Virus record (IMG/VR): IMGVR_UViG_3300044695_005756 | Coordinates: 1 to 64,000 of that record | Length of the DNA stretch: 64,000 nucleotides | Origin: a virus | Direction: 5' to 3' (one strand) | Part shown: one piece after another, positions 1-64,000 of the stretch | Layout of the letters: the number at the start of each line of letters is the position of its first letter | How positions within the stretch are numbered: position 1 is the first letter of the stretch | Notes under the pieces: generated by a model | Seen by the model: the letters and a program-made list of their open reading frames with translations, nothing else | Told to the model about the DNA's origin: nothing | The model's database searches: none | Position numbers and translations under genes: made by a program

Positions 1-454
1 ATGCATTGTAGATATCTCTTGGTTCGTCAAGCCTAACTATGTCAATATTTGGACACATCATTCTGTATGCATCCGTATAATCACCAACGTGTTGGTGTTG
101 CGGATGAAGTGGTCTCTCGGAGCCAATGCTTGTACGAATAATCATTCTTGGTCTGTAGTCAGACATCATCGTGATTTTATCTATGTGATTTACTAATTGA
201 TTTGTTGCACATATCAAAAAATTCCATCGCGGAAAAATACTCACTGGTATGTAACCAGAAAGAGCAAGACCTAATGTCATACCCATCTGTGTATCTTCAA
301 ACACAGGCATCTCAATCAACTTTTCTTTAGGAACATCTTTCAATGTGTTTGACATTGCTGTACCAGCATATTCAACTGCTTGACCTATAAAGACAACACG
401 TGGGTCTTTTGCAAGCATGTCCATTGATGCTTTTAATTCGTCAAAGTATTTCAA
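1..454 (-). CDS. Thiamine-diphosphate-dependent dehydrogenase E1 beta-type subunit (C-terminus off window)
   Basis: The visible 151 residues resemble the N-terminal part of 2-oxoacid dehydrogenase E1 beta / transketolase pyrimidine-binding domains. They show an opening KYFDELKASMDMLAKDPRVV, then VFIGQAVEY, then FEDTQMGMTLGLALSGYIPV, which corresponds to the conserved Glu and glycine-rich segment of E1 beta, and then a TNQLVNHIDKI helix and RMIIRTSIGS. I place the start at a TTG at 454-452 that overlaps the TGA of the alpha gene (TTGA), with a GAGG Shine-Dalgarno stretch about 7-10 bases upstream. The first in-frame ATG comes ten codons later and would cut off the first helix. Known family members pair with an alpha subunit to decarboxylate 2-oxoacids or transfer ketol groups; the alpha gene is immediately upstream. 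Substrate is unknown. The gene continues past the left edge. Confidence 0.75.
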   Translation of the reverse strand, partial: MKYFDELKASMDMLAKDPRVVFIGQAVEYAGTAMSNTLKDVPKEKLIEMPVFEDTQMGMTLGLALSGYIPVSIFPRWNFLICATNQLVNHIDKITMMSDYRPRMIIRTSIGSERPLHPQHQHVGDYTDAYRMMCPNIDIVRLDEPRDIYNA

Positions 455-1050
455 AACTGTACCCTCACTCCCGCACCAGCATGTGGATATTTTGTTTCAT
501 ATTGATAGTAGTAAATGTATTCATTTTCAACATTTGTATATGTTGATTCTTCTACGCCCCATGTTTTTACAGTATCAGTGCAAACAGATTTACCATTGTC
601 TTCTACGATAAACTTGATGGGTAGTTCATGTTGCATGGAGTATTTGAAATTTTCCATAAAGATGCCCGACTCTGCTGTCATATCACCGACAAAGCAATAA
701 ACCTTTGTGTCAATCTTTTTTCTCTTCATTGCCATTGCAGTGCCAACAGCAATAGGAATATTACCACCAACGATTGCTGTTGAATAGATGTTGTATTGTG
801 GATAGCAAAGTGAAATAGATTTGCCTTCTAGGATATCTTTTTCAAGCACATCTGGTGGCACACCTTTAAGTAGGCATTGATAGTGTGAACGCCATGAACA
901 AAACACCCAATCTATTGAACGAATGTTTTTGAATATTTTGATCATCTCATATTCATTACCGTAATACAGATGCACAGGCGCACGAATACGACCATTGTTG
1001 AAGTGATCTGCTATCTTATCTTCAAATGCTCTAAGTTCTTCTTTAGTCAC
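451..1050 (-). CDS. Thiamine-diphosphate-binding E1 alpha-type subunit, short form
   Basis: This 199-residue protein carries the thiamine-diphosphate/magnesium motif: GD at residues 122-123 followed by an acidic/amide pair ending in N152 (IVEDN). It also has the preceding GGNIPIAVGTAMAMK helix typical of E1 alpha and transketolase N-terminal domains. Family E1 alpha subunits are usually over 300 residues; this one stops about 47 residues after the cofactor motif, so the C-terminal part is reduced. The start is GTG at 1050-1048, overlapping the radical SAM stop by 8 bases, with AAGGA upstream. It is followed by the beta gene with a 4-base overlap, so the two should be translated together. Inference: a phage-encoded two-subunit enzyme making or modifying a small metabolite or sugar. 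The reaction cannot be told from sequence. Confidence 0.75.
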   Translation of the reverse strand: MTKEELRAFEDKIADHFNNGRIRAPVHLYYGNEYEMIKIFKNIRSIDWVFCSWRSHYQCLLKGVPPDVLEKDILEGKSISLCYPQYNIYSTAIVGGNIPIAVGTAMAMKRKKIDTKVYCFVGDMTAESGIFMENFKYSMQHELPIKFIVEDNGKSVCTDTVKTWGVEESTYTNVENEYIYYYQYETKYPHAGAGVRVQF

Positions 1051-2548
1051 CTAGTATTTTCCTTTTCAATCTAATCTTGGACATTTGCTCAATGTTCTGT
1101 CTTGATTGTAAACCAAATTTGGTTTCAACAAGATTCAAGAATGGTTCATGTGAAAAGTATTTGTGCCATGCTTCATCACGAAACTTCAATACTTCTGCAC
1201 CAGATAAATTTTTTGTTCGTAGTGGTTTACAATCGTAAGATAAAAACGCAAACTCATCAAAAGTTTGTGGTAATTCCCAACCATTGTTTACTGCTTCCAT
1301 ATACAATGGACTGCCAGGCAATGCCATTGCTGCGTAGAAGTTTGCATGTTCACAATTCAACTCTAATGCAAGGTCAAGTGTCTCTTGCATTGTTTCCATT
1401 GTATCTTCTGGAAAACCAAACATATAGTTACCAAGCACATTGATGTCAGCATCTTTAATATCTTGCACAACTTCACGAATGTCAACTTGTTTGAAACGAC
1501 CTTTGTCAATTTCTAAACGAACTTGTGGATTACCTGCTTCAATGCCTAGTGCAAGCCAATTAACACCCGCTTTCTTAAACAAATCTAGCTGATCTTTACG
1601 AACAGAATCTACACGTGCATATGCCCAAAAATTGAACTTGATACCACGATCAACAAGACCCTGTAGGATTGGCACATAATATTTTTTGTTGAGAAAGAAC
1701 ATCTCATCGGTCAAACGAACTGTGCGAACACCTCTCTCCCAAAGATACTCAAACTCTTTGAGCATCAACTCTGGTGACCAAAAACGCATACCACGTGAGT
1801 CTGCTGATACAACATTTTGTTTATACGATGTTCGGTTCACAATGTTAATCATGCAGAAGTTACAACCAAAGGAACAACCTAACGATGTGGAGATTGCAGC
1901 AAATGGTGTGCGACCTTCATCAAGAAAATTTGAATGCCAATAATGTGCGCGATACTTATTAAAATTTATTAAATCCCATGCATAACCAGGCATCACACGG
2001 TCCATGTCTTCTGTTTTTACAAGTTCTCCTGGTGCACCTGTTGCCGCAAAGCCGTGTTTTTTATAAACAAGACCGCGAACTTTATCTAAATTATCTTTGT
2101 AGTTTGTTTGAAGTAGGTCTAACAGACCATACACACCTTCATTGATAAACACAAAGTCAACATAAGGTAAACCAATCACATCATACGGCAATGCAGACGC
2201 ATGTGAGCCAATAAAAACAATCTTGATTGATGGTCGTATAAGTTTAAGTTGAGTTGCTAGTCTTGATGCACCAATCATCATTGTGGTGCCTGAGTTTGGA
2301 TTTTGTCCGTAAAGAACAAATACTGCTATGTCAGTATCGGTGCCCGAAATTCGATGTGCTGCATGTTCAAGGTCTGGCGATGGATCTGCATCGAAATCAA
2401 GAATACAAGGATCATATCCTTCTTTACGAACTGCTTGTGCAAGCAGTAACGCCCATGTTGGAGGTTCAATTGCAGAATATTTTTCTGAAAGTTCTTGATA
2501 CGCCTGTTTCGCGCTACTCGGTATAACGAATGTCACCACTTTTGACAT
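1043..2548 (-). CDS. B12-binding-domain radical SAM protein
   Basis: This 501-residue protein has an N-terminal Rossmann-like region of the cobalamin-binding radical SAM type (EPPTWALLLAQAVRKEGYD, then DFDAD, roughly residues 1-160). A radical SAM core follows, with the cluster-binding cysteines C225, C229 and C232 in CSFGCNFC, then later barrel elements (RLTDEMFFLNKKY, LGIEAGNPQVR, NYMFGFPEDTMETMQETLDLA). These enzymes use a 4Fe-4S cluster and S-adenosylmethionine for methylations or rearrangements; many act on lipids, cofactors or sugars. ATG start, AGGA ribosome site about 10 bases upstream. It lies just upstream of, and overlaps by 8 bases, the E1 alpha gene, so all three probably act in one pathway. 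No canonical cobalamin DxHxxG motif is obvious, so actual B12 binding is uncertain. Confidence 0.85.
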   Translation of the reverse strand: MSKVVTFVIPSSAKQAYQELSEKYSAIEPPTWALLLAQAVRKEGYDPCILDFDADPSPDLEHAAHRISGTDTDIAVFVLYGQNPNSGTTMMIGASRLATQLKLIRPSIKIVFIGSHASALPYDVIGLPYVDFVFINEGVYGLLDLLQTNYKDNLDKVRGLVYKKHGFAATGAPGELVKTEDMDRVMPGYAWDLINFNKYRAHYWHSNFLDEGRTPFAAISTSLGCSFGCNFCMINIVNRTSYKQNVVSADSRGMRFWSPELMLKEFEYLWERGVRTVRLTDEMFFLNKKYYVPILQGLVDRGIKFNFWAYARVDSVRKDQLDLFKKAGVNWLALGIEAGNPQVRLEIDKGRFKQVDIREVVQDIKDADINVLGNYMFGFPEDTMETMQETLDLALELNCEHANFYAAMALPGSPLYMEAVNNGWELPQTFDEFAFLSYDCKPLRTKNLSGAEVLKFRDEAWHKYFSHEPFLNLVETKFGLQSRQNIEQMSKIRLKRKILGD

Positions 2549-2562
2549 AATAAAAATTCCTG

Positions 2563-2973
2563 TTAATGTAGTTTTTTGTTCTTCACTTCTTGTATGTGTT
2601 GAACAATTTCCTCAATCATATCTTGAGGGGTTTCTTCATTCTCTTGCTCTTCTAACAAATCATCAATCATCTTATCTGAATCTGCCATTTCTTCAAGAGT
2701 TCGTTCCACAAGTTTATCATAATAGCGTATCATTGCATCTTTTGGTTCGATGACAGTTACGATATCGGAAGGATATATGAGTGCAGAATTTTCTTTAATC
2801 AACTCAACTGGCAACCATGGCATCATCATCATGATTGTTTGACCCGTAGGCATTCTTCGAAACACCACGCGCATGGGATCATTAATTTGAATTTGACCAG
2901 AATTTTCCTGCTCAAACATAGAAGCCATAATATCTTCACCAGATTGCATTCTTATAAGTTTTACGTTATGCAT
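2563..2973 (-). CDS. Small Sm-like beta-barrel protein, conserved in T4-like aquatic phages (function unknown)
   Basis: This 136-residue protein opens with NVKLIRMQSGEDIMASMFEQ, then INDPMRVVFRR, a short MMMMPWLPV segment and IVTVIEPKDAMIRYYDKLVE. The order of five short beta strands is reminiscent of Sm/LSm-like barrels, and small proteins of this pattern are common near uvsW in cyanophage genomes. The C-terminal third is an acidic, Glu-rich helix (about residues 90-133). The ATG has a good GAGGT site 5 bases upstream and overlaps the uvsW stop by 8 bases. Whether it binds RNA is unknown; the fold call is by eye. Confidence 0.7.
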   Translation of the reverse strand: MHNVKLIRMQSGEDIMASMFEQENSGQIQINDPMRVVFRRMPTGQTIMMMMPWLPVELIKENSALIYPSDIVTVIEPKDAMIRYYDKLVERTLEEMADSDKMIDDLLEEQENEETPQDMIEEIVQHIQEVKNKKLH

Positions 2974-4447
2974 TCTTGACCTCTATATTATAGAACTTGT
3001 ACTTAAACTTTTCTTCATCGTATATTCTAACACGATCTTGCAGATGTTGCAACGTGTAATTTACATGTTTACCAATACGAAAATCGTCTGCTATGTCGTA
3101 GAGAACTGCTTCCGTTTTGTTATTACCTATTCTCAAACCTCTACCAATCGATTGTAAGTTTCGTACTCTCGACTTGGACGGTGAAGCAAAAACAACATTA
3201 TGAAGATTGCGGATATTAATTCCAGTGGAAAAAGTACCGTAAGAAGCAACGATGATGGCATCATTTTGTTTTTCCGTAATAGAGCGAACTTGCTCACGGA
3301 CTTCAACATCTGTTCCACCATATACGAAAAAAACATGTCTATTGCCAGCTTTTTCTTCAATAAGTTTATGAAGTTGTTTGCCGTGTTTCTCTACAAGATT
3401 GAAGAGTATAAGTGAATTGCCTTTAAGTGACAATGCAAGATTTCGAATAAACTCATTTCTTGTGGTGCTTTTAACTATGTAGTCTATTTCAGATTGGTAA
3501 TCCCAACCACGTGATAGTTTACACACTTCTTCAGAATATTTCAATACTAAACATTTAATGCGAAAATCTGCCAGTTGTTTATCTTCAATCAATTTTGCGG
3601 TAGTAGTAGATTGATAAACAGGTCCAAATAAACCTTCCAAAACTAATTTGTGTGTTTGTGTACCATCAATTGTACCTGTGCAACCAATTCGATATGATGC
3701 ATTTCTCAAACCAGTCATGATGGTAGTCAATGACTTTGCTTTAAACTGATGCGCTTCATCACCTAATACAAAATCAAACTGTTCAAAGTATTCAGCAGGA
3801 TTCTTGTAAATAGATTGCCATGTAGTAATTGTCAAAAACTTGTCAGTATGTTTTTCTTTACCTGAATACTGACGATGGCAGTTTGTATCTGCATCATAAC
3901 CATACGATTTAAAGTCTGAATACATTTGTTCAACAAGAGATGTAGTAGGAACAATCAATAAACCTTTCTTGTAGTCTCTGTATTGTAGATACCTCAATAT
4001 AAGATATTGAATCAATGACTTACCAGAACCAGTTGGAGATAATAACAACATTCTACGATTTCTGATGGCAAATAAGAAGGACTTGTATTGATATTCCCTG
4101 ATGCCCTCTGTTATAATGCTTTTGTCTAATTGAAGTTGTTCAAGAAACTCATTTGCTTCTATTGCTGAAAAACTCTCTGTGTTGTTTATAGCAGCATCAA
4201 TCTCAAGTTTGTAGTTTCTTTCTTCGCAAAATTGTTCAATGTAAGGCACAAGTCCGTGATAAATCGTATATGTTCGTAAATCAGCAAGTCTTATTTTTCC
4301 ATCCCAAAGACGATTCTTGTACGCAGGCATAAATTGATAACCAGGCACAAAGAACGTAAAGTAGTCTGCAAGTTCTTGTGCGATACTTTTTTCACACTCA
4401 AACTTGATGAAAGCTTCATTTTGTTTATGTAAAATTAAATCAGACAC
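2966..4447 (-). CDS. uvsW: UvsW-type RNA-DNA/DNA helicase
   Basis: Superfamily 2 helicase matching T4 UvsW in N-terminal domain and motor motifs. T4 UvsW unwinds R-loops and branched DNA and helps switch from origin- to recombination-dependent replication. Visible motifs: the N-terminal wing domain (FIKFECEKSIAQELADYF and WDGKIRLAD), Walker A SPTGSGKS near residues 137-144, DEAH near 230-233 (LGDEAHQF), and motif VI QSIGRGLRIG near the C-terminus. I choose GTG at 4447, overlapping the uvsY stop by 8 bases, because the protein then begins MSDLILHKQNEAFIKFECE, aligning with T4 UvsW. An in-frame TTG at 4471 would add eight residues but has no visible ribosome site. Directly downstream of uvsY, as in many T4-like aquatic phages. 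Confidence 0.92.
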   Translation of the reverse strand: MSDLILHKQNEAFIKFECEKSIAQELADYFTFFVPGYQFMPAYKNRLWDGKIRLADLRTYTIYHGLVPYIEQFCEERNYKLEIDAAINNTESFSAIEANEFLEQLQLDKSIITEGIREYQYKSFLFAIRNRRMLLLSPTGSGKSLIQYLILRYLQYRDYKKGLLIVPTTSLVEQMYSDFKSYGYDADTNCHRQYSGKEKHTDKFLTITTWQSIYKNPAEYFEQFDFVLGDEAHQFKAKSLTTIMTGLRNASYRIGCTGTIDGTQTHKLVLEGLFGPVYQSTTTAKLIEDKQLADFRIKCLVLKYSEEVCKLSRGWDYQSEIDYIVKSTTRNEFIRNLALSLKGNSLILFNLVEKHGKQLHKLIEEKAGNRHVFFVYGGTDVEVREQVRSITEKQNDAIIVASYGTFSTGINIRNLHNVVFASPSKSRVRNLQSIGRGLRIGNNKTEAVLYDIADDFRIGKHVNYTLQHLQDRVRIYDEEKFKYKFYNIEVKNA

Positions 4448-4874
4448 CTTGTATGAATTTTTCCCAATCAATGAACGAACGGAGTTCCCATGTTCTATTA
4501 TTTAATTCTTTCATTATCGCTTGACAAACCTCAACAATTTCTTCATGCAACAATTTTTTAGCAAGATACTTATTGATGTCTTCATCCGCTTCTAGGTATG
4601 TATTGATTTCAGATTTAAGTGTGTATGGAAATGGTTCCCAACCACGTGACTTCAATTCATCTTCATCAAGTCTACCTGTGTAATACTCCCATTTCAATTT
4701 ACGCCATTTATTATAATTGAACTCTGCTTCTTTTGCCAACAGCCGATGTGTTGAAAGAATATTCAAATATTTTGAATGTAATTTGGGAATGTCAATTAAA
4801 GCTTTACCTGGTTCTGTGCGGTCAATGTTAGAATCCGCAGTCCACATTTGTAATATTTCGTCAAGTTTACTCAT
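4440..4874 (-). CDS. uvsY: UvsY recombination mediator
   Basis: 144 residues, close to the T4 UvsY length of about 137. The family loads the UvsX recombinase onto single-stranded DNA coated by gp32. Recognisable stretches are KYLNILSTHRLLAKEAEFNYNKWRKLKWEYYTGR, which matches the T4 pattern of a central helix followed by YYSGR, then an acidic turn with LEADEDINKY and a C-terminal helix. ATG start with a near-perfect AGGAGG ribosome site 6 bases upstream. It is followed by uvsW with an 8-base overlap. It has its own extended -10 promoter candidate (see 4881-4901), which fits an early/middle gene sitting behind late genes. Confidence 0.88.
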   Translation of the reverse strand: MSKLDEILQMWTADSNIDRTEPGKALIDIPKLHSKYLNILSTHRLLAKEAEFNYNKWRKLKWEYYTGRLDEDELKSRGWEPFPYTLKSEINTYLEADEDINKYLAKKLLHEEIVEVCQAIMKELNNRTWELRSFIDWEKFIQGV

Positions 4875-4880
4875 TCTATA

Positions 4881-4901
4881 CCTCCTATTAGGAGTATATC
4901 A
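4881..4901 (-). promoter_or_regulatory. Extended -10 promoter overlapping a possible SD-masking hairpin before uvsY
   Basis: On the minus strand TGATATACT (4901-4893) is an extended -10 element (TG, one base, TATACT) with no good -35. Just downstream CTCC-TAATA-GGAG (4894-4882) can fold so that the GGAG of the uvsY ribosome site is paired. A transcript initiated from this promoter would begin near 4886, inside the loop, and lack the CTCC arm; a read-through transcript from the upstream late gene would contain it. The stem is only 4 pairs, so masking would be weak. Confidence 0.4.
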
Positions 4902-4904
4902 CAT

Positions 4905-5444
4905 TTAAAATAATTTTTCTACATTATAATAGGTAAATCTGAATGTAGCGTCTGCTGTAATGATTGTTTCTGGAGTATCCGTGGATGACACGACGAAACC
5001 AGAAAGTGAAATTGGAAATAAATCTTTAAAATTGAAACGGTAATAAGGCTTGTTTGATGCTGAGAGAATTGTTACCGCGCCATCACAATATTGTGGAGAA
5101 TTTGTGGCTGCTGCTGTGGTAAATTGATTCAACTTTGCAAGATTTTGATATTCTTCAAACTCAGTTGGAAATGTTAATGCACGAAGCCAATCGTGTATCT
5201 CTAACCATGACAACATTTCCGCATCAACAATAAAAGTGACGTTCAATACGTCATAAATTGCTTTTTCTCCAGGTGCATAAAGTTCAACAAATGGATTGTT
5301 TACAGGAATTTCAGATGTTGAAATACCAGGTAAAGAAATTGTTTGGCAAAAGTATTGCAAATTCGGTGTACGAGCCAAATTCAGCGTAAACTTATTAGGC
5401 TGTAGTGAATTCGGATTTGTGGGGTTACGTTTAAGAGCAGTCAT
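4905..5444 (-). CDS. Tail-tube-fold structural protein (gp19/gp54 superfamily)
   Basis: This 179-residue protein shares the layout of T4-type tail tube proteins. An N-terminal PNKFTLNLARTPNLQYFCQTISLPGI strand pair is followed by DVLNVTFIVDAEMLSWLEIHDWLRAL, which resembles the central strand-helix of gp19 and of the gp54 tube initiator. The ending (YRFNFKDLFPISLSGFVVSS...TADATFRFTYYNV) matches the C-terminal strands of gp19. The canonical gp19 is at 12085-12630, so this is a paralogue. It may be a tube-initiator, tail-completion or hub-connecting ring protein; T4-like aquatic phages carry a tail protein at this spot after gp23. ATG start; the TATAAATA box lies only 5 bases upstream of the ATG. 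Confidence 0.7.
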   Translation of the reverse strand: MTALKRNPTNPNSLQPNKFTLNLARTPNLQYFCQTISLPGISTSEIPVNNPFVELYAPGEKAIYDVLNVTFIVDAEMLSWLEIHDWLRALTFPTEFEEYQNLAKLNQFTTAAATNSPQYCDGAVTILSASNKPYYRFNFKDLFPISLSGFVVSSTDTPETIITADATFRFTYYNVEKLF

Positions 5445-5449
5445 ATCTC

Positions 5450-5457
5450 TATTTATA
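5450..5457 (-). promoter_or_regulatory. T4-type late promoter box TATAAATA
   Basis: A perfect match to the T4 late -10 consensus read on the minus strand, just after the gp23 terminator and 5 bases before the ATG of the tube-fold gene. T4-type initiation would fall at or next to the ATG, which would give a leaderless message. Confidence 0.6.
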
Positions 5458-5462
5458 TGCCA

Positions 5463-5492
5463 TAAAAAAAGAGGGCTCCGAAGAGCCCTCTT
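5463..5492 (-). terminator. Rho-independent terminator with UUCG tetraloop after gp23
   Basis: On the minus strand a perfect 10-pair stem AAGAGGGCTC / GAGCCCTCTT closes a TTCG loop (5492-5469), followed by an uninterrupted T run. The C(UUCG)G loop is an exceptionally stable RNA tetraloop. It lies about 40 bases after the gp23 stop and ends the head-gene transcript. Confidence 0.93.
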
Positions 5493-5531
5493 GAACTACC
5501 ACTCTAACGGTGGTTTCATCTTCTAAGAAAA

Positions 5532-6875
5532 TTACATCAAGTTTGCAATACGGAAACCACGGTAGTAGTTGTTGCTCTGTGTTGTCAGAGCGCCAAGACC
5601 TTGGTTTGTACCTTCTGCGAATGGATTTGCTACCAGACCGTAACGAGTCTTGAAGCCAATCTTTGGCTGGAATGTACCAGTATCGACTGCACGAACCATC
5701 TGTAGAGGAACGTATGGGCAGTAGAACATACCTGCGTCATATGCATTCGTACCTTTGTATCCAACAACAGCAAACTCAGATGTTGAGCCTGTTGGGAAGT
5801 ATGGATCGATGTAGACTTTGATACGACCGAAGATTGTACCAGCAAAAGTATTACCAGTATCGTCAACTGTCAATGATACTTGACCTGCAAGTGCTGAGTT
5901 GTAGTCTAGAATACCAGACATCGCAAGTGCAGATGCTACGTCTGAAGAACAGATAACGATGTTACCTTTTCCACGACGAGTTGTTTTTGCAATTTGATTT
6001 GCTTCACGTTCAATTTGGAATGCAAGACCTTTGATCTTTTCAACCATCCAACGACCGTTTGAGTCTGTGTCAAGGTTGAATGCACCAGCAGTTGTTGTAC
6101 CTGCTTGGCAACCTGGCTTAGCAATCTTATAGATTGTGCGAATAACTTCGCGGTTGATTTCAGCAAGAATTTCAGCAGACAGAATGTTAGCCAGTTCTGT
6201 TTCTGCATCAAGACCATGAACTGCTTTCAAGTCTTGTGCAAGTTCCATTGAGTATTCTGCTTTTAATGCGCGTGTACGAGCTGTAACAGTAACTTTCTCA
6301 ATTGAGAATGCCATTTCTTGGAATGTGTTACCAGCAGCACCGTCACCTAATGCTTCAGCAGAACCTGTTGTCATCGCGCCTGTAGGTGCAGCGTTACCAA
6401 CGAACAGATAGTCTGTTGTGTTGCCTGCGACTGACATGCTTGATGCAACGATTGCGCCGTTTGCACCTGAGAATGCTGTGTTTGCTTCATTGTAGAATGC
6501 TTCGTTTCCGCCTTGTGAAGCGTAACGTGTACGCATTGCAAAGATCAAGCCTGTTGGGCCTGTCATTGGCTGAACGCCGCAAACATCATAAGCAATCAGG
6601 TTAGGAAGTGAACGACGAACCAAGCTGATCAGAATTGGATCAAAACCAGCAACTGGGCCAGCAGCAGCAGCACCGCCACCAAAGCCACCTGTGCCAGCAA
6701 AGTTAGTTGGTGAACCTGTTTCGTTAAGAATGCCAGCTTCTTTCATCATTTCTTGAGCTTGATTCTCAAGAATTACCGCTGTAACCGCTTTACGGTATGG
6801 ATCTGCAATTTTAGGCATGTCTGGATGATCCAGAACTGCATTCCATTTGGTTTGTAGATTTTCAGACAAATACAT
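5532..6875 (-). CDS. gp23: Major capsid protein gp23
   Basis: 447 residues, shorter than T4 gp23 (about 521). It has the typical opening NLQTKWNAVLDHPDMPKI, a glycine/alanine-rich linker (about residues 57-75), FDPILISLVRRSLPNLIAYDVCGVQPMTGPTGLIFAMR, and the core RALKAEYSMELAQDLKAVHGLDAETELANILSAEILAEINRE found in all T4-type capsid proteins. The family forms the hexamers of the prolate head and is cut by gp21 during maturation. ATG start with AAGGAGA 7 bases upstream. Upstream lies the scaffold gp22 and a TTTAAATA late-box variant; downstream is the UUCG-loop terminator. Confidence 0.97.
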   Translation of the reverse strand: MYLSENLQTKWNAVLDHPDMPKIADPYRKAVTAVILENQAQEMMKEAGILNETGSPTNFAGTGGFGGGAAAAGPVAGFDPILISLVRRSLPNLIAYDVCGVQPMTGPTGLIFAMRTRYASQGGNEAFYNEANTAFSGANGAIVASSMSVAGNTTDYLFVGNAAPTGAMTTGSAEALGDGAAGNTFQEMAFSIEKVTVTARTRALKAEYSMELAQDLKAVHGLDAETELANILSAEILAEINREVIRTIYKIAKPGCQAGTTTAGAFNLDTDSNGRWMVEKIKGLAFQIEREANQIAKTTRRGKGNIVICSSDVASALAMSGILDYNSALAGQVSLTVDDTGNTFAGTIFGRIKVYIDPYFPTGSTSEFAVVGYKGTNAYDAGMFYCPYVPLQMVRAVDTGTFQPKIGFKTRYGLVANPFAEGTNQGLGALTTQSNNYYRGFRIANLM

Positions 6876-6899
6876 TATTGTATCTCCTTGTTTTGTTAT

Positions 6900-6907
6900 T
6901 ATTTAAA
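6900..6907 (-). promoter_or_regulatory. Late promoter box variant TTTAAATA before gp23
   Basis: One mismatch to TATAAATA, 25 bases upstream of the gp23 ATG, the same distance as the perfect boxes before gp22 and gp67. It overlaps the gp22 stop. AT-rich sequence makes chance matches possible; spacing is the main support. Confidence 0.45.
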
Positions 6908-8009
6908 TTTTTGTTTTAGAAATTGCTTGTACAACCGAAGCGACATACGGATCAGCGATAACTTTCTTTTCGCTACCATCGTCTTCTACTTCTTCATGAA
7001 GATGTGATACATCGGCTTTCTTTAAGCCAGATGGAAAATAGTTCTCACGAATTGTCTCAAGTTTTTCTACGAATTCTTCCTCTGTGGAAAATTCTACACT
7101 CTCTGCAAGTGCTTTGATTTTTTCTACTTGAGTTGCTGTGAGCCCTTCACATACTTCATTTACAAGTTGTACTTTAATTGCTTCAGTAAGTTGTTTTTTA
7201 TACTGAATATTCGCTTCAATTTCTTCATTCAATTTAACTTCCAGTTCTTCGACTTTAGATGCAAGTTCATCTACCAGTTCTACTTTGTCTTCTGGAACAT
7301 TGATGTAATTTTCAGCAAACAGATTACGCAGACCAGCAATAAAGTCTTCTGTGATTTCTGAACGCAGACCGCTTTCGATTGCGATTTCGTTTTCATCCAT
7401 CCACTGCTCTACGACATAGTTCAAGTAATCATCTACCTTTTCGGTAAGTTCTGCTTTGATTTCTTCAACAGCTTCAGCTAACATGCCAGCATATTCAGCT
7501 TCCATTTGTTCTTGAATCTGTGCAACACGGTCAAATACACGTGCCTCAAAGATCGTAGCAGCTTTTGCTTTGAAGTCTTCAGAAATGTTTTTATCGTCAG
7601 CAAACAATGCAGCAACATCTTCTTTCATCTGTGCTTTCATTTCTTCGATTGCTGTTTCATCATCAATCATTTCTTCATCTTCACGATCTTCTTCTTCAGG
7701 CATCATGTTTGTGCCTGAACCTAGACGCATGTTTTTGTCACCAAGTTGAACATCACTTGATGCCGCTGATGGCTTCATGTTGAGAGAAGATTGATTTGAG
7801 CCTGATGTATCTTTGCCCTTACTATTCAGTTTGGCAGAGTTATCATTTGGCTTATAATTTTGTGGTGTAGGACCACCTAAATCCTCAGGTGTTCCAGGAT
7901 TGCCTGGAGGTGTATTCTGAGTTAATTTAGGCATTGGCATACCAGGAGCAGATGACTTGCTAGATGCAAGAATTTCTGCCGCTGCTTCCATGAGTTTGTT
8001 TGTTGCCAT
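6903..8009 (-). CDS. gp22: Prohead scaffold protein gp22
   Basis: This 368-residue, strongly acidic, helix-rich protein is positioned between the protease gp21 and the capsid gp23 exactly as in T4. The first about 95 residues are low-complexity (Pro, Gly, Asn, Ser). The middle and C-terminus form long charged helices (DREDEEMIDDETAIEEMKAQ; KVEELEVKLNEEIEANIQYKKQLTEAIK) expected for the internal scaffolding core that shapes the prohead and is degraded by gp21. Longer than T4 gp22 (about 269) because of the extended N-terminus. ATG with AAGGAGA about 6 bases upstream and a perfect late promoter box at 8032-8039. Confidence 0.9.
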   Translation of the reverse strand: MATNKLMEAAAEILASSKSSAPGMPMPKLTQNTPPGNPGTPEDLGGPTPQNYKPNDNSAKLNSKGKDTSGSNQSSLNMKPSAASSDVQLGDKNMRLGSGTNMMPEEEDREDEEMIDDETAIEEMKAQMKEDVAALFADDKNISEDFKAKAATIFEARVFDRVAQIQEQMEAEYAGMLAEAVEEIKAELTEKVDDYLNYVVEQWMDENEIAIESGLRSEITEDFIAGLRNLFAENYINVPEDKVELVDELASKVEELEVKLNEEIEANIQYKKQLTEAIKVQLVNEVCEGLTATQVEKIKALAESVEFSTEEEFVEKLETIRENYFPSGLKKADVSHLHEEVEDDGSEKKVIADPYVASVVQAISKTKI

Positions 8010-8031
8010 TGAATATCTCCTTATGATTTCT

Positions 8032-8039
8032 TATTTATA
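8032..8039 (-). promoter_or_regulatory. T4-type late promoter box TATAAATA before gp22
   Basis: A perfect TATAAATA on the minus strand, 23 bases upstream of the gp22 ATG and just upstream of the AAGGAGA ribosome site, in the short gap between gp21 and gp22. Confidence 0.75.
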
Positions 8040-8043
8040 AATT

Positions 8044-8694
8044 TTAAAGTTTTCGTAGAAAGTTTTCGAAAAGCTGTAGTCCAACAGATTCAATTTCTCT
8101 GCGTGATGCTTTACGAATTTGCTGTTTGCTGTAATCGATGTCAGATTCAACGAACTTCCCCTCTACAAATAACCATTCTTTGTTTTCCATAATGCCCTGA
8201 ACAAAAGCGCCAGGAGCAGAAGGATCAGCAACGATATCAGCAGCGGTTGCAAGGCGCAGGTCATCTTGTACTAGATTATAACCCTCTTTTGTCATTACGA
8301 CAGAGCCCAACGCGCGGGATGAAACACCAAGACCAACACCAGACTCAATCAGATTTTTGGCAATTAAACCATATGGCGTTTCCATAATGAGTGCTTTACC
8401 GACAAATGTGTTGCCGTTTTCTACCAAACTTGTAATCTTATGTGACACACGTTCTAGATTTAATGATGGTGTGTCTGGATGTCCGAGTTCGCCAAGCGCA
8501 CGGTTTGTATCAATGTATTCTTGTTTGTATCGCGCAACTTCATTCCGAAGTGTGTCCATTTTGTACATACGATTGTTACGATTAACTGCATCGCCAACTA
8601 GAAATATGCCTTCGATGTAAAGATTCTTTTTACCATCTTCAGTTTTTTCGGTAAGATATCTTACATTTTCAATGTGTTCTTTAATGAGTTTCAT
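8044..8694 (-). CDS. gp21: Prohead core protease gp21
   Basis: 216 residues, equal to T4 gp21 (about 212). A serine protease of the phage prohead protease family that matures capsid and core proteins and then digests the scaffold. Catalytic candidates are visible: His72 in GELGHP and Ser125/Ser126 in GVSSRALG, about 53 residues apart, as in the family. The strand YIEGIFLVGDAVNRNNRMY precedes the His. Good AGGAG ribosome site 9-10 bases from the ATG. It shares one base with the stop of the small structural gene upstream and precedes gp22. Confidence 0.95.
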   Translation of the reverse strand: MKLIKEHIENVRYLTEKTEDGKKNLYIEGIFLVGDAVNRNNRMYKMDTLRNEVARYKQEYIDTNRALGELGHPDTPSLNLERVSHKITSLVENGNTFVGKALIMETPYGLIAKNLIESGVGLGVSSRALGSVVMTKEGYNLVQDDLRLATAADIVADPSAPGAFVQGIMENKEWLFVEGKFVESDIDYSKQQIRKASRREIESVGLQLFENFLRKL

Positions 8695-9056
8695 TATAGG
8701 TTTACTCCTGTATATGGATCAACATTGTATGTCGCATACTTGGCAAGATGTAAAATAATTGTGCCACCAGTATTGATTTCAATTACAATGCTTTGAGTGT
8801 TATTGTTTGCGACCGAATAACCATAAGAATCAAAGTCCATGTCACCGCCGTTTTGAAGTGCTAACAGAGGTACACCATTTCGAGTGATACGGATATTGCC
8901 GTTTGTTGACCACAAAACATGTTTGATATCGGCAGCAGTAACAGTTTCGGTCGTAGCGTTTGCTCTTAAACTATTGAGAGTGATTGTGTATGTTCCAGGA
9001 TCAACCGCACGAACGATTGACGATCCTCTTAGAGTATTGGTAATTTCAAATGGCAT
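8694..9056 (-). CDS. Small beta-rich virion protein, unassigned (head region)
   Basis: 120 residues, predicted nearly all beta by pattern: YTITLNSLRANATTETVTAADI, NGNIRITRNGVPLLALQNGG, SIVIEINTGGTIILHLAKY. No catalytic motif and no membrane segment. Similar small proteins (a strand with 'ITRNG...L' then a 'GTIILHL' edge strand) are found in the head cluster of T4-like aquatic phages. Its position between gp68 and gp21 suggests a head or prohead component, possibly decorating, but that is inference. ATG start; the stop overlaps the gp21 start. Confidence 0.65.
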   Translation of the reverse strand: MPFEITNTLRGSSIVRAVDPGTYTITLNSLRANATTETVTAADIKHVLWSTNGNIRITRNGVPLLALQNGGDMDFDSYGYSVANNNTQSIVIEINTGGTIILHLAKYATYNVDPYTGVNL

Positions 9057-9057
9057 T

Positions 9058-9519
9058 TTATCTTAGTCCCATAGATTTACGACGGCGCATTGACATCTTT
9101 CTTTTTAACAATGTGCGTCTGAGTTTACTTTTTCTTGTTGTTTTCCAAGATCGTTTTAACAAACGAGCCTTACGCAATCTTACTGTTGCTGGTATACGTT
9201 TAACTGTGCTGCCAGAAATGCGATAACCTTTAAGTCCAGATTTTTTTACATTTCTCTGTACTATAATTCTACCTTTTTTGTTGCGACGAATACGGCGACG
9301 AACTTTCGTAATGCGTCCCATTTTTACAAGGTTTGCATTACGTTTTTTAGCCGCTTCTTCTAATACTTCTTCGTCAACTTCAATTTCTTCAAACATCGCA
9401 TCAACGATGTGTGGCTTTGCTTCTTCCATACGAACAGAAGCAATGTCATCCAAACGCGCAAAGATAAGTTCTTTGGCTTCGTCTAATTTATTCTGTAGAA
9501 TTAAGTCTACAAAATTCAT
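9058..9519 (-). CDS. gp68: Prohead core protein gp68-like
   Basis: 153 residues, similar in size and layout to T4 gp68. There is an acidic helical first half (NFVDLILQNKLDEAKELIFARLDDI; FEEIEVDEEVLEEAAKKR) and a second half extremely rich in Arg and Lys, ending MSMRRRKSMGLR. Such proteins are minor components of the prohead core and are processed by gp21. I take the ATG at 9519, with GGAAA about 7 bases upstream, rather than the TTG four codons before it. The gene overlaps the end of the preceding gene by 32 bases. Confidence 0.75.
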   Translation of the reverse strand: MNFVDLILQNKLDEAKELIFARLDDIASVRMEEAKPHIVDAMFEEIEVDEEVLEEAAKKRNANLVKMGRITKVRRRIRRNKKGRIIVQRNVKKSGLKGYRISGSTVKRIPATVRLRKARLLKRSWKTTRKSKLRRTLLKRKMSMRRRKSMGLR

Positions 9520-10159
9520 ATAGTTTTCCAAATGAAGTTACAGATTCAGTTAGTTGTTGCCAAAAATAATTTTTACTATTTTCTTCCAACTGATCGTATG
9601 TGTTTATAATTTGTTGTTTTGTTTCTTCATTAAGTGAAATGATGTTGCCATCGTTTAACAATAATTGTTCCGACTCAACAAGTTCACGAATATATTCTTC
9701 GGCTTGAATTGGCGCGTCAAGAGCAGGACCATAAGGAACACTAAAAACTCTTTTAAGTTTATCACTCCAATACATTGCGATTCTTGTTCCATCTGGGTAC
9801 AATCTTACCGCTTTACGTTTGATTACCAAAACGACCGGTGGATCTGGCACCAACGGATACGCTGAACCCACATTGTCTGCTCTTGCTTCTTCTAGTTCTT
9901 CACGAACTGCTTGTCTTGCTTTGCCAAAAATCTGTTTATTATTTGAAACCAAATCTACCATGCGGTTAAAAAGATTACGCATGATTTCGCGGTCAGCATT
10001 GTTGAACTGTGGTCTTTCTTCACCCATCTTATCTAAGATTTTGTGAATACGAGCCAACTGTGCTTTGTTTGCCAAACCTGCACGAACAAGAGCGTCGAAC
10101 TTTGAATAGTCCGACTTCTCTTCTTCTACGATAGATTTAAATTCAAGTAATGATTTCAT
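9488..10159 (-). CDS. Head-assembly-cluster protein of unknown function
   Basis: 223 residues between the prohead core genes gp67 and gp68. The N-terminal 80 residues are helical (KFDALVRAGLANKAQLARIHKILDKMG and DREIMRNLFNRMVDLV), the middle is a compact beta region (VVLVIKRKAVRLYPDGTRIAMYWSDKLKRVFSVPYG), and the C-terminus is helical. I recognise the pattern from T4-like phages but know no assigned function. Its location suggests a prohead core or internal head protein. ATG overlaps the gp67 stop (TAATG), which implies coupled translation. Confidence 0.7.
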   Translation of the reverse strand: MKSLLEFKSIVEEEKSDYSKFDALVRAGLANKAQLARIHKILDKMGEERPQFNNADREIMRNLFNRMVDLVSNNKQIFGKARQAVREELEEARADNVGSAYPLVPDPPVVLVIKRKAVRLYPDGTRIAMYWSDKLKRVFSVPYGPALDAPIQAEEYIRELVESEQLLLNDGNIISLNEETKQQIINTYDQLEENSKNYFWQQLTESVTSFGKLYEFCRLNSTE

Positions 10160-10359
10160 TACTGTTCTACTGTTTCTTCTTCATCGTCGGCAATTTCTTC
10201 GTGGCTTTGCTCTTGCCCGCCAAAAAGAGTAGTAGCGATTTCTTGCTTACGGCTTTGGAGCGCATCGAACGCTTTTGCGGATAAAACATTTTCTATGCCT
10301 TCTTTTGCTGCAATACTTTCTCCAGCAGCAATATCGTTAATAATATCTTGAATATTCAT
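10159..10359 (-). CDS. gp67: Prohead core protein gp67-like
   Basis: 66 residues: an amphipathic N-terminal half (NIQDIINDIAAGESIAAKEGIENVLSAKAFDALQSRKQEI) followed by a very acidic tail (EEIADDEEETVEQ). This is the signature of T4 gp67, an abundant small prohead core protein needed for correct head shape, and the position directly after the portal gene is the same. AGGTT-type ribosome site upstream of the ATG and a perfect late promoter box 26 bases upstream. Confidence 0.82.
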   Translation of the reverse strand: MNIQDIINDIAAGESIAAKEGIENVLSAKAFDALQSRKQEIATTLFGGQEQSHEEIADDEEETVEQ

Positions 10360-10370
10360 AATAACCTTTC

Positions 10371-12041
10371 TTATCTGCGTCTATTATTTATACTGACCAC
10401 GGATCTGTTTACCTCATCATCAAGACCAGGTGTCAATGACTCTTCTGTTTCTTCGGTATTTTCAACTGTATTGTCTTCTGGTTCTGCTTGTGGTACAGCA
10501 CCTTGTGAAGGTCCACCTAATACGGGACCTTGCATGTCATCAGGTAGTGTATCTTTTTCCTCTTGAATTTCTTTTTGCATGTCTTCAATTTCTTCATCAG
10601 TCATCATGAGAACTTTATTCATAACATAATGATTTGAGAAATAACGACCTACAAAAGGATCAACTAGGCTTACCATCTGCAATCTATTTTGAAGTAATTC
10701 AGCTTCACGCAATTCAGTAAAGTTGTTGTCTTTACGGAAGTCATAATAGATGTCTTCTTTAAACTCATCCCATTCTTCACGGGTACAAATACCTTTAAGT
10801 ACCAATTGTACTTTGAGTGCATCATCAAATATCTGTGAAAACTTATTACGAAGACGAACAACAAATTTTGCGAACTTCAATTCATCACGGGTAATTTCTT
10901 GACTTTTACCCATTCCAGCAAATCCGCCCTCTTGTGATTCTAGTCTTGAATATGGTACGTTAAGAGACTGTAAAAGTTTCTTTTGAAAATACTTAACGTC
11001 TTCTAACTCACCAAGATTCTGACCAGCTGGTAATGTGGTAATCTCTGTACCTTTACCACCTTCTCTTCGTGGTAACCAGAAGTCTTCAAGCATTGACATG
11101 TGTTTACGTTCATCACGGATCTCACCAGTGTTCGCATCGTAAACTAATTTGTTTCGATACTTGATCATGATGTCACGCAGGTATTGTTCTGCTTTACCAC
11201 GTGGTAGATTACCAACGTCAATGTAAAAAATACGGCGTTCTGGTGCGCGTGAAATTCTGTAAATAACAATCGCATCTTCAATCATACGCAACTGATTCAA
11301 TGGTTTGATTGCTTTGTGTAGATACGAAATGACAAAAGTATTTTTTGCATCCATCAGACCTGAATTAATATTAATAATCGAATCTGGTGCAATACGAATA
11401 CCTTGTCCTACATTTGATGTAAATGTTTGCGTGGTTGTTCCACGATCATTGTAGACATAGTATTCAGCAACCGATACAACAATCATTGCTCCTGTTTTCG
11501 GATCACGATCTTTTTTAATCTCACGCACCTTACGAATTTTGCGTGGATCAATGTATCTAAGTTCTTGAATACCTTCTTTGGGATTCTTATCGTTTACGAC
11601 AACATGATAAAAGATACGACCGTCAATATACCAACGCTTAAATAAATCGTCAGCAAGATTACTGAAGTTTAACATTTTTAATACATTGTCAAACTCTTCA
11701 GCAATTTTCTTTTTAATCGATTCTGGTTGTTTGAGATTGTCTAAAACGATATCGACAACTTTACCTGCTTCATCATGAGTGATAGCTTCATTAACGATTT
11801 CATCAATTGCCATTTGACACTCAGGGTGATTGGACATCTCACGATATCGAGTGATGAGTTCAATTTCATTTCGAACTGAACCTTCTAAATCGACATAGGT
11901 ACCGTAGTACGCATTTTGCGTAACGGTAACTGCACCATCATCTACGGTCGCAGAAGGCAAAGCAAAGGATGCCTGTTCGGGTTTTTCAACCTTGACGACA
12001 TCCTTTGAGCCTATTGTAAAGCCAAAAAGTTTAATTGCCAT
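10371..12041 (-). CDS. gp20: Portal vertex protein gp20
   Basis: 556 residues (T4 gp20 about 524). It contains the conserved portal signatures YREMSNHPECQMAIDEIVNEAI, WYIDGRIFYHVVV, ELRYIDPRKIRKVREI, YRISRAPERRIFYIDVGNLPRGKAEQYL, and the MLEDFWLPRREGGKGTEI motif widely used as a cyanomyovirus marker. The 12-mer portal nucleates prohead assembly and is the DNA channel. Acidic Pro/Thr-rich C-terminus. AGGATG ribosome site precedes the ATG. It follows the gp19 terminator at 12060-12083. Confidence 0.97.
   Translation of the reverse strand: MAIKLFGFTIGSKDVVKVEKPEQASFALPSATVDDGAVTVTQNAYYGTYVDLEGSVRNEIELITRYREMSNHPECQMAIDEIVNEAITHDEAGKVVDIVLDNLKQPESIKKKIAEEFDNVLKMLNFSNLADDLFKRWYIDGRIFYHVVVNDKNPKEGIQELRYIDPRKIRKVREIKKDRDPKTGAMIVVSVAEYYVYNDRGTTTQTFTSNVGQGIRIAPDSIININSGLMDAKNTFVISYLHKAIKPLNQLRMIEDAIVIYRISRAPERRIFYIDVGNLPRGKAEQYLRDIMIKYRNKLVYDANTGEIRDERKHMSMLEDFWLPRREGGKGTEITTLPAGQNLGELEDVKYFQKKLLQSLNVPYSRLESQEGGFAGMGKSQEITRDELKFAKFVVRLRNKFSQIFDDALKVQLVLKGICTREEWDEFKEDIYYDFRKDNNFTELREAELLQNRLQMVSLVDPFVGRYFSNHYVMNKVLMMTDEEIEDMQKEIQEEKDTLPDDMQGPVLGGPSQGAVPQAEPEDNTVENTEETEESLTPGLDDEVNRSVVSINNRRR
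10385..10392 (-). promoter_or_regulatory. T4-type late promoter box TATAAATA before gp67
   Basis: A perfect TATAAATA on the minus strand inside the last codons of gp20, 26 bases upstream of the gp67 ATG. It could restart transcription for the prohead core genes. Confidence 0.65.
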
Positions 12042-12059
12042 TAAAAATCATCCTATATT

Positions 12060-12083
12060 AAAAAGTAGGGCAAAAGCCCTACT
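12060..12083 (-). terminator. Rho-independent terminator after gp19
   Basis: On the minus strand a perfect 8-pair stem AGTAGGGC / GCCCTACT with a TTTT loop is followed by TTTTAA. It begins 1-2 bases after the gp19 stop, between gp19 and gp20. Confidence 0.85.
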
Positions 12084-12084
12084 C

Positions 12085-12630
12085 TTAGAGAACACCATCT
12101 GCAACTGCTTCCCACCACTGGTAGGTAAGTGTTACAGAAAACTCTTCAATCGCATCATTTGAACCCCAATCAACATCAATCGGTGTGATGTCAGATGGGA
12201 ATAGACCAACAAATCTATATTTTTTGATTGAGTTACCTGCTTTACCAAACTGTGTAACTTCTCCATCAACCGTGTATCCTAGTGGTGTACTTGCGATTGG
12301 ATTACGAACATTGAGATTATGGCTATTGATACCATTCATCCAGCGTTCGAATGCATTGCGTACAACAAAGTCTTCATCGTTAATAATTGTTACTGTCCAG
12401 TCAGCAAAAGTACGATTACCCACAAACTTGAGTTCACGACCAAAGTATTGAACGGGTACAACACCCAGAGTTGAACCTGGTAGTTGTGCCGTCTTACACA
12501 TGAACGTCATTTTTGTTTGCGCGTTTCCTGGTAATGAGAACACAGGAAACGGCATACTTACCTCAAATAGATTTGGGCGGGCACCGTCACCTTGCAGTTG
12601 TGAGCGGAACTGATTTACATTGAATGCCAT
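12085..12630 (-). CDS. gp19: Tail tube protein gp19
   Basis: 181 residues. The sequence follows T4 gp19 closely in order: ARPNLFEVSMPFPVF, MTFMCKTAQLPGSTLGVVPVQYFGRELKFVGNRTFADWTVTIINDEDFVVRNAFERWM, then KYRFVGLFPSDITPIDVDWGSNDAIEEFSVTLTYQWWE. The family stacks as hexameric rings to form the inner tail tube. AGGAGAA ribosome site before the ATG. Directly downstream of the sheath gene gp18 as in T4, and followed by a strong hairpin terminator. Confidence 0.96.
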   Translation of the reverse strand: MAFNVNQFRSQLQGDGARPNLFEVSMPFPVFSLPGNAQTKMTFMCKTAQLPGSTLGVVPVQYFGRELKFVGNRTFADWTVTIINDEDFVVRNAFERWMNGINSHNLNVRNPIASTPLGYTVDGEVTQFGKAGNSIKKYRFVGLFPSDITPIDVDWGSNDAIEEFSVTLTYQWWEAVADGVL

Positions 12631-12653
12631 TTATTATTCTCCTGTTTCTCTTT

Positions 12654-12661
12654 TATTTAAG
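12654..12661 (-). promoter_or_regulatory. Late promoter box variant CTTAAATA before gp19
   Basis: CTTAAATA on the minus strand, two mismatches to TATAAATA, 24 bases upstream of the gp19 ATG, which matches the spacing of the perfect boxes. It overlaps the gp18 stop. Confidence 0.35.
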
Positions 12662-14342
12662 CTGCCCCTACCACTTCATTGAAACTTACACCTGTACGTA
12701 CCGCTACAAAGTTAAGTTGAATGAAGTTGATGGAACGAGCAGGTTTAATGTAAATGTCACCTACAAATTCATTACGATCAATAACTTCTCCTGTGTTGTT
12801 TGTTTCATCACAGACAACACGGTAGTCTGTAATACCACGACGACCTTGAACATCACGCAGGAAAGGCTCTACGAGAGAAACGAACTGTGCGCGGGTAAAC
12901 TGATCATTAAATTCAAACAGAGAGAAACGTGCCGCGCGTGAAATTGCTTTTTCAAGCGTGATGAACAAACGACGAACATTGATACGATCAAATGCACTTG
13001 GCTTGCTCAACATTGTTTTATCACCAAACAGAACTGTACCTTCACCAGGGAAAGAAACTACTGGATTAACACCCTTTGTATATAGAGTGTCACGTTCCGT
13101 CTTAGTTGGGTTCCATGCAAGTTTAATTACATTCTTAATTACACCACGATTTAGACCACCTGGTGAGAACCATGGATCGCGTTCGTTATCTGTACGAACA
13201 CATAATCCAGCAATATCACCGTTAAGTGGAATCCAACGATATACATCATTGTATTTGTCATACTGATATTTGTATCCAGAATCGATGACTGCATAAGATG
13301 ATGAAGTCAAAGAATCTCTATAAGAAACAATGTCTGCTGCTTCATTACCTGCATTATCAACGCAGTCTGATTTTTCTGGTGAAACGAATGCTACACAATC
13401 TTTTCTTGAGCCTGCAATGTTATCAATTACATGCGCTGCAATTGTTGCATTACCTGTACCAGTTACAAGCAATGAGATATCAACAGATTCGGCGTTTGCA
13501 AATTTATCCCAACCAGAGGTAATTTGTGAATTGCCTACAGTACCGTCTGTTCCACCAGAAAGTGAGAAAGTTACGTTACCTGTTGTATTTGCAAATACGG
13601 ATGCATTTGCTGATGAACCCCATGCTGTTCCTGCACCAGTATTTTGTGTAGGATGTGCAACTGACCAAATGTATTTTGATTTAGTTTCGATTACTTTTTT
13701 GTAGTAATTTGAGTTACCTGAATCGTCTTTTGCGTCTGATGCTTTAGAAACAAAAGCAAATTTTTCTAGAACTGTGCCTTGTGAGCCTGTCCATAATCCA
13801 TCTTCATCGATAACAATAACATGTAGTTCATCAAAAGAACCATTTCTTGATGACACATATCCTGATGTTCCCGGTGCTGAAGAGAACTGTGACTTATAAG
13901 CCCATGTACCATATGATGCTGCGTCGGCTAAAGACACTCTAAGTGAATTACCTAAAGTCCCTGGCCAACGAGCAGCAAATCCGTTGTATGAATTTGCTGC
14001 ATAACCTGTATGATTTTCATCATAATCGTCTTCGCTTTTAATGACTAACGATCCGCCATTTGCAGTTGCGTTATTACCGTTTGTAGGAACAGCACGAACA
14101 ATCTTTAAGTTGTTACCGTAAGATAGGAAGTTCGCGGCAGAGAACCAATACTCATAATTTGTGCTATCTGGTTTACCGAATCTGTCCACCAGACGAACTT
14201 CATCGGAAATAGTTGTGACTACACCACATGGTCCCCAATTAAAAGGTCCTACAAATGCGCCAGCAGAAGTGACAACTGAAGGAATAACTGTAGTCAGATC
14301 GATCTCTGATACATTCACTCCAGGTGATAATTGAAATGCCAT
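12657..14342 (-). CDS. gp18: Contractile tail sheath protein gp18
   Basis: 561 residues (T4 about 659). N-terminus FQLSPGVNVSEIDLTTVIPSV and AFVGPFNWGPCGVVTTISDEVRLVDRFGKP, and a C-terminal domain with VNPVVSFPGEGTVLFGDKTML, FDRINVRRLFITLEKAISRAARFSLFEFND, and RGITDYRVVCDETNN, are all conserved sheath elements. The central protruding domain (about residues 100-330) is Ser/Asn/Gly-rich and variable, as expected for the outer surface. The family contracts to drive the tube through the cell envelope. AAAGGAGAAAT ribosome site before the ATG. Confidence 0.96.
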   Translation of the reverse strand: MAFQLSPGVNVSEIDLTTVIPSVVTSAGAFVGPFNWGPCGVVTTISDEVRLVDRFGKPDSTNYEYWFSAANFLSYGNNLKIVRAVPTNGNNATANGGSLVIKSEDDYDENHTGYAANSYNGFAARWPGTLGNSLRVSLADAASYGTWAYKSQFSSAPGTSGYVSSRNGSFDELHVIVIDEDGLWTGSQGTVLEKFAFVSKASDAKDDSGNSNYYKKVIETKSKYIWSVAHPTQNTGAGTAWGSSANASVFANTTGNVTFSLSGGTDGTVGNSQITSGWDKFANAESVDISLLVTGTGNATIAAHVIDNIAGSRKDCVAFVSPEKSDCVDNAGNEAADIVSYRDSLTSSSYAVIDSGYKYQYDKYNDVYRWIPLNGDIAGLCVRTDNERDPWFSPGGLNRGVIKNVIKLAWNPTKTERDTLYTKGVNPVVSFPGEGTVLFGDKTMLSKPSAFDRINVRRLFITLEKAISRAARFSLFEFNDQFTRAQFVSLVEPFLRDVQGRRGITDYRVVCDETNNTGEVIDRNEFVGDIYIKPARSINFIQLNFVAVRTGVSFNEVVGAA

Positions 14343-14386
14343 TGGATTTCTCCTTTTATTGTTGGGTCAATATTCTTTTTATTGTC

Positions 14387-14394
14387 TATTTAGT
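14387..14394 (-). promoter_or_regulatory. Possible late promoter variant ACTAAATA before gp18
   Basis: ACTAAATA on the minus strand in the 55-base gap between gp17 and gp18, about 45 bases upstream of the gp18 ATG. The same octamer recurs at 27578-27585. Two mismatches to the T4 consensus and a longer spacing make it weak. Confidence 0.25.
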
Positions 14395-14397
14395 TTT

Positions 14398-16029
14398 TTA
14401 CAAATTTGATGATAAATAGCCCGCTGGAGGCTCCCACATGTCTCCGTCTTCCACTTCCAATTCTCTACGTAGCCCATCTTCAATAAAACCAAACGGCAAC
14501 ACACTTTCTTCACCTAACAAATTCTGTTCTTCTAACATGATTTTACGGATGTCTATTCTAGTTTCATCTTTAAAGAATGTTTGTGCTGTCAGCCATGCGT
14601 AAAGTACCAGACCCATGACAATATCATCATTATTACCCTCTTCAGCGGCATAAGTATCTTTTGTTCTCACAAAAGTATTCAGTTCGGCAATAGTGTCAAA
14701 GTCGTTGATGATGAGTTTATCATTTTCAATCAGCGTTTTGAGGTTGGCGCACCCGATCTTTTTGACGGATTTGGTTGTTTTTACACCAAATGCAACCGAA
14801 CGCCTGAAGCCAGCGGAAATACTTTGCCCCTTAATGTGGTGATGTTCCAGCTTGTAGATATTTTCATACTCTAAATCATAGTGTAAAATATCTACCACTT
14901 GCTGACCTACATTATTCGTTTCAATTAGCACATAAGCTTGATTGTACCGATTAGCTATGGCATATATGATTGTTGGCAAGAACAACAAAGGTAATTTGTT
15001 GTTACGATATCTTGCGACTTGTTTATAAGGAGCCTCTGTGGCATCAAGAACATTAATGGTATGATAGTCCATACCCACACCCTCAGAACAATCTACCGTT
15101 GCAATATAGATGCGCCCAGGTTTTGGATCTTCATATACAAACAAATGACCATCATCTTCAACTCTGAGTGGATCAAAGAAAGCCAACGAACGTAGTTTTG
15201 AGCCTGATATAAGTGTTGCAGAAGAGCCGATAAATTCTGTTTCAAATTCTTGTCGGAATTGTTCTTCAGAAGTATTCCGTATCGTTTCTTCTTTCCATTT
15301 TTGATCTCGTCCTGGAACTTGTGACCAATGAATCTCTAGTGTCTTGTAAAGTGAACGACCTTCGATAGCATCCATCCACATCTTGTAGAACAAATTCAAA
15401 CCATTTGGCGTCGATACAATAATTACTTTTGACGTTTTACCGGATGAGATAACAGGATATGTAGAAGTGAAGAAGTCTACTGCCATATTATGTGGTACGA
15501 ATGCAAACTCATCAAGAAAGATTAGATTGTAAGTACCACCTCGTACACCTGCTGCTGAAGTAGCGTATGCATAAATTTTTGAGCCATTTTCTAATTCGAT
15601 TGAGCGTTTATTCCAATTGATAATGCCCTGTTGAAGCCACATAGGTAGATACTCATATGCTTTTTGTATTTTGGCAAGAATATCTTGTGCAAGTTGAAGT
15701 TTGTTTGCAAGAATACCAATTACAAATTCTTCATTGAACAGAGCGGACCACAACATATATCCAACAGTTGTAGTTGTTTTACCTACCTGTCGTGGCATTT
15801 TTGCAATAACGAATCGGTTACTATGAAACTGTGTGACCATATCTTCTTGAAAGTCCCACATTTCAAATGGCACAAGACCGCGATCTACGTTGACAATTTT
15901 AACGTAGTTTCGAATAAAATATACTGGATCTTCAATGCATTTGGCAAGTTCTATGGCTTGTTCTTCAGTATAGGATATTTCAACACCGACTCGTTTAAGT
16001 CGGGCATTACCAAGATATCCGTCATCCAT
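14398..16029 (-). CDS. gp17: Terminase large subunit gp17
   Basis: 543 residues (T4 about 610). The N-terminal packaging ATPase shows Walker A RQVGKTT at residues 80-86 and Walker B LIFLDE at about 169-174. The C-terminal RNase H-like nuclease begins with IATVDCSEGVGMDYH, where Asp313 corresponds to the catalytic Asp of T4 gp17 (LDCSEG). YVLIETNNVG and NDDIVMGLVLYAW provide further nuclease acidic residues. It cuts and pumps DNA into the prohead. Unusually, a Dps-like gene separates it from the small subunit gp16, which precedes it directly in T4. Confidence 0.97.
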   Translation of the reverse strand: MDDGYLGNARLKRVGVEISYTEEQAIELAKCIEDPVYFIRNYVKIVNVDRGLVPFEMWDFQEDMVTQFHSNRFVIAKMPRQVGKTTTTVGYMLWSALFNEEFVIGILANKLQLAQDILAKIQKAYEYLPMWLQQGIINWNKRSIELENGSKIYAYATSAAGVRGGTYNLIFLDEFAFVPHNMAVDFFTSTYPVISSGKTSKVIIVSTPNGLNLFYKMWMDAIEGRSLYKTLEIHWSQVPGRDQKWKEETIRNTSEEQFRQEFETEFIGSSATLISGSKLRSLAFFDPLRVEDDGHLFVYEDPKPGRIYIATVDCSEGVGMDYHTINVLDATEAPYKQVARYRNNKLPLLFLPTIIYAIANRYNQAYVLIETNNVGQQVVDILHYDLEYENIYKLEHHHIKGQSISAGFRRSVAFGVKTTKSVKKIGCANLKTLIENDKLIINDFDTIAELNTFVRTKDTYAAEEGNNDDIVMGLVLYAWLTAQTFFKDETRIDIRKIMLEEQNLLGEESVLPFGFIEDGLRRELEVEDGDMWEPPAGYLSSNL

Positions 16030-16032
16030 ATT

Positions 16033-16467
16033 TTAGCGTGTAAAACTCTTTAACATCCAACCATGTTTCTGATGAGCATCAAGAATATCTTGCAAGAAAT
16101 TACCTACTGCTGGTTCATCAGCAGCATCAGCAAGTGCGATACCCGCACGAAGTTCCATAATATATTTCTCATTATCAGATGCAAGTTCGGACATCATAAT
16201 AAGTGATGAGGGAATGGCAACGACTTCATCGATCTTTGAAAGTTCTAACATTCTTGCCAAAGTTGTTGGAGCATATGAACCTAATGCACGAATGTGTTCG
16301 GCAATTGCATCGGTTTGCTCATATACCGCTGCATAGAATGTGCCAAGAAAACCATGGTATTCTGCAAAGTTAGGTCCCTCTACGTTCCAATGGAATGAAT
16401 GTGCTTTGAAATACAAACCGAAATTTGTACCTAAGATGACTTTCATTTGTTCTATTAATTGTTCCAT
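16033..16467 (-). CDS. dps: Dps-like ferritin-fold protein inside the terminase operon
   Basis: This 144-residue protein has the Dps signature HSFHWNVEGPNFAEYH followed by TDAIAEHIRALG. The four ferroxidase-site residues known from Dps proteins are all present at the right spacing: His26 (in HWNV), His38, Asp53 and Glu57. Dps proteins form 12-subunit shells that oxidise and store iron and protect DNA from peroxide. The Lys-rich N-terminal DNA-binding extension of E. coli Dps is absent. It lies 3-4 bases from both neighbours, between gp16 and gp17, so it is expressed with the packaging genes. Whether it acts in the cell or is packaged in virions is unknown. Confidence 0.93.
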   Translation of the reverse strand: MEQLIEQMKVILGTNFGLYFKAHSFHWNVEGPNFAEYHGFLGTFYAAVYEQTDAIAEHIRALGSYAPTTLARMLELSKIDEVVAIPSSLIMMSELASDNEKYIMELRAGIALADAADEPAVGNFLQDILDAHQKHGWMLKSFTR

Positions 16468-16471
16468 AATT

Positions 16472-16873
16472 TTATTTATTTCCTTTAATCATTTTAAGTA
16501 ATTCATTAGTGGAACCAACAAAGACTGCTTTATCTATGTTGACTCCTTTACTAGTTTCAGACTGAGGTGCAAGCTCTTTTTTACGTTTCTGGAGTTCTAG
16601 TAAATCTTTATTCATCTCAGCTAAGTTTTTCATCATCGTAGCTAAGACTTCATATGCCCGCGGTGATTCGGATTGATTTGCAACAGACGCTAGTTCAGTA
16701 ATTGCTTTATTACCATTTGTGATTAACTCACGCATATTATCACGCGCAAACTCAGCATCAGCATCAATTTGATTCACATTATCATCAACAACCATAGGTA
16801 ATGGCTCTATGGTTTTTTCTTCAATAGGAGCAACGTCAAATATTTCAGATAGATTTTTATTTAGTTTTTTCAT
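16472..16873 (-). CDS. gp16: Terminase small subunit gp16
   Basis: 133 residues (T4 about 164). The core ARDNMRELITNGNKAITELASVANQSESPRAYEVLATMMKNLAEMNKDLLELQKRKKEL matches the T4 gp16 central domain (long antiparallel helices with the SxxPRAYEV motif) that assembles into rings and regulates gp17. An acidic, disordered N-terminus precedes it. The ATG overlaps the gp15 stop (ATGA). The usual direct junction to gp17 is interrupted by the Dps-like gene. Confidence 0.9.
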   Translation of the reverse strand: MKKLNKNLSEIFDVAPIEEKTIEPLPMVVDDNVNQIDADAEFARDNMRELITNGNKAITELASVANQSESPRAYEVLATMMKNLAEMNKDLLELQKRKKELAPQSETSKGVNIDKAVFVGSTNELLKMIKGNK

Positions 16874-17871
16874 AGTAATGTATCAGGCCACTCTACAACT
16901 GTTTCTGTATAACCAAAATTCGAATTCGGTAATGCTGTATTTGGATTAGGTTCAGTTACTACAGACACTAATTTTACTGGGCTTATATCCAAAGTTTCTA
17001 CTGTATATCTTGCACCAGAATAATCGCCAGTCAATACATAACCCGTTTCGATAAGTTTATTACTATCCGCAATCACTAATGTACCTACGGAAGTGTTACT
17101 AAAATATTCTACAGTACCGAAGAATCCATTTGCGGTGTCACGAAGAGTTTCGCCAGTGGTGTATACATTATTACCATTTGCATAGTCTACATAAACTTTT
17201 TGAATATCTCTAGATGCGGTATCAAGATTAATATTTGTATTTGCCGAATTAATAATTTTGCCTGTTTTAACTGGTGGCCAAATAAAGCTTTTAGCGGTAA
17301 ATGTTAAGTCCCAAACAATAATTCTAGTTGTTCCATCACCCATTCCACCCTCATATTCTACTGTAGACGCAACAGAGTTGAGTATAATAGGAACAGTATA
17401 CTTATGGTCCATTGAAGGAATAAAATCTACCACTACACTAAAATCAGGAGTAAAGAATGGTAAAATCTGTTCTAATATTTGAGTGCCGTCTTCCGTATTG
17501 CGAACAAATATAGACAAACTGAATTCAAAATTATATGGAACAGGAAGAAACTGTGTGCTTACGGTTGAATTTGTTGGACTCGAAAAGTTTTGTAGAGTAG
17601 AAATTTGTTTACGATTTGCATCATACTCCAAACTATCAAGATTGAAAGACATTCTAGGTATTACTGAGTTAACCGATTTAATCAAATTTGGATCGGATGT
17701 AATTTGTGTTAAATATCTTTCTTTAGGTCCATATGATAAAGGCACTTTAAGTTTTTCTTTTGCAACACCAGCTTGTGTGTAACGCACGATTTCAAGATCG
17801 TTAAATATGGTACCAAAAACGATAACCATCTTACGAATGGTACGATGATAAAACTGTGCGTTACCTAACAT
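16870..17871 (-). CDS. gp15: Tail sheath terminator/stabiliser gp15
   Basis: 333 residues (T4 about 272). Similarity to T4 gp15 is clear over the first about 210 residues: FYHRTIRKMVIVFGTIFNDLEI, VPLSYGPKERYLTQI, VIPRMSFNLDSLEYDANRK, FEFSLSIFVRNTEDGTQILEQILPFFTPDF and WDLTFTAKSFIWPPV. The extra C-terminal about 110 residues, with TGETLRDTANGFFGTVEYFSNTS and ADSNKLIETGYVLTGDYSGARYTVE, are beta-rich and not in T4. The family caps the tail at the head-proximal end. GGAGAA ribosome site; the ATG overlaps the gp14 stop. Confidence 0.92.
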   Translation of the reverse strand: MLGNAQFYHRTIRKMVIVFGTIFNDLEIVRYTQAGVAKEKLKVPLSYGPKERYLTQITSDPNLIKSVNSVIPRMSFNLDSLEYDANRKQISTLQNFSSPTNSTVSTQFLPVPYNFEFSLSIFVRNTEDGTQILEQILPFFTPDFSVVVDFIPSMDHKYTVPIILNSVASTVEYEGGMGDGTTRIIVWDLTFTAKSFIWPPVKTGKIINSANTNINLDTASRDIQKVYVDYANGNNVYTTGETLRDTANGFFGTVEYFSNTSVGTLVIADSNKLIETGYVLTGDYSGARYTVETLDISPVKLVSVVTEPNPNTALPNSNFGYTETVVEWPDTLL

Positions 17872-18779
17872 TATGGTTCTCCAAACGGATTGACCTCAGT
17901 AAAGTCAATAATGTTATCGCTTGCGGCTTCAATTCTTGCATTATCAATGATATCTTCAAACGCGGTATTTTGAGTTACGGCATCAGAAGTGAGTGTGATT
18001 GTCCATTCAGCAGAACTAGTATTACCTTTTACATTTGCGGTTGCACTAAAATCTCCTTGTACACGATAAATGTCAATATGTGTATTAGGACTAAAATCAT
18101 ATACAAGGGCTTGCGCTGTTGCAGTAGCAAGTGAAGAACCTTGATATACAATTTCATCATTGATAAATTTGCCTGTGCCACCAGCACCTAACGAAATGCG
18201 CGTTCTTGGATAATAACTGCGAATTGTATTATCAATTTCAGCCACTCCTGTATCAACGATTTCGTTTGAAAAGTAATACTGCTTCATCTTTAAAGCATAA
18301 AGATAAACATTACCTCCACGCCCACGACCTAATGTATAAAACATCGCTTGATTATTTTCGGATTCAACATCAGTAATCTCAAAAAATGTCGTAGTCATAG
18401 GAACATAAATTAGATCACCAGAATTAGGTCGTATTAAACCATTAACCGTATATTTGAATCTCAATCTTGAAACAAGCATTGTCACTTCATCACGAATTTC
18501 TAAACCAAACTTTGAAATGAAATCTTGATCTCCATCGAATCCACTTACATTTTCCATATACATTTCAATGGGATGTGCAGTTCGATATTCTTTGAGAACA
18601 TCTTCACCAAACAAATAGTCCACTTCATCGCGTGTTGTACGCGGTAAATAGTAAACATCTAAACCGTAAATTTTAAGAGCTTCGATAACTAAATCTTCAA
18701 CTAATAACTGTTCTGGAGTGATTGGATTACCATCACCCAGTTTTGAAGGAAAATTATTGAAGTAGAAATTAGTTGCCAT
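17871..18779 (-). CDS. gp14: Neck protein gp14
   Basis: 302 residues (T4 about 256), recognised by order and by FYFNNFPSKLGDGNPITPEQLLVEDLVIEALKIYGLDVYYLPRT and by KFGLEIRDEVTMLVSRLRF, both conserved in T4-type gp14. It forms part of the neck that closes the filled head and receives the tail. It contains an inserted region around residues 195-260 rich in Thr/Ala. Start and stop codons overlap with gp13 and gp15 (TAATG), so the neck genes are translationally coupled. Confidence 0.93.
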   Translation of the reverse strand: MATNFYFNNFPSKLGDGNPITPEQLLVEDLVIEALKIYGLDVYYLPRTTRDEVDYLFGEDVLKEYRTAHPIEMYMENVSGFDGDQDFISKFGLEIRDEVTMLVSRLRFKYTVNGLIRPNSGDLIYVPMTTTFFEITDVESENNQAMFYTLGRGRGGNVYLYALKMKQYYFSNEIVDTGVAEIDNTIRSYYPRTRISLGAGGTGKFINDEIVYQGSSLATATAQALVYDFSPNTHIDIYRVQGDFSATANVKGNTSSAEWTITLTSDAVTQNTAFEDIIDNARIEAASDNIIDFTEVNPFGEP

Positions 18780-19729
18780 TATCCAGTAAAGATTTCTGAT
18801 GGCAATGAACCCATCTGATAAATCTCTTCTTCCAATTGTTTAATTTCTTCTGTCGCTTCATCATAAATCTTTTGCCCATTGAGTGTGACACCACCAGGCA
18901 TTTGAATACCTTCAAACTTTTTGAGATTGTTGCCCCATTGTTGTTTGATTTTTGCTGTTGCTAATTGTTTGAGAAAACGATCATTCCATACATCCGTTGT
19001 ACCTTCAATTGAAATGGCTGAATTACTATGCGTCAATGTTGGTGGTCCGACTAATGTTAGACTCGTAGGAGATTCTATATTACCTACTTGTTTAGATTCA
19101 TTGCCGATTGTAATAAAATCAAACGGCACAATTTCTTGATCAAACTTTGTGCTATAGCCTATTACGGTATTTGATGAAGGATCACATGTAACTGTGCCCG
19201 TTAGTGTAACCGTTTCTGGTCGTAGTACACGATAACATTCAACGACAATCCATTCACCTGGTTCCACATCTCTTGTCCAATCGATATCAAGAAAGACTTT
19301 GTTTTGATGACGATTAAAACGAAACTGTGGTGTACCAGAAAACAACAGATTTAAAGTTCGTAAGTGCTGCATAGTAATTTCATATGACACATATGATACA
19401 GAAGTAAAGTCATACAAGTCATGCAGACGCAACTGATAACGCAAATCGAACATATTGATTGATGCATTTGAATTGTCGAATGGAAAAATACCAGTTACAA
19501 ACTGAATTGCATCTGGACAATAAATCCATTGACGGTCAATATCCGCTTGCGTGATTTGATGTTTCATATATAACTTTTCGGTACCATCATAATGATAGTC
19601 ACGCCAGAAGTTAACGGCATCATCGATTCGATCATCTACTTGATCATCATCTACGTTGATTTCAATAACTGGAAATCCAAGTCTTCGTAAGCAGTAATCT
19701 TTAAATTGTTGTCTAGTTGAGATAGTCAT
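18779..19729 (-). CDS. gp13: Neck protein gp13
   Basis: 316 residues (T4 gp13 about 309). Conserved opening TRQQFKDYCLRRLGFPVIEINVDDDQVDDRIDDAVNFWRDYHYDGTEK, the head-completion motif seen throughout T4-like phages, and ending FLKQLATAKIKQQWGNNLKKFEGIQMPGGVTLNGQKIYDEA. It joins gp14 to form the neck after packaging. A central beta insertion (about residues 180-245) contains TLTGTVTCDPSSNTVIGYSTKF. It is the first gene after the giant fibre, from which it is separated by 18 bases. Confidence 0.94.
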   Translation of the reverse strand: MTISTRQQFKDYCLRRLGFPVIEINVDDDQVDDRIDDAVNFWRDYHYDGTEKLYMKHQITQADIDRQWIYCPDAIQFVTGIFPFDNSNASINMFDLRYQLRLHDLYDFTSVSYVSYEITMQHLRTLNLLFSGTPQFRFNRHQNKVFLDIDWTRDVEPGEWIVVECYRVLRPETVTLTGTVTCDPSSNTVIGYSTKFDQEIVPFDFITIGNESKQVGNIESPTSLTLVGPPTLTHSNSAISIEGTTDVWNDRFLKQLATAKIKQQWGNNLKKFEGIQMPGGVTLNGQKIYDEATEEIKQLEEEIYQMGSLPSEIFTG

Positions 19730-19747
19730 AAGTTTATATAGTTCTTG

Positions 19748-22700
19748 TTATGATACACTTCCCATAATTACACAAACAGTAGGACTTACAAACAATATTG
19801 TTGCAACGCCTCTTGTGGCAAGACTGACTGAAGATACATCCAAATTAAAACCTGCAATGTAGGCAGTAGTGATGCTGCAAGTAATAGTTACACTAGCACC
19901 TGTATTATTAAAGATTGAGATTGCATCACCAGCAGCAAAGACATTATTTGGAATTATAATAGAACCACCTGTGCCAATTTCAACAAATTCACCTACATCA
20001 GTTACCTCTAATGTGTACTGAGATGTTTTTTGTCCTACAGCAGGTATGTTTCTGAAACCCATTGTAAAACTTTGGTCTGGTATAGTGATTGTTCTGCTTG
20101 CAGTTAAAGTATCAGGAACAATAGTTGCTGAATAAGAACTTGTTCCTCCAGAACGTCCTTTGATGGTAATTGAATCTTGTGTCGTAGCATTTTCAACCAC
20201 AAGTCCATCTGTAGAACTAACCGTAACTTTAGCTGTAACTGTACCGCCATTGTTTGCGTCTAATGAATTATTCGCACGAATGAAAGCTGCGTTAGCGTGT
20301 AAGAAAGATGCATTTGTTGAGTCAAATATTGTATTCGTTCTTACTAATAAATCAATTCCCTTTGTTAAAACATACGTTGAATGTAAGTTAGCATTGAGAG
20401 TATCAATTACAAAAGAAGGATCAGTAATATCAATATTATTATTTTCTCCAACTTCAGGAGTATAACCTTTAAATAAGTACCATTCTTTTGTTACTGAATC
20501 ACGAATCAAACCTGAATGAGCATTTGTGCCATCATTATAATGACCAGCAAATCCTAAATCTTTCAAATCTGAGATATAATTTCCTGCACCAAGAACAATT
20601 ACTGTATCATTTGCAACCAACGTAGTCGCATTTACACTAAATGTTTGACCAGTAACAACTAAGTTACCCACAAACAAGTTATTGGTAACAGTCAAACTAC
20701 CAGTGATTGTACCACCATTATTTGCGTCAATTGAATTGTTTGCGCGAATAAATGCAGCGTTTGCTGTATTAAATGCTGGCTGAACTTGTGGTGCTACATT
20801 ATTAGCCGAATTGAAAGCTGCATTCGCATGATCATAAGCCGAATTTGATTGTATGAATCCAGAATTCGCATGAATAAATGCAGCGTTTGCGGTATTAAAT
20901 GCTGGCTGAACTTGTGGTGCTACATTATTAGCCGAATTGAAAGCTGCATTCGCATGATCATACGCCGAATTCGCTTGAATAAATCCAGAATTAGATTGAT
21001 TACGGGCGTATTGGTCTATTGATCCAGCCGCAATAGTGTTGGCAAAAACAAAAGCCGCATTTGCATGATCAAACGAAGCATTGGCTTGTATGAATCCAGA
21101 ATTTACATGAATGAATGCAGCGTTCGCTTGAATGAATCCAGAATTGGCGTGATCACGGGAATATTGATCTACTGATCCTGCTGAAAGTGTGTTAGCCCAA
21201 ATAAATGCGGCGTTAGCATGATCATATGCAGAATTTGTTTTTATGAATCCAGAATTCGCATGAATAAACGCAGCGTTAGCATATTCACCAGTCGAATTCT
21301 GTGACTGATATGCAGAGTTGGCATGAACAAATGCAGAATTGGCATATTGTCCAGTTGCGTTTTGGCTTTGATATGCGGCATTCGCATGATCAAAAGATGC
21401 ATTGGCTTTGATAAATGCGGAGTTGGCGTATGATGATGCAGCAGAACCACCTAAATCATCATAATTTGTGCCGTCATTTGTAAACTGCCATCTATCCAAT
21501 GTTTCATTCCATAACAGATAAACATTGGCAGAAGAACCTCTATCAACTTCTATTCCAGCATCTACGGTAGGAGCAGAAGACTGATCTATTGCCGCATTTA
21601 ATGTAATAATGTTATCAGCAATAAGAATTGTTGATGTGTTTACATATGTTGTTTGTCCAGTTACAGTCAAGTTACCTGTAATACGAACATCACCTGTAAC
21701 GGTACCACCATTGTTAGCGTCTAATGCATTGTTAGCACGAATAAATGCAGCGTTGGCATATTGACCTGTTGCATTTTGTGATTGATATGCCGAATTTGCA
21801 TGATCAAAAGATGCATTTGTTTGGATGAATCCGCTGTTCGCATGGATAAATGCACCGTTAGCTAATGTGAATGCTGCATTGGCATATTGACCTGTTGCAT
21901 TTTGACTTATGTACGCAGCATTAGCATGATCGAATCCAGAATTGGCATGAATAAATGCCGCGTTCGCATATTGACCTGTAGCATTCTGCGATTGATAAGC
22001 CGAGTTCGCATGATTGAATGCATAATTCGCATGTAAGAATGATGAATTTGCTTGAATAAATCCACTATTTGCATGATCGAAAGATGCATTTGCTTGAATA
22101 AATCCACTATTTGCATGAATGTAAGCAGCGTTAGCGGCAGCAAAAGCACCATTAGCGTTAGCAAAAGCGGCATTAGCAGCAGCAAAAGCACCATTCGCGT
22201 TGGCAAACGCAGCATTCGCGTGATCATAAGAACTGTTTGCTTGGATAAATCCACTATTTGCATGATCAAAGGATGAATTAGTTTTTATGAATCCGCTGTT
22301 CGCATGAATGAATGCGGCATTAGTATCATGGTACGCAGAGTTAGCTTGAATGAATCCAGAATTTGCGTGATCAAAAGATGCATTCGCTTGAATGAATCCA
22401 CTATTCGCATGATCGTAAGCGGCATTTGATTTTGCAAATGCACCATTAGCATTTGCGAATGCAGCATTAGCTTTGGCAAAAGCCCCGTTAGCGTTAGCAA
22501 ATGCAGCATTGGCATCATGATACGCCGAGTTTGCTTGGATAAATCCACTATTCGCATGATAGAAAGCGGAGTTCGCATAATGACCAGTTGCATTCTGACT
22601 TAGATACGCAGCATTCGCGTGATCGTATGCAGAATTTGTTTTTATGAATCCAGAGTTTGCGTGGATAAATGCCGCATTGGTATCATGATAAGCTGAATTG

Positions 22701-25700
22701 GCTTGGATGAATCCAGAATTCGCGTGATGATATGCATCATTTGCTTTTGCATAAGCGGCATTTGCGTTTGCAAAAGCATAGTTAGCATGATGAAAAGCAG
22801 AATTTGTTTGTATAAATCCACTATTTGCGTGAATGAATGCAGCGTTTGTTAAATCAAAGATTATATTTGTTCTTGGTAATAAATCAATACCTTTAATTGT
22901 AACAAAAGTCGAACGTAAATTGGCGTGAAGAGTATCGATTTCAAAAGAAGGATCATTGAGATCGACGTTATTATTTTCTCCAATTTCAGGAGTATAACCT
23001 TTGAACAGATGCCATTCTTTTGTGGTAGCATCTCGGATAAGACCCGAATGAGCATTTGTGCCATCGTTATAGTGACCAGCAAATCCTAAATCTCTAGTGT
23101 CGGCAAAATAGTTACCCTCTCCTAATACAATAACTGTATCGTTAGAGACAAGTGTTCCTGCATTGATACTAAATGTTTGACCTGTAACAAATATATTGCC
23201 TACAAATAAATTATTGGTAACAGTCAAACTACCAGTAATCGTACCACCATTATTTGCGTCAATCGAATTATTGGCTCTTAAAAATGCAGCATTCGCATAT
23301 TGACCTGTAGCATTCTGTGAGATATACGCAGCATTTGTGTGATCGTATGCACTATTTGCTTGTATGAATCCGCTGTTTGCATGATCGAATGCTGAATTAG
23401 TTTTAATGAATGCAGCATTAGCGTCATGATACGCAGAGTTAGCTTGAATAAATGCCGAGTTTGCATGATGATATCCATCATTTGCTTTTGCATAAGCGGC
23501 ATTTGCGTTTGCAAATGCATAAGAAGTGTAGACGTATAAATCTACAGTTCCATTTGAGCCAAAGAAGTAGTTTGAGAAAATGGCATTTGCACCAGTAATG
23601 CTTCCATTTCCACCAACTGTTGTAACTGATTCTGTTGTTATGTTACCAGTAACACTAAATTCACCTGCAACATTAATCGACGCTGATACATTACCACCAA
23701 CGTTGGCATCTAACGAATTGTTTGCGCGAATAAATGCAGCGTTTGCTGTATCAAATGCTGAATTCGTTTTTATGAATGCAGAGTTGGCATGATTAAATGC
23801 ATAGTTTGTATGCAAGAATGCCGAATTTGTTTTAATGAATGCGGAGTTAGCATGAATGAAAGCGGCATTTGCGTATTGACCAGTTGCATTCTGTGAGATG
23901 TACGCAGCATTAGCATGATCGTAAGACGAATTTGTTTTAATAAACGCAGAGTTTGCATGTAAGAAAGATGCATTAGCATGTAAGAATGCAGCGTTTGTAT
24001 CGTGATATGCAGAATTAGCTTGAATAAATCCAGAGTTCGCATGAATGTATGCTGCGTTAGCAGCGGCAAATGCACCGTTGGCATTTGCGAATGCTGCATT
24101 AGCTTTAGCGAAAGCACCGTTGGCATTTGCGAATGCTGCATTAGCATCATGATACGCACTATTTGCTTGAATAAATCCAGAGTTCGCATGGATGTAAGCC
24201 GCATTAGCAGCAGCAAAAGCACCATTTGCATTAGCAAAAGCAGCGTTAGCTTTAGCAAAAGCACCATTCGCATTGGCAAACGCGGCGTTGGCATCGTGGT
24301 ATGCACTATTTGCTTGGATAAATCCAGAGTTTGCGTGATGAAACGCCGCGTTTGCATCATGATACGCAGAGTTTGCTTGGATGAATCCACTATTCGCATG
24401 ATTGAACGAATAATTTGCATGTAAGAATGCAGAATTCGTTTTTATAAATGCTGAATTGGCATGAATAAATGCTGCATTGGCATCGTGATATGCGGAGTTT
24501 GCTTGAATGAATCCAGAGTTTGCATGATCAAAAGATGCATTCGCTTTGATAAATGCAGAGTTGGCATACGATGATGCTGAAGTTGCACCTAAATCATCAT
24601 AACCAATACCGTCATTCGTAAATTGCCACTTATCTAGTGTTTCATTCCACAACAGATATACATTTGCCAAAGCACCGCGATCAACTTCAACTCCTGCGTC
24701 AGAAATAGGTGTCTGTGACTGATTTACTGCTGCATTGAGTGTAATAATATTGTCGGCAATTAATACCGTAGAAGTGTTTACATATGTTGTCTGTCCAGTT
24801 ACAGTCAAGTTACCTGTAATACGAACATCACCTGTAACCGTACCACCAACATTCGCATCAAGTGCATTGTTGGCACGAATGTATGCATAATTTGCATGTA
24901 AGAATGCAGAGTTTGTTTTTATGAATGCACTATTCGCTTGAATGTATGCTGCATTAGATTTGGCAAAAGCACCATTTGCATTTGCAAATGCGGAGTTGGC
25001 TTGTCTGAATGCACCGTTGGCATATACACCAGCAGAATTCGCTGCAATAAATGCACCATTGGCGTTTGCAAAAGTTGCATTCGCTTGAATATAAGCGGAA
25101 TTTGCGTGTATGAATCCTGAATTTGCGTGTATGTAAGCTGCATTTGATTTAGCAAAAGCACCGTTAGCGTTTGCGAATGCTGCATTTGCGTGATCATAAG
25201 AAGAATTCGCATGAATAAATGCTGCGTTGGCATATTGTCCTGTTGCATTCTGTGACAAATAAGCTGCATTAGCTAAATCAAAAGCCGCATTTGTTTGAAT
25301 GAAACTTGAATTCGCATGAATAAACGCACCATTTGCTACCGTAAATGCAGCGTTCGCATATTGACCTGTTGCATTTTGGCTTAGGTATGCCGCATTAGCA
25401 AGATCAAATGCTGCGTTAGTTTGAATAAATGCGCTATTTGCTTGAATATATGCAGCATTAGCGGCGGCATATGCGCCATTCGCATTAGCAAAAGCAGCGT
25501 TTGCGTGATGAAATCCAGAATTCGCATGAATGAATGCACCATTAGCTACTGTAAATGCAGCATTTGCATAATTGCCAGTTGCGTTCTGTGATTGATACGC
25601 AGAATTTGCATGTATGAATGCTGATTGAGCGTGAGTTATTCCTGCATTAGCTTGAATAAATCCAGAATTTGCGTGGATAAATGCTGCGTTGGCATATTGA

Positions 25701-26986
25701 CCAGTTGCATTTTGTGAGATATAAGATGCGTTTGCGTGATCAAAAGATGCATTTGCTTTAATGAATGCCGAGTTGGCGTAAGAAGATGCGGAAGAACCAC
25801 CTAAATCGTCATAACCTACACCATCGTTTGTAAACTGCCATTTCTCTAGAGTTTCATTCCACAACAAGTAGACGTTAGACAAAGCGCCGCGATCAACTTC
25901 AATTCCTGCATCGGCAACTGGAATTGATGACTGATTGATTGCAGCATTTAATGTAATGATATTATCAGCAATTAATACAGTTGAAGTATTAACATATGTT
26001 GTATTACCTGTGACAGTAAGATTACCTGTAATACGAACATCACCTGTAACTGTACCGCCAACATTCGCACTCAGAGAATTGTTTGCTCTTAAAAATGCTG
26101 CATTGGCATATTCACCTGTTGCATTTTGACTTTGATATGCGGCATTTGCATGTACGAAAGCCGAGTTCGCGTATTGTCCAGTGGCATTTTGAGAAATGTA
26201 ACTAGAGTTGGCATGATTAAACGCGGCATTTGTTTTTATAAACGAACTATTTGCGTGAATAAAAGCAGCATTAGCGTCATGATACGCAGAGTTGGCTTGG
26301 TTAAATGCTGCATTAGCATATTGACCAGTTGCATTCTGTGATTGGTAAGCGGAGTTCGCATGTAAGAATGCAGCGTTTGTTTTAATAAATGCTGAGTTGG
26401 CATGAATAAAGCCAGCGTTAGCGTGAATGAATGCCGCGTTAGCTTGAGTGAATGCTGAGTTTGTATATTCACCAGTTGCATTTTGACTTAAAAATGCAGC
26501 GTTTGCTCTATCGAATGCAAGATTTACTTGTGCAAAACTAGAGTTTGCATGAATGAATGCAGCGTTAGCATATTGACCAGTCGCATTTTGTGAGATGTAA
26601 GATGCGTTCGCATGGTCAAATGCGGAATTAGTTTTAATGAACGCGGAGTTGGCATGTAAAAATGCGGCGTTCTGTGAAATGTAAGATGCGTTTGCATGAT
26701 CGAATGATGCGTTTGCTTTAATGAAAGCACCGTTTGCTTGTGCATATGCGGCTGTGACATTAGTGAGTGTGCTATTTGCCGCTTCAAACGCGCCATTCGA
26801 ACGATCAAATGCGTAGATTGAACGTAGATACGATTCATATCCACCAATAGGTACTGCTCCTGTTCCAGCTGGAGTTCCTATGTATAACGTATTACTGCTG
26901 TATGAATAACCTGGTTCACCAACATTTAGTGAAGATGGCGCGTTTGTTACTAATGATCTTTTTATTTGAATAGGTGTATTTGCCAT
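19748..26986 (-). CDS. Giant heptad-repeat tail fibre (2412 residues)
   Basis: The N-terminal about 55 residues form a phage fibre attachment-type domain (QIKRSLVTNAPSSLNVGEPGYSYSSNTLYIG). Most of the rest is a 7-residue repeat, [A/T/Q]-N-x-x-[F/Y]-x-x, as in ANSGFIQ and ANAAFIH. Ala and Phe/Tyr alternate 3 and 4 apart, a coiled-coil spacing, so I infer a very long trimeric shaft. Beta modules interrupt it: three copies with VTGDVRITGNLTVTG (about 25770-26080, 24560-24880, 21430-21735), two with GSLTVTNNLFVGN (22855-23270, 20320-20735) and one different (23520-23740). The C-terminal about 85 residues form a domain shared with two other fibres and with a free-standing 88-residue protein. The DNA repeats in 21-bp units. 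Probably the host-binding or long side fibre. Confidence 0.85.
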   Translation of the reverse strand: MANTPIQIKRSLVTNAPSSLNVGEPGYSYSSNTLYIGTPAGTGAVPIGGYESYLRSIYAFDRSNGAFEAANSTLTNVTAAYAQANGAFIKANASFDHANASYISQNAAFLHANSAFIKTNSAFDHANASYISQNATGQYANAAFIHANSSFAQVNLAFDRANAAFLSQNATGEYTNSAFTQANAAFIHANAGFIHANSAFIKTNAAFLHANSAYQSQNATGQYANAAFNQANSAYHDANAAFIHANSSFIKTNAAFNHANSSYISQNATGQYANSAFVHANAAYQSQNATGEYANAAFLRANNSLSANVGGTVTGDVRITGNLTVTGNTTYVNTSTVLIADNIITLNAAINQSSIPVADAGIEVDRGALSNVYLLWNETLEKWQFTNDGVGYDDLGGSSASSYANSAFIKANASFDHANASYISQNATGQYANAAFIHANSGFIQANAGITHAQSAFIHANSAYQSQNATGNYANAAFTVANGAFIHANSGFHHANAAFANANGAYAAANAAYIQANSAFIQTNAAFDLANAAYLSQNATGQYANAAFTVANGAFIHANSSFIQTNAAFDLANAAYLSQNATGQYANAAFIHANSSYDHANAAFANANGAFAKSNAAYIHANSGFIHANSAYIQANATFANANGAFIAANSAGVYANGAFRQANSAFANANGAFAKSNAAYIQANSAFIKTNSAFLHANYAYIRANNALDANVGGTVTGDVRITGNLTVTGQTTYVNTSTVLIADNIITLNAAVNQSQTPISDAGVEVDRGALANVYLLWNETLDKWQFTNDGIGYDDLGATSASSYANSAFIKANASFDHANSGFIQANSAYHDANAAFIHANSAFIKTNSAFLHANYSFNHANSGFIQANSAYHDANAAFHHANSGFIQANSAYHDANAAFANANGAFAKANAAFANANGAFAAANAAYIHANSGFIQANSAYHDANAAFANANGAFAKANAAFANANGAFAAANAAYIHANSGFIQANSAYHDTNAAFLHANASFLHANSAFIKTNSSYDHANAAYISQNATGQYANAAFIHANSAFIKTNSAFLHTNYAFNHANSAFIKTNSAFDTANAAFIRANNSLDANVGGNVSASINVAGEFSVTGNITTESVTTVGGNGSITGANAIFSNYFFGSNGTVDLYVYTSYAFANANAAYAKANDGYHHANSAFIQANSAYHDANAAFIKTNSAFDHANSGFIQANSAYDHTNAAYISQNATGQYANAAFLRANNSIDANNGGTITGSLTVTNNLFVGNIFVTGQTFSINAGTLVSNDTVIVLGEGNYFADTRDLGFAGHYNDGTNAHSGLIRDATTKEWHLFKGYTPEIGENNNVDLNDPSFEIDTLHANLRSTFVTIKGIDLLPRTNIIFDLTNAAFIHANSGFIQTNSAFHHANYAFANANAAYAKANDAYHHANSGFIQANSAYHDTNAAFIHANSGFIKTNSAYDHANAAYLSQNATGHYANSAFYHANSGFIQANSAYHDANAAFANANGAFAKANAAFANANGAFAKSNAAYDHANSGFIQANASFDHANSGFIQANSAYHDTNAAFIHANSGFIKTNSSFDHANSGFIQANSSYDHANAAFANANGAFAAANAAFANANGAFAAANAAYIHANSGFIQANASFDHANSGFIQANSSFLHANYAFNHANSAYQSQNATGQYANAAFIHANSGFDHANAAYISQNATGQYANAAFTLANGAFIHANSGFIQTNASFDHANSAYQSQNATGQYANAAFIRANNALDANNGGTVTGDVRITGNLTVTGQTTYVNTSTILIADNIITLNAAIDQSSAPTVDAGIEVDRGSSANVYLLWNETLDRWQFTNDGTNYDDLGGSAASSYANSAFIKANASFDHANAAYQSQNATGQYANSAFVHANSAYQSQNSTGEYANAAFIHANSGFIKTNSAYDHANAAFIWANTLSAGSVDQYSRDHANSGFIQANAAFIHVNSGFIQANASFDHANAAFVFANTIAAGSIDQYARNQSNSGFIQANSAYDHANAAFNSANNVAPQVQPAFNTANAAFIHANSGFIQSNSAYDHANAAFNSANNVAPQVQPAFNTANAAFIRANNSIDANNGGTITGSLTVTNNLFVGNLVVTGQTFSVNATTLVANDTVIVLGAGNYISDLKDLGFAGHYNDGTNAHSGLIRDSVTKEWYLFKGYTPEVGENNNIDITDPSFVIDTLNANLHSTYVLTKGIDLLVRTNTIFDSTNASFLHANAAFIRANNSLDANNGGTVTAKVTVSSTDGLVVENATTQDSITIKGRSGGTSSYSATIVPDTLTASRTITIPDQSFTMGFRNIPAVGQKTSQYTLEVTDVGEFVEIGTGGSIIIPNNVFAAGDAISIFNNTGASVTITCSITTAYIAGFNLDVSSVSLATRGVATILFVSPTVCVIMGSVS
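20740..26800 (-). repeat. 21-bp coding tandem repeats of the giant fibre shaft
   Basis: Degenerate direct repeats of 21 bases (7 codons) run through the shaft, interrupted by the beta modules. Longer near-identical duplications are seen, for example 20755-20842 against 20880-20965 (TGCTGGCTGAACTTGTGGTG and flanks) and 24020-24170 against 24185-24340. Because the period is a multiple of three, all reading frames stay open across long stretches. Confidence 0.85.
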
Positions 26987-26989
26987 TTT

Positions 26990-27214
26990 TTAAAATTGAC
27001 CTCCGTCAACTTTCTCAATAACAGCCGTGGCAATTTTAAATTCGTAACGATTATTTGCGGAATTAAAAGCTAAAAATTTTCCATCTTCAACGCCGGCGGT
27101 TGAGACATCATTTATTTCAGACAACGAAATATTTGGTTTTGGACGAAAATCGGAAGCAGAAATCGTTGTGCGATTTGGTTGACGAATTGTGACTGTACCA
27201 AGATTGAGTGACAT
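26990..27214 (-). CDS. Small fibre-associated structural protein
   Basis: 74 residues: LGTVTIRQPNRTTISASDF, then LSEINDVSTAGVEDGKFLAFNSANNRYEFKIA. The 'INDV...DGKFL.FNS..N.YEF' stretch is a common bridging motif of phage tail fibres, where a short beta unit leads into a shaft. No enzyme motif. Strong GAGGT ribosome site 5 bases before the ATG. It lies between the Ig-like protein and the giant fibre, 3 bases from the latter. Probably a virion component that connects or caps a fibre; function inferred from context only. Confidence 0.65.
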   Translation of the reverse strand: MSLNLGTVTIRQPNRTTISASDFRPKPNISLSEINDVSTAGVEDGKFLAFNSANNRYEFKIATAVIEKVDGGQF

Positions 27215-27217
27215 GAT

Positions 27218-27553
27218 TTACCTCGTTACAGAAGGCAATATGATTGCGGTTCCTTCAATCACTCTGGTTTTAGAATTATCTACAGTATTCGTAATTACCA
27301 GATCATAAACATATCTTCCAGGAGTTAATACTGCTGTATTAGCAGCAGTCATAGACAAAGTAATTTGTCCGTTGGCGTTTCCTGTTACGGTTGCCGTAAG
27401 AGTATTTGCTGATGAAGAATAATAAGATTTGCGAAGTTGAGAAGATGCAGTATAATTTGTTAGATTAACTGCATCTCCTTCTACGTCATTGACTGTGACG
27501 ATGGATGTTAAATTCGCACCCTGTTCAATAGTTAGTTCTAGATAAGCAGCCAA
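27218..27553 (-). CDS. Small beta-sandwich (BppU-like) structural protein
   Basis: 111 residues with an Ig-like strand pattern: LELTIEQGANLTSIVTVND, TNYTASSQLRKSYYSSSANTLTATVTG, GQITLSMTAANTAVLTPGRYVYDLVIT and KTRVIEGTAIILPSVTR. This resembles the N-terminal domain of phage baseplate upper proteins (BppU) and a conserved small cyanophage protein. The start is TTG at 27553-27551, supported by GAGGGG 8 bases upstream; no ATG is available nearby. A late-promoter-like ACTAAATA lies 25 bases upstream. Probably a fibre or baseplate adaptor. Confidence 0.7.
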   Translation of the reverse strand: MAAYLELTIEQGANLTSIVTVNDVEGDAVNLTNYTASSQLRKSYYSSSANTLTATVTGNANGQITLSMTAANTAVLTPGRYVYDLVITNTVDNSKTRVIEGTAIILPSVTR

Positions 27554-27577
27554 GATAATTTCCCCTCTTTGATGTAC

Positions 27578-27585
27578 TATTTAGT
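27578..27585 (-). promoter_or_regulatory. Possible late promoter variant ACTAAATA
   Basis: On the minus strand, about 25 bases upstream of the TTG start of the Ig-like gene, matching the spacing of the better late boxes. It lies in the longest gap of the region (27554-27617). Two mismatches to TATAAATA. Confidence 0.3.
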
Positions 27586-27617
27586 CAAAAGGGAAACTAA
27601 CCTGGCTACCTCATAAA

Positions 27618-27725
27618 CTATCCACCAATCGAAATGCTTGATGCTGGCTCACCTGATATAGAACCCTGTGCAGGAACTACTGTGACAACTGCACCAGAAA
27701 AAAACGTCATTATGATTCCGCTCAT
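27618..27725 (-). CDS. 35-residue small protein
   Basis: A short open frame, 35 residues, beginning MSGIIMTFFSGAVVTVVPAQ and ending with a Gly/Ser-rich GEPASSISIGG tail. The ATG directly follows the stop of the upstream gene (TAAATG) and has a strong GAGGT ribosome site 5 bases upstream, so it is very likely translated. The N-terminal half is hydrophobic and could be a short beta pair or membrane-associated. No function known; context suggests a tail-fibre accessory peptide. Confidence 0.55.
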   Translation of the reverse strand: MSGIIMTFFSGAVVTVVPAQGSISGEPASSISIGG

Positions 27726-27992
27726 TTAAATACCTCTTGCGAAAACTACAGTATCTTTATCAATAAAGACTGCATTGATTAAACCTCGTGGTGGAAACTC
27801 AATGAAGTTCATCTTTTTAGCAAATCCAGAACGATATGTGTTTGGAACATCACATTGAATTGTTCCAAACTTGTCGCTGTTATTAAAAAGAATAAGAACA
27901 TCACCTTCAGAAAACTCATTTTCTTCAACAAGAACCAAGTCTTGATCCACGATGTTTATCAATTTATTTACATGTTCTTTTTTCAAAATCAT
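27726..27992 (-). CDS. Free-standing version of the fibre C-terminal domain
   Basis: 88 residues that align by eye with the last about 80 residues of the three heptad-repeat fibres: INIVDQDLVLVEENEFSEGDVLILFNN against the fibre pattern 'GGSIIIPNNVF..GD.I.IFNN', then IQCDVPNTYRSGF, PPRGLINAVFIDKDTVVFARG against 'ITCSITTAYIAGF', 'TRGVATILFVSPTVCVIMG'. It is therefore a detached copy of that beta domain and could cap a fibre, compete for a shared partner, or form a separate small knob. The start overlaps the stop of the preceding gene (ATGA). Confidence 0.6.
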   Translation of the reverse strand: MILKKEHVNKLINIVDQDLVLVEENEFSEGDVLILFNNSDKFGTIQCDVPNTYRSGFAKKMNFIEFPPRGLINAVFIDKDTVVFARGI

Positions 27993-28426
27993 GATTTAGG
28001 ATACTTTTCTTTAATTGAACGAATTTTATTTGTCATGGCAGTCATATCATCACCACCTTTCCAAATCGCATCCAACTGTTCAGCTATTGGTGGATACTCA
28101 TTTTTTCGTTTTACATAATAATCAGGAATCTCAGGTCGAACAATTTCCGATTTACTTATGTCCGCAACGGTAACTTGCCGAGACATTGGATTAGTAATTT
28201 CTCTCGTCTTTGGAGACAAATTATTCCATTCAGTTTCTTTTCTATCTATCTCAGCACATATTGCAGCTTCTTTTGATTGTATGAAACTTGTCAAATCTGT
28301 ATCTAAATTTGATGGAATAAAAATAGCCCAATCATAGACTTCTCCGTTGTGTTCTACTGTAAGTTGTGCTAATAATCGATCATCGTTGGAACCAGCAGGT
28401 CCCAAGCCAGTTATCGCAACACTCAT
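27989..28426 (-). CDS. Virion-associated protein with YPPIAEQLDAIWKGG motif
   Basis: 145 residues. The N-terminal half is beta-rich (VAITGLGPAGSNDDRLLAQLTVEHNGEVYDWAIFIP). The C-terminal half has KRKNEYPPIAEQLDAIWKGG followed by MTNKIRSIKEKYPKS, a helix motif seen in many phage tail-fibre or fibre-assembly proteins (EYPxIxDQLDxLxxGG...I..VK.KYPK). Probably a fibre-associated structural protein or assembly factor. ATG with GAGGC upstream; coupled by ATGA overlaps to both neighbours. Confidence 0.65.
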   Translation of the reverse strand: MSVAITGLGPAGSNDDRLLAQLTVEHNGEVYDWAIFIPSNLDTDLTSFIQSKEAAICAEIDRKETEWNNLSPKTREITNPMSRQVTVADISKSEIVRPEIPDYYVKRKNEYPPIAEQLDAIWKGGDDMTAMTNKIRSIKEKYPKS

Positions 28427-29766
28427 TTAACTGCCTCCAGTCTAAAGTTTTTACCAGGATGTTTTCCTGTTTGTGGTAATATCTTAACGTCTTTAAATCC
28501 AACAGACTTACACAAGTCTGTAAGTGTTTTTGGTGTATATCCCCATAGATGTGGATACAATGCACCTCGTTCTTCTGTTTCAGCACTCTTCTCTTCGGCT
28601 GCTGCACCAAAGATACAAGTCAGAGTCATGATTCTATCTTCATCATCTTGTTGTAGAAAATCTTGACAGAGTTCCTCAATATGTGGAGTTTCAACTACTA
28701 ACTTGCCTTTAGGCTTGAGTGTTCTGTACCAATTAGAAATAATTTCTGGCGCACGATGTTGAGGCAAATGTTCAATCAAGTGACTAGCTAAAATCTCTTC
28801 AGTAACATTTTCAGGCAAGTCCATCTTCATTACATCAATAATAATATCGGCTTCTTTACTATTCTTATCAACATTTAGATAGCCTTCAAGCTTGTCGTTG
28901 CCTGAGCCCATGTTAAATCGAATAGGTTCTTTATTCTCAATCTTATGTGCAATGATAGACTTGTAAGCGGTACCATCAGGCAGTCGATTAACCCAACGCT
29001 GATCGATGAATTCTTTATCATCCATAGTCAAGCGTCTTGTTGGTTTAATATTTGTATAGTATTTTGTCAAGTCAACTGAAGGATGCGCTGTGTACATGCC
29101 ACTAGCTAAATCCATGTGCAGACATTGAACGTCAGTATTTACAAGAAGTTTTGTTCCTCTCTTGTGTAAACGATGTACAAAGAAGTTGTCTTCACCAATA
29201 AATGGAATTTCATCATTGATGTTGTTACCGATACAGCAGAATGGAAGTTCTGGATCTTCTTCTTTCATCTTTTTCAACAGATCAACTGGAATTAACATAG
29301 CATCCATACCTGTTTGCCATGCTTCAATGATTTGTCCAGGATCAACATTTGGAATTACAATCCAATCATTTTCTCTTGTCATAATCATTGCGTCGGAACA
29401 TTTAATATAGTAAACACCAGTAACGACAGCACCAGGATTCTCTTCAGCCGTTTTCATAAGTTTTTTAAATCCATCATAAGGAAGAACTGTATCTTCACCT
29501 ACAAACAAAAGATACTTTGCTCCACTTTCAAGTGTTTGTTCAATGAGATAATTTCTTGCAACATCAACTTTTTCTCCACCAATATTACAGTAGCCGTGTG
29601 AGAAACCCATCAAATCGATATGAAGTCCATCATAACCATCAAAATTTTGTGCCGCTTTTTCATTCAAATCTCTTCTTGGTTGTGCTATGACTACATAGGG
29701 CTTAATTGTTCTTGACTCACTATAAATTTCTTTCATTGTGTCAATAATTTTATCTCTGCTATACAT
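28423..29766 (-). CDS. Glycosyltransferase - SAM methyltransferase fusion
   Basis: 447 residues with two domains. Residues about 20-235 look like a GT-A glycosyltransferase: an IAQPRRD opening, FVGEDTVLPYDGF at 89-100 in the place of the nucleotide-sugar DxD, IGEDNFF at 190-196, and CLHMD at 215-219. Residues about 282-445 are a class I methyltransferase of the small-molecule/sugar type: FNMGSGNDKLEGYLNVDKN (glycine motif, Asp300), ASHLIEHLPQ at 327-336, LKPKGKLVVETP, and a LYPHLWGYTPKTLTDLCKSVGF ending. Such fusions build or cap glycans. It sits upstream of the small fibre genes and next to the propeller proteins, so I infer it modifies phage fibres or host surface sugar. Its stop overlaps the next ATG. 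Confidence 0.78.
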   Translation of the reverse strand: MYSRDKIIDTMKEIYSESRTIKPYVVIAQPRRDLNEKAAQNFDGYDGLHIDLMGFSHGYCNIGGEKVDVARNYLIEQTLESGAKYLLFVGEDTVLPYDGFKKLMKTAEENPGAVVTGVYYIKCSDAMIMTRENDWIVIPNVDPGQIIEAWQTGMDAMLIPVDLLKKMKEEDPELPFCCIGNNINDEIPFIGEDNFFVHRLHKRGTKLLVNTDVQCLHMDLASGMYTAHPSVDLTKYYTNIKPTRRLTMDDKEFIDQRWVNRLPDGTAYKSIIAHKIENKEPIRFNMGSGNDKLEGYLNVDKNSKEADIIIDVMKMDLPENVTEEILASHLIEHLPQHRAPEIISNWYRTLKPKGKLVVETPHIEELCQDFLQQDDEDRIMTLTCIFGAAAEEKSAETEERGALYPHLWGYTPKTLTDLCKSVGFKDVKILPQTGKHPGKNFRLEAVK

Positions 29767-29794
29767 AATTTCTCACTTTCAGTTTAAATAATTG

Positions 29795-32700
29795 TTAAAG
29801 ATTACCATTAAAATATGCTGCTGTAACAATTCCTAAAGGAACTTCCGCTCCTGTTGAAATTTTTTGTCCTACTTCTGCATTATACGGAACGAAATGAATT
29901 TCACCATTTGGCATAAGAACACCTCCTCCATGAGCTACAAATGAATTAGTATACACTAAAGAGTATGTAGACACAATACCTGAAGCGGATATTTTTTGAC
30001 CTACAATTGCGCTGCCTGGAACAAAGTGTACGTCACCATTTGGCGCAAGAACTGCACCTTCATAATTAAATTGATTACCGTATTTTACAGGCGTGGTATA
30101 TTGTTGATTTTTAACGATAAAGACTCTTCCTAAGCCATCCGAGTATTGAAATACTAAATGTCCATCCGCGTCTATTGTAGCATTTTTACCTTGAGGATTA
30201 AAAGTACCAAAAAAAGGACCTGTATTGTAATATTCAGTAAAAAATCCATTTGGAAACATTCTTGATGGAAGAGGAGCTAAATGAGGAATAAAATAAATTG
30301 ATCCATCAGGAAGTAAAACGCTTCCCCAATTCGTGCCTCCCGTGTAATTTGTGTTTATGAGTGAATATGTTGAAACTACACCTGTTCTTGATATTTTTTG
30401 TCCAACAAGGGCTTGAAATGCAGCAAAATGAATTTCGCCATTTGGAGCAAGAGTACCTCCAATATAAGCTGATGTAGTGGTATATGCTAATGCATACGTT
30501 GATACAACTCCGCTAGCGGATACTTTTTGCCCTCTTACAGCGTTATAAGGAACAAAATGAATGTCGCCGTTTGGTGCAAGAACACCACCAGAATAAAGAT
30601 TGGGATTCGCTGCTGATGTTGTGTAAACTAATGCATATGTCGATGCAACACCATCAGCAGATATTTTTTGTCCTCTGTTTGCATTATACGGAACAAAATG
30701 AAGTTCACCATTTTGTGAAAGAACTCCACCATAATATCCAAACGAAGTAGTATATGCCAATGCATACGTTGATATTATGCCATTCACGCCGTTATTATTA
30801 AACAATGAACCTCGATCAACATTTCTTTGCAGAGTTCTGTTTAAACTTATCTCAGCTTGCTCGGAAAGGTATTGTTCTATCGATGGATTAACAAGATCAG
30901 CATAATAAGTAGTCCCATTTGCAGCTGGATAAGATGCGGTAGTATCAGTAGAAACTAAAGTACCAGGTAAAGATTTTGGTAATATTGTAGCAGTTAAAGC
31001 TTTTTTCGCTTTTGTGAAAACTGTTTGTCGTGATATGAGTTCGTATTTTCCAATTCCTAACGAATAACCAACGGGAACAAGTGATTGAGGATAAATTGAA
31101 CTGGCATATGGAATAACATTTGAAGTGTCTGAAGAATCATGCGCTCGTCTTATAAGGACATTTGGTTTATTGACCAGCTTCATCCCATATCGCTGAGTAG
31201 TTTGTTGAATAAAATACACATCTCCAGATTCGGAAAGAACGCCTCCTTGATGAATACGCTGCAATATCGGATACGTTGATATTACACCAGCGGATGATAT
31301 TTTTTGACCGACTTGTGCGGAATCTGGAACAAAATGAACATCGCCTCGACTATCAAGAACACCACCACGGTATGCACCACTTCCAGAGGTAATTACTAAT
31401 GAATACGTCGATACTACACCAGCGGATGATAATTTTTGTCCTCTGTTGGCAAAATAAGGAACAAAATGAGTGTCACCATTTGGTGCAAGAACACCACCCC
31501 AATAAGACGCACCAGCGGTATACACTAATGAATATGTCGATGTAACACCATCAGCAGATATTTTTTGTCCAACTCTTGCACTATAAGGAACAAAGTGTAC
31601 GTCACCGTTTGGCGCAAGAACACCACCTTGATAAGCAGTAGCAGTTGTGTATACCAACGAATATGTTGAAACATAAATGGGCACACTTTCGTTAGTTAAT
31701 AATTTCTGGCCTCTATTTGCATTGAAAGGCACAAACTGAACATCTCCACTAACATCAAGAACACCACCAGCATATGCAGCGGCTGTTGTGTACGCTAATG
31801 AATATGTTTGTACGATTCCATCGGAAAATATTTTTTGTCCTACTCTTGCAGAATCTGGAACAAAATGAATACTGCCATTACCGTCAAGAACACCGCCATC
31901 ATATGCAGCGGTTGTTGTGTACGCTAATGAATATGTTGTAGGATATTGAGATAAAAATTTATTGAACTCTATAACTTGTCCAACTTCTGCTTCATATGGA
32001 GCAAGATAAAAGGTGTTGCCTGTACTATCCATGGCACCACCAAGGTATGGCTGATTGGAAGCTGTGTATGCTAATGCGTATGTTGATACAACACCATCAG
32101 AAGAAACTTTTTGTCCTACTTTTGCATTATAAGGTGCAAAATGTATATCTCCATTATATGCTTTTCCGCCATAAGCATATGCACTAGAAGTTGTGTATAC
32201 TAATGAATATGTAGACACGACACCAGCAGAAGAAACTTTTTGCCCTCTGTTTGCAAGGAGTGGCACAAAATGTATATCTCCGTTGTTATCAAGAACACCA
32301 CCCGAATATGCAGCAGTAGTAGTATACACCAATGAATATGTTGATACAACACCAGCAGAAGAAACTTTTTGCCCTCTGATCGCACTATAAGGAACAAAAT
32401 GAACATCGCCGTTACTATCAAGAACACCACCTCGATAAGCACCAGAAATCGTATATACCAACGAATATGTTGATATGATACCAGCGGATGATATTTTTTG
32501 TCCTCTTGTGGCAGAAAAAGGCACGAAATGAATGTCGCCATTGTTATCAAGAACACCACCATTGTATGCGGAACCAGCGGTTAATACTAATGAGTATGTC
32601 GATACGACACCAGCAGAAGAAACTTTTTGTCCAACTCTTGCACTAAAATTTACAAAATGAATATCACCATTGTTATCTAAAACGCCACCTTCATACGCAT

Positions 32701-34150
32701 TAGTAACTGTATGAACCAATGAAAATGTTGATACTACGCCAGCAGACGATATTTTTTGTCCTCTGTTAGCATCATTGGGTATAAAATACACATCACCATT
32801 ATTATCAAGAACGCCTCCAGCATATGCACCACCAGACGTTGTATATACTAATGAGTAAGTTGTAGGATAGTGTTCAAGTGTGACATCAAATTGTAACTTT
32901 TGTCCTACTCTTGCACTAAAAGGTACAAAATGTGCTTCGTTATTGTTATTTAAAACACCGCCATCATATGCAGCAGAAGCGGTAGTATATGCTAATGCAT
33001 ATGTTGACACAACTCCTGACGATGAAATTTTTTGCCCTCTAGCGGCACTAAGCGGAATAAAATGTACATCGCCATTCGGTGCAAGAATACCGCCAGCGTA
33101 TGCAGTAATAGATGTGTATACTAATGAATACGTCGATACTACACCAGCAGATGATAGTTTTTGTCCTATATCCGCATTATAAGGAACAAAATGTATATCA
33201 TCGTTATTATCTAAAATACCTCCTTTATACTTCGCAAGAGCGGTACTGTTTACTAAAGAGTATGTTGTTATAACACCAGCAGACGATATTTTTTGTCCTA
33301 TGACAGCATTAAAGGGCACAAAATGAATATCGTTATTACTATCTAAAACACCACCGTTATATGCATTAGTAGCTGTATACACCAATGAAAATGTTGACAC
33401 GACACCAGCAGACGATATTGTTAGTCCTCTATTTGCATTATAATTTACAAAATAAATGTCGTTATTATTTGCAAGAACACCACCAGAATATGCACCAGCA
33501 GTTGTATATACTAACGAATACGTTGATGGAACTTGAGGTGCGAATCCATTTGGAGTTACTTTTTGTCCTCTGTTTGAATTATATGGCACAAAATATACAT
33601 CGCCATTCGGTGCAAGAACACCACCAGAATATCCAAAATTAGACGTTGTGAATATTAATGAGTAAGTTGTTATAACACCAGCAGATGATATCATTTGTCC
33701 TCTAGTGGCATTCCGAGGCACAAAATGTATATTACCAAGAGCGTCTAGAACTGCTGCACTCCAAAAATTAGCTCCAGATACTGAATAAGGATAAGTAAAT
33801 ACTGTACCATCTGTTGTTATTCTTATTCCTCTATCACCATCTACATTTACAATATGAATTTCATTATTGCTGGTGCGAACTGCTCCCGCAAGCTCACTAA
33901 CAGAGACAGAGGCTGTGCGGAGTGCATCATTATATGAATGAAGAACTTGAGGATAATCTACAAGAGTTGCTGTACCTACTTCCCATTTATCACCATCGAC
34001 AATTGAATAGTCAAACTCATCACCCATTGAATAGGTTGCAGCAGAAATTTTTTCGACATTGGCCGAACTCAATCTTATATTGGGTTCGAACGCATCTTCA
34101 CGCTGTGAAAAAGTACCTGTTTGTGATCTATCTTTTACTTGGCGTGCCAT
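29795..34150 (-). CDS. Giant beta-propeller tail protein, 21+7 blades (1451 residues)
   Basis: The largest of three tandem paralogues. The N-terminus ends with YSIVDGDKWEVGTATL, part of a tail-fibre N-terminal domain. A first array of 21 repeats of about 43 residues follows; core AY.GGVLDNNGDIHFVPF.A..GQK.SSAGVVSTYSLVYTT, the sequence of a four-stranded propeller blade. Four odd linkers break the array after blades 3, 8, 15 and 17 (about 33540, 32890, 31955 and 31690). A spacer (about 30780-31180, containing GIGKYELISRQTVF) leads to a second array of 7 blades (29800-30775). Probably a host-surface-binding fibre; no enzyme motif. Neighbours are two shorter paralogues upstream and the glycosyltransferase-methyltransferase downstream. 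Confidence 0.85.
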   Translation of the reverse strand: MARQVKDRSQTGTFSQREDAFEPNIRLSSANVEKISAATYSMGDEFDYSIVDGDKWEVGTATLVDYPQVLHSYNDALRTASVSVSELAGAVRTSNNEIHIVNVDGDRGIRITTDGTVFTYPYSVSGANFWSAAVLDALGNIHFVPRNATRGQMISSAGVITTYSLIFTTSNFGYSGGVLAPNGDVYFVPYNSNRGQKVTPNGFAPQVPSTYSLVYTTAGAYSGGVLANNNDIYFVNYNANRGLTISSAGVVSTFSLVYTATNAYNGGVLDSNNDIHFVPFNAVIGQKISSAGVITTYSLVNSTALAKYKGGILDNNDDIHFVPYNADIGQKLSSAGVVSTYSLVYTSITAYAGGILAPNGDVHFIPLSAARGQKISSSGVVSTYALAYTTASAAYDGGVLNNNNEAHFVPFSARVGQKLQFDVTLEHYPTTYSLVYTTSGGAYAGGVLDNNGDVYFIPNDANRGQKISSAGVVSTFSLVHTVTNAYEGGVLDNNGDIHFVNFSARVGQKVSSAGVVSTYSLVLTAGSAYNGGVLDNNGDIHFVPFSATRGQKISSAGIISTYSLVYTISGAYRGGVLDSNGDVHFVPYSAIRGQKVSSAGVVSTYSLVYTTTAAYSGGVLDNNGDIHFVPLLANRGQKVSSAGVVSTYSLVYTTSSAYAYGGKAYNGDIHFAPYNAKVGQKVSSDGVVSTYALAYTASNQPYLGGAMDSTGNTFYLAPYEAEVGQVIEFNKFLSQYPTTYSLAYTTTAAYDGGVLDGNGSIHFVPDSARVGQKIFSDGIVQTYSLAYTTAAAYAGGVLDVSGDVQFVPFNANRGQKLLTNESVPIYVSTYSLVYTTATAYQGGVLAPNGDVHFVPYSARVGQKISADGVTSTYSLVYTAGASYWGGVLAPNGDTHFVPYFANRGQKLSSAGVVSTYSLVITSGSGAYRGGVLDSRGDVHFVPDSAQVGQKISSAGVISTYPILQRIHQGGVLSESGDVYFIQQTTQRYGMKLVNKPNVLIRRAHDSSDTSNVIPYASSIYPQSLVPVGYSLGIGKYELISRQTVFTKAKKALTATILPKSLPGTLVSTDTTASYPAANGTTYYADLVNPSIEQYLSEQAEISLNRTLQRNVDRGSLFNNNGVNGIISTYALAYTTSFGYYGGVLSQNGELHFVPYNANRGQKISADGVASTYALVYTTSAANPNLYSGGVLAPNGDIHFVPYNAVRGQKVSASGVVSTYALAYTTTSAYIGGTLAPNGEIHFAAFQALVGQKISRTGVVSTYSLINTNYTGGTNWGSVLLPDGSIYFIPHLAPLPSRMFPNGFFTEYYNTGPFFGTFNPQGKNATIDADGHLVFQYSDGLGRVFIVKNQQYTTPVKYGNQFNYEGAVLAPNGDVHFVPGSAIVGQKISASGIVSTYSLVYTNSFVAHGGGVLMPNGEIHFVPYNAEVGQKISTGAEVPLGIVTAAYFNGNL

Positions 34151-34153
34151 GTC

Positions 34154-37100
34154 TTATAACTTATTGAAAAATGGACTGAGAACAATTTCTGTATCCAATG
34201 GTCGACTAAATGTGTATAGTTTGTACTGAGTTGCATCATTACGAATCGCAATTATGTTTCCATCAAAATCTAAATTTGCTCCAATACAAAGTGGTGTTCC
34301 AGAAATCAAAGGTGATGTGATTAACGATTGTATGCCAGAAGGCGTAATTTTTAAAATACCTGATGTTCCATTATAAGGAACAAAGTATATGTTTCCTGCT
34401 GGATCTAAAACACCACTTTGAAAAGCACCAGCAGTTGTGTATACTAATGAATATGTAGACACAACACCAGCAGCAGAAACTTTTTGCCCTATAGTTGCAG
34501 AATGAGGCACAAAATGCACATCGCCATTTGGTGCAAGAACACCACCAACGTAAGCATCGGCAGCAGTATATACTAAAGAGTATGTAGACACAATACCTGA
34601 AGCGGATATTTTTTGACCTACGATTGCGTTGCCTGGTACAAAATGCACATCGCCATTTGGTGCAAGAACACCACCAGCATATGTATCAGCAGCAGTATAT
34701 ACTAATGAATATGTTGATACAACACCAGCAGCAGAAACTTTTTGTCCGACTATCGCGTTGCGTGGAACAAAGTGAATATCACCATTTGATGCAAAGATGC
34801 CACCAATATATGCTAAAGATGTTGTGTAAACTAATGCATATGTCGATACAACACCAGCAGCAGATATTTTTTGCCCTACTGTTGCGTTACACGGAACGAA
34901 ATGAACATCACCATTCGATGCAAGAACACCACCAGCATATGCATAATTAGCCGTTGTGTACACCAATGCATATGTTGATACTGCACCGTATTGAGATATT
35001 TTTTGACCTCTGTTAGCACTATCTGGAACAAAATGAATATCACCATTAAGTGCAAGAACACCACCCCAGTATGCACTAGCAGTTGTGTATACTAATGAAA
35101 ATGTAGACACTACAGGATTTTTAAATGTTGTTCCTGCCGTAATACTCTTCATCCACGCTCTTTGAAGTCCTCTCCAAGAAGTCAACGTGGAATTAATTGA
35201 TGAATCATCTCCTGTTGGAACAGCGCCTTGCACAACACTTGAAGGTAACGGTATGAATACGTCTTTTATTCCTGATGAAAAATTCACTTTGTCTGGAACA
35301 TTGGCAGTTACATTAGATGATGAAATGACTAAATCTCTACTCAATGTTGAAGCAAGTCTTTGTCCAACTGTTGATCCAAAAGGAACAAAATGTAATTCAC
35401 CTTGTTTATCAATAACACCACCGTTATATGCTAAACTGCCAGTCGAAGTAAGTGGATAAGTTGATACGACACCAGCAAGAGATATTTTTTGTCCAATTCC
35501 AGAATCGTAAGGAATAAAATGAACTTCTCCATCGCGTGTTTGAATACCGCCACGATAGGCAGTACTGCCTGTATTTACCAATGAATACGTTGATACAACA
35601 CCGTATTGAGATATTTTTTGTCCGACTGTCGCACTACTTGGCACAAAATGCACATCGCCGTTTCGTGCAAGGACACCACCGTCATATGCGCCAACAGTCG
35701 TATACACAAGTGAATAAGTTGATACGACACCAGCAAGAGATATTTTTTGTCCTCTGATAGCGTTATTTGGTATAAAATGTACATCACCGTTTGGCGCAAG
35801 AACACCACCAGCGTATGCACCAGCTGCGGTAGTATATACTAATGAATATGTTGATACTACACCAGCTGATGATAATTTTTGCCCCCTATTACCGACAAAA
35901 GGAACAAAATGAACATCGCCGTTACTATCAAGAACACCACCTCGATAAGCAGTAGCAGTTGTGTATACCAACGAATATGTTGAAGAAAATATTGAGAAAA
36001 ATTTGTTAAACTCCGCTACTTGTCCTACTGTAGCAGAAGAAGGAACAAATTGTAATTTATTTTGGCCGTCTAGAACACCACCATTGTAATGTCCAGGTGA
36101 AGTTCGTACTAATGTATATGTCGATACAACGCCAGCAGATGATATTTTCTGTCCTCTTGTAACACCATTTTGCACAAAATGTACATCGCCTCGACTATCA
36201 AGGACACCACCACGATATGCACCACCTCCAGAAGTAATTACTAATGAATATGTTGATACTACACCAGCGGATGATAATTTTTGTCCTACTCTTGCTTCAT
36301 AGTTTACAAAATGTATATCACCTCGACTATCAAGAACACCGCCGGAAAAAGAGCGAACTGTGGTATACACCAATGAATATGTTGATACTACACCAGCAGA
36401 AGATACTTTTTGTCCTCTGTTTGCACTAAAAGGAATAAAATGAACGTCACCATTTCTGTCTAATACTCCACCAGAATATGCAAAAGATGCCGTATATACT
36501 AATGGGTATGTATAAGTGCCAAACTGATCCAACTTTAGTCCTACTCTTGCATTATAAGGAACAAAATAAATGTTTCCATTGCCATCATAAACACCTCCAT
36601 CATAAGCACCGCCAACAGTATATGCTAAATCATAAGTTGATGCGACACCAAGGTAATTCACTTTTTGTCCTATGTCGGCATTATAAGGAACAAAATGAGT
36701 ATCGCCTAAAAAAAGTCCATCAAATACTCCTCCAGAATATGCATTCAAAGTGGTGTACACCAAATCATAAGTTGATACAACACCAGCAGATGATATCATC
36801 TGTCCTACAGACGCATTAAAAGGAGCGAAATGAATATCCTTTCTATCATTCAAAGCACCACCTTGATACGCTAAAGACACGGTGTAAACTAAAGGATATG
36901 TGCTAGAATAAACTTCGGGCGTGATATCGAACTGTAACTTTTGTCCTATACCAACACTATAAGGAATAAAATGCATTTCACCAAGACGATTTACTACACC
37001 CTCAAAATATGCACTATCAGCGGTATGCGCCAATGAGTATGTTGATACAACGCCGTATTGAGATATTTTTTGACCGACTTCCGCACTATAAGGAACAAAA

Positions 37101-37381
37101 TGAACGTCAGCATTTCCTGAAATAGTTGGCGCAAGAACACCGCCTGCATAACCATTTCCAGTTGTGTACACTAATGAATATGTTACAGGAACTTGATACA
37201 TTGATACTGTTCCTATTCCAACCTCAAAAGCATTTCGATCTTCGATTGTGTAATAAGTTTGATTATTATGACATACGTTCGCAAATGATTGATAACCTGA
37301 AACTGCGTAATCAAGTGTTACGTTTCCTGTTCCAGTTGTATTTGTTGTGACGAACGCTCTATCTAAAGCAACAAAAGCCAT
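34154..37381 (-). CDS. Giant beta-propeller tail protein, 14+7 blades (1075 residues)
   Basis: The N-terminal about 63 residues match a widespread phage tail domain (TTNTTGTGNVTLDYAVSGYQSF, then YYTIEDRNAFEVGIGT). Fourteen propeller repeats follow (about residues 77-678). The interrupted domain then resumes with LSRDLVISSSN (680-690) and VNFSSGIKDVFIPLPSS (about 699-715). After a short spacer come seven more repeats to the C-terminus, which ends LSPFFNKL like the neighbour's LSPFLNKL. In the first array two unusual linkers (residues 149-160 with LQFDITPE, and 456-468 with AEFNKFFSIFSS) enclose exactly seven blades. Role inferred as surface-binding fibre. Four bases separate it from the next gene. 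Confidence 0.85.
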   Translation of the reverse strand: MAFVALDRAFVTTNTTGTGNVTLDYAVSGYQSFANVCHNNQTYYTIEDRNAFEVGIGTVSMYQVPVTYSLVYTTGNGYAGGVLAPTISGNADVHFVPYSAEVGQKISQYGVVSTYSLAHTADSAYFEGVVNRLGEMHFIPYSVGIGQKLQFDITPEVYSSTYPLVYTVSLAYQGGALNDRKDIHFAPFNASVGQMISSAGVVSTYDLVYTTLNAYSGGVFDGLFLGDTHFVPYNADIGQKVNYLGVASTYDLAYTVGGAYDGGVYDGNGNIYFVPYNARVGLKLDQFGTYTYPLVYTASFAYSGGVLDRNGDVHFIPFSANRGQKVSSAGVVSTYSLVYTTVRSFSGGVLDSRGDIHFVNYEARVGQKLSSAGVVSTYSLVITSGGGAYRGGVLDSRGDVHFVQNGVTRGQKISSAGVVSTYTLVRTSPGHYNGGVLDGQNKLQFVPSSATVGQVAEFNKFFSIFSSTYSLVYTTATAYRGGVLDSNGDVHFVPFVGNRGQKLSSAGVVSTYSLVYTTAAGAYAGGVLAPNGDVHFIPNNAIRGQKISLAGVVSTYSLVYTTVGAYDGGVLARNGDVHFVPSSATVGQKISQYGVVSTYSLVNTGSTAYRGGIQTRDGEVHFIPYDSGIGQKISLAGVVSTYPLTSTGSLAYNGGVIDKQGELHFVPFGSTVGQRLASTLSRDLVISSSNVTANVPDKVNFSSGIKDVFIPLPSSVVQGAVPTGDDSSINSTLTSWRGLQRAWMKSITAGTTFKNPVVSTFSLVYTTASAYWGGVLALNGDIHFVPDSANRGQKISQYGAVSTYALVYTTANYAYAGGVLASNGDVHFVPCNATVGQKISAAGVVSTYALVYTTSLAYIGGIFASNGDIHFVPRNAIVGQKVSAAGVVSTYSLVYTAADTYAGGVLAPNGDVHFVPGNAIVGQKISASGIVSTYSLVYTAADAYVGGVLAPNGDVHFVPHSATIGQKVSAAGVVSTYSLVYTTAGAFQSGVLDPAGNIYFVPYNGTSGILKITPSGIQSLITSPLISGTPLCIGANLDFDGNIIAIRNDATQYKLYTFSRPLDTEIVLSPFFNKL

Positions 37382-37390
37382 AATTTTTCT

Positions 37391-39817
37391 TTAAAGTTTG
37401 TTTAAAAATGGACTAAGACAAGCATTTACAGGCAAAGGATTAACCGAAAGCGTTGCAATTTTTTGTCCTACTACACCAGAAAAAGGTGCGAAGTATATAT
37501 CACCGTTTGGCATAAGCGCACCACCGATATACGCACTTGCAACAACATACGGCAATGAGTATGTAGACACAACTCCAGAAGTGGATATTTTTTGACCTCT
37601 GTTGGCAGCAAATGGTATAAAATGTACATCACCGTTTGGCGCAAGAACACCACCAGCATATGCAGTAGCGACAGTATAAACAAGTGGATATGTCGATACA
37701 GCGCCATCAGCAGATATTTTTTGTCCTCTGTTTGCTGAATGAGGCACAAAATTTATGTCGCCATTAACTGCAAGAACACCACCAAGATACGCAGCAGCAA
37801 TACTGTACACTAATGAATATGTAGACACGACACCAGCGGCAGAAATTTTTTGTCCTCTGTTTGCATTAAATGGCACAAAGTGTACGTCACCGTTTGGCGC
37901 AAGAACACCACCAGCATATGCGGTAGTGGCTGTGTATATCAACGAATAAGTCGATACGACACCAGATGACGATATCATTTGTCCTCTGTTAGCTGAGTAA
38001 GGTACAAAATGTATGTCGCCGTTCGGAGAAACAACGCCTCCAACGTAAGCATCGGCAGCAGTATATACTAAGGAGTATGTTGACACAACGCCTGAAGCAT
38101 TTATTTTTTGACCTCTGTTAGCACTTCGCGGCACAAAATGTACATCACCGTTTGGTGCAAGAATACCGCCATAATACGCATTAGCGACTGTATGTAATAA
38201 AACATAAGTGGATGGAATACCCAACTTCGAAAGTTTTTGTCCTCTTACAGCGGAATGTGGCACAAAGTGTGTGTCACCATTTGGTGCAAGAATTGCTCCA
38301 GCATATCCAGAAGCAACAGTATATGGTAATGTAAATGTTGATGCGATACCAGCAGTATTCGCATTATCGTATGCATTTCCACCTAAAGCACTCTGTTCCA
38401 ATAAACCTCTAAATGGTTTCCATCCTGATAAATTAGAATCGATTTCATTATTATCAAATGTTGGTACTCCACCGACAGCAATCGAATTTGGATATACGAG
38501 TGAAATGTTTGCCGATGTAGTTAGATTGCTAGGCGATAGATAAATTGCTTGTCCGTTGTTCGATGAATCGAAAATTTTATCTCTTGTAATCGCATTTACT
38601 AAAACTCTTTGTGCTGCCGTAGCACTATGATTTGCAAATATAATTCCAATGTCATTGTTTGATGACAACGCTCCACCAAATAAACCAGCGGTTGATGTTA
38701 CTGCTAATGAATATGTGGTAAATATACCTAAACTTTGATCATATACAGTACCTACTCTTGCGCTATACGGAACAAAGTGAACATTACCATTTCTGTCCAA
38801 TACTCCGCCGGCATATGCATTTGTTGTTGTATAAGGTAATGGATATGTGGAACTTGAGACTAACGCAAGCATAACTGACGCATTATATGGAATACAATAT
38901 ACTTCACCAGGATAATTAGCAGAGAATGATCTCACTACGCCACCAATATATGCACCCGCTGTTGTGTACGGAAGACCATAAGTGGTTGCAATAAAATTGG
39001 CCATGTATTGCCCTACTTGTGCATTGAATGGAACAAAGTAGTTTCCGCCATTAACAGTATATCCACCTTGATATGCGCCTGCAGTAGTATATGCTAACGC
39101 CCAAGTTGATGCAATTGTATTAGTAGTGTCAATTGTTTGTCCTACCGCTGCGTTATACGGAACAAAATGAATATAGTAAGGATATGTGACTGTATCGACA
39201 ATTCCACCAGAATATGCACCAGCAACTGTGTATGCTAAAGAGTATGTTGACACAATACCTGCCGATGATACTTTTTGTCCTCTGTTGGCATTATAAGGAA
39301 TAAAATGTACTTCATTATCCCCACCAAGAACACCGCCCTGATATGCACCAGCAACTGTGTATGTTAATGGATATGTTGATACAACACCTGCCGATGATAC
39401 TTTTTGTCCTCTTGTGGCAGAAAAAGGCACGAAATGAATGTCGCCATTAGCGTCACGAACTGCTCCAGAATACGCTGTAGTTGCGGTTGCGGTAACGGCA
39501 AATGTTGAAACTATTGGAGATTTTCCGCGGTATGTTGCTTTTCCTATTTCCCATTCACCATTTTTAGGCTCAAGAGAATAATAAAACTCACTATTAAGAC
39601 TTCCCGAATAATCATTATCTACAAAAGCAAAATTTTTATATCCTGCAATCGTATAAGGTTTATACCCACTATAAGCTGGAATTCGTTCGTTATCGGTAAA
39701 GTTAGAAAAGTTTAAACCATCAGGATTTACTGGAGATGGTGTGTTCGCAAGAACCAGTGTTGAATTGCCACCAGAAAAAGTATTTCCACGTGTTCTACTA
39801 TTAAAAATTATCGTCAT
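37391..39817 (-). CDS. Beta-propeller tail protein, 7+7 blades (808 residues)
   Basis: The simplest of the three paralogues. The N-terminal about 100 residues include YYSLEPKNGEWEIGKATY, the first half of the tail domain. Seven blades follow (about 39500-38590), without the odd linkers. The second half of the domain (ITRDKIFDSSNNGQAIYLS, about 38580-38340) separates them from a second seven-blade array (38330-37400). Blade core: AYAGGVLAPNGDVHFVPFNANRGQKI. The C-terminus, LSPFLNKL, is shared with the 1075-residue neighbour. Probably part of the adsorption apparatus. No signal peptide or catalytic motif is visible. Confidence 0.85.
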   Translation of the reverse strand: MTIIFNSRTRGNTFSGGNSTLVLANTPSPVNPDGLNFSNFTDNERIPAYSGYKPYTIAGYKNFAFVDNDYSGSLNSEFYYSLEPKNGEWEIGKATYRGKSPIVSTFAVTATATTAYSGAVRDANGDIHFVPFSATRGQKVSSAGVVSTYPLTYTVAGAYQGGVLGGDNEVHFIPYNANRGQKVSSAGIVSTYSLAYTVAGAYSGGIVDTVTYPYYIHFVPYNAAVGQTIDTTNTIASTWALAYTTAGAYQGGYTVNGGNYFVPFNAQVGQYMANFIATTYGLPYTTAGAYIGGVVRSFSANYPGEVYCIPYNASVMLALVSSSTYPLPYTTTNAYAGGVLDRNGNVHFVPYSARVGTVYDQSLGIFTTYSLAVTSTAGLFGGALSSNNDIGIIFANHSATAAQRVLVNAITRDKIFDSSNNGQAIYLSPSNLTTSANISLVYPNSIAVGGVPTFDNNEIDSNLSGWKPFRGLLEQSALGGNAYDNANTAGIASTFTLPYTVASGYAGAILAPNGDTHFVPHSAVRGQKLSKLGIPSTYVLLHTVANAYYGGILAPNGDVHFVPRSANRGQKINASGVVSTYSLVYTAADAYVGGVVSPNGDIHFVPYSANRGQMISSSGVVSTYSLIYTATTAYAGGVLAPNGDVHFVPFNANRGQKISAAGVVSTYSLVYSIAAAYLGGVLAVNGDINFVPHSANRGQKISADGAVSTYPLVYTVATAYAGGVLAPNGDVHFIPFAANRGQKISTSGVVSTYSLPYVVASAYIGGALMPNGDIYFAPFSGVVGQKIATLSVNPLPVNACLSPFLNKL

Positions 39818-39826
39818 GTTATTTTA

Positions 39827-41179
39827 TCACGCTACTATTGGCTGAGTGGGTTCTACATTTCCAATTATAATACAACTTGTAGAACTAGTAAATATTACTG
39901 TTGCAATTCCTCTAGGAGAAAGAGGCGTATATGGAATATCATAATCATGTCCAGCCACAAATGCATTTGTAATGCTACATGTTATTATAACATCAGCACT
40001 TGTGTTATTGATGATTGTGATGACATCTCCATCCGCAAAAACTCCATTAGGAATAATAACTGATCCGCCTTCTTTTATACTTATATACTTTCCTATATCG
40101 GTTAAAGCTAATGTATACTCTGAAGTTTTTTGTCCATTGAATGGTATATTTCTGAAGCCTACTGTAAAATCTTCGTCTGGAAAAGTTGCTGTTCTAGATG
40201 CAGTCAAAGTTTTTGGAGTTAGTGTCATGGTATATCCACCAGGTGCTGTTGAACCTCGAAGTGATATACTGTCATACCCAACTGCTCGTTGTACTTTTAG
40301 TCCGTTTGGATGTCTTATGGTAACAGCACCCGTAACTATTCCACCATTGTTAGCGTCTAATGAGTTATTCGCACGAATAAATCCAGAATTCGCATGATTA
40401 AATGCTGCATTTGTATGAATGTAAGCAGAATTCGCTTGAATGAATCCTGAATTCGCGTGAGCAAAAGCCGCATTGATTTGATCAAAACTTGAATTTGCGT
40501 GATCAAATGAAGAGTTAGTTTTTATGAATCCGCTGTTTGCATGATTAAATGCATAATTTGCGTGTAGATATGCGCTATTTGCTTGTATAAATCCAGAGTT
40601 GGCATGAATGAATGCTGCATTTGCTTGTATGAATCCAGAATTGGCATGAATAAATGACGCATTCGTATCATGATAAGCAGAATTTGCTTGAATGAAACCT
40701 GAATTTGCGTGATCAAACGCCGCATTTGTTTTTATGAATCCACTATTTGCGTGATTAAATCCAGAATTTATGTGGATGTAAGCGGAGTTTGCTTGAATGA
40801 ATCCACTATTTGCATGACTGAATGCCGGGTTAATTCTTTCAGCAAGTTGTAAAACATTTGCGCCTTTTTGATATAGTTCATTGGCGTAAACGTAAATGCT
40901 TGAGATATTTCTACCGACTGTTAAGTCGAGCTGAATGGTTACATTGCTTTTATCAAAGTTCGTGTTTGCAATATTACCAGTATTTGCACGAAGTGTATTA
41001 ATGTTCGCGTGATTACGAACATTTAATGATGAGCCTGCTCCCTGAATAAAAATGGCAGAATTGGCAATGAAACCACCACTCGTATTACTTGTTAAGTTAT
41101 TAGCGACTTCAATTAGAGAAGAGGTCGCTGATAACCATTCAGTAAAGTTATTAGAAGTTGAAAGTTGATTTATTGCCAT
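39827..41179 (-). CDS. Heptad-repeat fibre, 450 residues
   Basis: Begins with a tail-fibre N-terminal domain (NQLSTSNNFTEWLSATSSLIEVANNL, then NINTLRANTGNIANTNF and LDLTVGRNIS, about residues 1-95). A shaft of [A/T]-N-x-x-[F/Y]-x-x heptads follows (about 125-275), then RANNSLDANNGGIVTGAVTI, and a C-terminal beta domain (GGSVIIPNGVFADGDVITIINN, ITCSITNAF, SPRGIATVIF). The C-terminal domain matches the giant fibre and the 88-residue single-domain protein. It is a paralogue of the next gene upstream (41195-42541) along its whole length. Probably a trimeric fibre. Confidence 0.8.
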   Translation of the reverse strand: MAINQLSTSNNFTEWLSATSSLIEVANNLTSNTSGGFIANSAIFIQGAGSSLNVRNHANINTLRANTGNIANTNFDKSNVTIQLDLTVGRNISSIYVYANELYQKGANVLQLAERINPAFSHANSGFIQANSAYIHINSGFNHANSGFIKTNAAFDHANSGFIQANSAYHDTNASFIHANSGFIQANAAFIHANSGFIQANSAYLHANYAFNHANSGFIKTNSSFDHANSSFDQINAAFAHANSGFIQANSAYIHTNAAFNHANSGFIRANNSLDANNGGIVTGAVTIRHPNGLKVQRAVGYDSISLRGSTAPGGYTMTLTPKTLTASRTATFPDEDFTVGFRNIPFNGQKTSEYTLALTDIGKYISIKEGGSVIIPNGVFADGDVITIINNTSADVIITCSITNAFVAGHDYDIPYTPLSPRGIATVIFTSSTSCIIIGNVEPTQPIVA

Positions 41180-41194
41180 TTTTTTATAAACTTG

Positions 41195-42541
41195 TTATGT
41201 GATACCTGATGTTATGCAATAATTGGGCTCAAGGAACATTACTGTCGCAACTCCTTTTGGCAAAATATTTGCTGATGTGATGATCGTATCTTTGCCAGCT
41301 TTATATGCAGTAACTCCATAAGTGAGACCCACATTCGCTGAAGAGTTGTTTACGATAATTACCACATCGCCGTTCGAAAACGGTTGAGTTGAGTAATTTG
41401 GAATATTTATATAAGTTTGTCCAAACCCTGGAGCATTGTCAGAAACTTCAATAAATTTACCAATTTCAGTCGGATTAATTGTAGCATTCTGATCGGCTAA
41501 TGTTCGGGATATAGGCACATTTCTGAAGCCTACTTCAAAAGTTGAATCTGGAAATTCTACGGTTTTGTCAACCGTAAGAATGCCTCCACTCGTTAAAAGA
41601 AAATCATATGAAGCAGATCCGCCTGATCTACCTTTAAGTTCTATGGAATCTTCTAATACACCGTTTTGAGATTTAACACCATCAACAGCCAGAATTGTTA
41701 CAGCACCCGTAACTGTTCCGCCATTGTTAGCGTCTAATGAATTATTAGCACGAATGAATACAGAATTCGAACGATTAAAAGTTGCATTAGCGTGATCAAA
41801 CGCTGAGTTTGTTTGAATAAATCCACTGTTCGCGTTATTAAAAGCAGGCGCCATGTGAATCAAAGCATGTTCTACTGGTACATTCGCTACATTTATTTTA
41901 ATAAACTGCGAATTCGCGTGAATAAATCCACTGTTTACATGATCGAACGCAGCATTAATTTGTATAAAATCGCTGTTCGCATGATAGAATGCAGAATTTG
42001 TTTGAATGAATCCACTATTTGCGTGATTAAATGCATAATTTGTATGCAAATAAACAGAATTCGCTTGTATGAATCCAGAGTTGGCGTGAATAAACGATAC
42101 GTTTGTTTGGTTAAATTCAGCATTTGCATGAATGAATGCTGAATTGGCGTGAATATATAATGAATTTGATTGTACGAATTGTGAATTTGCCTGATTAAAT
42201 GCTGCGTTAGGCTCAACCAATATTCCAATAACATAAAAATTTTCACTATGTCCTTCGTCGGTAGATAAATTTCTTCCTACCGTTAAATCTAATGCTATTG
42301 ATACGTTCGATCCATCAATATTGGTATTTGCAATATTACCAGTATTTGCGCGAAGTGTATTAATATTCGCTAAAGTGCGAACATTAAGAGAAGAGTTTGC
42401 ACCTTCAATAAAAATAGAACTATTCGCTAAAAATCCACCGTTAGTGTTGTCGGTAAGATTGTTAGCGACCGCAATTAAAGAAGATGTTGTCAGCAACCAC
42501 TCTTCAAAAGTGTTTGCTGACGAGACTTGATCTATTTTCAC
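41195..42541 (-). CDS. Heptad-repeat fibre, 448 residues (paralogue)
   Basis: Same layout as its neighbour: N-terminal TFEEWLLTTSSLIAVANNL domain, NINTLRANTGNIANTNI, LDLTVGRNLS, a heptad shaft (about residues 120-255), RANNSLDANNGGTVTGAVTI, and the C-terminal beta domain (INIPNYSTQPFSNGDVVIIVNN, LPKGVATVMF). The shaft is more degenerate than in the other fibres (for example HMAPAFNNANSGF), suggesting an older or less constrained copy. Start is GTG at 42541, one base after the stop of the upstream coiled-coil gene. The two paralogues may form a heterotypic fibre or recognise different receptors. Confidence 0.8.
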   Translation of the reverse strand: MKIDQVSSANTFEEWLLTTSSLIAVANNLTDNTNGGFLANSSIFIEGANSSLNVRTLANINTLRANTGNIANTNIDGSNVSIALDLTVGRNLSTDEGHSENFYVIGILVEPNAAFNQANSQFVQSNSLYIHANSAFIHANAEFNQTNVSFIHANSGFIQANSVYLHTNYAFNHANSGFIQTNSAFYHANSDFIQINAAFDHVNSGFIHANSQFIKINVANVPVEHALIHMAPAFNNANSGFIQTNSAFDHANATFNRSNSVFIRANNSLDANNGGTVTGAVTILAVDGVKSQNGVLEDSIELKGRSGGSASYDFLLTSGGILTVDKTVEFPDSTFEVGFRNVPISRTLADQNATINPTEIGKFIEVSDNAPGFGQTYINIPNYSTQPFSNGDVVIIVNNSSANVGLTYGVTAYKAGKDTIITSANILPKGVATVMFLEPNYCITSGIT

Positions 42542-42542
42542 G

Positions 42543-42767
42543 TTATGATTTTGCTACGAGTTGTCTTAACAAGTCTTTTATTTCTGAAACATCATTCTCT
42601 AACTGATTCACTTTATTTTCTATTTTCAAATTTTTTTCATTTTCTTTTCGTTTCATTTCTACTTCGGCTTGATAAGTACGAAACTCTTCTTTATCGATGT
42701 TAATTATTGCACCACTTTCGATATCGCGGTACAAGCTTTTACGGTTTTCAATTTGAACGTATTTCAT
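42543..42767 (-). CDS. Small coiled-coil protein, conserved in T4-like aquatic phages
   Basis: 74 residues. An N-terminal short motif MKYVQIENRKSLYRDIESGAIINIDKEEF is followed by a highly charged helix with heptad pattern (KRKENEKNLKIENKVNQLENDVSEIKDLLRQLVAK). Small proteins with this opening recur among structural genes of cyanophages; function unknown. The helix looks like a trimer- or dimer-forming coiled coil, perhaps a chaperone or adaptor for adjacent fibre genes. Five bases separate it from the DUF4815-type gene upstream. Confidence 0.7.
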   Translation of the reverse strand: MKYVQIENRKSLYRDIESGAIINIDKEEFRTYQAEVEMKRKENEKNLKIENKVNQLENDVSEIKDLLRQLVAKS

Positions 42768-42772
42768 AATAT

Positions 42773-45700
42773 TTAATCTTGTTGTGTTGTAGTTTGAGCA
42801 CCCTCAGACATAGGCAATGCAATAACACGCAGTTGTGCAAACTTTGGAACATCAACAGATGTTGTTCCATACATAACCACTTTTATCGAAAATAAGATAA
42901 AATCATCTGCTATATTACCATCTTTTTTGAGATATGAAACTCTATTATCCGCAGTACCAGAACCATAACGACCAGGAGCATATACCGCTTCAAAAAAGTC
43001 AACTGGATTTTTAGAGAACAGATTTTGAGTTTCTGATAATTCAGTCATCAATTGATAGTCATTATCGTCAAAATTCGACGGATCAGTTTCAGACAATAAT
43101 TTATAATAAACAAGAATTCCTGCACCAGGTGGACGATATGCATCCATGTAAACACGGAGATCACCTGCATCAAAACCTGGCGCCAACTTAACACGTTTGG
43201 TAATATAACGAATAGCTGAATTACCTCCAACAGAAGAATCTTCACCATTGTATTCGGCTGTTGCTGTAACTGCACCTCCAGTTTCAGGCGCATTCATCGT
43301 AATTGACGGCGATAGAATATACCCTGTTCCAGGATTCGTAATTTCAATACGAATAATTTTACCACTTGCAGCTTCATAAATGCCAACGGCAGCTGCGCCT
43401 TCCCCTTGAGCACCCGCAGGAGTTGTTGAAGGATAACTGAACGTAACTGTCGCATTTCCTGTATAACCTGAGCCTCCATTTGTAATAACAAATCCTGTAT
43501 TCTGCAAAGGCATGTTGTTAATTTTGTTTTCAATTGTCAACAGATTTAAACGTGTGACATCGATCATTGGAGAAATATCAGGATTACTAGAAGATAATGA
43601 TGCAATCAACTTAAATGTATCATTACCTGATACAGTATTCAAGACTCTTCTACCGTATCCATCAACACATTCATAATCAAAATTAGGCACGATTCTCAAT
43701 GGTGGATGAGGTTCTCCTAATTCAGGTTCAGAAATAAAATCATAAGTGACAGTTGTGTTCAGAATAGCTGCATCAGTTGACATTAATTGTAAAAGATCGA
43801 ATGGAGTATTTGCTGAATATGGCGATAAATTCACATTAAAATTTGCGTATCCTTGAGCGGATGAAAACACTCTCTTTTGAATGCTGAACATAATGTCCGA
43901 AGTTTGATCCGCAGTCCATGTTGATCCGTTTTGCGACAAGAATAGAGAACCCGTATATGGTTGTTCGGATATCTTATTCTGAGTTCGAATGTCCGTTGCA
44001 CCTATTTCCGCAATATACGTTTCATATCCATTACTGTTTGAAACAAGGACAAATGAATGTTCTCCTGGTAAAAGAAGCACAGGAGTTTCAAACTTAAATT
44101 CCGTATACTTACTTGAGTCAGTCAAATCAGGAATATCGGTTATAGTAACTTTGTCCGGAGTTAATGTTTTTTCCGCAAAAGGATAAACTACAGCCGATGA
44201 TGGATAACCATTAACAACAGGTCGAAGCTGACATGTTACAGGAATGGTTGAATCTTTTGTTTTAAAACAAACTCTAACCGAATCAATAACTACACCTTGA
44301 GGATATTGATTTGGATTAATCAGGAATGTTTGTGCAAGAGGATCATAGTATCCAATAACAACATTGTTCTGTCTTGTCGAACTTGTTGCTGTTTTAACAG
44401 ATGAAGTTGTTGCAGAGAATTCTTCTGTAACTGTCGATCTTGTAACTGTAGGCACAAATACTGTAATTGTTTGTTCTTGTACAGTATTCACTCTACCTTC
44501 AGAGTAGAATTTTGTATCTCCGTTTGATCTTGAATTTTCCACGTTATTAAATTCGTCATCAATCAGACGGAAAATTTTCTCTCCTGTTCTAAAGATATCA
44601 GCAGGTATAAAGAATATTCCTGCAGTCAATCCTTCTTCAGTCGTTTCAAGTGTTCCGATTGTGTAAACTGAAGTTGTGTCTGGAGTTGTTCCCCACGAAC
44701 CAGTGATTGTAACTACACGCGTGGATGCATCATAGCCACTGATTGTGGCAACTTGTCCTTCACCTTTACCTCTTAAAATTCTAATCTGTTTTCCTACAAT
44801 ATAGCTAGATGCGGCTGAATCTGTGTTTACTGCTCCGCCTGCACTATAGGCAAGAGTGATTGTGCTTGCACCGCCACCTAACGCAACACCAACTTGATGA
44901 GTCCATTTAAGAGTTCTTTCAAGTTCTTCTGATCTATCGCCCTTTACTGCGATTCCGTGTGTTGCATATTGTGACCAAGAACCTGCTGCTGCATCTGGAT
45001 CCATATTCGCAATGAATACGTTTTTACCACCTTGCAGTATGGCACCTCCTACTCCAATTTTTTTAGAAAATTTGTAGATAGTTCCATCAGCTTCAGTAAA
45101 CGTATCTGTTCCAGCAACGGTTGTTGGTTCCAGAGCATAGAAAGTTACTGTTTCGGCATCCGAAATTGTCGTTTTATATGACAGATCATTTTGTGTCATT
45201 TCAAAACGATTTACTTTTGCGATTCTATCATTGACATTTACATTGTCGAAGAACGCATTCAGAGTCGTAAATGGTTTAAACTTTTCAGCAAGTACCAACA
45301 CTCTCTTTTCTCTCATGAACTGAACCACGCTTATATCAACCAATCTATCACCCATTGATTGAGTTAATTCTTGTGGAACAATTTGCGATAAAATACCAGT
45401 TCTTGTTGCTTCTAAAGAAGATGTTTCTAAAGTTCTTTGTGTTGTGGTTGTAATTACATCACCTGTAGCTGCTATTCCACTACCGCCAACCACACTTCTG
45501 CCACCAGTCGCTTCAAAGTTAGCTTCTAACGCGCCTGATGCCCAACCTCCATTTACATTTACAACATCTCTGGTTGTTTTAGTATCTAATACTTTGGATG
45601 TAGTTGTCCATGTAGTATCCCATGCACCCCAAGTGGTACTCTGAATTGAAGACCACGCATCCCTTGCAGCTTCACCTCCAGATAAATCGATATTCTGCGC

Positions 45701-48700
45701 TTCTAAACGAGTTTCTGATTTCCAAACATCTGAAGTTGGATCAAGCCTTACTGTTCCAAGAAAGTTTACAATATTAAACGGATTAATATTCATTGTCTTT
45801 GATGCTCGATTTTGCATGATGAAAGTAGTTTCAGTCGATGCAAGCATCAATAATGGTCCATTAATCTCAACTCCAGAATTTTCAGCTGGTGAAGACTGTA
45901 TTAATGTGGATGCAATATTATATGATCCGCGACATAAACGAGAAATTGTATCTATTGCGGCATCAAAGTCTGGTGAAATAATATCGGATACTTTTTTATT
46001 GGTAAACGAATCTACTAAAACACCATTTTTAGGTCTAGATATGCCATTTGAATCACGAACATTACGATCATTTTTACTTAAAATAGCAAGTTCCGCAAAA
46101 GACAAAGATGTATACAGTTCAAGATTTTGAATTCTCTTATCAAGTCTGCCAATATCTTGCATCGTATAACGTCTATGATTGTACGTTTGTATTAACGTAG
46201 ATGATGTGAAAGTCAAATACGCGGGGTAAGTCAGCACATATAACGTCATTGAATCCGCTGGCTCTTCAGGAACAACTGGCTTAGATGCTGGGACACCTTG
46301 TAGTACCTGAAACTCTCTACTCTTGTTTAATACAACACGATCTATTCTAGGCAAATAATATTCATAATCCATGAAGATATCTAATCCAGGTTCAGCAATT
46401 TGTGGACCAAGAACCGCTTCGTTTACACTTAAAACAAAATTATTTGCAAGATAGTCTGATGTTACGTTGGTAACAACAGCATTTGCTCCATCAACTCTAA
46501 CTGGGCGAAAATCTAAGTAGTCTCTTAGATTTCTTGATTTGCCGTCTTGTGAACGATAATTAGGAATATTTCCATAATCAAATCCTGTTCCACCATCTTC
46601 ATGTCTTCCGCCTCTTGTGTATGAGTCTACATCAAAATATCCAGAACCGTTTGACGTAAATCTATCGTAACGAATGAGAAGAGGACCACGTGGAGGATTT
46701 TGCCCCGGCTTCAACACGATTCCTGACCAGTCGTAATATGAATCTCTTTGACCTGTGTCTAAAGAATAACGAGATGTTACATTCGAATAACTTCCCGAAT
46801 TGTAGTTGGATGTTGTAATTGCTGTGCCGTTAAAATCAAAAACAGCATTAATTGCATAAACATCTGTAACATAAAGATGTTGTGGAATACCAGGTTTTCT
46901 CTGAACAAAAGATTCATCGATGATTGTTTGACAGTCGAACGGCGAAACGAATGCTGAAGTATTACCAGAGAAGATTTTATACGGTTTTCTAGCTGATGTT
47001 GGATCGACAAGAATTGTATTAGCTTTTACAAAAGTTTTTGTTTTTGACGTAGGAATAGAAGAACTTACAACCGCATAAATGTTTGCAGTCATATTTTCTC
47101 CAGCATCCACACTTATTGTTCGTGAAGATGTGTCTACAGAAAATTGCTGCGCTGGTATAGTTTTTCCTAACGCATGATGAGATCCTGAACCAGGATTAGT
47201 AACAACTATCTGATAATATCTTTGTTTAGAATCAATCGTCGTTGCATCTTGTATTGTTTCTCCGATTCCAAGTGAAAGTGGCTGCGACACACCAGAAACA
47301 AATGATACGGATTGGAAAAGTTTTCTGTACGCAAAAGAAAAATCTCTAATCGTATTGTCTGCAACAAAAGCTTCGCCTATTCTAATTAAAAGAGGCTCTT
47401 TACCTGATTCTGCAATATACGCAGGTTGAAACATTCTATTATTTTTCAACGACTCATCTGTCGTTCCAATTTGCTCAATTTTACTTAATGGAGAAATATT
47501 TGCTGAAGCAACTATAGCGCCTGATGTATTTCTAACGATCACAGATTCCGCGTGTATTAAACCGCCAATAATCTGGAATCTTACGAGTCCATTGTTCATT
47601 GCGGTAACAGTATCATCACGGAAAACTTTACCGCCAGCCGTTGTTGATTGTATGGTAACGTCTTGTGATGATGAACTCACTATAAGTTTCGTGAGGTTAT
47701 CTTCGGCTGAACCAGAACCTTGAGGAACACCATCAATTAGTTTAATGGACATTCCTTTGTATATGCTTGTATTTGATGGGAAAAGACTAGGAAGCCTAAT
47801 CGTTGTGGTTGTACAACCAGCTCTTGTGTTACCAACTAAAGGATTAGAATTTAAACTAGTTACATATAGCTTATAAATGTAATTATTACTATCAAGTGTA
47901 TTCGAAGAAACACTATAGAAACTTTGAAGTTTAATTCTACCAGTTGCTACGACCGAGTTTGAAATATTCGATCTGTTTATCGTAGCTAACGATGAAAGAA
48001 CGAGTGGAAATGATTCTCCAGAATTATAGATAGAAAATTCTACGTTGCCGTACTGATTTGTCGCAAAATTTCCAAACATACTGTTTGCAAATAAGTAATA
48101 TCCATAATCTACATCAACTCTTTTATTTGTAATTGTTTCCGTTGTTCTAGGTTTAGGAACAGTTAGTATAATTGGAGCTGATGTTTGGAATTCATATCCT
48201 TTAACGTATGCTTTTCCAGAACCTAAACTGATATTAGCAAATGCATTGTTTGCCGTACTGTCAGTCAACTCTAGATTAAAACTTTTAACGATATAATCAC
48301 CAGATTCATCTAATGTTCTTCTTGCGAATTCATCCCCAATAGCAGCATAAATTGGAGTCTGAACGATGTTTTTAGGATTACCTTCTTCCATAGTTCCCAA
48401 CTCAATGAATTGAGTAAGGTCACTACTATCGATTGGACGTGTGTTTAGTACGAGAGAAACTTTATAACGATCTGCGCCTGGTGCTTGGAAATTTGATGAA
48501 CCTTGTGCTGGATCTAATAGTGAAGTGTCTTCTGTATAATCAATTAAACTTTCACTAACTTCGAATCCAACAATTGCATTTCCTGTGCGATCATACTTAT
48601 TAACTGCAACACTTTGCGGTTGACTTTTAATGAAAAGTCCGTCATAATAAAAAACACCTTCATTTACAGAAAACGCTTGACAATTTCCTGTTACATTTGT

Positions 48701-49174
48701 TGATGCCAAATTTGCATAGAATGTCGCAACAGTAGGATCAGTATTTGATGTATAAATTGTTTCGCCATCTACGAAGCTATCTCCGTATAATTGATTGATA
48801 ATGAACGTAATCGGTTCATTTAATGTAGGTTCAGCACCGTAAGATTTTAAAACATACGCACGTTTAGTGTTCGCTGTATTGATAATTACTTGTTTATCAA
48901 AATTGGTGTATACAATATCTTTACCGAAATATGTTGAAGATACATTCAAATACGCTGTATTTTGAATTGTTATTTGTCCACCAGTAACAATGGAGCCTGT
49001 TTTGAAAATATGATCGCCAAATTTTTTGATTTGATCCTGTAAGGTGCTTTGAAGCTGCGTCAACTCACGCGCTTGAACAGCATTTCCTGGCTTAAATAAA
49101 AGACGATAATAATTTTTATTATCATTGAAATCGTCGTAATAAGGATCGGTATTAAAATTTGTAAGTAATGGCAT
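42773..49174 (-). CDS. Large baseplate/tail structural protein, DUF4815-type (2133 residues)
   Basis: Opening PLLTNFNTDPYYDDFNDNKNYYRLLFKPGNAVQARELTQLQSTLQDQIKKFGDHIFKTG is the hallmark of a structural family (DUF4815) found in T4-like aquatic phages after gp8. A long beta-rich body follows, with YTMQDIGRLDKRIQNLELYTSLSFAELAIL mid-protein. Near the C-terminus comes a jelly-roll-like stretch (GYYDPLAQTFLINPNQYPQGVVIDSVRVCF) and a GSGY/GTGY repeat (GFVITNGGSGYTGNATVTF; IEITNPGTGYILSPSITM) shared with gp6, gp7-like and gp8. By position it takes the place of T4 gp9/gp10, linking fibres to the baseplate. Good AAAGG ribosome site. Confidence 0.82.
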   Translation of the reverse strand: MPLLTNFNTDPYYDDFNDNKNYYRLLFKPGNAVQARELTQLQSTLQDQIKKFGDHIFKTGSIVTGGQITIQNTAYLNVSSTYFGKDIVYTNFDKQVIINTANTKRAYVLKSYGAEPTLNEPITFIINQLYGDSFVDGETIYTSNTDPTVATFYANLASTNVTGNCQAFSVNEGVFYYDGLFIKSQPQSVAVNKYDRTGNAIVGFEVSESLIDYTEDTSLLDPAQGSSNFQAPGADRYKVSLVLNTRPIDSSDLTQFIELGTMEEGNPKNIVQTPIYAAIGDEFARRTLDESGDYIVKSFNLELTDSTANNAFANISLGSGKAYVKGYEFQTSAPIILTVPKPRTTETITNKRVDVDYGYYLFANSMFGNFATNQYGNVEFSIYNSGESFPLVLSSLATINRSNISNSVVATGRIKLQSFYSVSSNTLDSNNYIYKLYVTSLNSNPLVGNTRAGCTTTTIRLPSLFPSNTSIYKGMSIKLIDGVPQGSGSAEDNLTKLIVSSSSQDVTIQSTTAGGKVFRDDTVTAMNNGLVRFQIIGGLIHAESVIVRNTSGAIVASANISPLSKIEQIGTTDESLKNNRMFQPAYIAESGKEPLLIRIGEAFVADNTIRDFSFAYRKLFQSVSFVSGVSQPLSLGIGETIQDATTIDSKQRYYQIVVTNPGSGSHHALGKTIPAQQFSVDTSSRTISVDAGENMTANIYAVVSSSIPTSKTKTFVKANTILVDPTSARKPYKIFSGNTSAFVSPFDCQTIIDESFVQRKPGIPQHLYVTDVYAINAVFDFNGTAITTSNYNSGSYSNVTSRYSLDTGQRDSYYDWSGIVLKPGQNPPRGPLLIRYDRFTSNGSGYFDVDSYTRGGRHEDGGTGFDYGNIPNYRSQDGKSRNLRDYLDFRPVRVDGANAVVTNVTSDYLANNFVLSVNEAVLGPQIAEPGLDIFMDYEYYLPRIDRVVLNKSREFQVLQGVPASKPVVPEEPADSMTLYVLTYPAYLTFTSSTLIQTYNHRRYTMQDIGRLDKRIQNLELYTSLSFAELAILSKNDRNVRDSNGISRPKNGVLVDSFTNKKVSDIISPDFDAAIDTISRLCRGSYNIASTLIQSSPAENSGVEINGPLLMLASTETTFIMQNRASKTMNINPFNIVNFLGTVRLDPTSDVWKSETRLEAQNIDLSGGEAARDAWSSIQSTTWGAWDTTWTTTSKVLDTKTTRDVVNVNGGWASGALEANFEATGGRSVVGGSGIAATGDVITTTTQRTLETSSLEATRTGILSQIVPQELTQSMGDRLVDISVVQFMREKRVLVLAEKFKPFTTLNAFFDNVNVNDRIAKVNRFEMTQNDLSYKTTISDAETVTFYALEPTTVAGTDTFTEADGTIYKFSKKIGVGGAILQGGKNVFIANMDPDAAAGSWSQYATHGIAVKGDRSEELERTLKWTHQVGVALGGGASTITLAYSAGGAVNTDSAASSYIVGKQIRILRGKGEGQVATISGYDASTRVVTITGSWGTTPDTTSVYTIGTLETTEEGLTAGIFFIPADIFRTGEKIFRLIDDEFNNVENSRSNGDTKFYSEGRVNTVQEQTITVFVPTVTRSTVTEEFSATTSSVKTATSSTRQNNVVIGYYDPLAQTFLINPNQYPQGVVIDSVRVCFKTKDSTIPVTCQLRPVVNGYPSSAVVYPFAEKTLTPDKVTITDIPDLTDSSKYTEFKFETPVLLLPGEHSFVLVSNSNGYETYIAEIGATDIRTQNKISEQPYTGSLFLSQNGSTWTADQTSDIMFSIQKRVFSSAQGYANFNVNLSPYSANTPFDLLQLMSTDAAILNTTVTYDFISEPELGEPHPPLRIVPNFDYECVDGYGRRVLNTVSGNDTFKLIASLSSSNPDISPMIDVTRLNLLTIENKINNMPLQNTGFVITNGGSGYTGNATVTFSYPSTTPAGAQGEGAAAVGIYEAASGKIIRIEITNPGTGYILSPSITMNAPETGGAVTATAEYNGEDSSVGGNSAIRYITKRVKLAPGFDAGDLRVYMDAYRPPGAGILVYYKLLSETDPSNFDDNDYQLMTELSETQNLFSKNPVDFFEAVYAPGRYGSGTADNRVSYLKKDGNIADDFILFSIKVVMYGTTSVDVPKFAQLRVIALPMSEGAQTTTQQD

Positions 49175-49184
49175 TTATTAACCT

Positions 49185-50756
49185 TTAAAATCTAACAATA
49201 AGTTTGATGTCTTCAGCTTGACCGTCTGCTCTTTGTGTCTTTACAGCATTTTCGGTATAAAGAACATCTCCAGAATATGGTTCAAAATCAGGATTTTGTA
49301 TGGAAACGACTAAACGATCCACAATACCAGAATTTGCTCCATACAAAGGAAATCCTGTTTTAAATGTTCCTACTACGTTCGTTAATCTTATTGTTGTTGT
49401 GGTTTGATCTAAAACGAATCCATAAGCGGATGTAGTTTCATAAGACACATCATTCTGAAAGCCTTGGTAAACAAATTCACCTAGTGAATATGCACCGCCA
49501 GCGGTTAGTGTTAATGATGTCGCTTGTGATATTACAGGACTTGCATTCAAAGGTGCGACAACACTTTTCTCTCCATATTTATATGGGTTCACAAATATTC
49601 CAGATTGTCTAAATGTTGTATTTGCTGGTATTTTTCCATTTTCAGTAGTATCAATTTCACCAATTCTGGATGAAATCATCACGCTGTTAGCACCTAATTC
49701 TTTAGCTGGATTTTTTGCATGTCCATTTTTCATCGCACGAATAACGCGCAAAGTTGCACCTGTACCTGTACCAAATACATAAGCATTTGCTCTAGAATAG
49801 TTTGTGCCAATCGTAGTAACAGCAACTTTTGTCAAATAACCATTTGAATTGATTGTAGGAGATGCAACTGCTCCACTTCCATTACCATCTACAAAAATTC
49901 TAGTTGTAATTGAAATTTGATTTGCTGTTGTATTGCCACCACCAGAACCAGTTGTTGCTAAAGATAATGTTATATTATTGTTTGGAGTATCGACGGTAGA
50001 GATAAATGTTTTGGGAGCAATGCCTGTGCCGGAAACAAACATGTTTGCAGCAACATTGGTTGTATTTGCCAATCTTAATATCGTGCATCCAGAAGTAAAT
50101 ATTGGAATTACTGAAACATTATTTTCATAATATCCAAGTCCCGAATTTTCGACAACGATGGTTGTCAATTCTCCTTCCACAATACCCGAACCACTTACTG
50201 AATAATCGAGTTGAGCATTGCTTGTTGGCACAGGAATCCATAAGTCTGTTAAAAATTTACTTGAAGATTTAACATTAAACATGTATTTCCAGATGTATCC
50301 ATCAGAAGTTGAAATACATCCGTTAGAAACAGAATAATCACCTGTTGGTTCTACAGTAGAATTAGCAGATGAGTTATTTGACAAACACTTATAAACACTT
50401 CTGTCCGATGTATACACATACATCGGCTTGACATTTATGGCATCATCATAAGATAATAATTTATCTAGATCAATTAAATCGTCATATTGTTTATATTTGG
50501 TGTTTGCTGTCCAATCTACTAATGGTATAACAAGTTCTAAATCATTGCCGGTAATTTTTTTTGCGGCAATCATATTTTCCCATACCAATTTATCATCTTG
50601 GATGCAATCCACGGTAACGGTAGGAACTTCTTCGTTTGCATACGCAAGAGGTCTTGCAATGTACACATAACCCACTTCGGGTTGTGGCTCATAGAAAGAC
50701 TCTTTAAACTGAACTGCCGCTATATAGGGCAACTTTTTAGATGTTACTGAAGGCAT
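49185..50756 (-). CDS. gp8: Baseplate wedge protein gp8-like
   Basis: 523 residues (T4 gp8 about 334). Correspondence to T4 gp8 is seen in ELVIPLVDWTANTKYKQYDDL, VYTSDRSVYKCLSNNSSANSTVEPTG, and TSDGYIWKYMFNVKSS...DLWIPVP, matching the T4 IPRRDW, YRCLD, EPGDGYVWEYLFEI and VVPWP stretches. The extra length comes from beta inserts, including a GLGY/GTNY pair (about residues 205-320). T4 gp8 dimers sit in each baseplate wedge. It lies between a short fibre gene and the DUF4815-type gene. Confidence 0.82.
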   Translation of the reverse strand: MPSVTSKKLPYIAAVQFKESFYEPQPEVGYVYIARPLAYANEEVPTVTVDCIQDDKLVWENMIAAKKITGNDLELVIPLVDWTANTKYKQYDDLIDLDKLLSYDDAINVKPMYVYTSDRSVYKCLSNNSSANSTVEPTGDYSVSNGCISTSDGYIWKYMFNVKSSSKFLTDLWIPVPTSNAQLDYSVSGSGIVEGELTTIVVENSGLGYYENNVSVIPIFTSGCTILRLANTTNVAANMFVSGTGIAPKTFISTVDTPNNNITLSLATTGSGGGNTTANQISITTRIFVDGNGSGAVASPTINSNGYLTKVAVTTIGTNYSRANAYVFGTGTGATLRVIRAMKNGHAKNPAKELGANSVMISSRIGEIDTTENGKIPANTTFRQSGIFVNPYKYGEKSVVAPLNASPVISQATSLTLTAGGAYSLGEFVYQGFQNDVSYETTSAYGFVLDQTTTTIRLTNVVGTFKTGFPLYGANSGIVDRLVVSIQNPDFEPYSGDVLYTENAVKTQRADGQAEDIKLIVRF

Positions 50757-50768
50757 AATTATTATCTA

Positions 50769-51842
50769 TTATGGTATTGGATTGTTACTGTTCAATATGT
50801 AAACCAAATTAGCAAGTCGATCAATAGCTATTTGTATTGTTGCTGGTGGTGATGTATCCCAAATAATTGTACTTGCTGCTGTGTAATTGTACGATCCATT
50901 TGCAACATCAAACGCAGAGTTTGCGTGAGCATATCCGCTGTTCGCAAATCCTGAAGCCATATTGGCAATTTCAAATCCAGCATTTGCATGTATGAATGCA
51001 GCATTCGTGTCATGGTATCCAGAGTTTGCTTGAATGAACCCTGAATTCGCATGTAAGAATGCCGCATTAGCATCGTGATATGCAGAGTTCGCTTGAATAA
51101 ACGCCGAATTTGAATGATCGAATCCACTATTAGAATGAATAAATCCAGAGTTTGCGTGAATAAATGCGGCGTTAGCGTATTGACCCGTCGAATTCTGTGA
51201 CTGATAACCTGAATTGGCGTGATTAAAAGCCGCATTAGTTTGTATGAATCCAGAATTGGCGTGAATAAATGCGCCATTGGCCAAAGTAAATGCTGCGTTA
51301 GCGTATTGACCTGTCGCATTCTGACTTACATAAGCGGCGTTTGCATGGTTAAACGCTGAGTTCGTGTGAACGAATGCCGCATTCGCTTGAATGAATCCTG
51401 AGTTTGCGTGAATAAACGCAGCATTTGCATAACTTGACGCTGAGTTTGATACATGACTAGGTGTATTTGCCGATATTGCTGTCCCGTTTCCAGCAAGAAA
51501 CGCAGAATTGGCATGAATAAACGCTGAGTTGGCATGAACGAATCCAGAATTTGCGTGATTGAATCCAGCGTTCACACTATGATAGGACGAATTCGCTTGA
51601 ATGAATCCTGAATTAGCATGATTGAATGCCGAATTTGCCTGTGTAAATCCTGAATTGGCGTGATTAAACGCCAAATTAGCCTGTCCCTGAGTTACGTCAA
51701 GTAATGTGTCTAGGGTAAAAGCAGACATTTTTCTGGAAACTGGTGTTCCAGATTGAATGTCTGTTACCATAAAAAATGTATTTTTTGTATTGGAAGATGG
51801 AGAGGTTAACTCTGTTAATTCCGATAACTTAACTTTTGCCAT
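50769..51842 (-). CDS. Short heptad-repeat fibre inside the baseplate operon (357 residues)
   Basis: An N-terminal domain of about 50 residues (KVKLSELTELTSPSSNTKNTFFMVTDIQSGTPVSRKM) is typical of phage proteins that dock fibres to baseplates. It is followed by about 35 heptads of the ANSGFIQ type and a short C-terminal cap (YTAASTIIWDTSPPATIQIAIDRLANLVYILNSNN). Unlike the other heptad fibres it lacks the common C-terminal beta domain. It is wedged between the gp7-like and gp8 genes, so it may be a short baseplate fibre. TTAGGA ribosome site; AATAAATA box about 21 bases upstream. Confidence 0.75.
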   Translation of the reverse strand: MAKVKLSELTELTSPSSNTKNTFFMVTDIQSGTPVSRKMSAFTLDTLLDVTQGQANLAFNHANSGFTQANSAFNHANSGFIQANSSYHSVNAGFNHANSGFVHANSAFIHANSAFLAGNGTAISANTPSHVSNSASSYANAAFIHANSGFIQANAAFVHTNSAFNHANAAYVSQNATGQYANAAFTLANGAFIHANSGFIQTNAAFNHANSGYQSQNSTGQYANAAFIHANSGFIHSNSGFDHSNSAFIQANSAYHDANAAFLHANSGFIQANSGYHDTNAAFIHANAGFEIANMASGFANSGYAHANSAFDVANGSYNYTAASTIIWDTSPPATIQIAIDRLANLVYILNSNNPIP

Positions 51843-51862
51843 TTTAAATTCCTAAGTTCTTC

Positions 51863-51870
51863 TATTTATT
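51863..51870 (-). promoter_or_regulatory. Late promoter box variant AATAAATA before short fibre gene
   Basis: AATAAATA on the minus strand, one mismatch to TATAAATA, about 21 bases upstream of the fibre ATG and overlapping the stop of the gp7-like gene. Confidence 0.35.
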
Positions 51871-54800
51871 CTATTATCAAATCGAATTCTTGTTCTGTCT
51901 CAATAATTTCTCCATCTTCCGCAGTCAAATAAATTTTTGGAACAGCAGAGAAAATTACCGCAGTTTGTGCGTTTGCAGTTTGACTCCATGAAACAGGATC
52001 AATCGTAATTATCGCATTAGCTCCAGCAGAATTTGGAGTTATTTTTGGAGTATAATAATATTTTCCAACACCCTGGAGAACACTATCGCTATTTACTGTC
52101 AGCTTTCGAATGGCTCCATTTCCAGAATAAACTTCAACCAATACGTTAGCTGCTGTATTCTGCTCAACAAATCCAACAGTAATTACCGCATTTGTCACCG
52201 CATTTGCTACCGCAGTTAAAGTAAATGCAGCATTTACGAAGGTATTGCTGTTTGCTGTAACAAGAAATCCTGCCGTTTGTCCTGAATTTGCTGAAGAAGA
52301 AACCGATAACTGTGCGATGTTTCTTGTATTTGCGTTATATCCAATTGAAAGAATCGCAGGAGTTGTTGGAGTTTGAATTGCACCTGTAGTCGGATCTAAA
52401 ATACCTACGATAATAATGTCTTGTCCGTTTGCATATAGACCTATATCAGTTACAACAGTTTTATTAATTCTACCTGAAGTATCAACTCCGATAAGACAGT
52501 TTGCAGGATTATTTGCAGATTCCTGATTGGTCGAAAACACTACATAGCCTGCTTCTTTACCAGAGACTGGCTGCAGATATCCTTCTCCGCCAGAAGTTAT
52601 CAGCACTTGCGTTACGGAAACTGGAGTAACATTTGGCGTAACAGTTGTTGGTGGAACAGAATATAATCCAACATCCGTTATCACAATAGAGTGCATATTA
52701 ATTACACCATTTGCTGGATATATTTCATACGTGGCGTTTGCTTTTCTTACTGGTGTTCCTCCACCAAAAACCAAATAACCATTAGCGATACATGTGCCAG
52801 CATATATGTTAGTTGCTGTATTCGATACGACTGATATGATTGATTGAGGAATTGTATTTGATACAGCAGTTGGCGCGGTAGAATATGCTCCATTATCAGT
52901 AATATCAATCTTACGAATTTTTCCTCCCATAGGCATCATCTGCACGGTAAATACTGCGTTACCTGTTTGAGGTAATGCGAATGGAGTAGTTTTATATAAT
53001 CCTCTATTTAAAACTGTGACGTTGACAATTGCACCTGTTGAATTAACAAAGACTCTTGCATTCGCACTAATATTGTCTTTGTCTGGACTTACAAAATTAA
53101 TGTAACCGTTAGCTCCATGTGCAAACGAATTTGCAGTAATGGATATTACCTGTGCAGAATTTGGATGAAAAACTTCGATGCTTGCTACCGCAGAACGACT
53201 CGGACTTCCTCCAGAGAAATTTATAATGCCATTAGAGTGTCCAAGTCCACCACTTGGCGCAGTAATTGTAAACATCACATTGGACTCTGCGTTTGTAGTT
53301 GCTGTAAACACTTCATTATTTTCATAATATCTTAAACCAGCAATGTTTGCAAATATAGGATAATCTGTTGAATATGCTCCGTTCGCTTGTACTTCAACAT
53401 TTAAAACATAACCTTCCGTATTCACATACACTCTTGCATTTGCCGCACTATATTGCGTACCAACATTGGCATTCGATACCGTGTTTGTGGTAAATGTGAT
53501 GAAGCTATTTACCGTTCTTGAATGAGCATTCACATTAACCATTCGAACTAAAGTCACTACTTTAATGTCGGAAATAACGACATTTGGACTTGAGTTTGGA
53601 ACAGCAAGCGTTGGATCAGTTTGATAAAGTCCAGAATCGATTACAACAACAGTATTAATTGAAGTATTGGGGTGAACTATAAGTTGTACATTTGCATCTC
53701 TTAATGGACTTCCACCAGAAATTTGTAACCATCCGTTTGAGTATCCTTGACCGCGATTCGTTATCGTAATTCCATTAGCATATAGAACTCTGTGTGGATT
53801 CGTATCAGGAAGCGCGATTGGTTTGTCTGAGTAAAGACCTCCGGACACGAAAGTTATATTTCTTAATGCGCCATTTGATGCGTAAACTTCAACATTTGCC
53901 ACAGATCGAATCGATTCATCTGTACCAGAAAATGCAATTGAACCATTCTCATAACCTGAACCTGGATTTGAAATAGTTAGACTTGTTACTTGACCACCGC
54001 CATTTGAGAACACCAAATAACCATTTGAATATCCTGAACCTGCGTTTGTGATTCTCAGATTTGATACGTTCGACTCGGTTACAATTTTAGTGTTGCTTAC
54101 AATGTGAGATACTTTTCGCAATTCTCCATTTGCTGCGATTGATGATCCTATTGTAAGAATACCCGCATCATATAAAACATTGAATTTTGTATTTGAACCA
54201 ACAACAATTGCACCGCCATTTGAAACATTAACTTTACCTGAAAGTGTTGTCTCTCTATTTCTTTCAACTTCAACGTCAGTTAATTCAACGATGTTTTGTT
54301 TATTGTAAAATGCATAGTTAATTAATCCTACAGGATGCAGCAGTTGTTTAAGCAGACTCTTATATTTACTGAATTCTATCTGAGAAGAGATAACATATGA
54401 ATAATCCACATAAAAATCTTCACCCTGTATTTTTCTTTCGAAGCTGGACAAAAGTGAATCTGTTGTTCTCCAGTTACCACCACTGGAAATATATGATCGT
54501 TCAATTTCAACATTTCCTGTAGCGGAACCATCTCCACCAGTTATTTCTACAGATGGAATGTATTGATATCCTGAACCTGGATCAATGACTTGTATTGAAG
54601 TGATTGCACCATTACTGGCTCCAAACCCAGCAATCGAAAGTCTTTCGTTGTCTCCTAGTATAGAATCAATCTCAATAATCGCTCCAGAACCTGTTGCAGA
54701 ATCGACTGAAATTGATGGGAAATTATTCTGAGTGTATCCATAACCACCAATTGGCCATCTGTTTTGAACTCCTATTTTTCTACCAGAAGTTGAGTATGTG

Positions 54801-56581
54801 AAAGTTCCAGAAACTGTGGCTAATGTATCATTTACAATCGCAACAATTAATTTTGGTTCATTATTAATCTCTACTGTATCACCAACAAATAACTCTTTTG
54901 TAAAAAATGTTCCTGTTCCTATAATCTCATTACAAGCCGATAAGATGGATGCTGTTCCCTGTATTCTAGCATTTGCGGAAACAATTTTTTGAATATAACC
55001 ATTCGCTGCAATTTTACCTACAGTTGCAGCGGCATGTTGACCATACGTGCCTAAAGGATTTGGTCCAAATACAATTTCATCTCCAATTTTGTAATTTAAT
55101 CCACCATCATTAATTTTATAACGATCAATTGATTTTAAACTCTTCGAAAAACGATAGGGAGCATTTGCACCATACAATGCACCCGATGCATCTAGAATAG
55201 TCGAGTCTTTTTGATTTAGTGGTAAAGTTGAAGAAAGGACTGTGACGTTTGAAATTGGTCCAACTTGAAGTGTAACGTAATTAAAAACTGTGTTGAGTGC
55301 ATTAGCAGCACTCACGTTTGATTTCAAGAAAACCGCACCAAAATTGGAACTGTTAATATAAACATTTCCACCAACATTTAAACTTAAATTCGATATGACA
55401 TCAGGAGATACTGTAAGAGTATTTCCAGCGTTTGCTCCTGATGCATCTATGGCATCAACAAAAAGTGTGAAGACGGTAAAAGCACTATTTCCAGTAACCG
55501 AAACAGGAGAAGTTGTGGTGAAGCCAGCTCCACCATGATGAATAAGAATACTATCTGCGAAACCAGAAGAAACACTTTCTACTGTTCCGATTGCGTTTGT
55601 TTTTGAATTCCCGCCATAAACATAAACGAGATCGCCAACACTATAATTATTTCCAGAATTGACTACATTGATCTTTTTTACGATTGAATATGTCGAAGCG
55701 CGAACATCAACTATTACATTATTTACTTCATCTACAATAGGTATTGATACTTCTTCACCATTTAAAAATGATCCACGTAGAGTGCTTGGATTGATGAGTA
55801 AATCAATAGGAAGACTTAATGTAAACGTGTCAGAAGATGTTCTTCTAATCGCATCTTCAATAATGGCATAAGCACCTGAAGATACTCCTACGACTTTTCT
55901 ATTACCTAAAATAACTGGATTTAGATTTTCATATCTTACTTTTACAATAGAATTGTTGGCAGGAATATTTAAAAATACTAATTGACGGTACTCTTTGTTA
56001 ATGTAATAGTCAACGTCAATTGTTTTTAAAACATCATCGACGTAAACATTTATTTCTTCAGGTTCTATTTTTCCTACTAGATAAAAAACTCTAGTCGTTC
56101 CGTCTGCAACATAACGACTGAAAACATCGTTATTGATTCTAAGTTTACTATCTACTTCCCATTTACTTGCCGATGCACGAAGAATGCTATTTCTAGGGTA
56201 AAGAACTTCAATATCTTTACCATAAATTAATTGAAACAGAAGTTTAAAAGAACTTTCGGCACCTTTGGAACGATATATGTTTGCCAAATGCTTAAACAAT
56301 AAAGCTTTATTTGACTGAACTTCAACTGGAATTAATGTTGCAAAAGTATTGTAGAAACTTCTCTCAAACTTCTCAATCGATTCATCAACATCACGAATAT
56401 CTCTCAAAGATTTTGCGGTTGAAATTAGATTATTTGAAGTGGCTGAAGTGTTTGCTTGAGTTTCCAAAAACTCATAGTATGCTTTTACAAACGCAACAAA
56501 TTTTGGATGATCATCCCTAACAAATTCTGGAATTTGCGTTTCAATAAGTACCGATGTTTTTAAATCAGAAATTGACATCAC
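51866..56581 (-). CDS. Large baseplate wedge protein in gp7 position (1571 residues)
   Basis: The N-terminal about 200 residues are conserved among T4-like aquatic phages: LIETQIPEFVRDDHPKFVAFVKAYYEFLE, ALLFKHLANIYRSKGAESSFKLLFQLIYGKDIEVLYPRNSILRAS. The rest is built from many beta units of the type 'I.NPGSGY.NG.I.FSGG', repeated with variation (QVIDPGSGYQYIPSVEITGG; ITNAGSGYSNGYLVFSNGG; ITNRGQGYSNGWLQISGG). T4 gp7 (about 1032 residues) occupies this place between gp6 and gp8. I see no direct sequence match to gp7, so the assignment is by order, size and neighbours. It precedes a fibre gene that overlaps its stop region. Confidence 0.75.
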   Translation of the reverse strand: MMSISDLKTSVLIETQIPEFVRDDHPKFVAFVKAYYEFLETQANTSATSNNLISTAKSLRDIRDVDESIEKFERSFYNTFATLIPVEVQSNKALLFKHLANIYRSKGAESSFKLLFQLIYGKDIEVLYPRNSILRASASKWEVDSKLRINNDVFSRYVADGTTRVFYLVGKIEPEEINVYVDDVLKTIDVDYYINKEYRQLVFLNIPANNSIVKVRYENLNPVILGNRKVVGVSSGAYAIIEDAIRRTSSDTFTLSLPIDLLINPSTLRGSFLNGEEVSIPIVDEVNNVIVDVRASTYSIVKKINVVNSGNNYSVGDLVYVYGGNSKTNAIGTVESVSSGFADSILIHHGGAGFTTTSPVSVTGNSAFTVFTLFVDAIDASGANAGNTLTVSPDVISNLSLNVGGNVYINSSNFGAVFLKSNVSAANALNTVFNYVTLQVGPISNVTVLSSTLPLNQKDSTILDASGALYGANAPYRFSKSLKSIDRYKINDGGLNYKIGDEIVFGPNPLGTYGQHAAATVGKIAANGYIQKIVSANARIQGTASILSACNEIIGTGTFFTKELFVGDTVEINNEPKLIVAIVNDTLATVSGTFTYSTSGRKIGVQNRWPIGGYGYTQNNFPSISVDSATGSGAIIEIDSILGDNERLSIAGFGASNGAITSIQVIDPGSGYQYIPSVEITGGDGSATGNVEIERSYISSGGNWRTTDSLLSSFERKIQGEDFYVDYSYVISSQIEFSKYKSLLKQLLHPVGLINYAFYNKQNIVELTDVEVERNRETTLSGKVNVSNGGAIVVGSNTKFNVLYDAGILTIGSSIAANGELRKVSHIVSNTKIVTESNVSNLRITNAGSGYSNGYLVFSNGGGQVTSLTISNPGSGYENGSIAFSGTDESIRSVANVEVYASNGALRNITFVSGGLYSDKPIALPDTNPHRVLYANGITITNRGQGYSNGWLQISGGSPLRDANVQLIVHPNTSINTVVVIDSGLYQTDPTLAVPNSSPNVVISDIKVVTLVRMVNVNAHSRTVNSFITFTTNTVSNANVGTQYSAANARVYVNTEGYVLNVEVQANGAYSTDYPIFANIAGLRYYENNEVFTATTNAESNVMFTITAPSGGLGHSNGIINFSGGSPSRSAVASIEVFHPNSAQVISITANSFAHGANGYINFVSPDKDNISANARVFVNSTGAIVNVTVLNRGLYKTTPFALPQTGNAVFTVQMMPMGGKIRKIDITDNGAYSTAPTAVSNTIPQSIISVVSNTATNIYAGTCIANGYLVFGGGTPVRKANATYEIYPANGVINMHSIVITDVGLYSVPPTTVTPNVTPVSVTQVLITSGGEGYLQPVSGKEAGYVVFSTNQESANNPANCLIGVDTSGRINKTVVTDIGLYANGQDIIIVGILDPTTGAIQTPTTPAILSIGYNANTRNIAQLSVSSSANSGQTAGFLVTANSNTFVNAAFTLTAVANAVTNAVITVGFVEQNTAANVLVEVYSGNGAIRKLTVNSDSVLQGVGKYYYTPKITPNSAGANAIITIDPVSWSQTANAQTAVIFSAVPKIYLTAEDGEIIETEQEFDLIIE

Positions 56582-56589
56582 TTATACTC

Positions 56590-58647
56590 TTATATTGTCT
56601 CTAAAGTTGTGCTAATTGAAGTTGGATCGGCTGCATCTAACGTGAGAATAGTATTCTTTGAAGAACTTATAATATCTTTTTCCGATTCAATCGAAACACG
56701 AATCAATCCATCGGCAGAATTAACATCTTTAATAACAATATTAGAAATCGAAACTATACCCGTTTCGTAATTAATTTCTCCAGCATTTGAATTAACCACT
56801 TGACGTTGAGCAAAAGAATCGTAATAAACAGTTCGAATTGTTCCTATTTTTCCATCAACTATTACAACTCCTGTTGCTCCTGATCCACCTCCACCAACAA
56901 TTGAAACTGTGGCACGTGTGTAGTCGATTCCTCGATTTATAATTTTTATACTCTCAATTTTTCCGTTTACAATTACCGCCGACGCATTTGCACCAACACC
57001 GTCACCAGATATTGTAATCGTTGGCTGAGTTATATATCCTGTTCCAGGATTCGTAACTTGAATTGATGAGATTCCAGAAAAAGACTGAGGAATTTCATCA
57101 AACTGAACTGAGCGATCTATACCATTAACATCTGCGACAGTAAAATACGTTGAAGTTAGTTTGTTGCCAATCGTGCCTCTACGTAAAGGCACATTAAAAT
57201 TAATTGTATATGGAGTGGAAGTTGTTAAAGTTGGAGTAAATCTTTTTTCCAAACGAACATTAACACTTGAACCAACAATCGAACTTTGATCGACTTTATC
57301 TATAGAATCTTGAACTTTAGATAAAATAAATTGTGCAGCAAATTTGTTCAAGTTAGTTGTATTATATGTTAATATGGCATTACGAACCATCGTCTTAATC
57401 TCATCTTCCGTTTTATTTGTTTTTCTTGAATAGTATCTAACGGTTGATGCCAATTTTAAGTACAAGTATTCTGGCTCACGAATAACTGCTTGGATAGCAA
57501 CAATCGCTTTAGGTCTAATGATTTCATCTATAATTTTTTGTTTTTCAGTTTCAGACAAATAATAATTTTCTTTTAGTTTTAGTGCGATATAAACAATTCC
57601 AAATTTTGGTGGAGATTCATCTTCACCACCCCATACGGAAATAGAATCTATGGGCGGATATTTCTTTGTAATATATGCTTCATAATCAGAAAAAGTTACC
57701 AAACGATTTTGAGATGTATACAAAAGAGGTGCAGCAAATTTGATGTTATCAACAGATTCTCTTTCTGCTCCACCGGAAGCTTCACTTACTGGATCGATAA
57801 TGAAGTCTGAATGAGTTTGTCCATTTGAATCAACTAATGTTTGTGTGGCAATAAAGTTATTTGCTTTGTTTGGAACTTCTCCATTTGTAACAAGATAATT
57901 CATATTTACAACAGCACCATCTGGAAGTTTTTTACCTATAATATTGTCACCAAAATAAATTGAGTATCTTTGTGCTTTATCTTCTTGCAGATAAAAAACT
58001 TTTGATTGAGTCGATGTATTACTTGAATCATCGGCTAAATTATAAATTTCAATTTCAGTATTAGATACTGAAGGTTGAACGGTTACTGAAATGGTTGTAG
58101 TGTCTACCTCTGCATCAGGCAAAACAAACACTTGTTTAGGATTAGAAGCTTGATCATGAACATACGAGTAGGTTACTAACTGTCCTTCGTGAATTGGTAT
58201 GTTAAAGAAAGAAAAATCATTATTTGCTTTAGTAACTTTTAATTCTTCCAATGTTACGAATCCATAACTCACACCGTCAATTTGTTCTGATAAAAATCTA
58301 AATCCTTTTGGAATTGTCATAGTTGATGCAACATTTGACGCCGTATTTACTGTAAAGTTAATTAATGCTCTCGGCGCTTTTCTAGAATAAGGTATATAAC
58401 CTAAAGTTTTAGCTTGTGAGATTACCGAATCGCGTAAAAGTGCTGTGTCAAGAAAAGCCTCGTTGGCAATCATGTTCAAATAATATGCTTGATAATGCGT
58501 GTTGTACGCAAGTACATCAAGCAAAATATTCAAACCAGATCCTTCAAAATTGTAGTCCGTAAATTCAGACTGCTGATTTAAAAATGTTTTTAAGTTTTCC
58601 TTGATTGAATCAAAATCAAGTTCGGTTACTCTTAGACGGTCTGCCAT
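56590..58647 (-). CDS. gp6: Baseplate wedge protein gp6
   Basis: 685 residues (T4 about 660). Baseplate J/gp6 family: LNQQSEFTDYNFEGSGLNILLDVLAYNTHYQAYYLNMIANEAFLDTALLRDSVISQAKTLGYIPYSRKAPRA is the diagnostic N-terminal stretch. FSDYEAYITKKYPPIDSISVWGGEDESPPKFGIVYIALK and RPKAIVAIQAVIREPEYLYLKLASTVRY follow. The family dimerises to form the inner ring holding the wedges. A C-terminal insert (about residues 545-600) carries the GTGY-type repeat (IQVTNPGTGYITQPTITISG). It is preceded by gp25 with a 2-base gap, as in T4-like baseplate operons. Confidence 0.95.
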   Translation of the reverse strand: MADRLRVTELDFDSIKENLKTFLNQQSEFTDYNFEGSGLNILLDVLAYNTHYQAYYLNMIANEAFLDTALLRDSVISQAKTLGYIPYSRKAPRALINFTVNTASNVASTMTIPKGFRFLSEQIDGVSYGFVTLEELKVTKANNDFSFFNIPIHEGQLVTYSYVHDQASNPKQVFVLPDAEVDTTTISVTVQPSVSNTEIEIYNLADDSSNTSTQSKVFYLQEDKAQRYSIYFGDNIIGKKLPDGAVVNMNYLVTNGEVPNKANNFIATQTLVDSNGQTHSDFIIDPVSEASGGAERESVDNIKFAAPLLYTSQNRLVTFSDYEAYITKKYPPIDSISVWGGEDESPPKFGIVYIALKLKENYYLSETEKQKIIDEIIRPKAIVAIQAVIREPEYLYLKLASTVRYYSRKTNKTEDEIKTMVRNAILTYNTTNLNKFAAQFILSKVQDSIDKVDQSSIVGSSVNVRLEKRFTPTLTTSTPYTINFNVPLRRGTIGNKLTSTYFTVADVNGIDRSVQFDEIPQSFSGISSIQVTNPGTGYITQPTITISGDGVGANASAVIVNGKIESIKIINRGIDYTRATVSIVGGGGSGATGVVIVDGKIGTIRTVYYDSFAQRQVVNSNAGEINYETGIVSISNIVIKDVNSADGLIRVSIESEKDIISSSKNTILTLDAADPTSISTTLETI

Positions 58648-58649
58648 TT

Positions 58650-59072
58650 TTATCTAATTCTCTCTAAAAAGAAATCAATCGTAACTGGATTTGGATTGTT
58701 GATAATGAAAAAGGTTAAAGAAATACTATATCCATTATCTTCGGGATACCCTGTTGCGCTGATACTTAAAATACTTACTCTAGGTTCATAGTTTGAAATT
58801 GTGTCATTTATAGCTGTTTTAATTTGTTCTGCCACAATTGGATCAACATTTTCAAATAATAAGCTTCGTAGACCACTTCCAATTTCTGGTCTAAAAGGTT
58901 TTTCGTAATAACTTAAAGACATTAAATTTTTCACAGAATTGATTACAGCATATTCATTAATATTTTTTGTAACGTCTTTTTTAATAGGATGCATGTTAAA
59001 GTTCAAATCGAGGTCTTTGAAACCTCTCTCTGAAGAAATTCTTGGATTCGCTGTTGTGATAGTGGTAGCCAT
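58650..59072 (-). CDS. gp25: Baseplate wedge protein gp25
   Basis: 140 residues (T4 gp25 about 132). GFKDLDLNFNMHPIKKDVTKNINEYAVINSVKNLMSLSYYEKPFRPEIGSGLRSLLFENV and ISNYEPRVSILSI with the EPR motif are diagnostic of the gp25/TssE lysozyme-like-fold family, a sheath-initiating baseplate component. ATG start; a GGAGG lies about 15 bases upstream, farther than usual. Between the PAAR gene and gp6. Confidence 0.95.
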   Translation of the reverse strand: MATTITTANPRISSERGFKDLDLNFNMHPIKKDVTKNINEYAVINSVKNLMSLSYYEKPFRPEIGSGLRSLLFENVDPIVAEQIKTAINDTISNYEPRVSILSISATGYPEDNGYSISLTFFIINNPNPVTIDFFLERIR

Positions 59073-59083
59073 TTATTATTTAT

Positions 59084-59380
59084 TTAACCTCCAACGAAAA
59101 CATTTTCGGATCCTTGTGCTACCGCCGTACATGCAGTAACAGGATCACCGACTCTTCCTGCTTGAAGACCCTCAACGTAAACAGTTGATGAGCCTTTTGT
59201 TATTGGTGCCACGTGTACTGGACATGGAATTCCTGGCACAGGAAGTAAATGTGGTGTGTTAATATGAGATTGACATGACCATGGTCGACCATTTACAAAA
59301 ACGCTACCTGAACCTTGCGCTCTTGATGGCGGAGAGCAATGTGTTACGTCCAAATCTCCTACTCTTGTTGCTGCTGGCAT
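59084..59380 (-). CDS. PAAR-repeat spike tip protein
   Basis: 98 residues: AATRVGDLDVTHCSPPSRAQGSGSVFVNGRPWSCQSHINTPH, then CPVHVAPITKGSSTVYVEGLQAGRVGDPVTACTAVAQGSENVFVGG. The GD...H, 'G S VFVNG', C/H residues and duplicated 'VGD...GS..VFV.G' units are the PAAR cone motif with metal-binding His/Cys. PAAR proteins cap the gp5 needle and sharpen the spike. Two genes further upstream lies gp5, consistent with that role. AGGAG is found upstream of the ATG at long spacing. Confidence 0.92.
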   Translation of the reverse strand: MPAATRVGDLDVTHCSPPSRAQGSGSVFVNGRPWSCQSHINTPHLLPVPGIPCPVHVAPITKGSSTVYVEGLQAGRVGDPVTACTAVAQGSENVFVGG

Positions 59381-60322
59381 TTATGAAAATACTCCTACGT
59401 TACTGCGGGGCAACTTAGTTACTTTCATGTAACTTCCAGTATTTGGAGTTATACGACCCGCACTTGTTGAAACTGATAGATAACAATTACCTGATGTAAC
59501 GGAGTTTGTTATAACAAACGCTTTAATATTAAATGCGTAGAGTGTGTTATCTGTCAAAGAAGGTGTTACTGGAAGAGTAAATGGATCAGCGGTGCCAATT
59601 ATTCTCCCTGCGGTACATGCAGCAGCGACAACGCTTGCTGCACCACCAACATATGTTGCATTTACTAATTGAGGATTTACGCCAGAGCCAGCACCCGAAC
59701 CACTTCTAAATCGTATATTAAATGTTACAGTACCAGCTGTTATTTTTTGAAAATATAACTGCCATTCGATTTCATATGCACTATTTGCAGTTAGCATTAC
59801 ACCGTTGCTGTTACCCATGAATGGCAATTCCGCTGTGCTTATGAAACCACCCGCACCAAATATAGTGTTTGATGTTAGATACCTAAATTGTGTTGCCGGA
59901 ACATAGCCTACTCCTTGAGTTCTATCAACTGTGGCATACAAAGAATTTTTATTGAATTGAATTGTTCCATTTGTACTAACCGTAGAAGGACTGCCTGACC
60001 ATGCGGTTGTAGTTAAATCTAGACCTGTTGTACTTAAATCTCGTATAACAACATTTACGGTATTTGAATCGTTAGTATATAAATTACCCGAAATCACATT
60101 TGTGGTAACAAAAATATTGCCAGCGACAACATTACCTGTGCTAACATTTACACTAACAAAAACATTACCAGCAATAACATTACCTGTGCTGACGTTTGAA
60201 TTCGATGTCACATTTGATGTGACAACATTATCCAATCTTTGCTCAAGATAAGTAAAGTTGGTATCTAAGTCTCCTAGTCCTACAGAGATGCTTTTGTCTG
60301 CAAAGGTCTTTGGTACTGTCAT
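59381..60322 (-). CDS. Small fibre/structural protein with GNV-repeat shaft
   Basis: 313 residues. The N-terminal VPKTFADKSISVGLGDLDTNFTYLEQRLD region is followed by a short repetitive segment (NVSTGNVIAGNVFV; NVSTGNVVAGNIFV; ISGNLYTND) that looks like a triple-beta fibre shaft. A C-terminal globular beta domain of about 180 residues follows (NGTIQFNKNSLYATVDRTQGVGY; YEIEWQLYFQKITAGTVTFNIRFRSG; LSVSTSAGRI). Such domains trimerise in phage fibres. It is located between gp5-side genes and PAAR, so it probably extends from the baseplate. Specific partner unknown. Confidence 0.65.
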   Translation of the reverse strand: MTVPKTFADKSISVGLGDLDTNFTYLEQRLDNVVTSNVTSNSNVSTGNVIAGNVFVSVNVSTGNVVAGNIFVTTNVISGNLYTNDSNTVNVVIRDLSTTGLDLTTTAWSGSPSTVSTNGTIQFNKNSLYATVDRTQGVGYVPATQFRYLTSNTIFGAGGFISTAELPFMGNSNGVMLTANSAYEIEWQLYFQKITAGTVTFNIRFRSGSGAGSGVNPQLVNATYVGGAASVVAAACTAGRIIGTADPFTLPVTPSLTDNTLYAFNIKAFVITNSVTSGNCYLSVSTSAGRITPNTGSYMKVTKLPRSNVGVFS

Positions 60323-60326
60323 TTGT

Positions 60327-60962
60327 TTATTCCGCTGTCCATTTAACTTCTTTTCCTAATGCGTTTGTCCAAATCACAGGTTTTCCATCTGCACCGCCAG
60401 AAAACACGGGAGAAAAAACGAAAGGATTTGTGTTACCATAATACGATTGTAAATAAGATGTGTGGTTTCGTATGTCATTAAGAACGATTTGATTAATAGT
60501 AAAAGTTTCGGTAAGTCCTGAAGTAATTCCAGTATATGTAACTACTATAGTAAAAGTTCGTGTTACGCTTGTTATATCTGACGGCTGATAAAGTATAATA
60601 TTTTTGTTAGGCAAAATGTTACCTAAACTTGTAACCGTGGTTTCAGTCTCAGTTTTTGTGCTGCCCTCTTTTGTAATAAATTTTGCTAAGTCAGAAAACC
60701 CTTTTTGATAAAAACCAGAAATAATGAAACTATCTGCCGTTGCTCCAGGAGTTATCTTTAAATCTGGTTCAGTATCGCCTAACAAAGTGGCACTTATTCC
60801 TGTAACTTTTTCAATTATGTAAGTTCCGCTTCCACCACCTCCAATTCCACCACCACCTGAGCCAATTACTCCTGACTGTACACCCTTTGCAGTAACAGTC
60901 AAAGTAAAATTTTTATTTCTTAGCGCATCAGGAAATCTAGGCGGAAAAATTTCAATTGCCAT
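60327..60962 (-). CDS. Virion structural protein, unassigned
   Basis: 211 residues. It begins IEIFPPRFPDALRNKNFTLTVTAKGVQSG followed by a glycine-rich linker (IGSGGGGIGGGGSGTYIIE), then beta-rich segments (TRTFTIVVTYTGITSGLTETFTINQIVLND) and a C-terminal NPFVFSPVFSGGADGKPVIWTNALGKEVKW. No catalytic motif. The flexible Gly linker between two parts suggests an extended structural protein; its neighbours are baseplate hub genes. Overlaps the small gene upstream by 11 bases. Confidence 0.6.
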   Translation of the reverse strand: MAIEIFPPRFPDALRNKNFTLTVTAKGVQSGVIGSGGGGIGGGGSGTYIIEKVTGISATLLGDTEPDLKITPGATADSFIISGFYQKGFSDLAKFITKEGSTKTETETTVTSLGNILPNKNIILYQPSDITSVTRTFTIVVTYTGITSGLTETFTINQIVLNDIRNHTSYLQSYYGNTNPFVFSPVFSGGADGKPVIWTNALGKEVKWTAE

Positions 60963-61155
60963 TCGTTTCTCGTTTCAGCAACTCTTGTAATCTATCCATC
61001 CACGAATCTATTTCTTCGTGTTGTTCATGTGTGTGCGGTGGCTCTGGAGTTCTTGGTAAGAACTTGATTAAATTATCAAACTTGTCTGGAATGTCTTCGT
61101 AACGTGTATAAGTCTTCAGTTCGCCATTCAACAGTATAACAAATTCATGATCCAT
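60952..61155 (-). CDS. Small conserved protein of the gp5 neighbourhood
   Basis: 67 residues: MDHEFVILLNGELKTYTRYEDIPDKFDNLIKFLP, then PRTPEPPHTHEQHEEIDSWMDRLQELLKRE. This small protein is recurrent next to gp5 in T4-like aquatic phages. The histidine/proline patch in the middle could bind metal, and the ending is an amphipathic helix. I take the ATG at 61155, directly after the gp5 stop (TAAAATG); an in-frame TTG at 61170 is an alternative. Function unknown; possibly an assembly factor for the hub. Confidence 0.7.
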   Translation of the reverse strand: MDHEFVILLNGELKTYTRYEDIPDKFDNLIKFLPRTPEPPHTHEQHEEIDSWMDRLQELLKRETNGN

Positions 61156-61156
61156 T

Positions 61157-62143
61157 TTAGTTAATGTCAATTCTCGGTGCAGTAAACTTCATGCTACCTC
61201 CTGATTCAATTGTACAAGAGCCACCAATCTTCGCAGAAAAACTACCGCCTGTTTGTAATGAACAACTGCTTCCAATTTTTACTGTTCCTGATCCTCCAAC
61301 ATCAGCGGAAAGATTACCGTTAACTTTTCCCGTTAAATTTCCTTTTACTGTAGCGTTTAAATTTTTTCCAACTTCTACCGTAGCATTTCCATCAATGTAA
61401 ACAGTAACATCGCCTTTAACATATACTTGTTCGTTTCCAATCACAACTTCAAATTTATTTCTTTGTATTCGTTCAGCACGATCACCTTCTGGTCCCCATT
61501 CAGTATAAGAACCTGATCGATGATAAAGATGAACTCGCTCTGCACCCTTTGTATCATCAAACTCTAGTGCATGTCCTGATTCAGATTCGTACACATTGTT
61601 GTAAGGATATTGCGCTTTATAGTATGGGTCTGGTTCTACTTTAGATTCTTTCTTTGATTTTTTATCTTGTACAATCTCTGATGGATACTTTGCATCGTTT
61701 CTGGCCAAACGTGATGTTGTCGGTTCATCTAATTTTCTTGGATAATTTTTAGCACTCTCTTTAGGCTTTACAGGCGCATTTGATAATTCGGATGATGTTC
61801 TTGGATCATTAAAGCCATCTTTTGGATTCGCATCTTTTAAAGGTATGCCAGGAAACATACCTAACATCACGGGTTCTTGCGCGTTCTCACCATCAAGAAA
61901 AAAACCAAACACCATATCTCCTTCACGAGGAGTATAAACATTCGGCATGTTTATTGGAATGCTGGGTGTTGCCCAAGGTAAAGCATCTGTTGGTAATTGC
62001 ATTTTATTTGGATTATGCCAACCTATGCAGCGCACTCTACAGCGACCAAGTTTTATAGGATCTTTACGATCTTCAACCACACCTGTCCACCAGATAAAAC
62101 CATTTTTACCTGCAAAATCTTTTTGTTCTGAAGGATTAATCAT
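61157..62143 (-). CDS. gp5: Baseplate hub spike gp5-like, without lysozyme domain
   Basis: 328 residues versus about 575 in T4. The N-terminal OB fold matches T4 gp5 (FIWWTGVVEDRKDPIKLGRCRVRCIGWHNP, LPWATPSIPINMPNVYTPREGDMVFGFFLDGENAQEPVMLGMFPG). A linker of about 80 residues, charged and Pro-rich, follows, then HALEFDDTKGAERVHLYHRSGSYTEWGPEGD and a beta-helix of V.G...V-type octapeptide repeats (about residues 235-315). The lysozyme domain that lies between OB fold and helix in T4 is absent, as in other cyanophage-type gp5. It forms the trimeric membrane-piercing needle. The start overlaps the gp27-like stop. Confidence 0.92.
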   Translation of the reverse strand: MINPSEQKDFAGKNGFIWWTGVVEDRKDPIKLGRCRVRCIGWHNPNKMQLPTDALPWATPSIPINMPNVYTPREGDMVFGFFLDGENAQEPVMLGMFPGIPLKDANPKDGFNDPRTSSELSNAPVKPKESAKNYPRKLDEPTTSRLARNDAKYPSEIVQDKKSKKESKVEPDPYYKAQYPYNNVYESESGHALEFDDTKGAERVHLYHRSGSYTEWGPEGDRAERIQRNKFEVVIGNEQVYVKGDVTVYIDGNATVEVGKNLNATVKGNLTGKVNGNLSADVGGSGTVKIGSSCSLQTGGSFSAKIGGSCTIESGGSMKFTAPRIDIN

Positions 62144-63495
62144 TATGTCTTATATGATTCGTTATAATCACTAGCAATTTTATTTTGATCTGGATTACTA
62201 ACAAAAGCTCTTTTATCGTTTGTAGAATCTGTCGCAACTTCAATAACTGTAACATGTTTTGTTAAGCCAAGTATATGTCGTGTCCCAGTAATTACATATT
62301 TTCCACTTACTGAAGTATCTTCTTCCGATTCTTGACCCTTAGAATGTGCGCCGAATCCAGATGTTTCGAAATTCACATTCTTACCAGAAGTCAATTGAAA
62401 ATTGCCTGGCATAACTATCTTCAATCTTCTTGTCATTAAATTACCTAATATTGACCGTCTTTGTGCTATTATCTGCTCATAAGGTTCATTTTTTGATATT
62501 GACGTTGGATCATTTTCTTTCACGTAACTGCTTTTACCTCTAATCTGATTGTGAATACTCATCGCTTGTTTCGTATCATATGAAGTTTTGGTAGTGGTCA
62601 ATTTGTCTCTGTTGTGTATTTCAGTATCTAAAGGACTTTTATTTGCATGATCTACCAACTTATATACTTCGTCAAAAGAAAATTGTTGACTGCCGAAACT
62701 TCTAGTAATAGGATCGAAACCTAAGAATTTACCCGAATTAACTCCATCTTTCATTCTGTCTAAAAGATCGAACTGAGACAGAACCTCAAAACTTCTTGCT
62801 TGACTCATTTCATAAAATTCATTTCCATCATCAACATTTTTGGGAGTAAAACTGATATTAATAATAGCATTTTTAGTTAATATTGTAGACAAAGATGTAA
62901 AATTGTAACCCTCAGCATTACAGAAAAAAACGTATTCTGGTGAGTTTTTTGAACTCAATGCTCTTTTCGTACACCATTCAATAGCATCAAGAGGTGACAA
63001 ATTTGGAATCACAACTTTTCTTATTCCATAAGTTTCTTGAAAAAGACTGGTGTTCTTTTTAGGCACTTTTAAATTATTTGTCAATATTTTCTGAATAACG
63101 GAAGAATATGTTAGACCATTAAAACTTTGATTTATCTTCTGTTGCTCAGAAAAAACATACTCATCAGAGACAAAGTGAAGTATATAAGATTCGCTTGTTT
63201 GATTGATGTTTTTTCTATCAGTCTGTTTGTATATTCTATATGATTTTTTGAAAGACGCAAATCCCACATCATCACTTTTTGATATTGTCATGGCAATTAC
63301 ATCCGAGCCATCTAAAGCCAATCTTTTTGATAATTTTATAGAATCGACAATTAGTATATTACCAGAAATGACTGGTAAAAAAAGAGAATCGAAAAGATTT
63401 AGCTCTTCAAATATTTCCTCAATACCTACTTTTCCACCTTTCGTTTGCACAAAAAGCTCTTGGATTCTATACTGTGTAGGTTCAATTATTTTCAT
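62143..63495 (-). CDS. gp27: Baseplate hub protein gp27-like
   Basis: 450 residues (T4 gp27 about 391). Located directly before gp5, which it binds in T4. The N-terminal part (IEEIFEELNLFDSLFLPVISGNILIVDSIKLSKRL) and a middle YVFFCNAEGYNFTSLSTIL fit the two tube-like domains. The C-terminal RRLKIVMPGNFQLTSGKNVNFE and VSGKYVITGTRHILGLTKHVTVIEVATD match the T4 pattern of STIGNFNLTPGVKIIF and a VDEVIHEL...THLYMF strand. The trimer joins tail tube and spike. ATG overlaps the gp53 stop (ATGA). Confidence 0.82.
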   Translation of the reverse strand: MKIIEPTQYRIQELFVQTKGGKVGIEEIFEELNLFDSLFLPVISGNILIVDSIKLSKRLALDGSDVIAMTISKSDDVGFASFKKSYRIYKQTDRKNINQTSESYILHFVSDEYVFSEQQKINQSFNGLTYSSVIQKILTNNLKVPKKNTSLFQETYGIRKVVIPNLSPLDAIEWCTKRALSSKNSPEYVFFCNAEGYNFTSLSTILTKNAIINISFTPKNVDDGNEFYEMSQARSFEVLSQFDLLDRMKDGVNSGKFLGFDPITRSFGSQQFSFDEVYKLVDHANKSPLDTEIHNRDKLTTTKTSYDTKQAMSIHNQIRGKSSYVKENDPTSISKNEPYEQIIAQRRSILGNLMTRRLKIVMPGNFQLTSGKNVNFETSGFGAHSKGQESEEDTSVSGKYVITGTRHILGLTKHVTVIEVATDSTNDKRAFVSNPDQNKIASDYNESYKT

Positions 63496-64000
63496 GATGG
63501 ATTAATTATATCTTTAAATTCTTTCATAATCTGGGACACGAATTCGGGCTTCAATATTTTAATTTTTCTTTTACTTTCATTCAATTCTTCTTCATACTGA
63601 TAATACGTTTGCGTTTCTTTTGTGATAGTTTCAGTAATTAGATTTCCACCTGGTAATGTATATGTGGTTGTTGAAGCAACAACATTCGCATATGTGTTCG
63701 CATCTAATTGAACTTTTTCTGTAATCGTTTTGCTATCTAAGTTTTTTTTATTTTCCGCTCTGGTTGTTACTTTATAATATGCTTGAATGTTAGCAGCATT
63801 TTTTGCCCAAGCTAATCCTGCTCCAGATGTTGTGTTGTTGGCGTATTTTGGACCTGAATATTTTTTGTCTATGTATTTAATGAACGCTTCTTGACGTAAA
63901 GGCCAATCATATTGAGGATCGATTATATCATTAAACATCATAATAATCCAATGTCTTTCTGAATTATTATAAATTTTGGATGCAATAATTTCTGGCGTGT
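63492..64000 (-). CDS. gp53: Baseplate wedge protein gp53 (N-terminus off window)
   Basis: The frame is open through the right edge, with 168 residues visible. The beginning, TPEIIASKIYNNSERHWIIM, followed by MFNDIIDPQYDWPL, aligns with T4 gp53 PEELANAIYGNPQLYWVLLMCNDNYDPYYGW. The C-terminus YEEELNESKRKIKILKPEFVSQIMKEFKDII aligns with the T4 ending YEAAVLENEKLRQIKII...MNDLIRIM. The ATG pair near 63941 lies inside this conserved stretch, so it is an internal methionine rather than the start. gp53 clamps the baseplate wedges around the hub. Confidence 0.9.
   Translation of the reverse strand, partial: TPEIIASKIYNNSERHWIIMMFNDIIDPQYDWPLRQEAFIKYIDKKYSGPKYANNTTSGAGLAWAKNAANIQAYYKVTTRAENKKNLDSKTITEKVQLDANTYANVVASTTTYTLPGGNLITETITKETQTYYQYEEELNESKRKIKILKPEFVSQIMKEFKDIINPS

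Follow-up and report, generated by a model that had tools for sequence, protein, structure and literature searches.

Between its two terminase genes, this T4-like virus carries a gene, dps, whose product is confirmed as a protein of the Dps/ferritin family (Table 1). The stretch analyzed, called the window below, covers 64 kb of a 94,518-base IMG/VR virus record. We think it probable that the product forms a soluble, tail-less Dps ferroxidase cage that is made together with the late packaging proteins and spares unpackaged DNA and enzymes, being neither a terminase subunit nor a DNA coat.

TABLE 1 Location of dps and of the genes and spacers around it in the window
Feature	Position	Strand	Basis and remarks
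dps, 144-aa Dps-family protein (mini-ferritin)	16033..16467	minus	ATG start; PF00210, phrog_3636, PDB Dps matches, AlphaFold2
gp16, TerS	16472..16873	minus	PF11053 (44 bits), phrog_445 (112 bits); stop 4 nt before dps
gp17, TerL	14398..16029	minus	PF03237, PF17289; start 3 nt past dps
gp16-dps spacer, AATT, 4 nt	16468..16471	minus	Sequence; equal gap in 40 relatives
dps-gp17 spacer, AAT, 3 nt	16030..16032	minus	Sequence; equal gap length in 44 relatives
gp15, tail sheath stabilizer	16870..17871	minus	PF16724, synteny; first gene upstream of gp16, in conserved block
gp14 and gp13, neck genes	17871..19729	minus	PF11649, phrog_460, phrog_211; synteny; conserved block
gp18 sheath, gp19 tube, gp20 portal	10371..14342	minus	PF04984, PF07230, phrog_23, phrog_213; downstream of gp17, conserved block
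gp19	12085-12630	minus	Named by position, between gp18 and gp20, and by conservation in the block

A Dps-like gene between both terminase genes was the core of the original prediction, and it is borne out by Pfam, PHROGs, PDB sequences, the predicted fold, and the annotation of the neighbors. The product matched the Pfam family Ferritin with 75 bits (E value of 7e-21; cut-off, 24.5) and its PHROG with 107 bits. A search of PDB sequences returned 52 matches, nearly all of them Dps proteins, with P. aeruginosa PA0962 at the top (8ff9; E value of 1e-20). The NCBIfam Dps equivalogs scored below their own cut-offs (55 versus 170, 46 versus 114, and 35 versus 300 bits), and the product therefore belongs to none of those named Dps subgroups. 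An identity as a defence or anti-defence family was dropped, because the product matched no defence family in a PADLOC search.

An AlphaFold2 monomer model of the product was built from a 22-sequence alignment, and structures were compared with VIA-align. The model has a mean pLDDT of 95.8 and places helices at residues 2 to 28, 34 to 49, 52 to 61, 70 to 76, 88 to 115, and 119 to 143. It is predicted to be a four-helix bundle of Dps length that includes the short BC helix. All 144 residues aligned with the T. elongatus Dps (2c41), with a Z score of 23.4 at 0.9 Å. The Z score was 22.2 against L. monocytogenes Dps (2iy4), and it lay at 22 to 23 for the Dps proteins of Listeria, B. anthracis, P. 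aeruginosa, and others.

The four Dps ferroxidase residues named in the original prediction, His26, His38, Asp53, and Glu57, are indeed present. In the alignment, with an offset of 5, they correspond to Listeria Dps residues 31, 43, 58, and 62, the first two of which, His31 and His43, are replaced in the L. innocua Dps entries 2bk6, 2bkc, and 2bjy (H31G, H43G). The product thus contains the pattern His-x11-His-x14-Asp-x3-Glu, which comprises the residues of the inter-subunit site. The DNA-binding Lys tail had been described as missing, correctly so. Both DNA-binding tails are absent from the model, with helix A running from residue 2 and the last helix reaching residue 143, so that helices fill the chain, and no Lys/Arg-rich N- or C-terminal tail of the E. 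coli type is found. The protein is acidic, with a pI of 4.97 and a net charge of −8.9, and its relatives have pI values of 4.8 to 5.9. Because the protein is tail-less and acidic, DNA coating by it is unlikely. Some Dps proteins reportedly bind DNA through their surface, without tails, and this one might do so as well. The A. tumefaciens Dps (1o9r) is a structural match to the model, and the title of that entry speaks of DNA protection without binding.

The gene order around dps is T4-like, gp13-gp14-gp15-gp16-dps-gp17-gp18-gp19-gp20. The gaps of 3 to 4 bases to gp16 and gp17 that the original prediction gave are exact. An AAAGGA stretch lies within the 3′ end of gp16, 13 nt ahead of the dps ATG. 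Co-expression of dps with the packaging genes can fairly be inferred from these short gaps and from one-base overlaps in relatives. The T4 late promoter TATAAATA had 5 exact matches in the window versus 6.45 expected by chance, none of them in gp13 to gp17. These matches, at 5450, 8032, 10385, 41404, and 49576, are all on the gene strand, and three lie just upstream of gene starts. Directly upstream of gp13, an open reading frame of 2412 aa with ANAAF/ANSAF-type repeats spans 19748 to 26986 on the minus strand.

A viral-contig scan confirmed at least 562 relatives and retained the best 80 of 562, and an alignment scan added more. A comparison of synteny in related phages, which the original prediction had proposed as a check, places dps between gp16 and gp17 (the slot) wherever the flanks are visible, in 113 distinct relatives. 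Of these 113 distinct sequences, 110 have gp16 immediately upstream, which are all those where gp16 was recognized, and 111 have gp17 downstream; the numbers do not represent independent events, since contigs from one sample series may be almost identical. The flanking gaps are mostly 4 nt on the gp16 side and 3 nt on the gp17 side, and one-base stop/start overlaps occur in 15 relatives at each junction. Two of the 111 (L038 and L040) have a gp17 frame recognized only 568 nt downstream of dps, probably because the frame is broken in the contig. These viral-contig relatives contradict the possibility, raised at the outset as grounds for rejection, that the gene is absent from all close relatives.

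The identity of slot Dps proteins to the window Dps falls as low as 58%. H26, W27, H38, D53, E57, and 30 further columns are invariant in all 108 distinct slot proteins, and those five named residues are also invariant in an alignment of viral and bacterial Dps. The median dN/dS among close relatives was 0.063 for dps, 0.111 for gp16, 0.048 for gp17, and 0.084 for gp15; these are rough values, with a median pS of about 0.6 and dS near saturation. They indicate that dps is under purifying selection and is clearly not decaying, with a dN/dS as low as those of the neighboring virion genes. Iron oxidation, which the original prediction had called plausible, is well supported by the invariant residues, the predicted Dps fold, and the purifying selection. 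In one contig (L480:2670-3002), dps has lost about 100 nt internally and changes frame, through either gene decay or faulty assembly.

We then asked how dps and gp17 have been inherited relative to each other, by scanning TerL relatives and building a TerL tree. A separate TerL clade of 14 rows (including L051-L056, L059, L099, L101, L128, L133, L134, and L149) has a TerL that is only 45 to 47% identical to the window TerL. The Dps of this clade is 58 to 74% identical to that of the window, and its gp18, gp19, and gp20 show the same degree of similarity as those of the other members. This pattern suggests that TerL was probably swapped in one of the two lineages, with dps staying in place. In contig L474, which falls inside the main dps-bearing TerL clade, gp16 ends at 2994 and gp17 starts at 2998 with no dps between them. 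This is a clean loss of dps with gp16 and gp17 intact. Two other contigs, L476 and L478, appear to lack dps in the TerL tree, but they begin inside gp17 and so give no evidence of absence. The specificity of TerS for TerL matters in T4 (PMC9958956), and a protein that needs to fit TerL would therefore be expected to follow TerL. The divergent-TerL clade and L474 show that dps is not co-inherited with a particular TerL, as a terminase accessory would be. The original prediction had read a tie of dps expression to DNA packaging from the location of the gene. A functional link with the packaging machine is not supported, given the divergent TerL, the loss in L474, and the related phages whose single dps lies far from TerL.

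More distant queries added two other groups of Dps, family II (L231-L390) and the S-SRM01-like family III (L391-L470). In a Dps tree built on 143 columns, in which many forks are unresolved, the slot proteins fall into one clade (SH-aLRT of 100), with the exception of those of L286 and L293. This clade sits within a viral group together with family II (SH-aLRT of 97), outside the sampled bacterial sequences. L286 and L293 have the order gp16-dps-gp17, yet their Dps groups elsewhere in the tree; a Dps gene may therefore have entered the slot on more than one occasion. In a set of 20 large records, some of them fragments, each had exactly one Dps match; it lies beside TerL in the nine slot records and away from TerL in the others, including the family II and family III records examined, and in one of the 20 (G015) a TerL match was not found. 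Recent capture of dps from a host was rejected, since the best match in bacterial or archaeal genomes has 43% identity, apart from one of 49% in L151. The latter contig, 132 kb long and assigned to a Bacteroidetes MAG, has a helicase-like gene and structural-like genes around a viral-clade Dps and itself resembles a phage genome. Fusion of Dps to other domains in the fetched loci was also discarded, as the long open reading frames look like upstream start extensions.

The window Dps resembles the bacterial tail-less Dps proteins (Listeria Dps, B. anthracis Dlp-1 and Dlp-2, and P. aeruginosa PA0962) in its fold (Z scores of 22 to 23 over 142 to 144 residues), length, ferroxidase residues, and lack of a long basic tail. 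However, it is only 26 to 33% identical to them, is encoded in a phage terminase operon, and belongs to a viral clade outside the sampled bacteria. The Dps of Synechococcus phage S-SRM01 is likewise encoded by a T4-like cyanophage and keeps the ferroxidase residues, but its gene is found with porin and hypothetical genes and away from the gp16-gp17 junction; at 33.6% identity, this is the closest annotated phage record. Family II Dps proteins (L231-L390, L151) are the closest relatives, sharing the viral clade and the single copy per record examined. They differ in being 42 to 48% identical to the window Dps in the records examined and in being encoded away from TerL, many near capsid-targeting-like genes. 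The Dps-like proteins of Lactobacillus phages (LP65 Orf120 and Semele) belong to the same fold family but are 10 to 20% identical, with genes near replication genes (PMC6669764). Iron binding and peroxide tolerance have been proposed for the Dps-like proteins of L. plantarum phages (PMC6669764). Phage Dps is thus already known, and it is usually treated as a scattered accessory gene. Its near-fixed place within the terminase operon appears to be undescribed; in the openly licensed literature, we found no report of a dps fixed between TerS and TerL. Here, dps is a near-constant, single-copy gene in the operon that is most conserved in a widespread uncultured T4-like lineage, and related phages have one copy elsewhere. 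This suggests that control of iron and peroxide is a regular late-infection need of these viruses and not an occasional extra.

We propose that dps, the gene for a tail-less, acidic mini-ferritin of a viral lineage, is probably cotranscribed with the late packaging and neck genes. Its product is predicted to fold as a Dps subunit and, extending the monomer model, would most likely form a hollow 12-mer with di-iron ferroxidase sites between subunits. Judging from the invariant ligands, this cage would bind Fe(II), oxidize it with H2O2, and store Fe(III). Free iron and peroxide would be cleared late in infection, and concatemeric, unpackaged phage DNA and phage enzymes may thereby escape Fenton damage. 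Because the location of dps varies in related phages and is independent of TerL, we suggest that the cage works in solution and in trans, without being part of the terminase or coating DNA. The slot between gp16 and gp17 most likely sets timing and dose, not physical contact.

Other readings were weighed against this one. The Dps cage might be incorporated into virions, either inside the head with internal proteins or in association with it, where it would shield DNA in sunlit water or detoxify the iron of the next host. The position of the gene among late structural genes fits this idea. T4 internal proteins have only a targeting sequence in common (PMC3012670), and a capsid-targeting-like N-terminal motif occurs in 52 of 921 genes in family II Dps loci but in none of the 655 genes of slot loci, dps included, and in none of the 999 genes of bacterial loci; the motif is our own pattern modeled on T4, and one protein family supplies most of the 52 matches. 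In addition, a BFVD search found long phage proteins that contain a Dps domain, and three of these proteins are named "Prohead protease" (A0A6J7WPK9, A0A6J7XDU5, and A0A6J7WIS1). The family II motif block and these BFVD entries are leads for head-associated Dps in other phages. However, the window Dps and its relatives have no such N-terminal sequence, with helix A at the very start, and the slot loci lack the motif block. We regard packaging of this Dps in the virion as unlikely. A broader conjecture, that a mini-ferritin is a standard virion- or assembly-linked part in several T4-like lineages, made with the packaging proteins and entering or accompanying the head, seems to us quite unlikely; if it were true, the particles would contain a built-in scavenger of iron and peroxide. 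The cage could instead hoard the iron of host proteins for iron-dependent phage or host enzymes or for virion parts. The ferroxidase anatomy would be identical, and the literature discusses iron in phage tails and a "Ferrojan horse" idea, but no gene for iron uptake or delivery was recognized next to dps and storage looks the same as detoxification in sequence; we hold this supply role to be distinctly improbable.

That the gp16-gp17 junction is simply a tolerant insertion site, and the product gives general stress protection to the host cell with no packaging-related role, is very unlikely. In other T4-like phages, the junction holds nothing, unknown genes, or, in L484, an endonuclease (phrog_452, L484:2567-3007), so it accepts other genes; moreover, L474 does without dps, and Dps is located elsewhere in other phages. 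Against this, near-fixed retention across deep divergence and strong purifying selection make passing cargo unlikely, even if retention and selection do not tell protection of the host cell from protection of phage DNA. Least probable of all is a role in organizing DNA, in which Dps would bind or condense phage DNA where packaging takes place. The family name and the location between the terminase genes invite this idea, but a protein with neither tail, a net charge of about −9, and so low a pI is poorly suited to it, and the slot is undisturbed by a different TerL version or by the loss of dps.

Some further observations concern the surroundings of these genes. The family II Dps genes of L231-L310 (for example, L275:1655-8974) lie amid many unrelated genes with M..F..FI.E-type starts. 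The motif-bearing genes near them include some that we guess, from their motifs, to encode phosphatase-like and nucleotidyltransferase-like proteins. The record that contains the window also encodes, outside the window, an S-adenosylmethionine lyase family protein (L546:14330-14860; record positions 78330-78860) and a ClpP-like protease (L547:3138-3671; record positions 83138-83671). A marginal match to a pyrimidine dimer glycosylase, at 22.3 bits versus a cut-off of 23, lies on the same record as dps (L547:633-1175).

Follow-up and report, generated by a model that had tools for sequence, protein, structure and literature searches.

The first blade array of A, a putative phage tail protein of 1451 aa, most likely folds as three seven-bladed β-propellers set one inside another, a reading that we consider probable though well short of certain: blades 9–15 would form an inner ring within a middle ring of blades 4–8 and 16–17, which would itself sit within an outer ring of blades 1–3 and 18–21. 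The assignment of blades to common rings is deduced from the amino acid sequence. The gene for A is one of three tandem paralogues (A, B and C) on the minus strand of a 64,000-nt stretch of viral DNA, hereafter called the window, which is included in a 94.5-kb virus record. We also regard as reasonably probable the wider proposal that whole seven-bladed propellers are nested serially to a depth of three, or to four levels when the terminal domain is counted; that one-, two- and three-ring stages are present in one genome, a related phage having an orthologue without nesting; and that a ring acts as a cassette insertable into the C-D hairpin of another ring.

The tail locus and the propeller family

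The record has T4-type genes, for the gp23 capsid, gp20 portal, terminase and gp5, gp6 and gp8-like baseplate proteins; the gp5, gp6, gp8-like and wedge genes are in the window. A (29795–34150, 1451 aa), B (34154–37381, 1075 aa) and C (37391–39817, 808 aa) lie on the minus strand, as do all features of these proteins described below, and are composed of blades of ~43 residues. They are probably tail proteins of a T4-like phage, most likely with a receptor-binding role. Streptogramin and virginiamycin B lyases are seven-bladed propellers, and these lyases are the solved structures closest to the blades (PDB 2qc5, E 2e-12). The Pfam family Vgb_lyase (PF24684) matched A, B and C with E-values of 1.3e-35, 3e-18 and 3e-23 and family scores of 123, 66 and 82 bits, respectively, all of which exceed the curated cut-off of 50. 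The blade pattern in common with Vgb (PDB 2qc5 and 2z2n) points by homology to a seven-bladed, four-stranded propeller. However, Vgb is a one-ring enzyme, whereas A, B and C appear to be multi-ring phage tail proteins with near-uniform 43-residue blades, and the two groups are claimed as fold relatives only.

Relatives were gathered by the DNA pattern of the blade, which yielded at least 118 viral stretches, and arrays were parsed with a blade HMM whose input units came from the window itself. Among the matches listed, 167 of the 187 distinct complete arrays, from relatives and window together, contained seven blades by HMM count. The start of the array fell at the D strand in 175/187 of these listed arrays, and its end fell at HMM column 37–38, in the C strand, in about 150/187. 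By these counts, seven blades with 1+3 velcro closure is the rule in the propeller family of A, B and C, and closed seven-bladed rings appear well supported by the Vgb homology together with the 167 sevens. Only two isolate phages matched, both of them Cylindrospermopsis phages, and among bacterial genomes there was one matching locus, in Flavobacterium, with a single ring. Part of the arrays with other blade counts were the window's own, HMM-split hits or broken genes.

Blade arrays, linkers and the split terminal domain

The first array contained 7 blades in C, 14 in B and 21 in A, with a distinct array of 7 on its C-terminal side in every case; in A and B this second array comprised six HMM blades and one divergent blade read by eye. 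An earlier note on this DNA had counted 21 blade repeats in the first array of A, had placed atypical linkers after blades 3, 8, 15 and 17, and had proposed repeat detection as a check. The blade HMM bore out both the count and the linker positions, and the linker motif strings quoted in the note are literally present in A. The array consists of 21 consecutive four-stranded units (residues 88–987, window about 31181–33889), which long atypical C-D segments after these four blades split into groups of 3, 5, 7, 2 and 4. A 172-residue step separates it from the second array of seven, in which one blade was too divergent for the blade HMM.

From its N-terminus, A begins with one half of a terminal, putative adaptor, domain (33953–34150, residues 1–66), which aligns weakly to the uninterrupted domain of relatives. 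Blades 1–3 follow as the proposed first part of the outer ring (33560–33922, residues about 77–197), blade 1 being weak at 13.7 bits. Linker 1, VTPNGFAPQVPS (33524–33559), the proposed exit from the outer ring and entry to the middle ring, has a Pro that relatives show only at ring starts. Blades 4–8 (32897–33523, residues 210–418) would form the first part of the middle ring and lead through linker 2, LQFDVTLEHYPT (32861–32896), the proposed entry to the inner ring, into blades 9–15 (31973–32860, residues 431–726), the proposed seven-blade inner ring, which holds the best Pfam Vgb_lyase stretch (448–702). Linker 3, IEFNKFLSQYPT (31937–31972), would return the chain to the middle ring for its second part, blades 16–17 (31703–31936, residues 739–816), and linker 4, LLTNESVPIYVS (31667–31702), would return it to the outer ring for blades 18–21 (31181–31666, residues 829–990). 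Next come the remaining half of the terminal domain and a connector (30770–31180, residues 991–1127), A being the most divergent row of the domain alignment, and the separate C-terminal seven-bladed array completes the protein (29852–30769, residues 1128–1433). An orthologue of A in another contig (L126/L002) is 87% identical and truncated in blade 12; linkers 3 and 4 are kept there, as is the closing spacing of 2 and 4 blades. In contig L001, A is 100% identical, and neither contig looks like an assembly artefact. When other nested proteins carrying both linker motifs were sought by sequence, the hits were confined to this phage and to contigs near-identical or orthologous to it.

The 14 blades of the first array of B, a protein that the earlier note leaves unmentioned and that therefore serves as an independent test, are split into groups of 2, 7 and 5 by two long C-D segments, the outer pieces together making seven. 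Blades 1–2 (36938–37183) and blades 10–14 (35351–35980) are the two proposed parts of an outer ring, and blades 3–9 (36017–36901) the proposed seven-blade inner ring. Linker 1 of B, LQFDITPEVYSS (36902–36937), is homologous to the opening linker 2 of A, with which it shares KLQFD, and linker 2 of B, AEFNKFFSIFSS (35981–36016), is homologous to the closing linker 3 of A, with which it shares EFNKF. This linker pair encloses exactly seven blades in both proteins, sitting after blades 8 and 15 in A and after blades 2 and 9 in B. The separate C-terminal array of B lies at 34199–35104. In C, the N-terminal array is a single seven-bladed one without nesting (38606–39505), and the separate C-terminal array of seven lies at 37454–38338.

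The terminal domain is common to A, B and C, and a domain HMM built on its uninterrupted form in relatives matched both halves in B. There, its N-terminal half (37196–37381, residues 1–62; domain HMM 4–79, E 4e-18) and its C-terminal half (35105–35353, residues 677–759; domain HMM 66–144, E 1e-21) flank the first array, so that, by homology, a hairpin turn has been replaced by a whole propeller assembly at the outermost level. The split is clear in B and weaker in A and C; the domain of A, though divergent, is likely split in the same way. In the related phage L105, the orthologues of B and C are both single-ring, and the terminal domain of the B orthologue is split at the same position as in B, with the single ring located there. 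The domain is uninterrupted, with the ring after it, in the protein occupying the A slot of L105 and in contigs L113 and L098. Single-ring tail proteins of viral contigs (for example L113, L117 and L137) and of Cylindrospermopsis phage Cr-LKS4 have the same blade type as A, B and C and a similar C-terminal tail of the NKF type; those of the contigs also have the terminal domain and are often encoded in tandem. Unlike A and B, these phage proteins have one ring each, after an uninterrupted terminal domain.

Proposed closure of the arrays into rings

Under the nested reading, A, B and C would share one plan, in which a terminal adaptor-like domain bears the propeller assembly in one hairpin and is followed by a connector and a free seven-bladed propeller. 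The inserted assembly would be one ring in C. In B, the first ring would take up a second one at the outer edge of its blade 2, in the C-D hairpin. In A, a ring would be inserted after outer blade 3, and this inserted ring would in turn receive another behind its own fifth blade (blade 8). Every ring would begin with its D strand and end with its C strand, with the usual 1+3 velcro closure. The ends of such a ring would be adjacent at the rim, like the ends of a C-D hairpin, so that a whole ring could substitute for a hairpin turn. Each linker pair would make a short bridge of two strands.

The placement of the linkers agrees with this plan. Four linkers among 20 positions close into non-crossing sevens in 51 of 4845 arrangements for A, two linkers among 13 positions do so in 6 of 78 for B, and the joint chance of the closing pattern in A and B is about 8e-4. 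Because A was picked out by its pattern, the figure for B is the cleaner of the two; it is reinforced by the linker identity common to A and B. Long atypical C-D hairpins account for 4/20 positions in A and 2/13 in B, and for only 3 of the 1097 interior hairpins of relatives among the matches listed, all three in the C protein of L105. Those three are extended, unbroken hairpins that have no Pro and keep the usual Val or Ile. Considering that the L105 protein is single-ring, a long hairpin alone is no proof of a ring junction. The linkers of A and B have a further feature, a Pro two residues before TYSL, in three of six cases; among the listed matches of relatives, Pro occurs at that position in 4/188 ring starts and in 0/1097 interior D strands. 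The D strands of the A and B linkers thereby appear to resemble ring starts and not hairpins.

The strongest competing reading, which we judge unlikely but well worth weighing, is that the blades close as sequential sevens (rings 1–7 and 8–14, with 15–21 in A), the first D strand pairing with the last C strand, the chain crossing between rings at ordinary D-A loops, and the long C-D segments being decorated hairpins. This is the known 14-blade topology of Utp21, Aip1 and 2YMU, the last of which is WRAP (PMC3897721, PMC6805158): their rings are joined by 14D-1A and 7D-8A loops (PMC3897721), and they resemble the first array of B in having 14 blades per chain, D-first, ABC-last repeats and, as proposed for B, two rings of seven. 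Blade assignment there is sequential, with crossing at D-A loops, and paired atypical C-D linkers are not mentioned in the text consulted. Seamless repeats can thus close as sequential sevens, and an argument that such closure is sterically impossible was dropped, since these proteins fold in this way. Sequential closure also has the better blade-similarity score in B; grouping blade similarity by ring gave no advantage to nesting. The presence of extended hairpins in a single-ring protein is a further point in its favor. It leaves unexplained, however, why the linkers of both A and B are placed where non-crossing sevens close, and why homologous linker pairs lie seven blades apart at different ring phases (8/15 in A and 2/9 in B). 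Blade similarity at lag 7 was negative, which indicates that the linker spacing is not the product of whole-ring duplication, and the D strands of the linkers differ from those of hairpins.

Two further comparisons bear on the assignment of blades. When the blades of B were mapped to the one ring of its L105 orthologue, the nested arrangement scored 844 and linear arrangements 824 and 774, a gap too small to be of use. Covariation between neighboring blades, with 154 single rings as the training set, did not pass its positive control, in which the true closure partner was picked at 0.44–0.51; neither it nor blade similarity by ring tells nested from sequential sevens. The proposal of the earlier note that the 21 blades form three nested sevens is partly supported. 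Its closed sevens gain from the Vgb homology and the 167 of 187 sevens among the matches listed, and its nesting from the 2, 7 and 5 split of B, the linker D strands and the insertion into the terminal domain; on the other side, its ring assignment comes from sequence, and rings of 1–7, 8–14 and 15–21 would follow a known topology.

The B array was also modeled with AF2. Run on residues 55–692 with no alignment, it gave a solenoid-like, low-confidence model (pLDDT 54) with no fold match. A closure-neutral alignment, in which A and its orthologue spanned the chain and four-blade fragments covered blades 10–13, gave Vgb-like blades in a low-quality model (pLDDT 66, pTM 0.44) with a TM-score of only 0.65 to a seven-bladed ring. 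Richer alignments were left aside: in them MAFFT spread the single rings across all 14 blades, which would have imposed a closure. Neither low-confidence model has a clean seven-bladed ring, as might be expected if the repeats stayed open as a solenoid or joined in one large toroid instead of closing in sevens; these models are too poor to weigh, and the homology to seven-bladed Vgb, along with the strictness with which relatives keep to seven blades, makes such a fold very improbable. Least probable of all, the linkers may bound unequal sequential rings, since those after blades 8 and 15 would give rings of 8, 7 and 6 blades in A, but the same reading would require rings of 2, 7 and 5 blades in B, and nearly all relatives have sevens.

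Known propellers and the variable face

The insertion of one propeller into another has already been described in DDB1 and CPSF160. Like A in the nested reading, these proteins have three seven-bladed rings per chain and a non-linear topology; one ring of CPSF160 is built from three discontinuous regions, as in DDB1 (PMC5760199). They are eukaryotic and WD40-like, and their discontinuous ring contrasts with the serial nesting proposed for the phage proteins. The earlier note had claimed novelty for nested whole propellers in a phage tail protein. This holds to the extent that searches of the open-licence literature found no serial propeller nesting three deep and no nested propellers in phage tail proteins, and it is narrowed by DDB1 and CPSF160; what would be new is serial nesting to depth three, in a phage.

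In standard propeller geometry, the D-A and B-C loops lie on one face, opposite the C-D turns. Variation among the blades peaked in these loops, with a mean of 2.20 bits for D-A and 2.08 bits for B-C and values of 0.3–0.9 in the rest of the blade. When A was set against its 87%-identical orthologue, 24% of D-A residues and 28% of B-C residues differed, compared with 5–9% in other parts of the blade, and the overall dN/dS was 0.31. The hypervariable loops and the baseplate neighborhood fit a host-recognition protein, and the face bearing these loops probably binds the host surface. Nesting would add binding faces without a longer fibre.

If the nested reading is true, it would explain how hypervariable binding faces multiply on one phage tail protein, and it would represent a little-known way of enlarging a host-binding protein. 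It would also amount to a growth rule for repeat proteins, by which a closed ring replaces any hairpin turn, even that of another ring, and does so repeatedly. The natural series of one, two and three rings, together with the single-ring orthologue, would then make growth of the DDB1/CPSF160 type testable. By the same standard geometry, the linkers of A and B lie on the C-D turns, opposite the hypervariable face.

Interruptions of the terminal domain and of a propeller gene

In L127 (positions 9913–12082, minus strand, reverse-complement coordinates), one of the relatives' sequences, the terminal domain, the same putative adaptor domain as in tail proteins A, B and C, is broken by another type of repeat (FKPDGLKMYV...), possibly another propeller, and the interrupted loop is a different one. 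Because both the loop and the inserted repeat differ, insertion into the terminal domain seems to be a recurrent event.

A propeller gene of a further relative, L118, is interrupted after blade 4 (positions 7471–8857 and 9373–9784, minus strand, reverse-complement coordinates). Its first part encodes four blades and a D strand that leads into a Gly-rich domain followed by a stop, and a later ORF opens with three further blades, bringing the sum to seven. It looks as though another domain was inserted into the ring and the gene was split. A similar interruption was observed in L052, and the first half of such a gene is present in L041.

Short arrays and the C-terminal tail

Arrays of only four and three blades were found in L045 and L056, respectively, preceded by the kind of connector that is found ahead of a full seven in L034. 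These are either incomplete rings or the result of repeat collapse during assembly. A C-terminal tail of approximately LSxFxNKL/F, which may be an assembly or attachment signal, is conserved after the last propeller in B, C and many relatives, and also in very distant ones, including Cylindrospermopsis phage Cr-LKS4 (L138) and a Flavobacterium sequence (L139).

A nested ORF

A 216-aa ORF (window positions 23770–24420, minus strand) lies in another frame inside a 2412-aa ORF (19748–26986) that had no Pfam match. ORFs of approximately 216 aa occupy the matching position in L001 and L002, two contigs close to the phage of the window.

Follow-up and report, generated by a model that had tools for sequence, protein, structure and literature searches.

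Three neighbouring open reading frames on the minus strand of an uncultured T4-like phage encode proteins of 14, 21 and 28 propeller blades, which raises the question of how such a series arose in adjacent genes. They lie in the window, the 64,000-nucleotide stretch of IMG/VR record IMGVR_UViG_3300044695_005756 that was analysed, and are ordered by size along the direction of transcription: gene A (37391..39817, 808 amino acids), gene B (34154..37381, 1075 amino acids) and gene C (29795..34150, 1451 amino acids). We counted the blades with an iterated HMM of the 43-residue blade. Its raw output was 7+7 for A, 14+6 for B and 21+6 for C; the one C-terminal blade missing from the counts of B and of C was assigned from the spacing and by eye, which gives 7+7, 14+7 and 21+7. 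Blade 7 of the C-terminal set is degenerate in B (PLISGTPLCIGANLDFDGNIIAIRND...), and the degenerate blade in the last set of C is a 58-residue tail following blade 4 of that set. The sequence-only reading had reported these totals, a first array of 7, 14 or 21 blades followed by a final set of seven, and the adjacency and size order of the genes, and our counts agree with it throughout. In each protein, a non-repeat stretch of 76–129 residues separates the two arrays. TRF detected the arrays with a 129-bp period, and exactly seven blades are present in 190 of the 208 arrays from complete open reading frames of relatives (copies from the window counted). Arrays in sevens are therefore far beyond chance, and the expectation that careful counts would be multiples of seven held. 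The mean DNA identity of all blade blocks, both between and within, is 0.68–0.74, so that the blades are not near-identical as those of recently amplified propellers would be.

Profile matches assign the blades of all three proteins to the virginiamycin B lyase propeller family (Pfam PF24684, Vgb_lyase), with E-values of 1.3e-35 for C, 3.3e-23 for A and 3.4e-18 for B and scores of 123.1, 82.3 and 65.9 bits, respectively, each of which exceeds the 50-bit threshold curated for the family. Solved structures of this family were recovered through sequence search. The C-terminal propeller of B (34202..35107), the only propeller so tested, was predicted by AlphaFold2 to be a closed ring of seven blades with pLDDT values mostly of about 75–88, and this ring superimposes on Vgb (PDB 2z2o) with a Z-score of 34.8 and an rmsd of 2.3 over 294 residues. 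The best viral fold match, A0A346A5X9, was set aside because the protein is unnamed and its TM-scores were poor (0.25). The window contains T4-like structural genes (portal, sheath, terminase, capsid, neck and baseplate wedge), and genes A–C are flanked by HANSxF-repeat genes related to tail-fibre PHROGs, including two fibre genes adjoining gene A (39827..42541, minus strand). A search for a fibre PHROG match to A, B and C themselves gave none. The three proteins are probably paralogous tail-fibre or adhesin proteins of the phage, and they may bind a host receptor. A photosystem gene, sought as a hint to the host, was absent from all five records checked.

In B, the profile of the N-terminal domain is interrupted by the first array, with positions 3–79 matched before it and positions 67–143 after it, in the second half and neck (35108..35335). 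The domain is likewise interrupted by the first array in the A and B proteins of L057, a near relative with a 95% identical capsid protein. In A, the N-terminal half is divergent and the domain is recognised only downstream of the first array of seven divergent blades (38594..39508), in the second half and neck (38342..38593, profile positions 68–146) that precedes the C-terminal propeller (37442..38341). Gene C has a divergent N-terminus, and the split domain is recognised weakly: its divergent mid-domain (30773..31168), which is followed by the C-terminal propeller of seven blades (29846..30772), matches the common domain at the neck only (positions 92–147, 13.5 bits). The first array thus appears to be an insert in the hairpin of a split N-terminal domain, clearly in B, partially in A and weakly in C. 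Judged from their position in this hairpin, the first arrays do not appear to be an outgrowth of the C-terminal propeller. Laminin-G domains occupy the same site in L066. Close to this site, L054, L062, L067, L076, L086 and L100 carry another insert, which was identified as a different propeller in L054. A group I intron was considered as the reason for the split propeller genes and was rejected because Rfam gave no match.

In other phages, the tail after the GQK motif is 7–8 residues long in 1016 of 1022 internal junctions. Within B and C, tails of 11–12 residues, four above the usual length, occur only after blades 2 and 9 of B and blades 3, 8, 15 and 17 of C, and no junction exceeded the norm by more than 2 residues in single seven-blade arrays in the array survey of relatives. 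Paired as brackets, these long linkers yield sevens, 2(7)5 in B and 3(5(7)2)4 in C. In B, blades 1–2 (36905..37186, ending in the long linker KLQFDITPEVYS) and blades 10–14 (35336..35983) would form an outer ring around an inserted inner ring of blades 3–9 (35984..36904, ending in VAEFNKFFSIFS). In C, the proposed outer ring consists of blades 1–3 (33527..33928) and 18–21 (31169..31669), the middle ring of blades 4–8 (32864..33526, ending in KLQFDVTLEHYP) and 16–17 (31670..31939, ending in KLLTNESVPIYV, with equal lengths in the related L125), and the innermost ring of blades 9–15 (31940..32863, ending in VIEFNKFLSQYP). The linkers after C8 and C15 resemble those after B2 and B9, with 67% identity within each pair. 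The chance that the six linker positions fit nested sevens is 51/4845 for C and 6/78 for B, or 0.08% jointly if B and C are independent; given the homology of B2/C8 and B9/C15, the chance for the other two linkers of C is 5/153. A profile of closing blades, which was correct in 158 of 160 cases when held out, marks B2, B9, B14, C3, C8, C15, C17 and C21, with marginal calls at B13 and C1, but it also picks out several blades in the A insert, which is single.

The simplest topology would be a plain succession of rings (blades 1–7, 8–14 and 15–21), in which the long linkers are decorations of no topological meaning. Such a succession exists in L068, whose two propellers are consecutive with a single long linker at the 7/8 boundary, and the insert of L057 A contains several long linkers yet has only seven blades, so that a long linker is not by itself proof of insertion. 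However, consecutive rings predict long linkers or closing blades after blades 7 and 14, and these were found instead at the six positions given above. The inserted ring of L057 B also fits blades 1–7 of B poorly (rank 2078 of 3432) and blades 1, 2 and 10–14 well (rank 40). The latter set was the best of eight contiguous splits, although this split test is weak, with a score of 0.038 for 2+5 compared with 0.036 for 3+4. We consider plain succession unlikely, though it is the strongest of the alternatives.

Blade similarity bears on another possibility, namely that single blades were gained and lost by unequal crossing-over and only multiples of seven survived, with no insertion of whole propellers. 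Comparisons of blades at the amino acid and DNA levels gave no grouping by ring or gene, and blades are mixed over genes and blocks at the DNA identity noted above. In the shift analysis, strong diagonals appeared for close orthologues only, and no seven-blade shift stood out within B or C. In L125, two adjacent blades score 0.93 against each other, indicating local homogenisation. The expectation that inner propellers would branch together across the genes was addressed by these similarity tests in place of a phylogeny, and they were mostly uninformative; best matches do cross genes, but the predicted grouping did not appear. Blade similarity is too homogenised to decide on nesting. Against such local expansion stand the strict bracket pattern of linkers of 11–12 residues and the near absence of intermediate blade numbers among the 208 arrays, and the correspondence of entry and exit linkers between B and C suggests that units moved with their ends. 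Local expansion is accordingly improbable. Tandem repeats are also a known hazard in assembly (PMC9218822), and L079 resembles L068 minus four blades, as might result from collapsed or expanded repeats. In this region, however, no exact internal repeat is longer than 53 bp, and L006, a further contig that may represent the same virus assembled again, is 100% identical to the window across 21,270 bp; L125 shares the end of the C array and its linker pattern at 84–86% identity. An assembly error as the source of the counts is thus very improbable.

Structure prediction contributed little to the choice between nested and consecutive rings. The model of B has a mean pLDDT of 67, with low values in the outer blades, and that of the C array a mean of 57.7; the only good ring in the latter seems to owe its shape to the alignment supplied. 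Neither AlphaFold model is strong enough to prove nesting.

Among relatives, most loci contain a tandem triplet of genes, each ending in a single C-terminal propeller, which implies that the triplication predates the growth of the arrays. L057 provides the smaller, stepwise version that had been anticipated in related phages, with 7+7 blades in A, 7+7 in B and 0+7 in C. The first array of A resembles the insert of L057 A (z 5.9–6.0 at offsets 0 and −1), and the C mid-domain is 91% identical to that of L125. In the L057 homologue of the HANSxF fibre gene, the C-terminal region has received two propellers, a possible example of movement into another fibre family. In a tree of C-terminal propellers, the gene positions cluster without clean clades. 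Close matches to the linkers of B and C elsewhere in phages were confined to the identical contig and L125, and other matches were like ordinary blades. Phage records gave weak matches only, in two Cylindrospermopsis phages (32–34% identity), and one pattern-based contig scan of bacterial and archaeal genomes confirmed no relative.

We therefore favour, with a probability of roughly 0.6, the reading that A–C are fibre-type paralogues in which propellers were added in the N-terminal hairpin and nested as rings in B and C. In this lineage, one propeller in A, two in B and three in C would have entered the exposed hairpin. A whole ring of seven blades, together with both of its linkers, would have been inserted between two blades of a pre-existing ring, once in B (2+[7]+5) and twice in C (3+[5+[7]+2]+4). 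The sequence-only reading had proposed gene duplication followed by insertion of complete propellers; growth by whole sevens stands, and the linkers fit its guess of a single insertion for B and of two for C, whereas the order of events is revised, with triplication placed first. The inner ring lies at different places in the two genes (2+5 in B and 5+2 in C), so that a single inner insertion shared by B and C would need an extra step. Insertion may have occurred by recombination between the 129-bp repeats, with survival only of products whose rings close at seven blades, and the extra rings may widen or diversify a multivalent receptor-binding surface. More tentatively, and at slightly less than even odds, B and C would be Russian-doll proteins of two and three rings built from a mobile cassette of a ring plus its linkers, moving among the blade junctions of adjacent fibre genes and also reaching further families of fibres.

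The propellers of virginiamycin B (streptogramin B) lyases (PF24684; PDB 2z2o and 2qc5) have seven blades, as in A–C, but the phage propellers share 17–20% identity with them, belong to fibre-type proteins and occur in multiple, apparently nested copies. A known phage tail propeller also has seven blades and is opened between two of them for another domain, as proposed for B and C; its inserts are nozzle or immunoglobulin-like domains, whereas B and C would have received a propeller of their own family, C on two occasions. DDB1 and CPSF160 carry several propellers per chain that are not in simple succession, but they are eukaryotic, their propellers are strongly diverged and they form no growing series in adjacent paralogues. 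Highly repetitive propellers resemble A–C in having many blades per chain and are read as consecutive rings. They were amplified from single near-identical blades; in one case 15 blades were modelled as rings of 7+8, and another protein has 47 blades (PMC9218822, PMC6805158). In contrast, the blades of A–C are diverged, their counts are multiples of seven and the linkers suggest that rings were inserted whole.

On the usual view, propellers arise when single blades multiply in tandem (PMC9218822, PMC6805158), whereas here the unit of growth appears to be a closed ring that enters a second ring between two of its blades, and close phage relatives have stepwise versions. If this is true, the first arrays would provide a natural series of 7, 14 and 21 blades on which to test how a repeat protein can grow and still keep its fold. 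Phages may then vary their binding proteins by swapping modules (a propeller of the same family, another propeller or laminin-G) at a few fixed loops, and proteins with which the phage probably grips the cell would have been enlarged by one whole wheel per step.

Genes A (37391-39817, 808 aa), B (34154-37381, 1075 aa) and C (29795-34150, 1451 aa) are adjacent paralogues on the minus strand, transcribed in that order. An iterated HMM of the 43-aa blade called 7+7 blades in A, 14+6 in B and 21+6 in C, the first number referring to the array near the N-terminus and the second to the C-terminal propeller. When one degenerate blade, assigned from spacing and by eye, is added to the last set of both B and C, the totals become 14, 21 and 28, exactly as the sequence-only reading had counted. 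The repeat bears the Pfam name Vgb_lyase, and its relatives with solved structures are the streptogramin and virginiamycin B lyases. In a structural model, the C-terminal propeller of B closes into a ring (Z of 34.8 against 2z2o). Exact repeats reach 53 bp at most, and a second contig shows complete identity across 21 kb.

The sequences indicate that the first arrays are guests within another domain. In B, a 147-position profile of the common N-terminal domain matches both sides of the first array (positions 3-79 before it and 67-143 after it); the array is located in a hairpin. The profile likewise matches before and after the array in A and B of the related locus L057; in the window, it recognises only the part after the array in A and the neck alone in C. 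Two genes of L066 carry an insert at the site of the first array, and the one identified is a laminin-G domain. This domain is held by the N-terminal hairpin of a complete gene (L066:10973-12871), whose six-blade C-terminal propeller is among the few exceptions to seven. A different insert was observed near profile position 42 in six loci (L054, L062, L067, L076, L086 and L100), that of L054 being an SGL/lactonase-like propeller. The HANSxF fibre gene of L057 (323-3526) contains two inserted seven-blade propellers, which are absent from its window homologue (39827-41179), where the interrupted region is continuous. The loops of the N-terminal domain and the HANSxF fibre region act like hot spots for insertion.

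Scanning viral contigs yielded 75 loci, with further loci from later scans; in bacterial and archaeal genomes, one pattern-based scan produced no confirmed relative. Most loci of sufficient length have three tandem genes with one C-terminal seven-blade propeller each. Therefore, the three-gene arrangement predates the extra arrays, and the proposed order of duplication followed by growth needs correction because the duplication is older. Exactly seven blades are present in 190 of the 208 arrays from complete ORFs in all fetched loci; the others include those of the window itself, some from genes that are broken and a small number of short arrays. L079:482-2920 resembles the plain tandem of L068 minus four blades (7+3, not 7+7), reflecting either a real deletion or a collapsed assembly. 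The third propeller gene is split within blade 5 in L073 (11478-14180), L160 (11559-13871) and L161 (10821-13107). Its first ORF terminates in a glycine-rich domain and is followed by a small ORF, sulfotransferase-like by eye with a VRNPIERF motif in L073 and L160, and then by an ORF with the remainder of blade 5 and blades 6-7. No Rfam intron was found at the split gene, and a seven-blade ring is possibly formed from two chains.

In other phages, seven or eight residues follow GQK at 1016 of 1022 internal junctions. The first arrays of the window have 11-12 such residues after B2 (the second blade of the B array), B9, C3, C8, C15 and C17, and 6-9 at other junctions; the L125 junctions equivalent to C15 and C17 have 11. 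No junction more than two residues above the norm was found in any single seven-blade array. Read as brackets, the six long-linker positions yield sevens only, B 2(7)5 and C 3(5(7)2)4, with one ring inside another. Nested sevens are allowed by 6 of 78 placements of the long linkers in B and by 51 of 4845 placements of the four in C, or by 5 of 153 placements of the remaining two when C8 and C15 are treated as copies of B2 and B9. The linkers of B2 and C8, and likewise those of B9 and C15, are 67% identical over 24 residues. A closing-blade profile, correct in 158 of 160 cases in held-out loci, marks B2, B9, B14, C3, C8, C15, C17 and C21 (B13 and C1 are marginal), and it marks blades 7 and 14 in L068. 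Among eight contiguous splits, the one ring inserted in L057 B best fits window B blades 1, 2 and 10-14, by a narrow margin.

This linker anatomy supports the earlier suggestion that whole propellers were inserted, once in B and twice in C, probably giving a nested topology. The long-linker and closing-blade signal is not unique to nesting, because irregularities also occur in the gene A inserts, which consist of a single ring: that of L057 has long linkers, and several blades of the window's insert score as closing type. The AF2 models are too weak (mean pLDDT of 67 for B and 57.7 for the C array), so the putative nesting is drawn from sequence and not from modelled structure. The one good ring in the C model seems to leave out blade 15, which probably reflects the construction of the input alignment.

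The stepwise versions expected in related phages are present in L057, which is close to the window phage (95% for the capsid protein and 76% for the baseplate wedge) and has 7+7, 7+7 and 0+7 blades in A, B and C. Because most other loci have one propeller per gene, the C first array is most simply explained as a gain in the window lineage; its loss in L057 could also account for the difference. In L125, the C mid-domain is 91% identical to that of the window, and at least 10 blades of the C array are kept, the contig end truncating the array. Blade-to-blade comparisons are flat across rings and genes, which is consistent with exchange between blades, so the blade phylogeny proposed in the sequence-only reading would not discriminate between the histories. 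In L125:1-2637, two adjacent blades (7 and 8 of the part of the array that is visible) have a mutual score of 0.93, and their window counterparts, C18 and C19, lack such similarity, a sign of local conversion with blade number unchanged.

The window, part of a 94.5-kb virus record, contains T4-like portal, sheath, terminase, capsid, neck and baseplate genes. The closest named matches of the capsid protein are cyanophages (62-64% identity), and no photosystem gene was found in the five records examined. The gene immediately after C (28423-29766) has weak glycosyltransferase and methyltransferase matches. Insertion may have proceeded by recombination between the 129-bp repeats, with ring closure presumably acting as a filter on the products. 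Propellers in general serve as binding scaffolds. Because of this general use and their location among fibre genes, adjoined by HANSxF-repeat fibre genes, the propeller proteins may function in receptor binding.

Follow-up and report, generated by a model that had tools for sequence, protein, structure and literature searches.

Paired linkers enclose seven blades within a 14-blade propeller array of a putative phage adhesin

The window, that is, the whole stretch of DNA analysed here, comprises the first 64 kb of a 94.5 kb virus record. The locus of interest lies among genes that resemble the structural set of a myovirus, with products for the baseplate hub and wedges, a sheath stabiliser, head closure and terminase; nearby genes encode several fibre proteins whose translations show HANSGF-type repeats. 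Three adjacent genes, all on the minus strand, to which all coordinates below refer, are built of 43-residue blades: P0003 (37391..39817; 808 aa), P0001 (34154..37381; an open reading frame of 1075 codons translated into 1075 aa) and P0002 (29795..34150; 1451 aa). Against a curated cut-off of 50 bits, the Pfam family Vgb_lyase (PF24684) matches P0001, P0002 and P0003 with 65.9, 123.1 and 82.3 bits, respectively, and the second array of P0003 is related to solved Vgb lyases (E 1.5e-13 to 1.2e-12), including 2qc5 at E 1.5e-13. Besides Vgb_lyase, a Pfam scan of P0001 to E 1 returned one below-cut-off match to an unrelated family, and PHROGs produced weak matches at most for the propeller proteins. 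Misassembly of P0001 is unlikely, because 21,270 bases recur with 100% identity in contig 3300042453_001695, which bears another sample number; the P0001 case is one phage, seen in two assemblies.

P0001 opens with the N-terminal half of a carrier domain (residues 1-66, ...YYTIEDRNAFEVGIGT...; 37184..37381), which is split by the first blade array from the C-terminal half (residues 681-758, LSRDLVISSSN...VNFSSGIKDVFIP...; 35108..35341). Fourteen blades were counted in this array (residues 66-680), both by blade anchors and by an HMM made from 18 blades. Blades 1-2, the beginning of the putative host propeller (residues 66-149; 36935..37186), are followed by a linker, QFDITPEVYS (entry linker; residues 150-159; 36905..36934), by blades 3-9, the putative inserted cassette (residues 160-456; 36014..36904), by a further linker, EFNKFFSIFS (exit linker; residues 457-466; 35984..36013), and by blades 10-14, which would complete the host propeller (residues 467-680; 35342..35983). 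After a spacer comes array 2 (residues 759-1060; 34202..35107), a seven-blade propeller of which six blades were found by the HMM and one, the diverged last blade, by eye. In P0002, long links after blades 3, 8, 15 and 17 give the pattern 3[5[7]2]4, that is, 21 blades, and a second array follows. Its inner pair of linkers consists of QFDVTLEHYP (entry; 32864..32893) and EFNKFLSQYP (exit; 31940..31969), and its outer pair of TPNGFAPQVP (entry; 33527..33556) and LTNESVPIYV (exit; 31670..31699). P0003 has 7 + 7 blades without nesting, and its first array occupies the corresponding position in the carrier.

The blade HMM by itself counted 7+7 blades in P0003, 14+6 in P0001 and 21+4+2 in P0002; in both P0001 and P0002 the second array amounts to seven once diverged blades are counted by eye. 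Seven is also the rule of the family, being the number of blades in 178 of the 191 arrays from 182 complete proteins, a census that includes the three proteins of the window and leaves out 16 truncated ones. Among the 13 arrays with other counts are two of P0001, three of P0002 and one with an HMM-split blade in another propeller protein (L039_1581); the others are the 3-blade array of a 7+3 protein (L057), one array of six and five of five, and some of these probably come from cut or fused proteins. Against this background, spacerless runs of 14 or 21 blades are exceptional, and both numbers are multiples of the family ring number. Two-array proteins with separate sevens have a spacer of 35 to 83 residues between them, whereas blade 7 of P0001 is followed by an ordinary link and no spacer.

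Within array 1 of P0001, two of the 13 junctions, after blades 2 and 9, are clearly long (10 versus 6 residues), and the others are ordinary to within one residue. The long junctions enclose exactly seven blades (3-9), leaving two and five outside. The entry linker and the exit linker are each identical at 6 of 10 residues to their counterparts in the inner pair of P0002. The original prediction had thus been right on the 14 blades, which anchors and HMM bear out, on two odd linkers after blades 2 and 9, on the bracketed seven with 2+5 outside, which the blade counts uphold, and on these linkers being related to the inner ones of P0002. That the outer blades sum to seven is a matter of arithmetic once the numbers 14 and 7 are given. 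All six linkers of P0001 and P0002 are equal in length, and the enclosed seven of P0001 is collinear with blades 9-15 of P0002 at 58% identity, with the exit linkers in register.

Long junctions are rare in the family at large. Measured in HMM units, 1147 of 1201 inter-blade links have length 2, 40 have length 3 and three have length 1; two links of length 5, eight of length 6 and one of length 12 were also recorded. According to the per-protein tables, the eight links of length 6, four above the usual value, belong to P0001 (two), P0002 (four) and a relative of P0002, L089 (two). Further 6-residue gaps precede the last blades of L038 and of array 2 of the P0001 orthologue L039_2414, the last blade of the latter scoring 13, under the census limit of 20. 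Linker length alone is not diagnostic, because L039_1581 has long links between strands C and D, of unrelated sequence, without any insertion. By chance, two long junctions among 13 would enclose seven blades in 6 of 78 placements, and the 21-blade pattern of P0002 would arise in 36 of 4845; the joint chance is 0.0006 if the two are independent, and the genes are not fully so. Because their linkers are homologous and hence of shared origin, the original claim that the two genes lend independent support to nesting was an overstatement.

Loci other than L001-L009 were scanned with the blade HMM, and part of them were inspected by eye. L089 (contig 3300020183_000446) represents a different phage, with DNA 91.5% identical over 10.2 kb and a protein 87% identical to P0002 over 882 protein columns. 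This protein is partial, the contig end falling inside the inner ring of blades; it keeps the spacing 4, 2, 4 and both P0002 exit linkers (9/10 residues identical in each), while its blades drift (356 of 424 residues identical). Searches of viral contigs yielded no nested relatives beyond L089 and the identical contig, and a scan of genome contigs yielded none; linker searches of the viral contigs gave no additional carrier of the QFD/EFNKF pair, and the relatives searched offered no case of these linkers without an enclosed seven. In the phage collection, two Cylindrospermopsis phages matched 23% of the query, at 32-34% identity.

A contig syntenic with the window (3300042387_001265; L039 and L151) shows the locus without the extra seven blades. 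Its gene order comprises a P0008-like gene, two fibre genes, a P0003-like gene, the P0001 orthologue L039_2414, one propeller gene and P0006 (84% identical). Array 1 of the orthologue has seven blades versus 14 in P0001, and the carrier halves are 60% identical. In the next gene (L039_3188) the carrier is uninterrupted and then followed by seven blades, from which it follows that array 1 of P0001 has itself been inserted into the carrier; the latter is also continuous in L012. Similarly, stretches of the C-terminal domain of P0004 that are contiguous in the window lie ~900 bases apart in an L039 fibre protein, the separation being a seven-blade array. Two proteins of L055 have Laminin_G_3 (E 6.7e-20 and 4.6e-18) in the carrier loop that array 1 occupies in P0001, and L031 and L061 have, in a neighbouring loop, a different repeat that matches SGL or Lactonase weakly. 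The insertions into the carrier and the P0004-type domain indicate that the entry of seven-blade cassettes into loops is an ordinary habit of the family; P0001 would differ from these cases in that the receiving loop appears to belong to another propeller.

Comparisons of individual blades are less telling. When P0001 without blades 3-9 was aligned with the array of L039_2414, this arrangement scored best (843, linkers included; other phases 742-839); with cores only, a different phase was best and 27% of shuffles did as well. The loss of the best score without linkers, together with consensus effects, means that the place of the insertion cannot be read from the order of the blades: blade-to-blade similarity is dominated by how consensus-like each blade is and does not resolve the phase. 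Nor does blade similarity mark out the enclosed sevens of the two genes as the same unit, since the enclosed seven of P0001 scores 863 against the P0002 seven that starts at blade 6 and 823 against that starting at blade 9. In 180 seven-blade arrays, coupling between neighbouring blades was no more informative at distance 1 than at distance 2 or 3, a result suggesting that the blades are close to interchangeable and would hold almost no ring-closing information. In a first/last-blade classifier, whose AUC was computed on training data, seventh-blade-likeness is 9.0 for blade 9 of P0001, 13.3 for blade 14 and -1.3 for blade 7; blades 2, 3 and 13 also score high. In P0002, blade 15 is high, blades 7 and 14 are low (-1.5 and -5.6), and blade 17 is without seventh-blade-likeness, though nesting would make it terminal. 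The low value of blade 7 and the high values of blades 9 and 14 speak against linear order, and the classifier is otherwise mixed.

Structure prediction was carried out with AF2. A model obtained without an alignment (pLDDT 55.6) had beta-solenoids as its best VIA matches and was rejected as a repeat artefact, given that the sequence matches are to propellers. Because MAFFT scatters repeats, alignments were simulated before one was chosen for AF2. The 38-row alignment A5 combined the query, blades 7-20 of P0002, L089, five linear 7-x-7 arrays and 30 four-blade fragments taken from 70 candidate loci, some rows being without blades 8-9. If anything, A5 is tilted towards the linear answer, because its five linear rows carry long insertions after blade 7. 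The resulting model (pLDDT 77.7, pTM 0.56) has four-stranded blades according to DSSP. Ring membership was read from the ranges aligned by VIA: model residues 1-397 (blades 1-9) lie on the Cake10 and Cake9 designs (Z 30.1 and 29.5, rmsd 2.9, 360 and 358 aligned), Cake9 being a nine-bladed design in the excerpt of PMC8458387, and blades 10-14 stand apart. The sole internal low-confidence stretch of this model (residues 459-471) overlaps the exit linker and runs on into blade 10, and the entry linker forms a longer hairpin. Nested rings (3-9 inside 1-2 plus 10-14) were thus not predicted by the 38-row run, which gave 9+5, and neither, at this low pTM, were the linear rings 1-7 and 8-14 that would speak against nesting. 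We weigh the 9+5 model lightly, given its low global confidence, the scant ring-closing information in the blades and the fact that nine plus five would be alone among sevens. The proposal of nesting has therefore fared unevenly: the insertion of a seven-blade unit into a seven-blade host is supported by the sequence, whereas the structural model does not reproduce the nested rings.

Three other readings of the 14 blades were considered. That blades 1-7 and 8-14 close in tandem, the long linkers being longer hairpins or recombination scars, we regard as unlikely. Fourteen uninterrupted blades can form two sevens in WRAP, as described in the excerpts of PMC6805158 and PMC8458387, and the long C-D links of L039_1581 do occur without insertion; however, the long linkers of P0001 lie at blades 2 and 9 and not at 7, where an ordinary link takes the place of the spacer found between separate sevens, and the classifier sees seventh-like blades at 9 and 14 of P0001 and not at 7, nor at 7 and 14 of P0002. 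Linear closure is not what AF2 predicts either. The AF2 model itself suggests a nine-bladed ring of blades 1-9 and a five-bladed ring of blades 10-14, the exit linker being inter-domain and the entry linker a longer hairpin, and rings of eight or nine blades are within reach of designed Cake repeats and of WRAP fragments (excerpt of PMC8458387). Yet this is a model with a pTM of 0.56, computed for blades with nearly no ring-closing information from an alignment in which some rows skip blades 8-9; the family rule is seven, and P0002 would need rings such as 8, 7 and 6, so that we find unequal rings decidedly unlikely.

The nesting could also be genetic without having structural meaning, a seven-blade cassette having been copied into the array, the linkers marking seams and the rings pairing however folding goes, possibly in mixed ways. 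Near-interchangeable blades would allow this, and blades from different genes share patches of ~75-80% DNA identity that are suggestive of exchange. The retention of the exit linkers in L089 while the blades drift and the common length of all six linkers speak against this reading, to which we give very little credence.

The insertion of a seven-blade cassette into a seven-blade array, as a history written in the sequence, is well supported by the blade counts, the paired linkers, the rule of seven, the orthologue without the extra seven and the clean insertions elsewhere, and a ring within a ring, although putative, would be the most economical fold. We consider it probable that P0001 is a phage tail adhesin grown by repeated insertion of seven-blade cassettes, with blades 3-9 forming a ring nested inside that of blades 1-2 and 10-14. 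Blade counts, linkers, homology, uninserted relatives and the pattern of variability are the observed part of this explanation; the closure of nested rings, the geometry of their attachment and receptor binding are what we infer from them. The cassette would be a seven-blade propeller of the virginiamycin-B-lyase sort that goes into loops. A small carrier domain would have taken up one such propeller in one loop, and in P0001 a second would then have entered the first at the boundary after blade 2, where, by sequence, strand C (GQK..) passes into strand D (STYSLVYT); in P0002 this would have happened twice over. Each unit would run D-A-B-C, its first D strand closing the last blade, a strand closing of the kind called 'velcro' in the excerpt of PMC6805158. 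With a D strand at its beginning and a C strand at its end, the unit would close into a ring whose two ends lie side by side. An opened C-D link of the host would also have neighbouring ends, so two antiparallel linkers could tie the inner ring (blades 3-9) to the outer ring (blades 1, 2 and 10-14), and the four extra residues per linker would span the gap between them.

Variability among 738 distinct blades is concentrated at positions 9, 10, 11, 14, 29, 30 and 32 (entropy 2.5-3.8 bits); positions 39 and 40 reach 1.9 bits and the rest about 1.4 or less. The variable positions sit in the D-A and B-C links, and the C-D link, the site of insertion, lies in the conserved part. On the usual strand assignment, the D-A and B-C links would share one face of a propeller, opposite the A-B and C-D links. 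The variable face would stay free if the C-D link holds the insert, and the discs probably display variable receptor-binding faces. No reverse transcriptase that might be a source of blade variability was found in the 94.5 kb record, which is possibly incomplete. Between the phage of the window and L089, the adhesin is 87% identical and the neighbouring gene P0006 98.7%; the apparently faster change of the adhesin fits receptor binding. Its receptor, its valency and its position on the virion we likewise only infer.

A more specific form of nesting is one in which closed discs are tied into outer hairpins by linker pairs and the linkers alone set the ring partners; we lean slightly towards it. 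Since almost any blade could stand in for another, it would be up to the linkers alone to specify which blades close with which, and the topology, one level deep in P0001 and two in P0002, could be written as matched brackets. The phage lineage would in this way pile up a large number of variable faces on a single tail adhesin, and every step, from the empty carrier through one ring and a ring in a ring to a ring in a ring in a ring, would still be visible in relatives and paralogues. If the rings are indeed nested, a near-uniform repeat protein picks its ring partners by the placement of linkers, which would offer a clean way to test the encoding of topology, with carriers and relatives supplying the uninserted states. 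Adhesins would then grow by closed domains inserted into each other, as opposed to end-to-end addition.

Searches of the open-licence literature found no paper on phage Vgb-type propellers and no nested propellers of one repeat family; the insertion of one propeller into another from its own repeat family, accompanied by matched linkers and, in the paralogue, by a further level, thus appears to be without counterpart in the literature searched, the fold itself being putative. Virginiamycin B lyases are single-ring enzymes. Their family (PF24684; PDB 2qc5 and 2z2n) has the blade pattern and seven-blade arrays in common with the phage proteins, which differ in being multi-ring with near-identical blades. 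WRAP (Npun_R6612; PDB 2YMU) resembles P0001 in its 14 uninterrupted, near-identical blades, which form two seven-bladed propellers; unlike in P0001, the excerpts on WRAP describe no paired long linkers, and uniform junctions over 14 blades are not what P0001 has, two of its junctions being four residues longer. Segments inserted between blades, as in P0001, are present in SGS1 (PMC9935623) and integrin-type proteins, where the inserts are not propellers of the same family.

Non-linear propeller topology as such is already known from DDB1 and CPSF160. Their architecture is associated with domains of the CPSF_A / MMS1 type, which are absent from P0001 in the Pfam scan to E 1. Three separate chain regions make one propeller in CPSF160/DDB1, out of linear order (excerpt of PMC5760199). 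The likeness to P0001 lies in propellers departing from the linear tandem order, which in the phage protein the sequence pattern supports and the AF2 model does not show. DDB1 and CPSF160 are eukaryotic, WD40-type and of one fixed architecture, whereas the inserted and host rings of the phage proteins would belong to one repeat family and, in P0002, would be nested at two levels.

The blades of P0002, the 1451-residue paralogue of P0001 (29795-34150, minus strand), follow the pattern 3[5[7]2]4, in which four linkers of 10 residues delimit the numbered blades and brackets mark those enclosed. Provided that folding follows this bracketing, the protein would contain a nest of three propellers, each within the next. 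P0006 (28423-29766, minus strand), which combines weak glycosyltransferase-like and methyltransferase-like matches within one protein, is 98.7% identical in the related contig L089, compared with 87% for the adjacent adhesin.

An entire seven-blade array interrupts the C-terminal domain of the fibre protein L039_+1_73 (L039:221-3424) from a syntenic contig, whereas the same domain is uninterrupted in P0004 of the window. The two proteins represent the filled and empty states of an insertion site for the seven-blade cassette. Another fibre protein of 2412 residues (19748-26986, minus strand) carries a very large number of HANSGF/YHDANAAF-type repeats, among which lie several domains resembling one another.

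Not all arrays obey the rule of seven. Those of L063, L078, and L148 have five hits, the fifth in L063 and L078 being a partial blade that continues into a glycine-rich region. The L049 and L057 proteins are near-identical, yet contain 7+7 and 7+3 blades, respectively; the difference stems either from a collapse during assembly or from blades lost naturally. Across 738 distinct blades from the fetched loci, a constant scaffold contrasts sharply with variable positions 9-11, 14, 29, 30, and 32; no reverse transcriptase was found in the record containing the window.

In L031, L061, L054, L066, and L046, a carrier loop next to the one that harbours the P0001 array has an insert of a second repeat type of ~46 residues (FKPDGLKMYV), for which Pfam scans of L031 and L061 yielded only weak SGL/Lactonase matches. 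The carrier loop occupied by the propeller array in P0001 holds a Laminin_G_3 domain in the two proteins encoded at L055:8948-10978 and L055:10982-12880, and thus accepts interchangeable modules.
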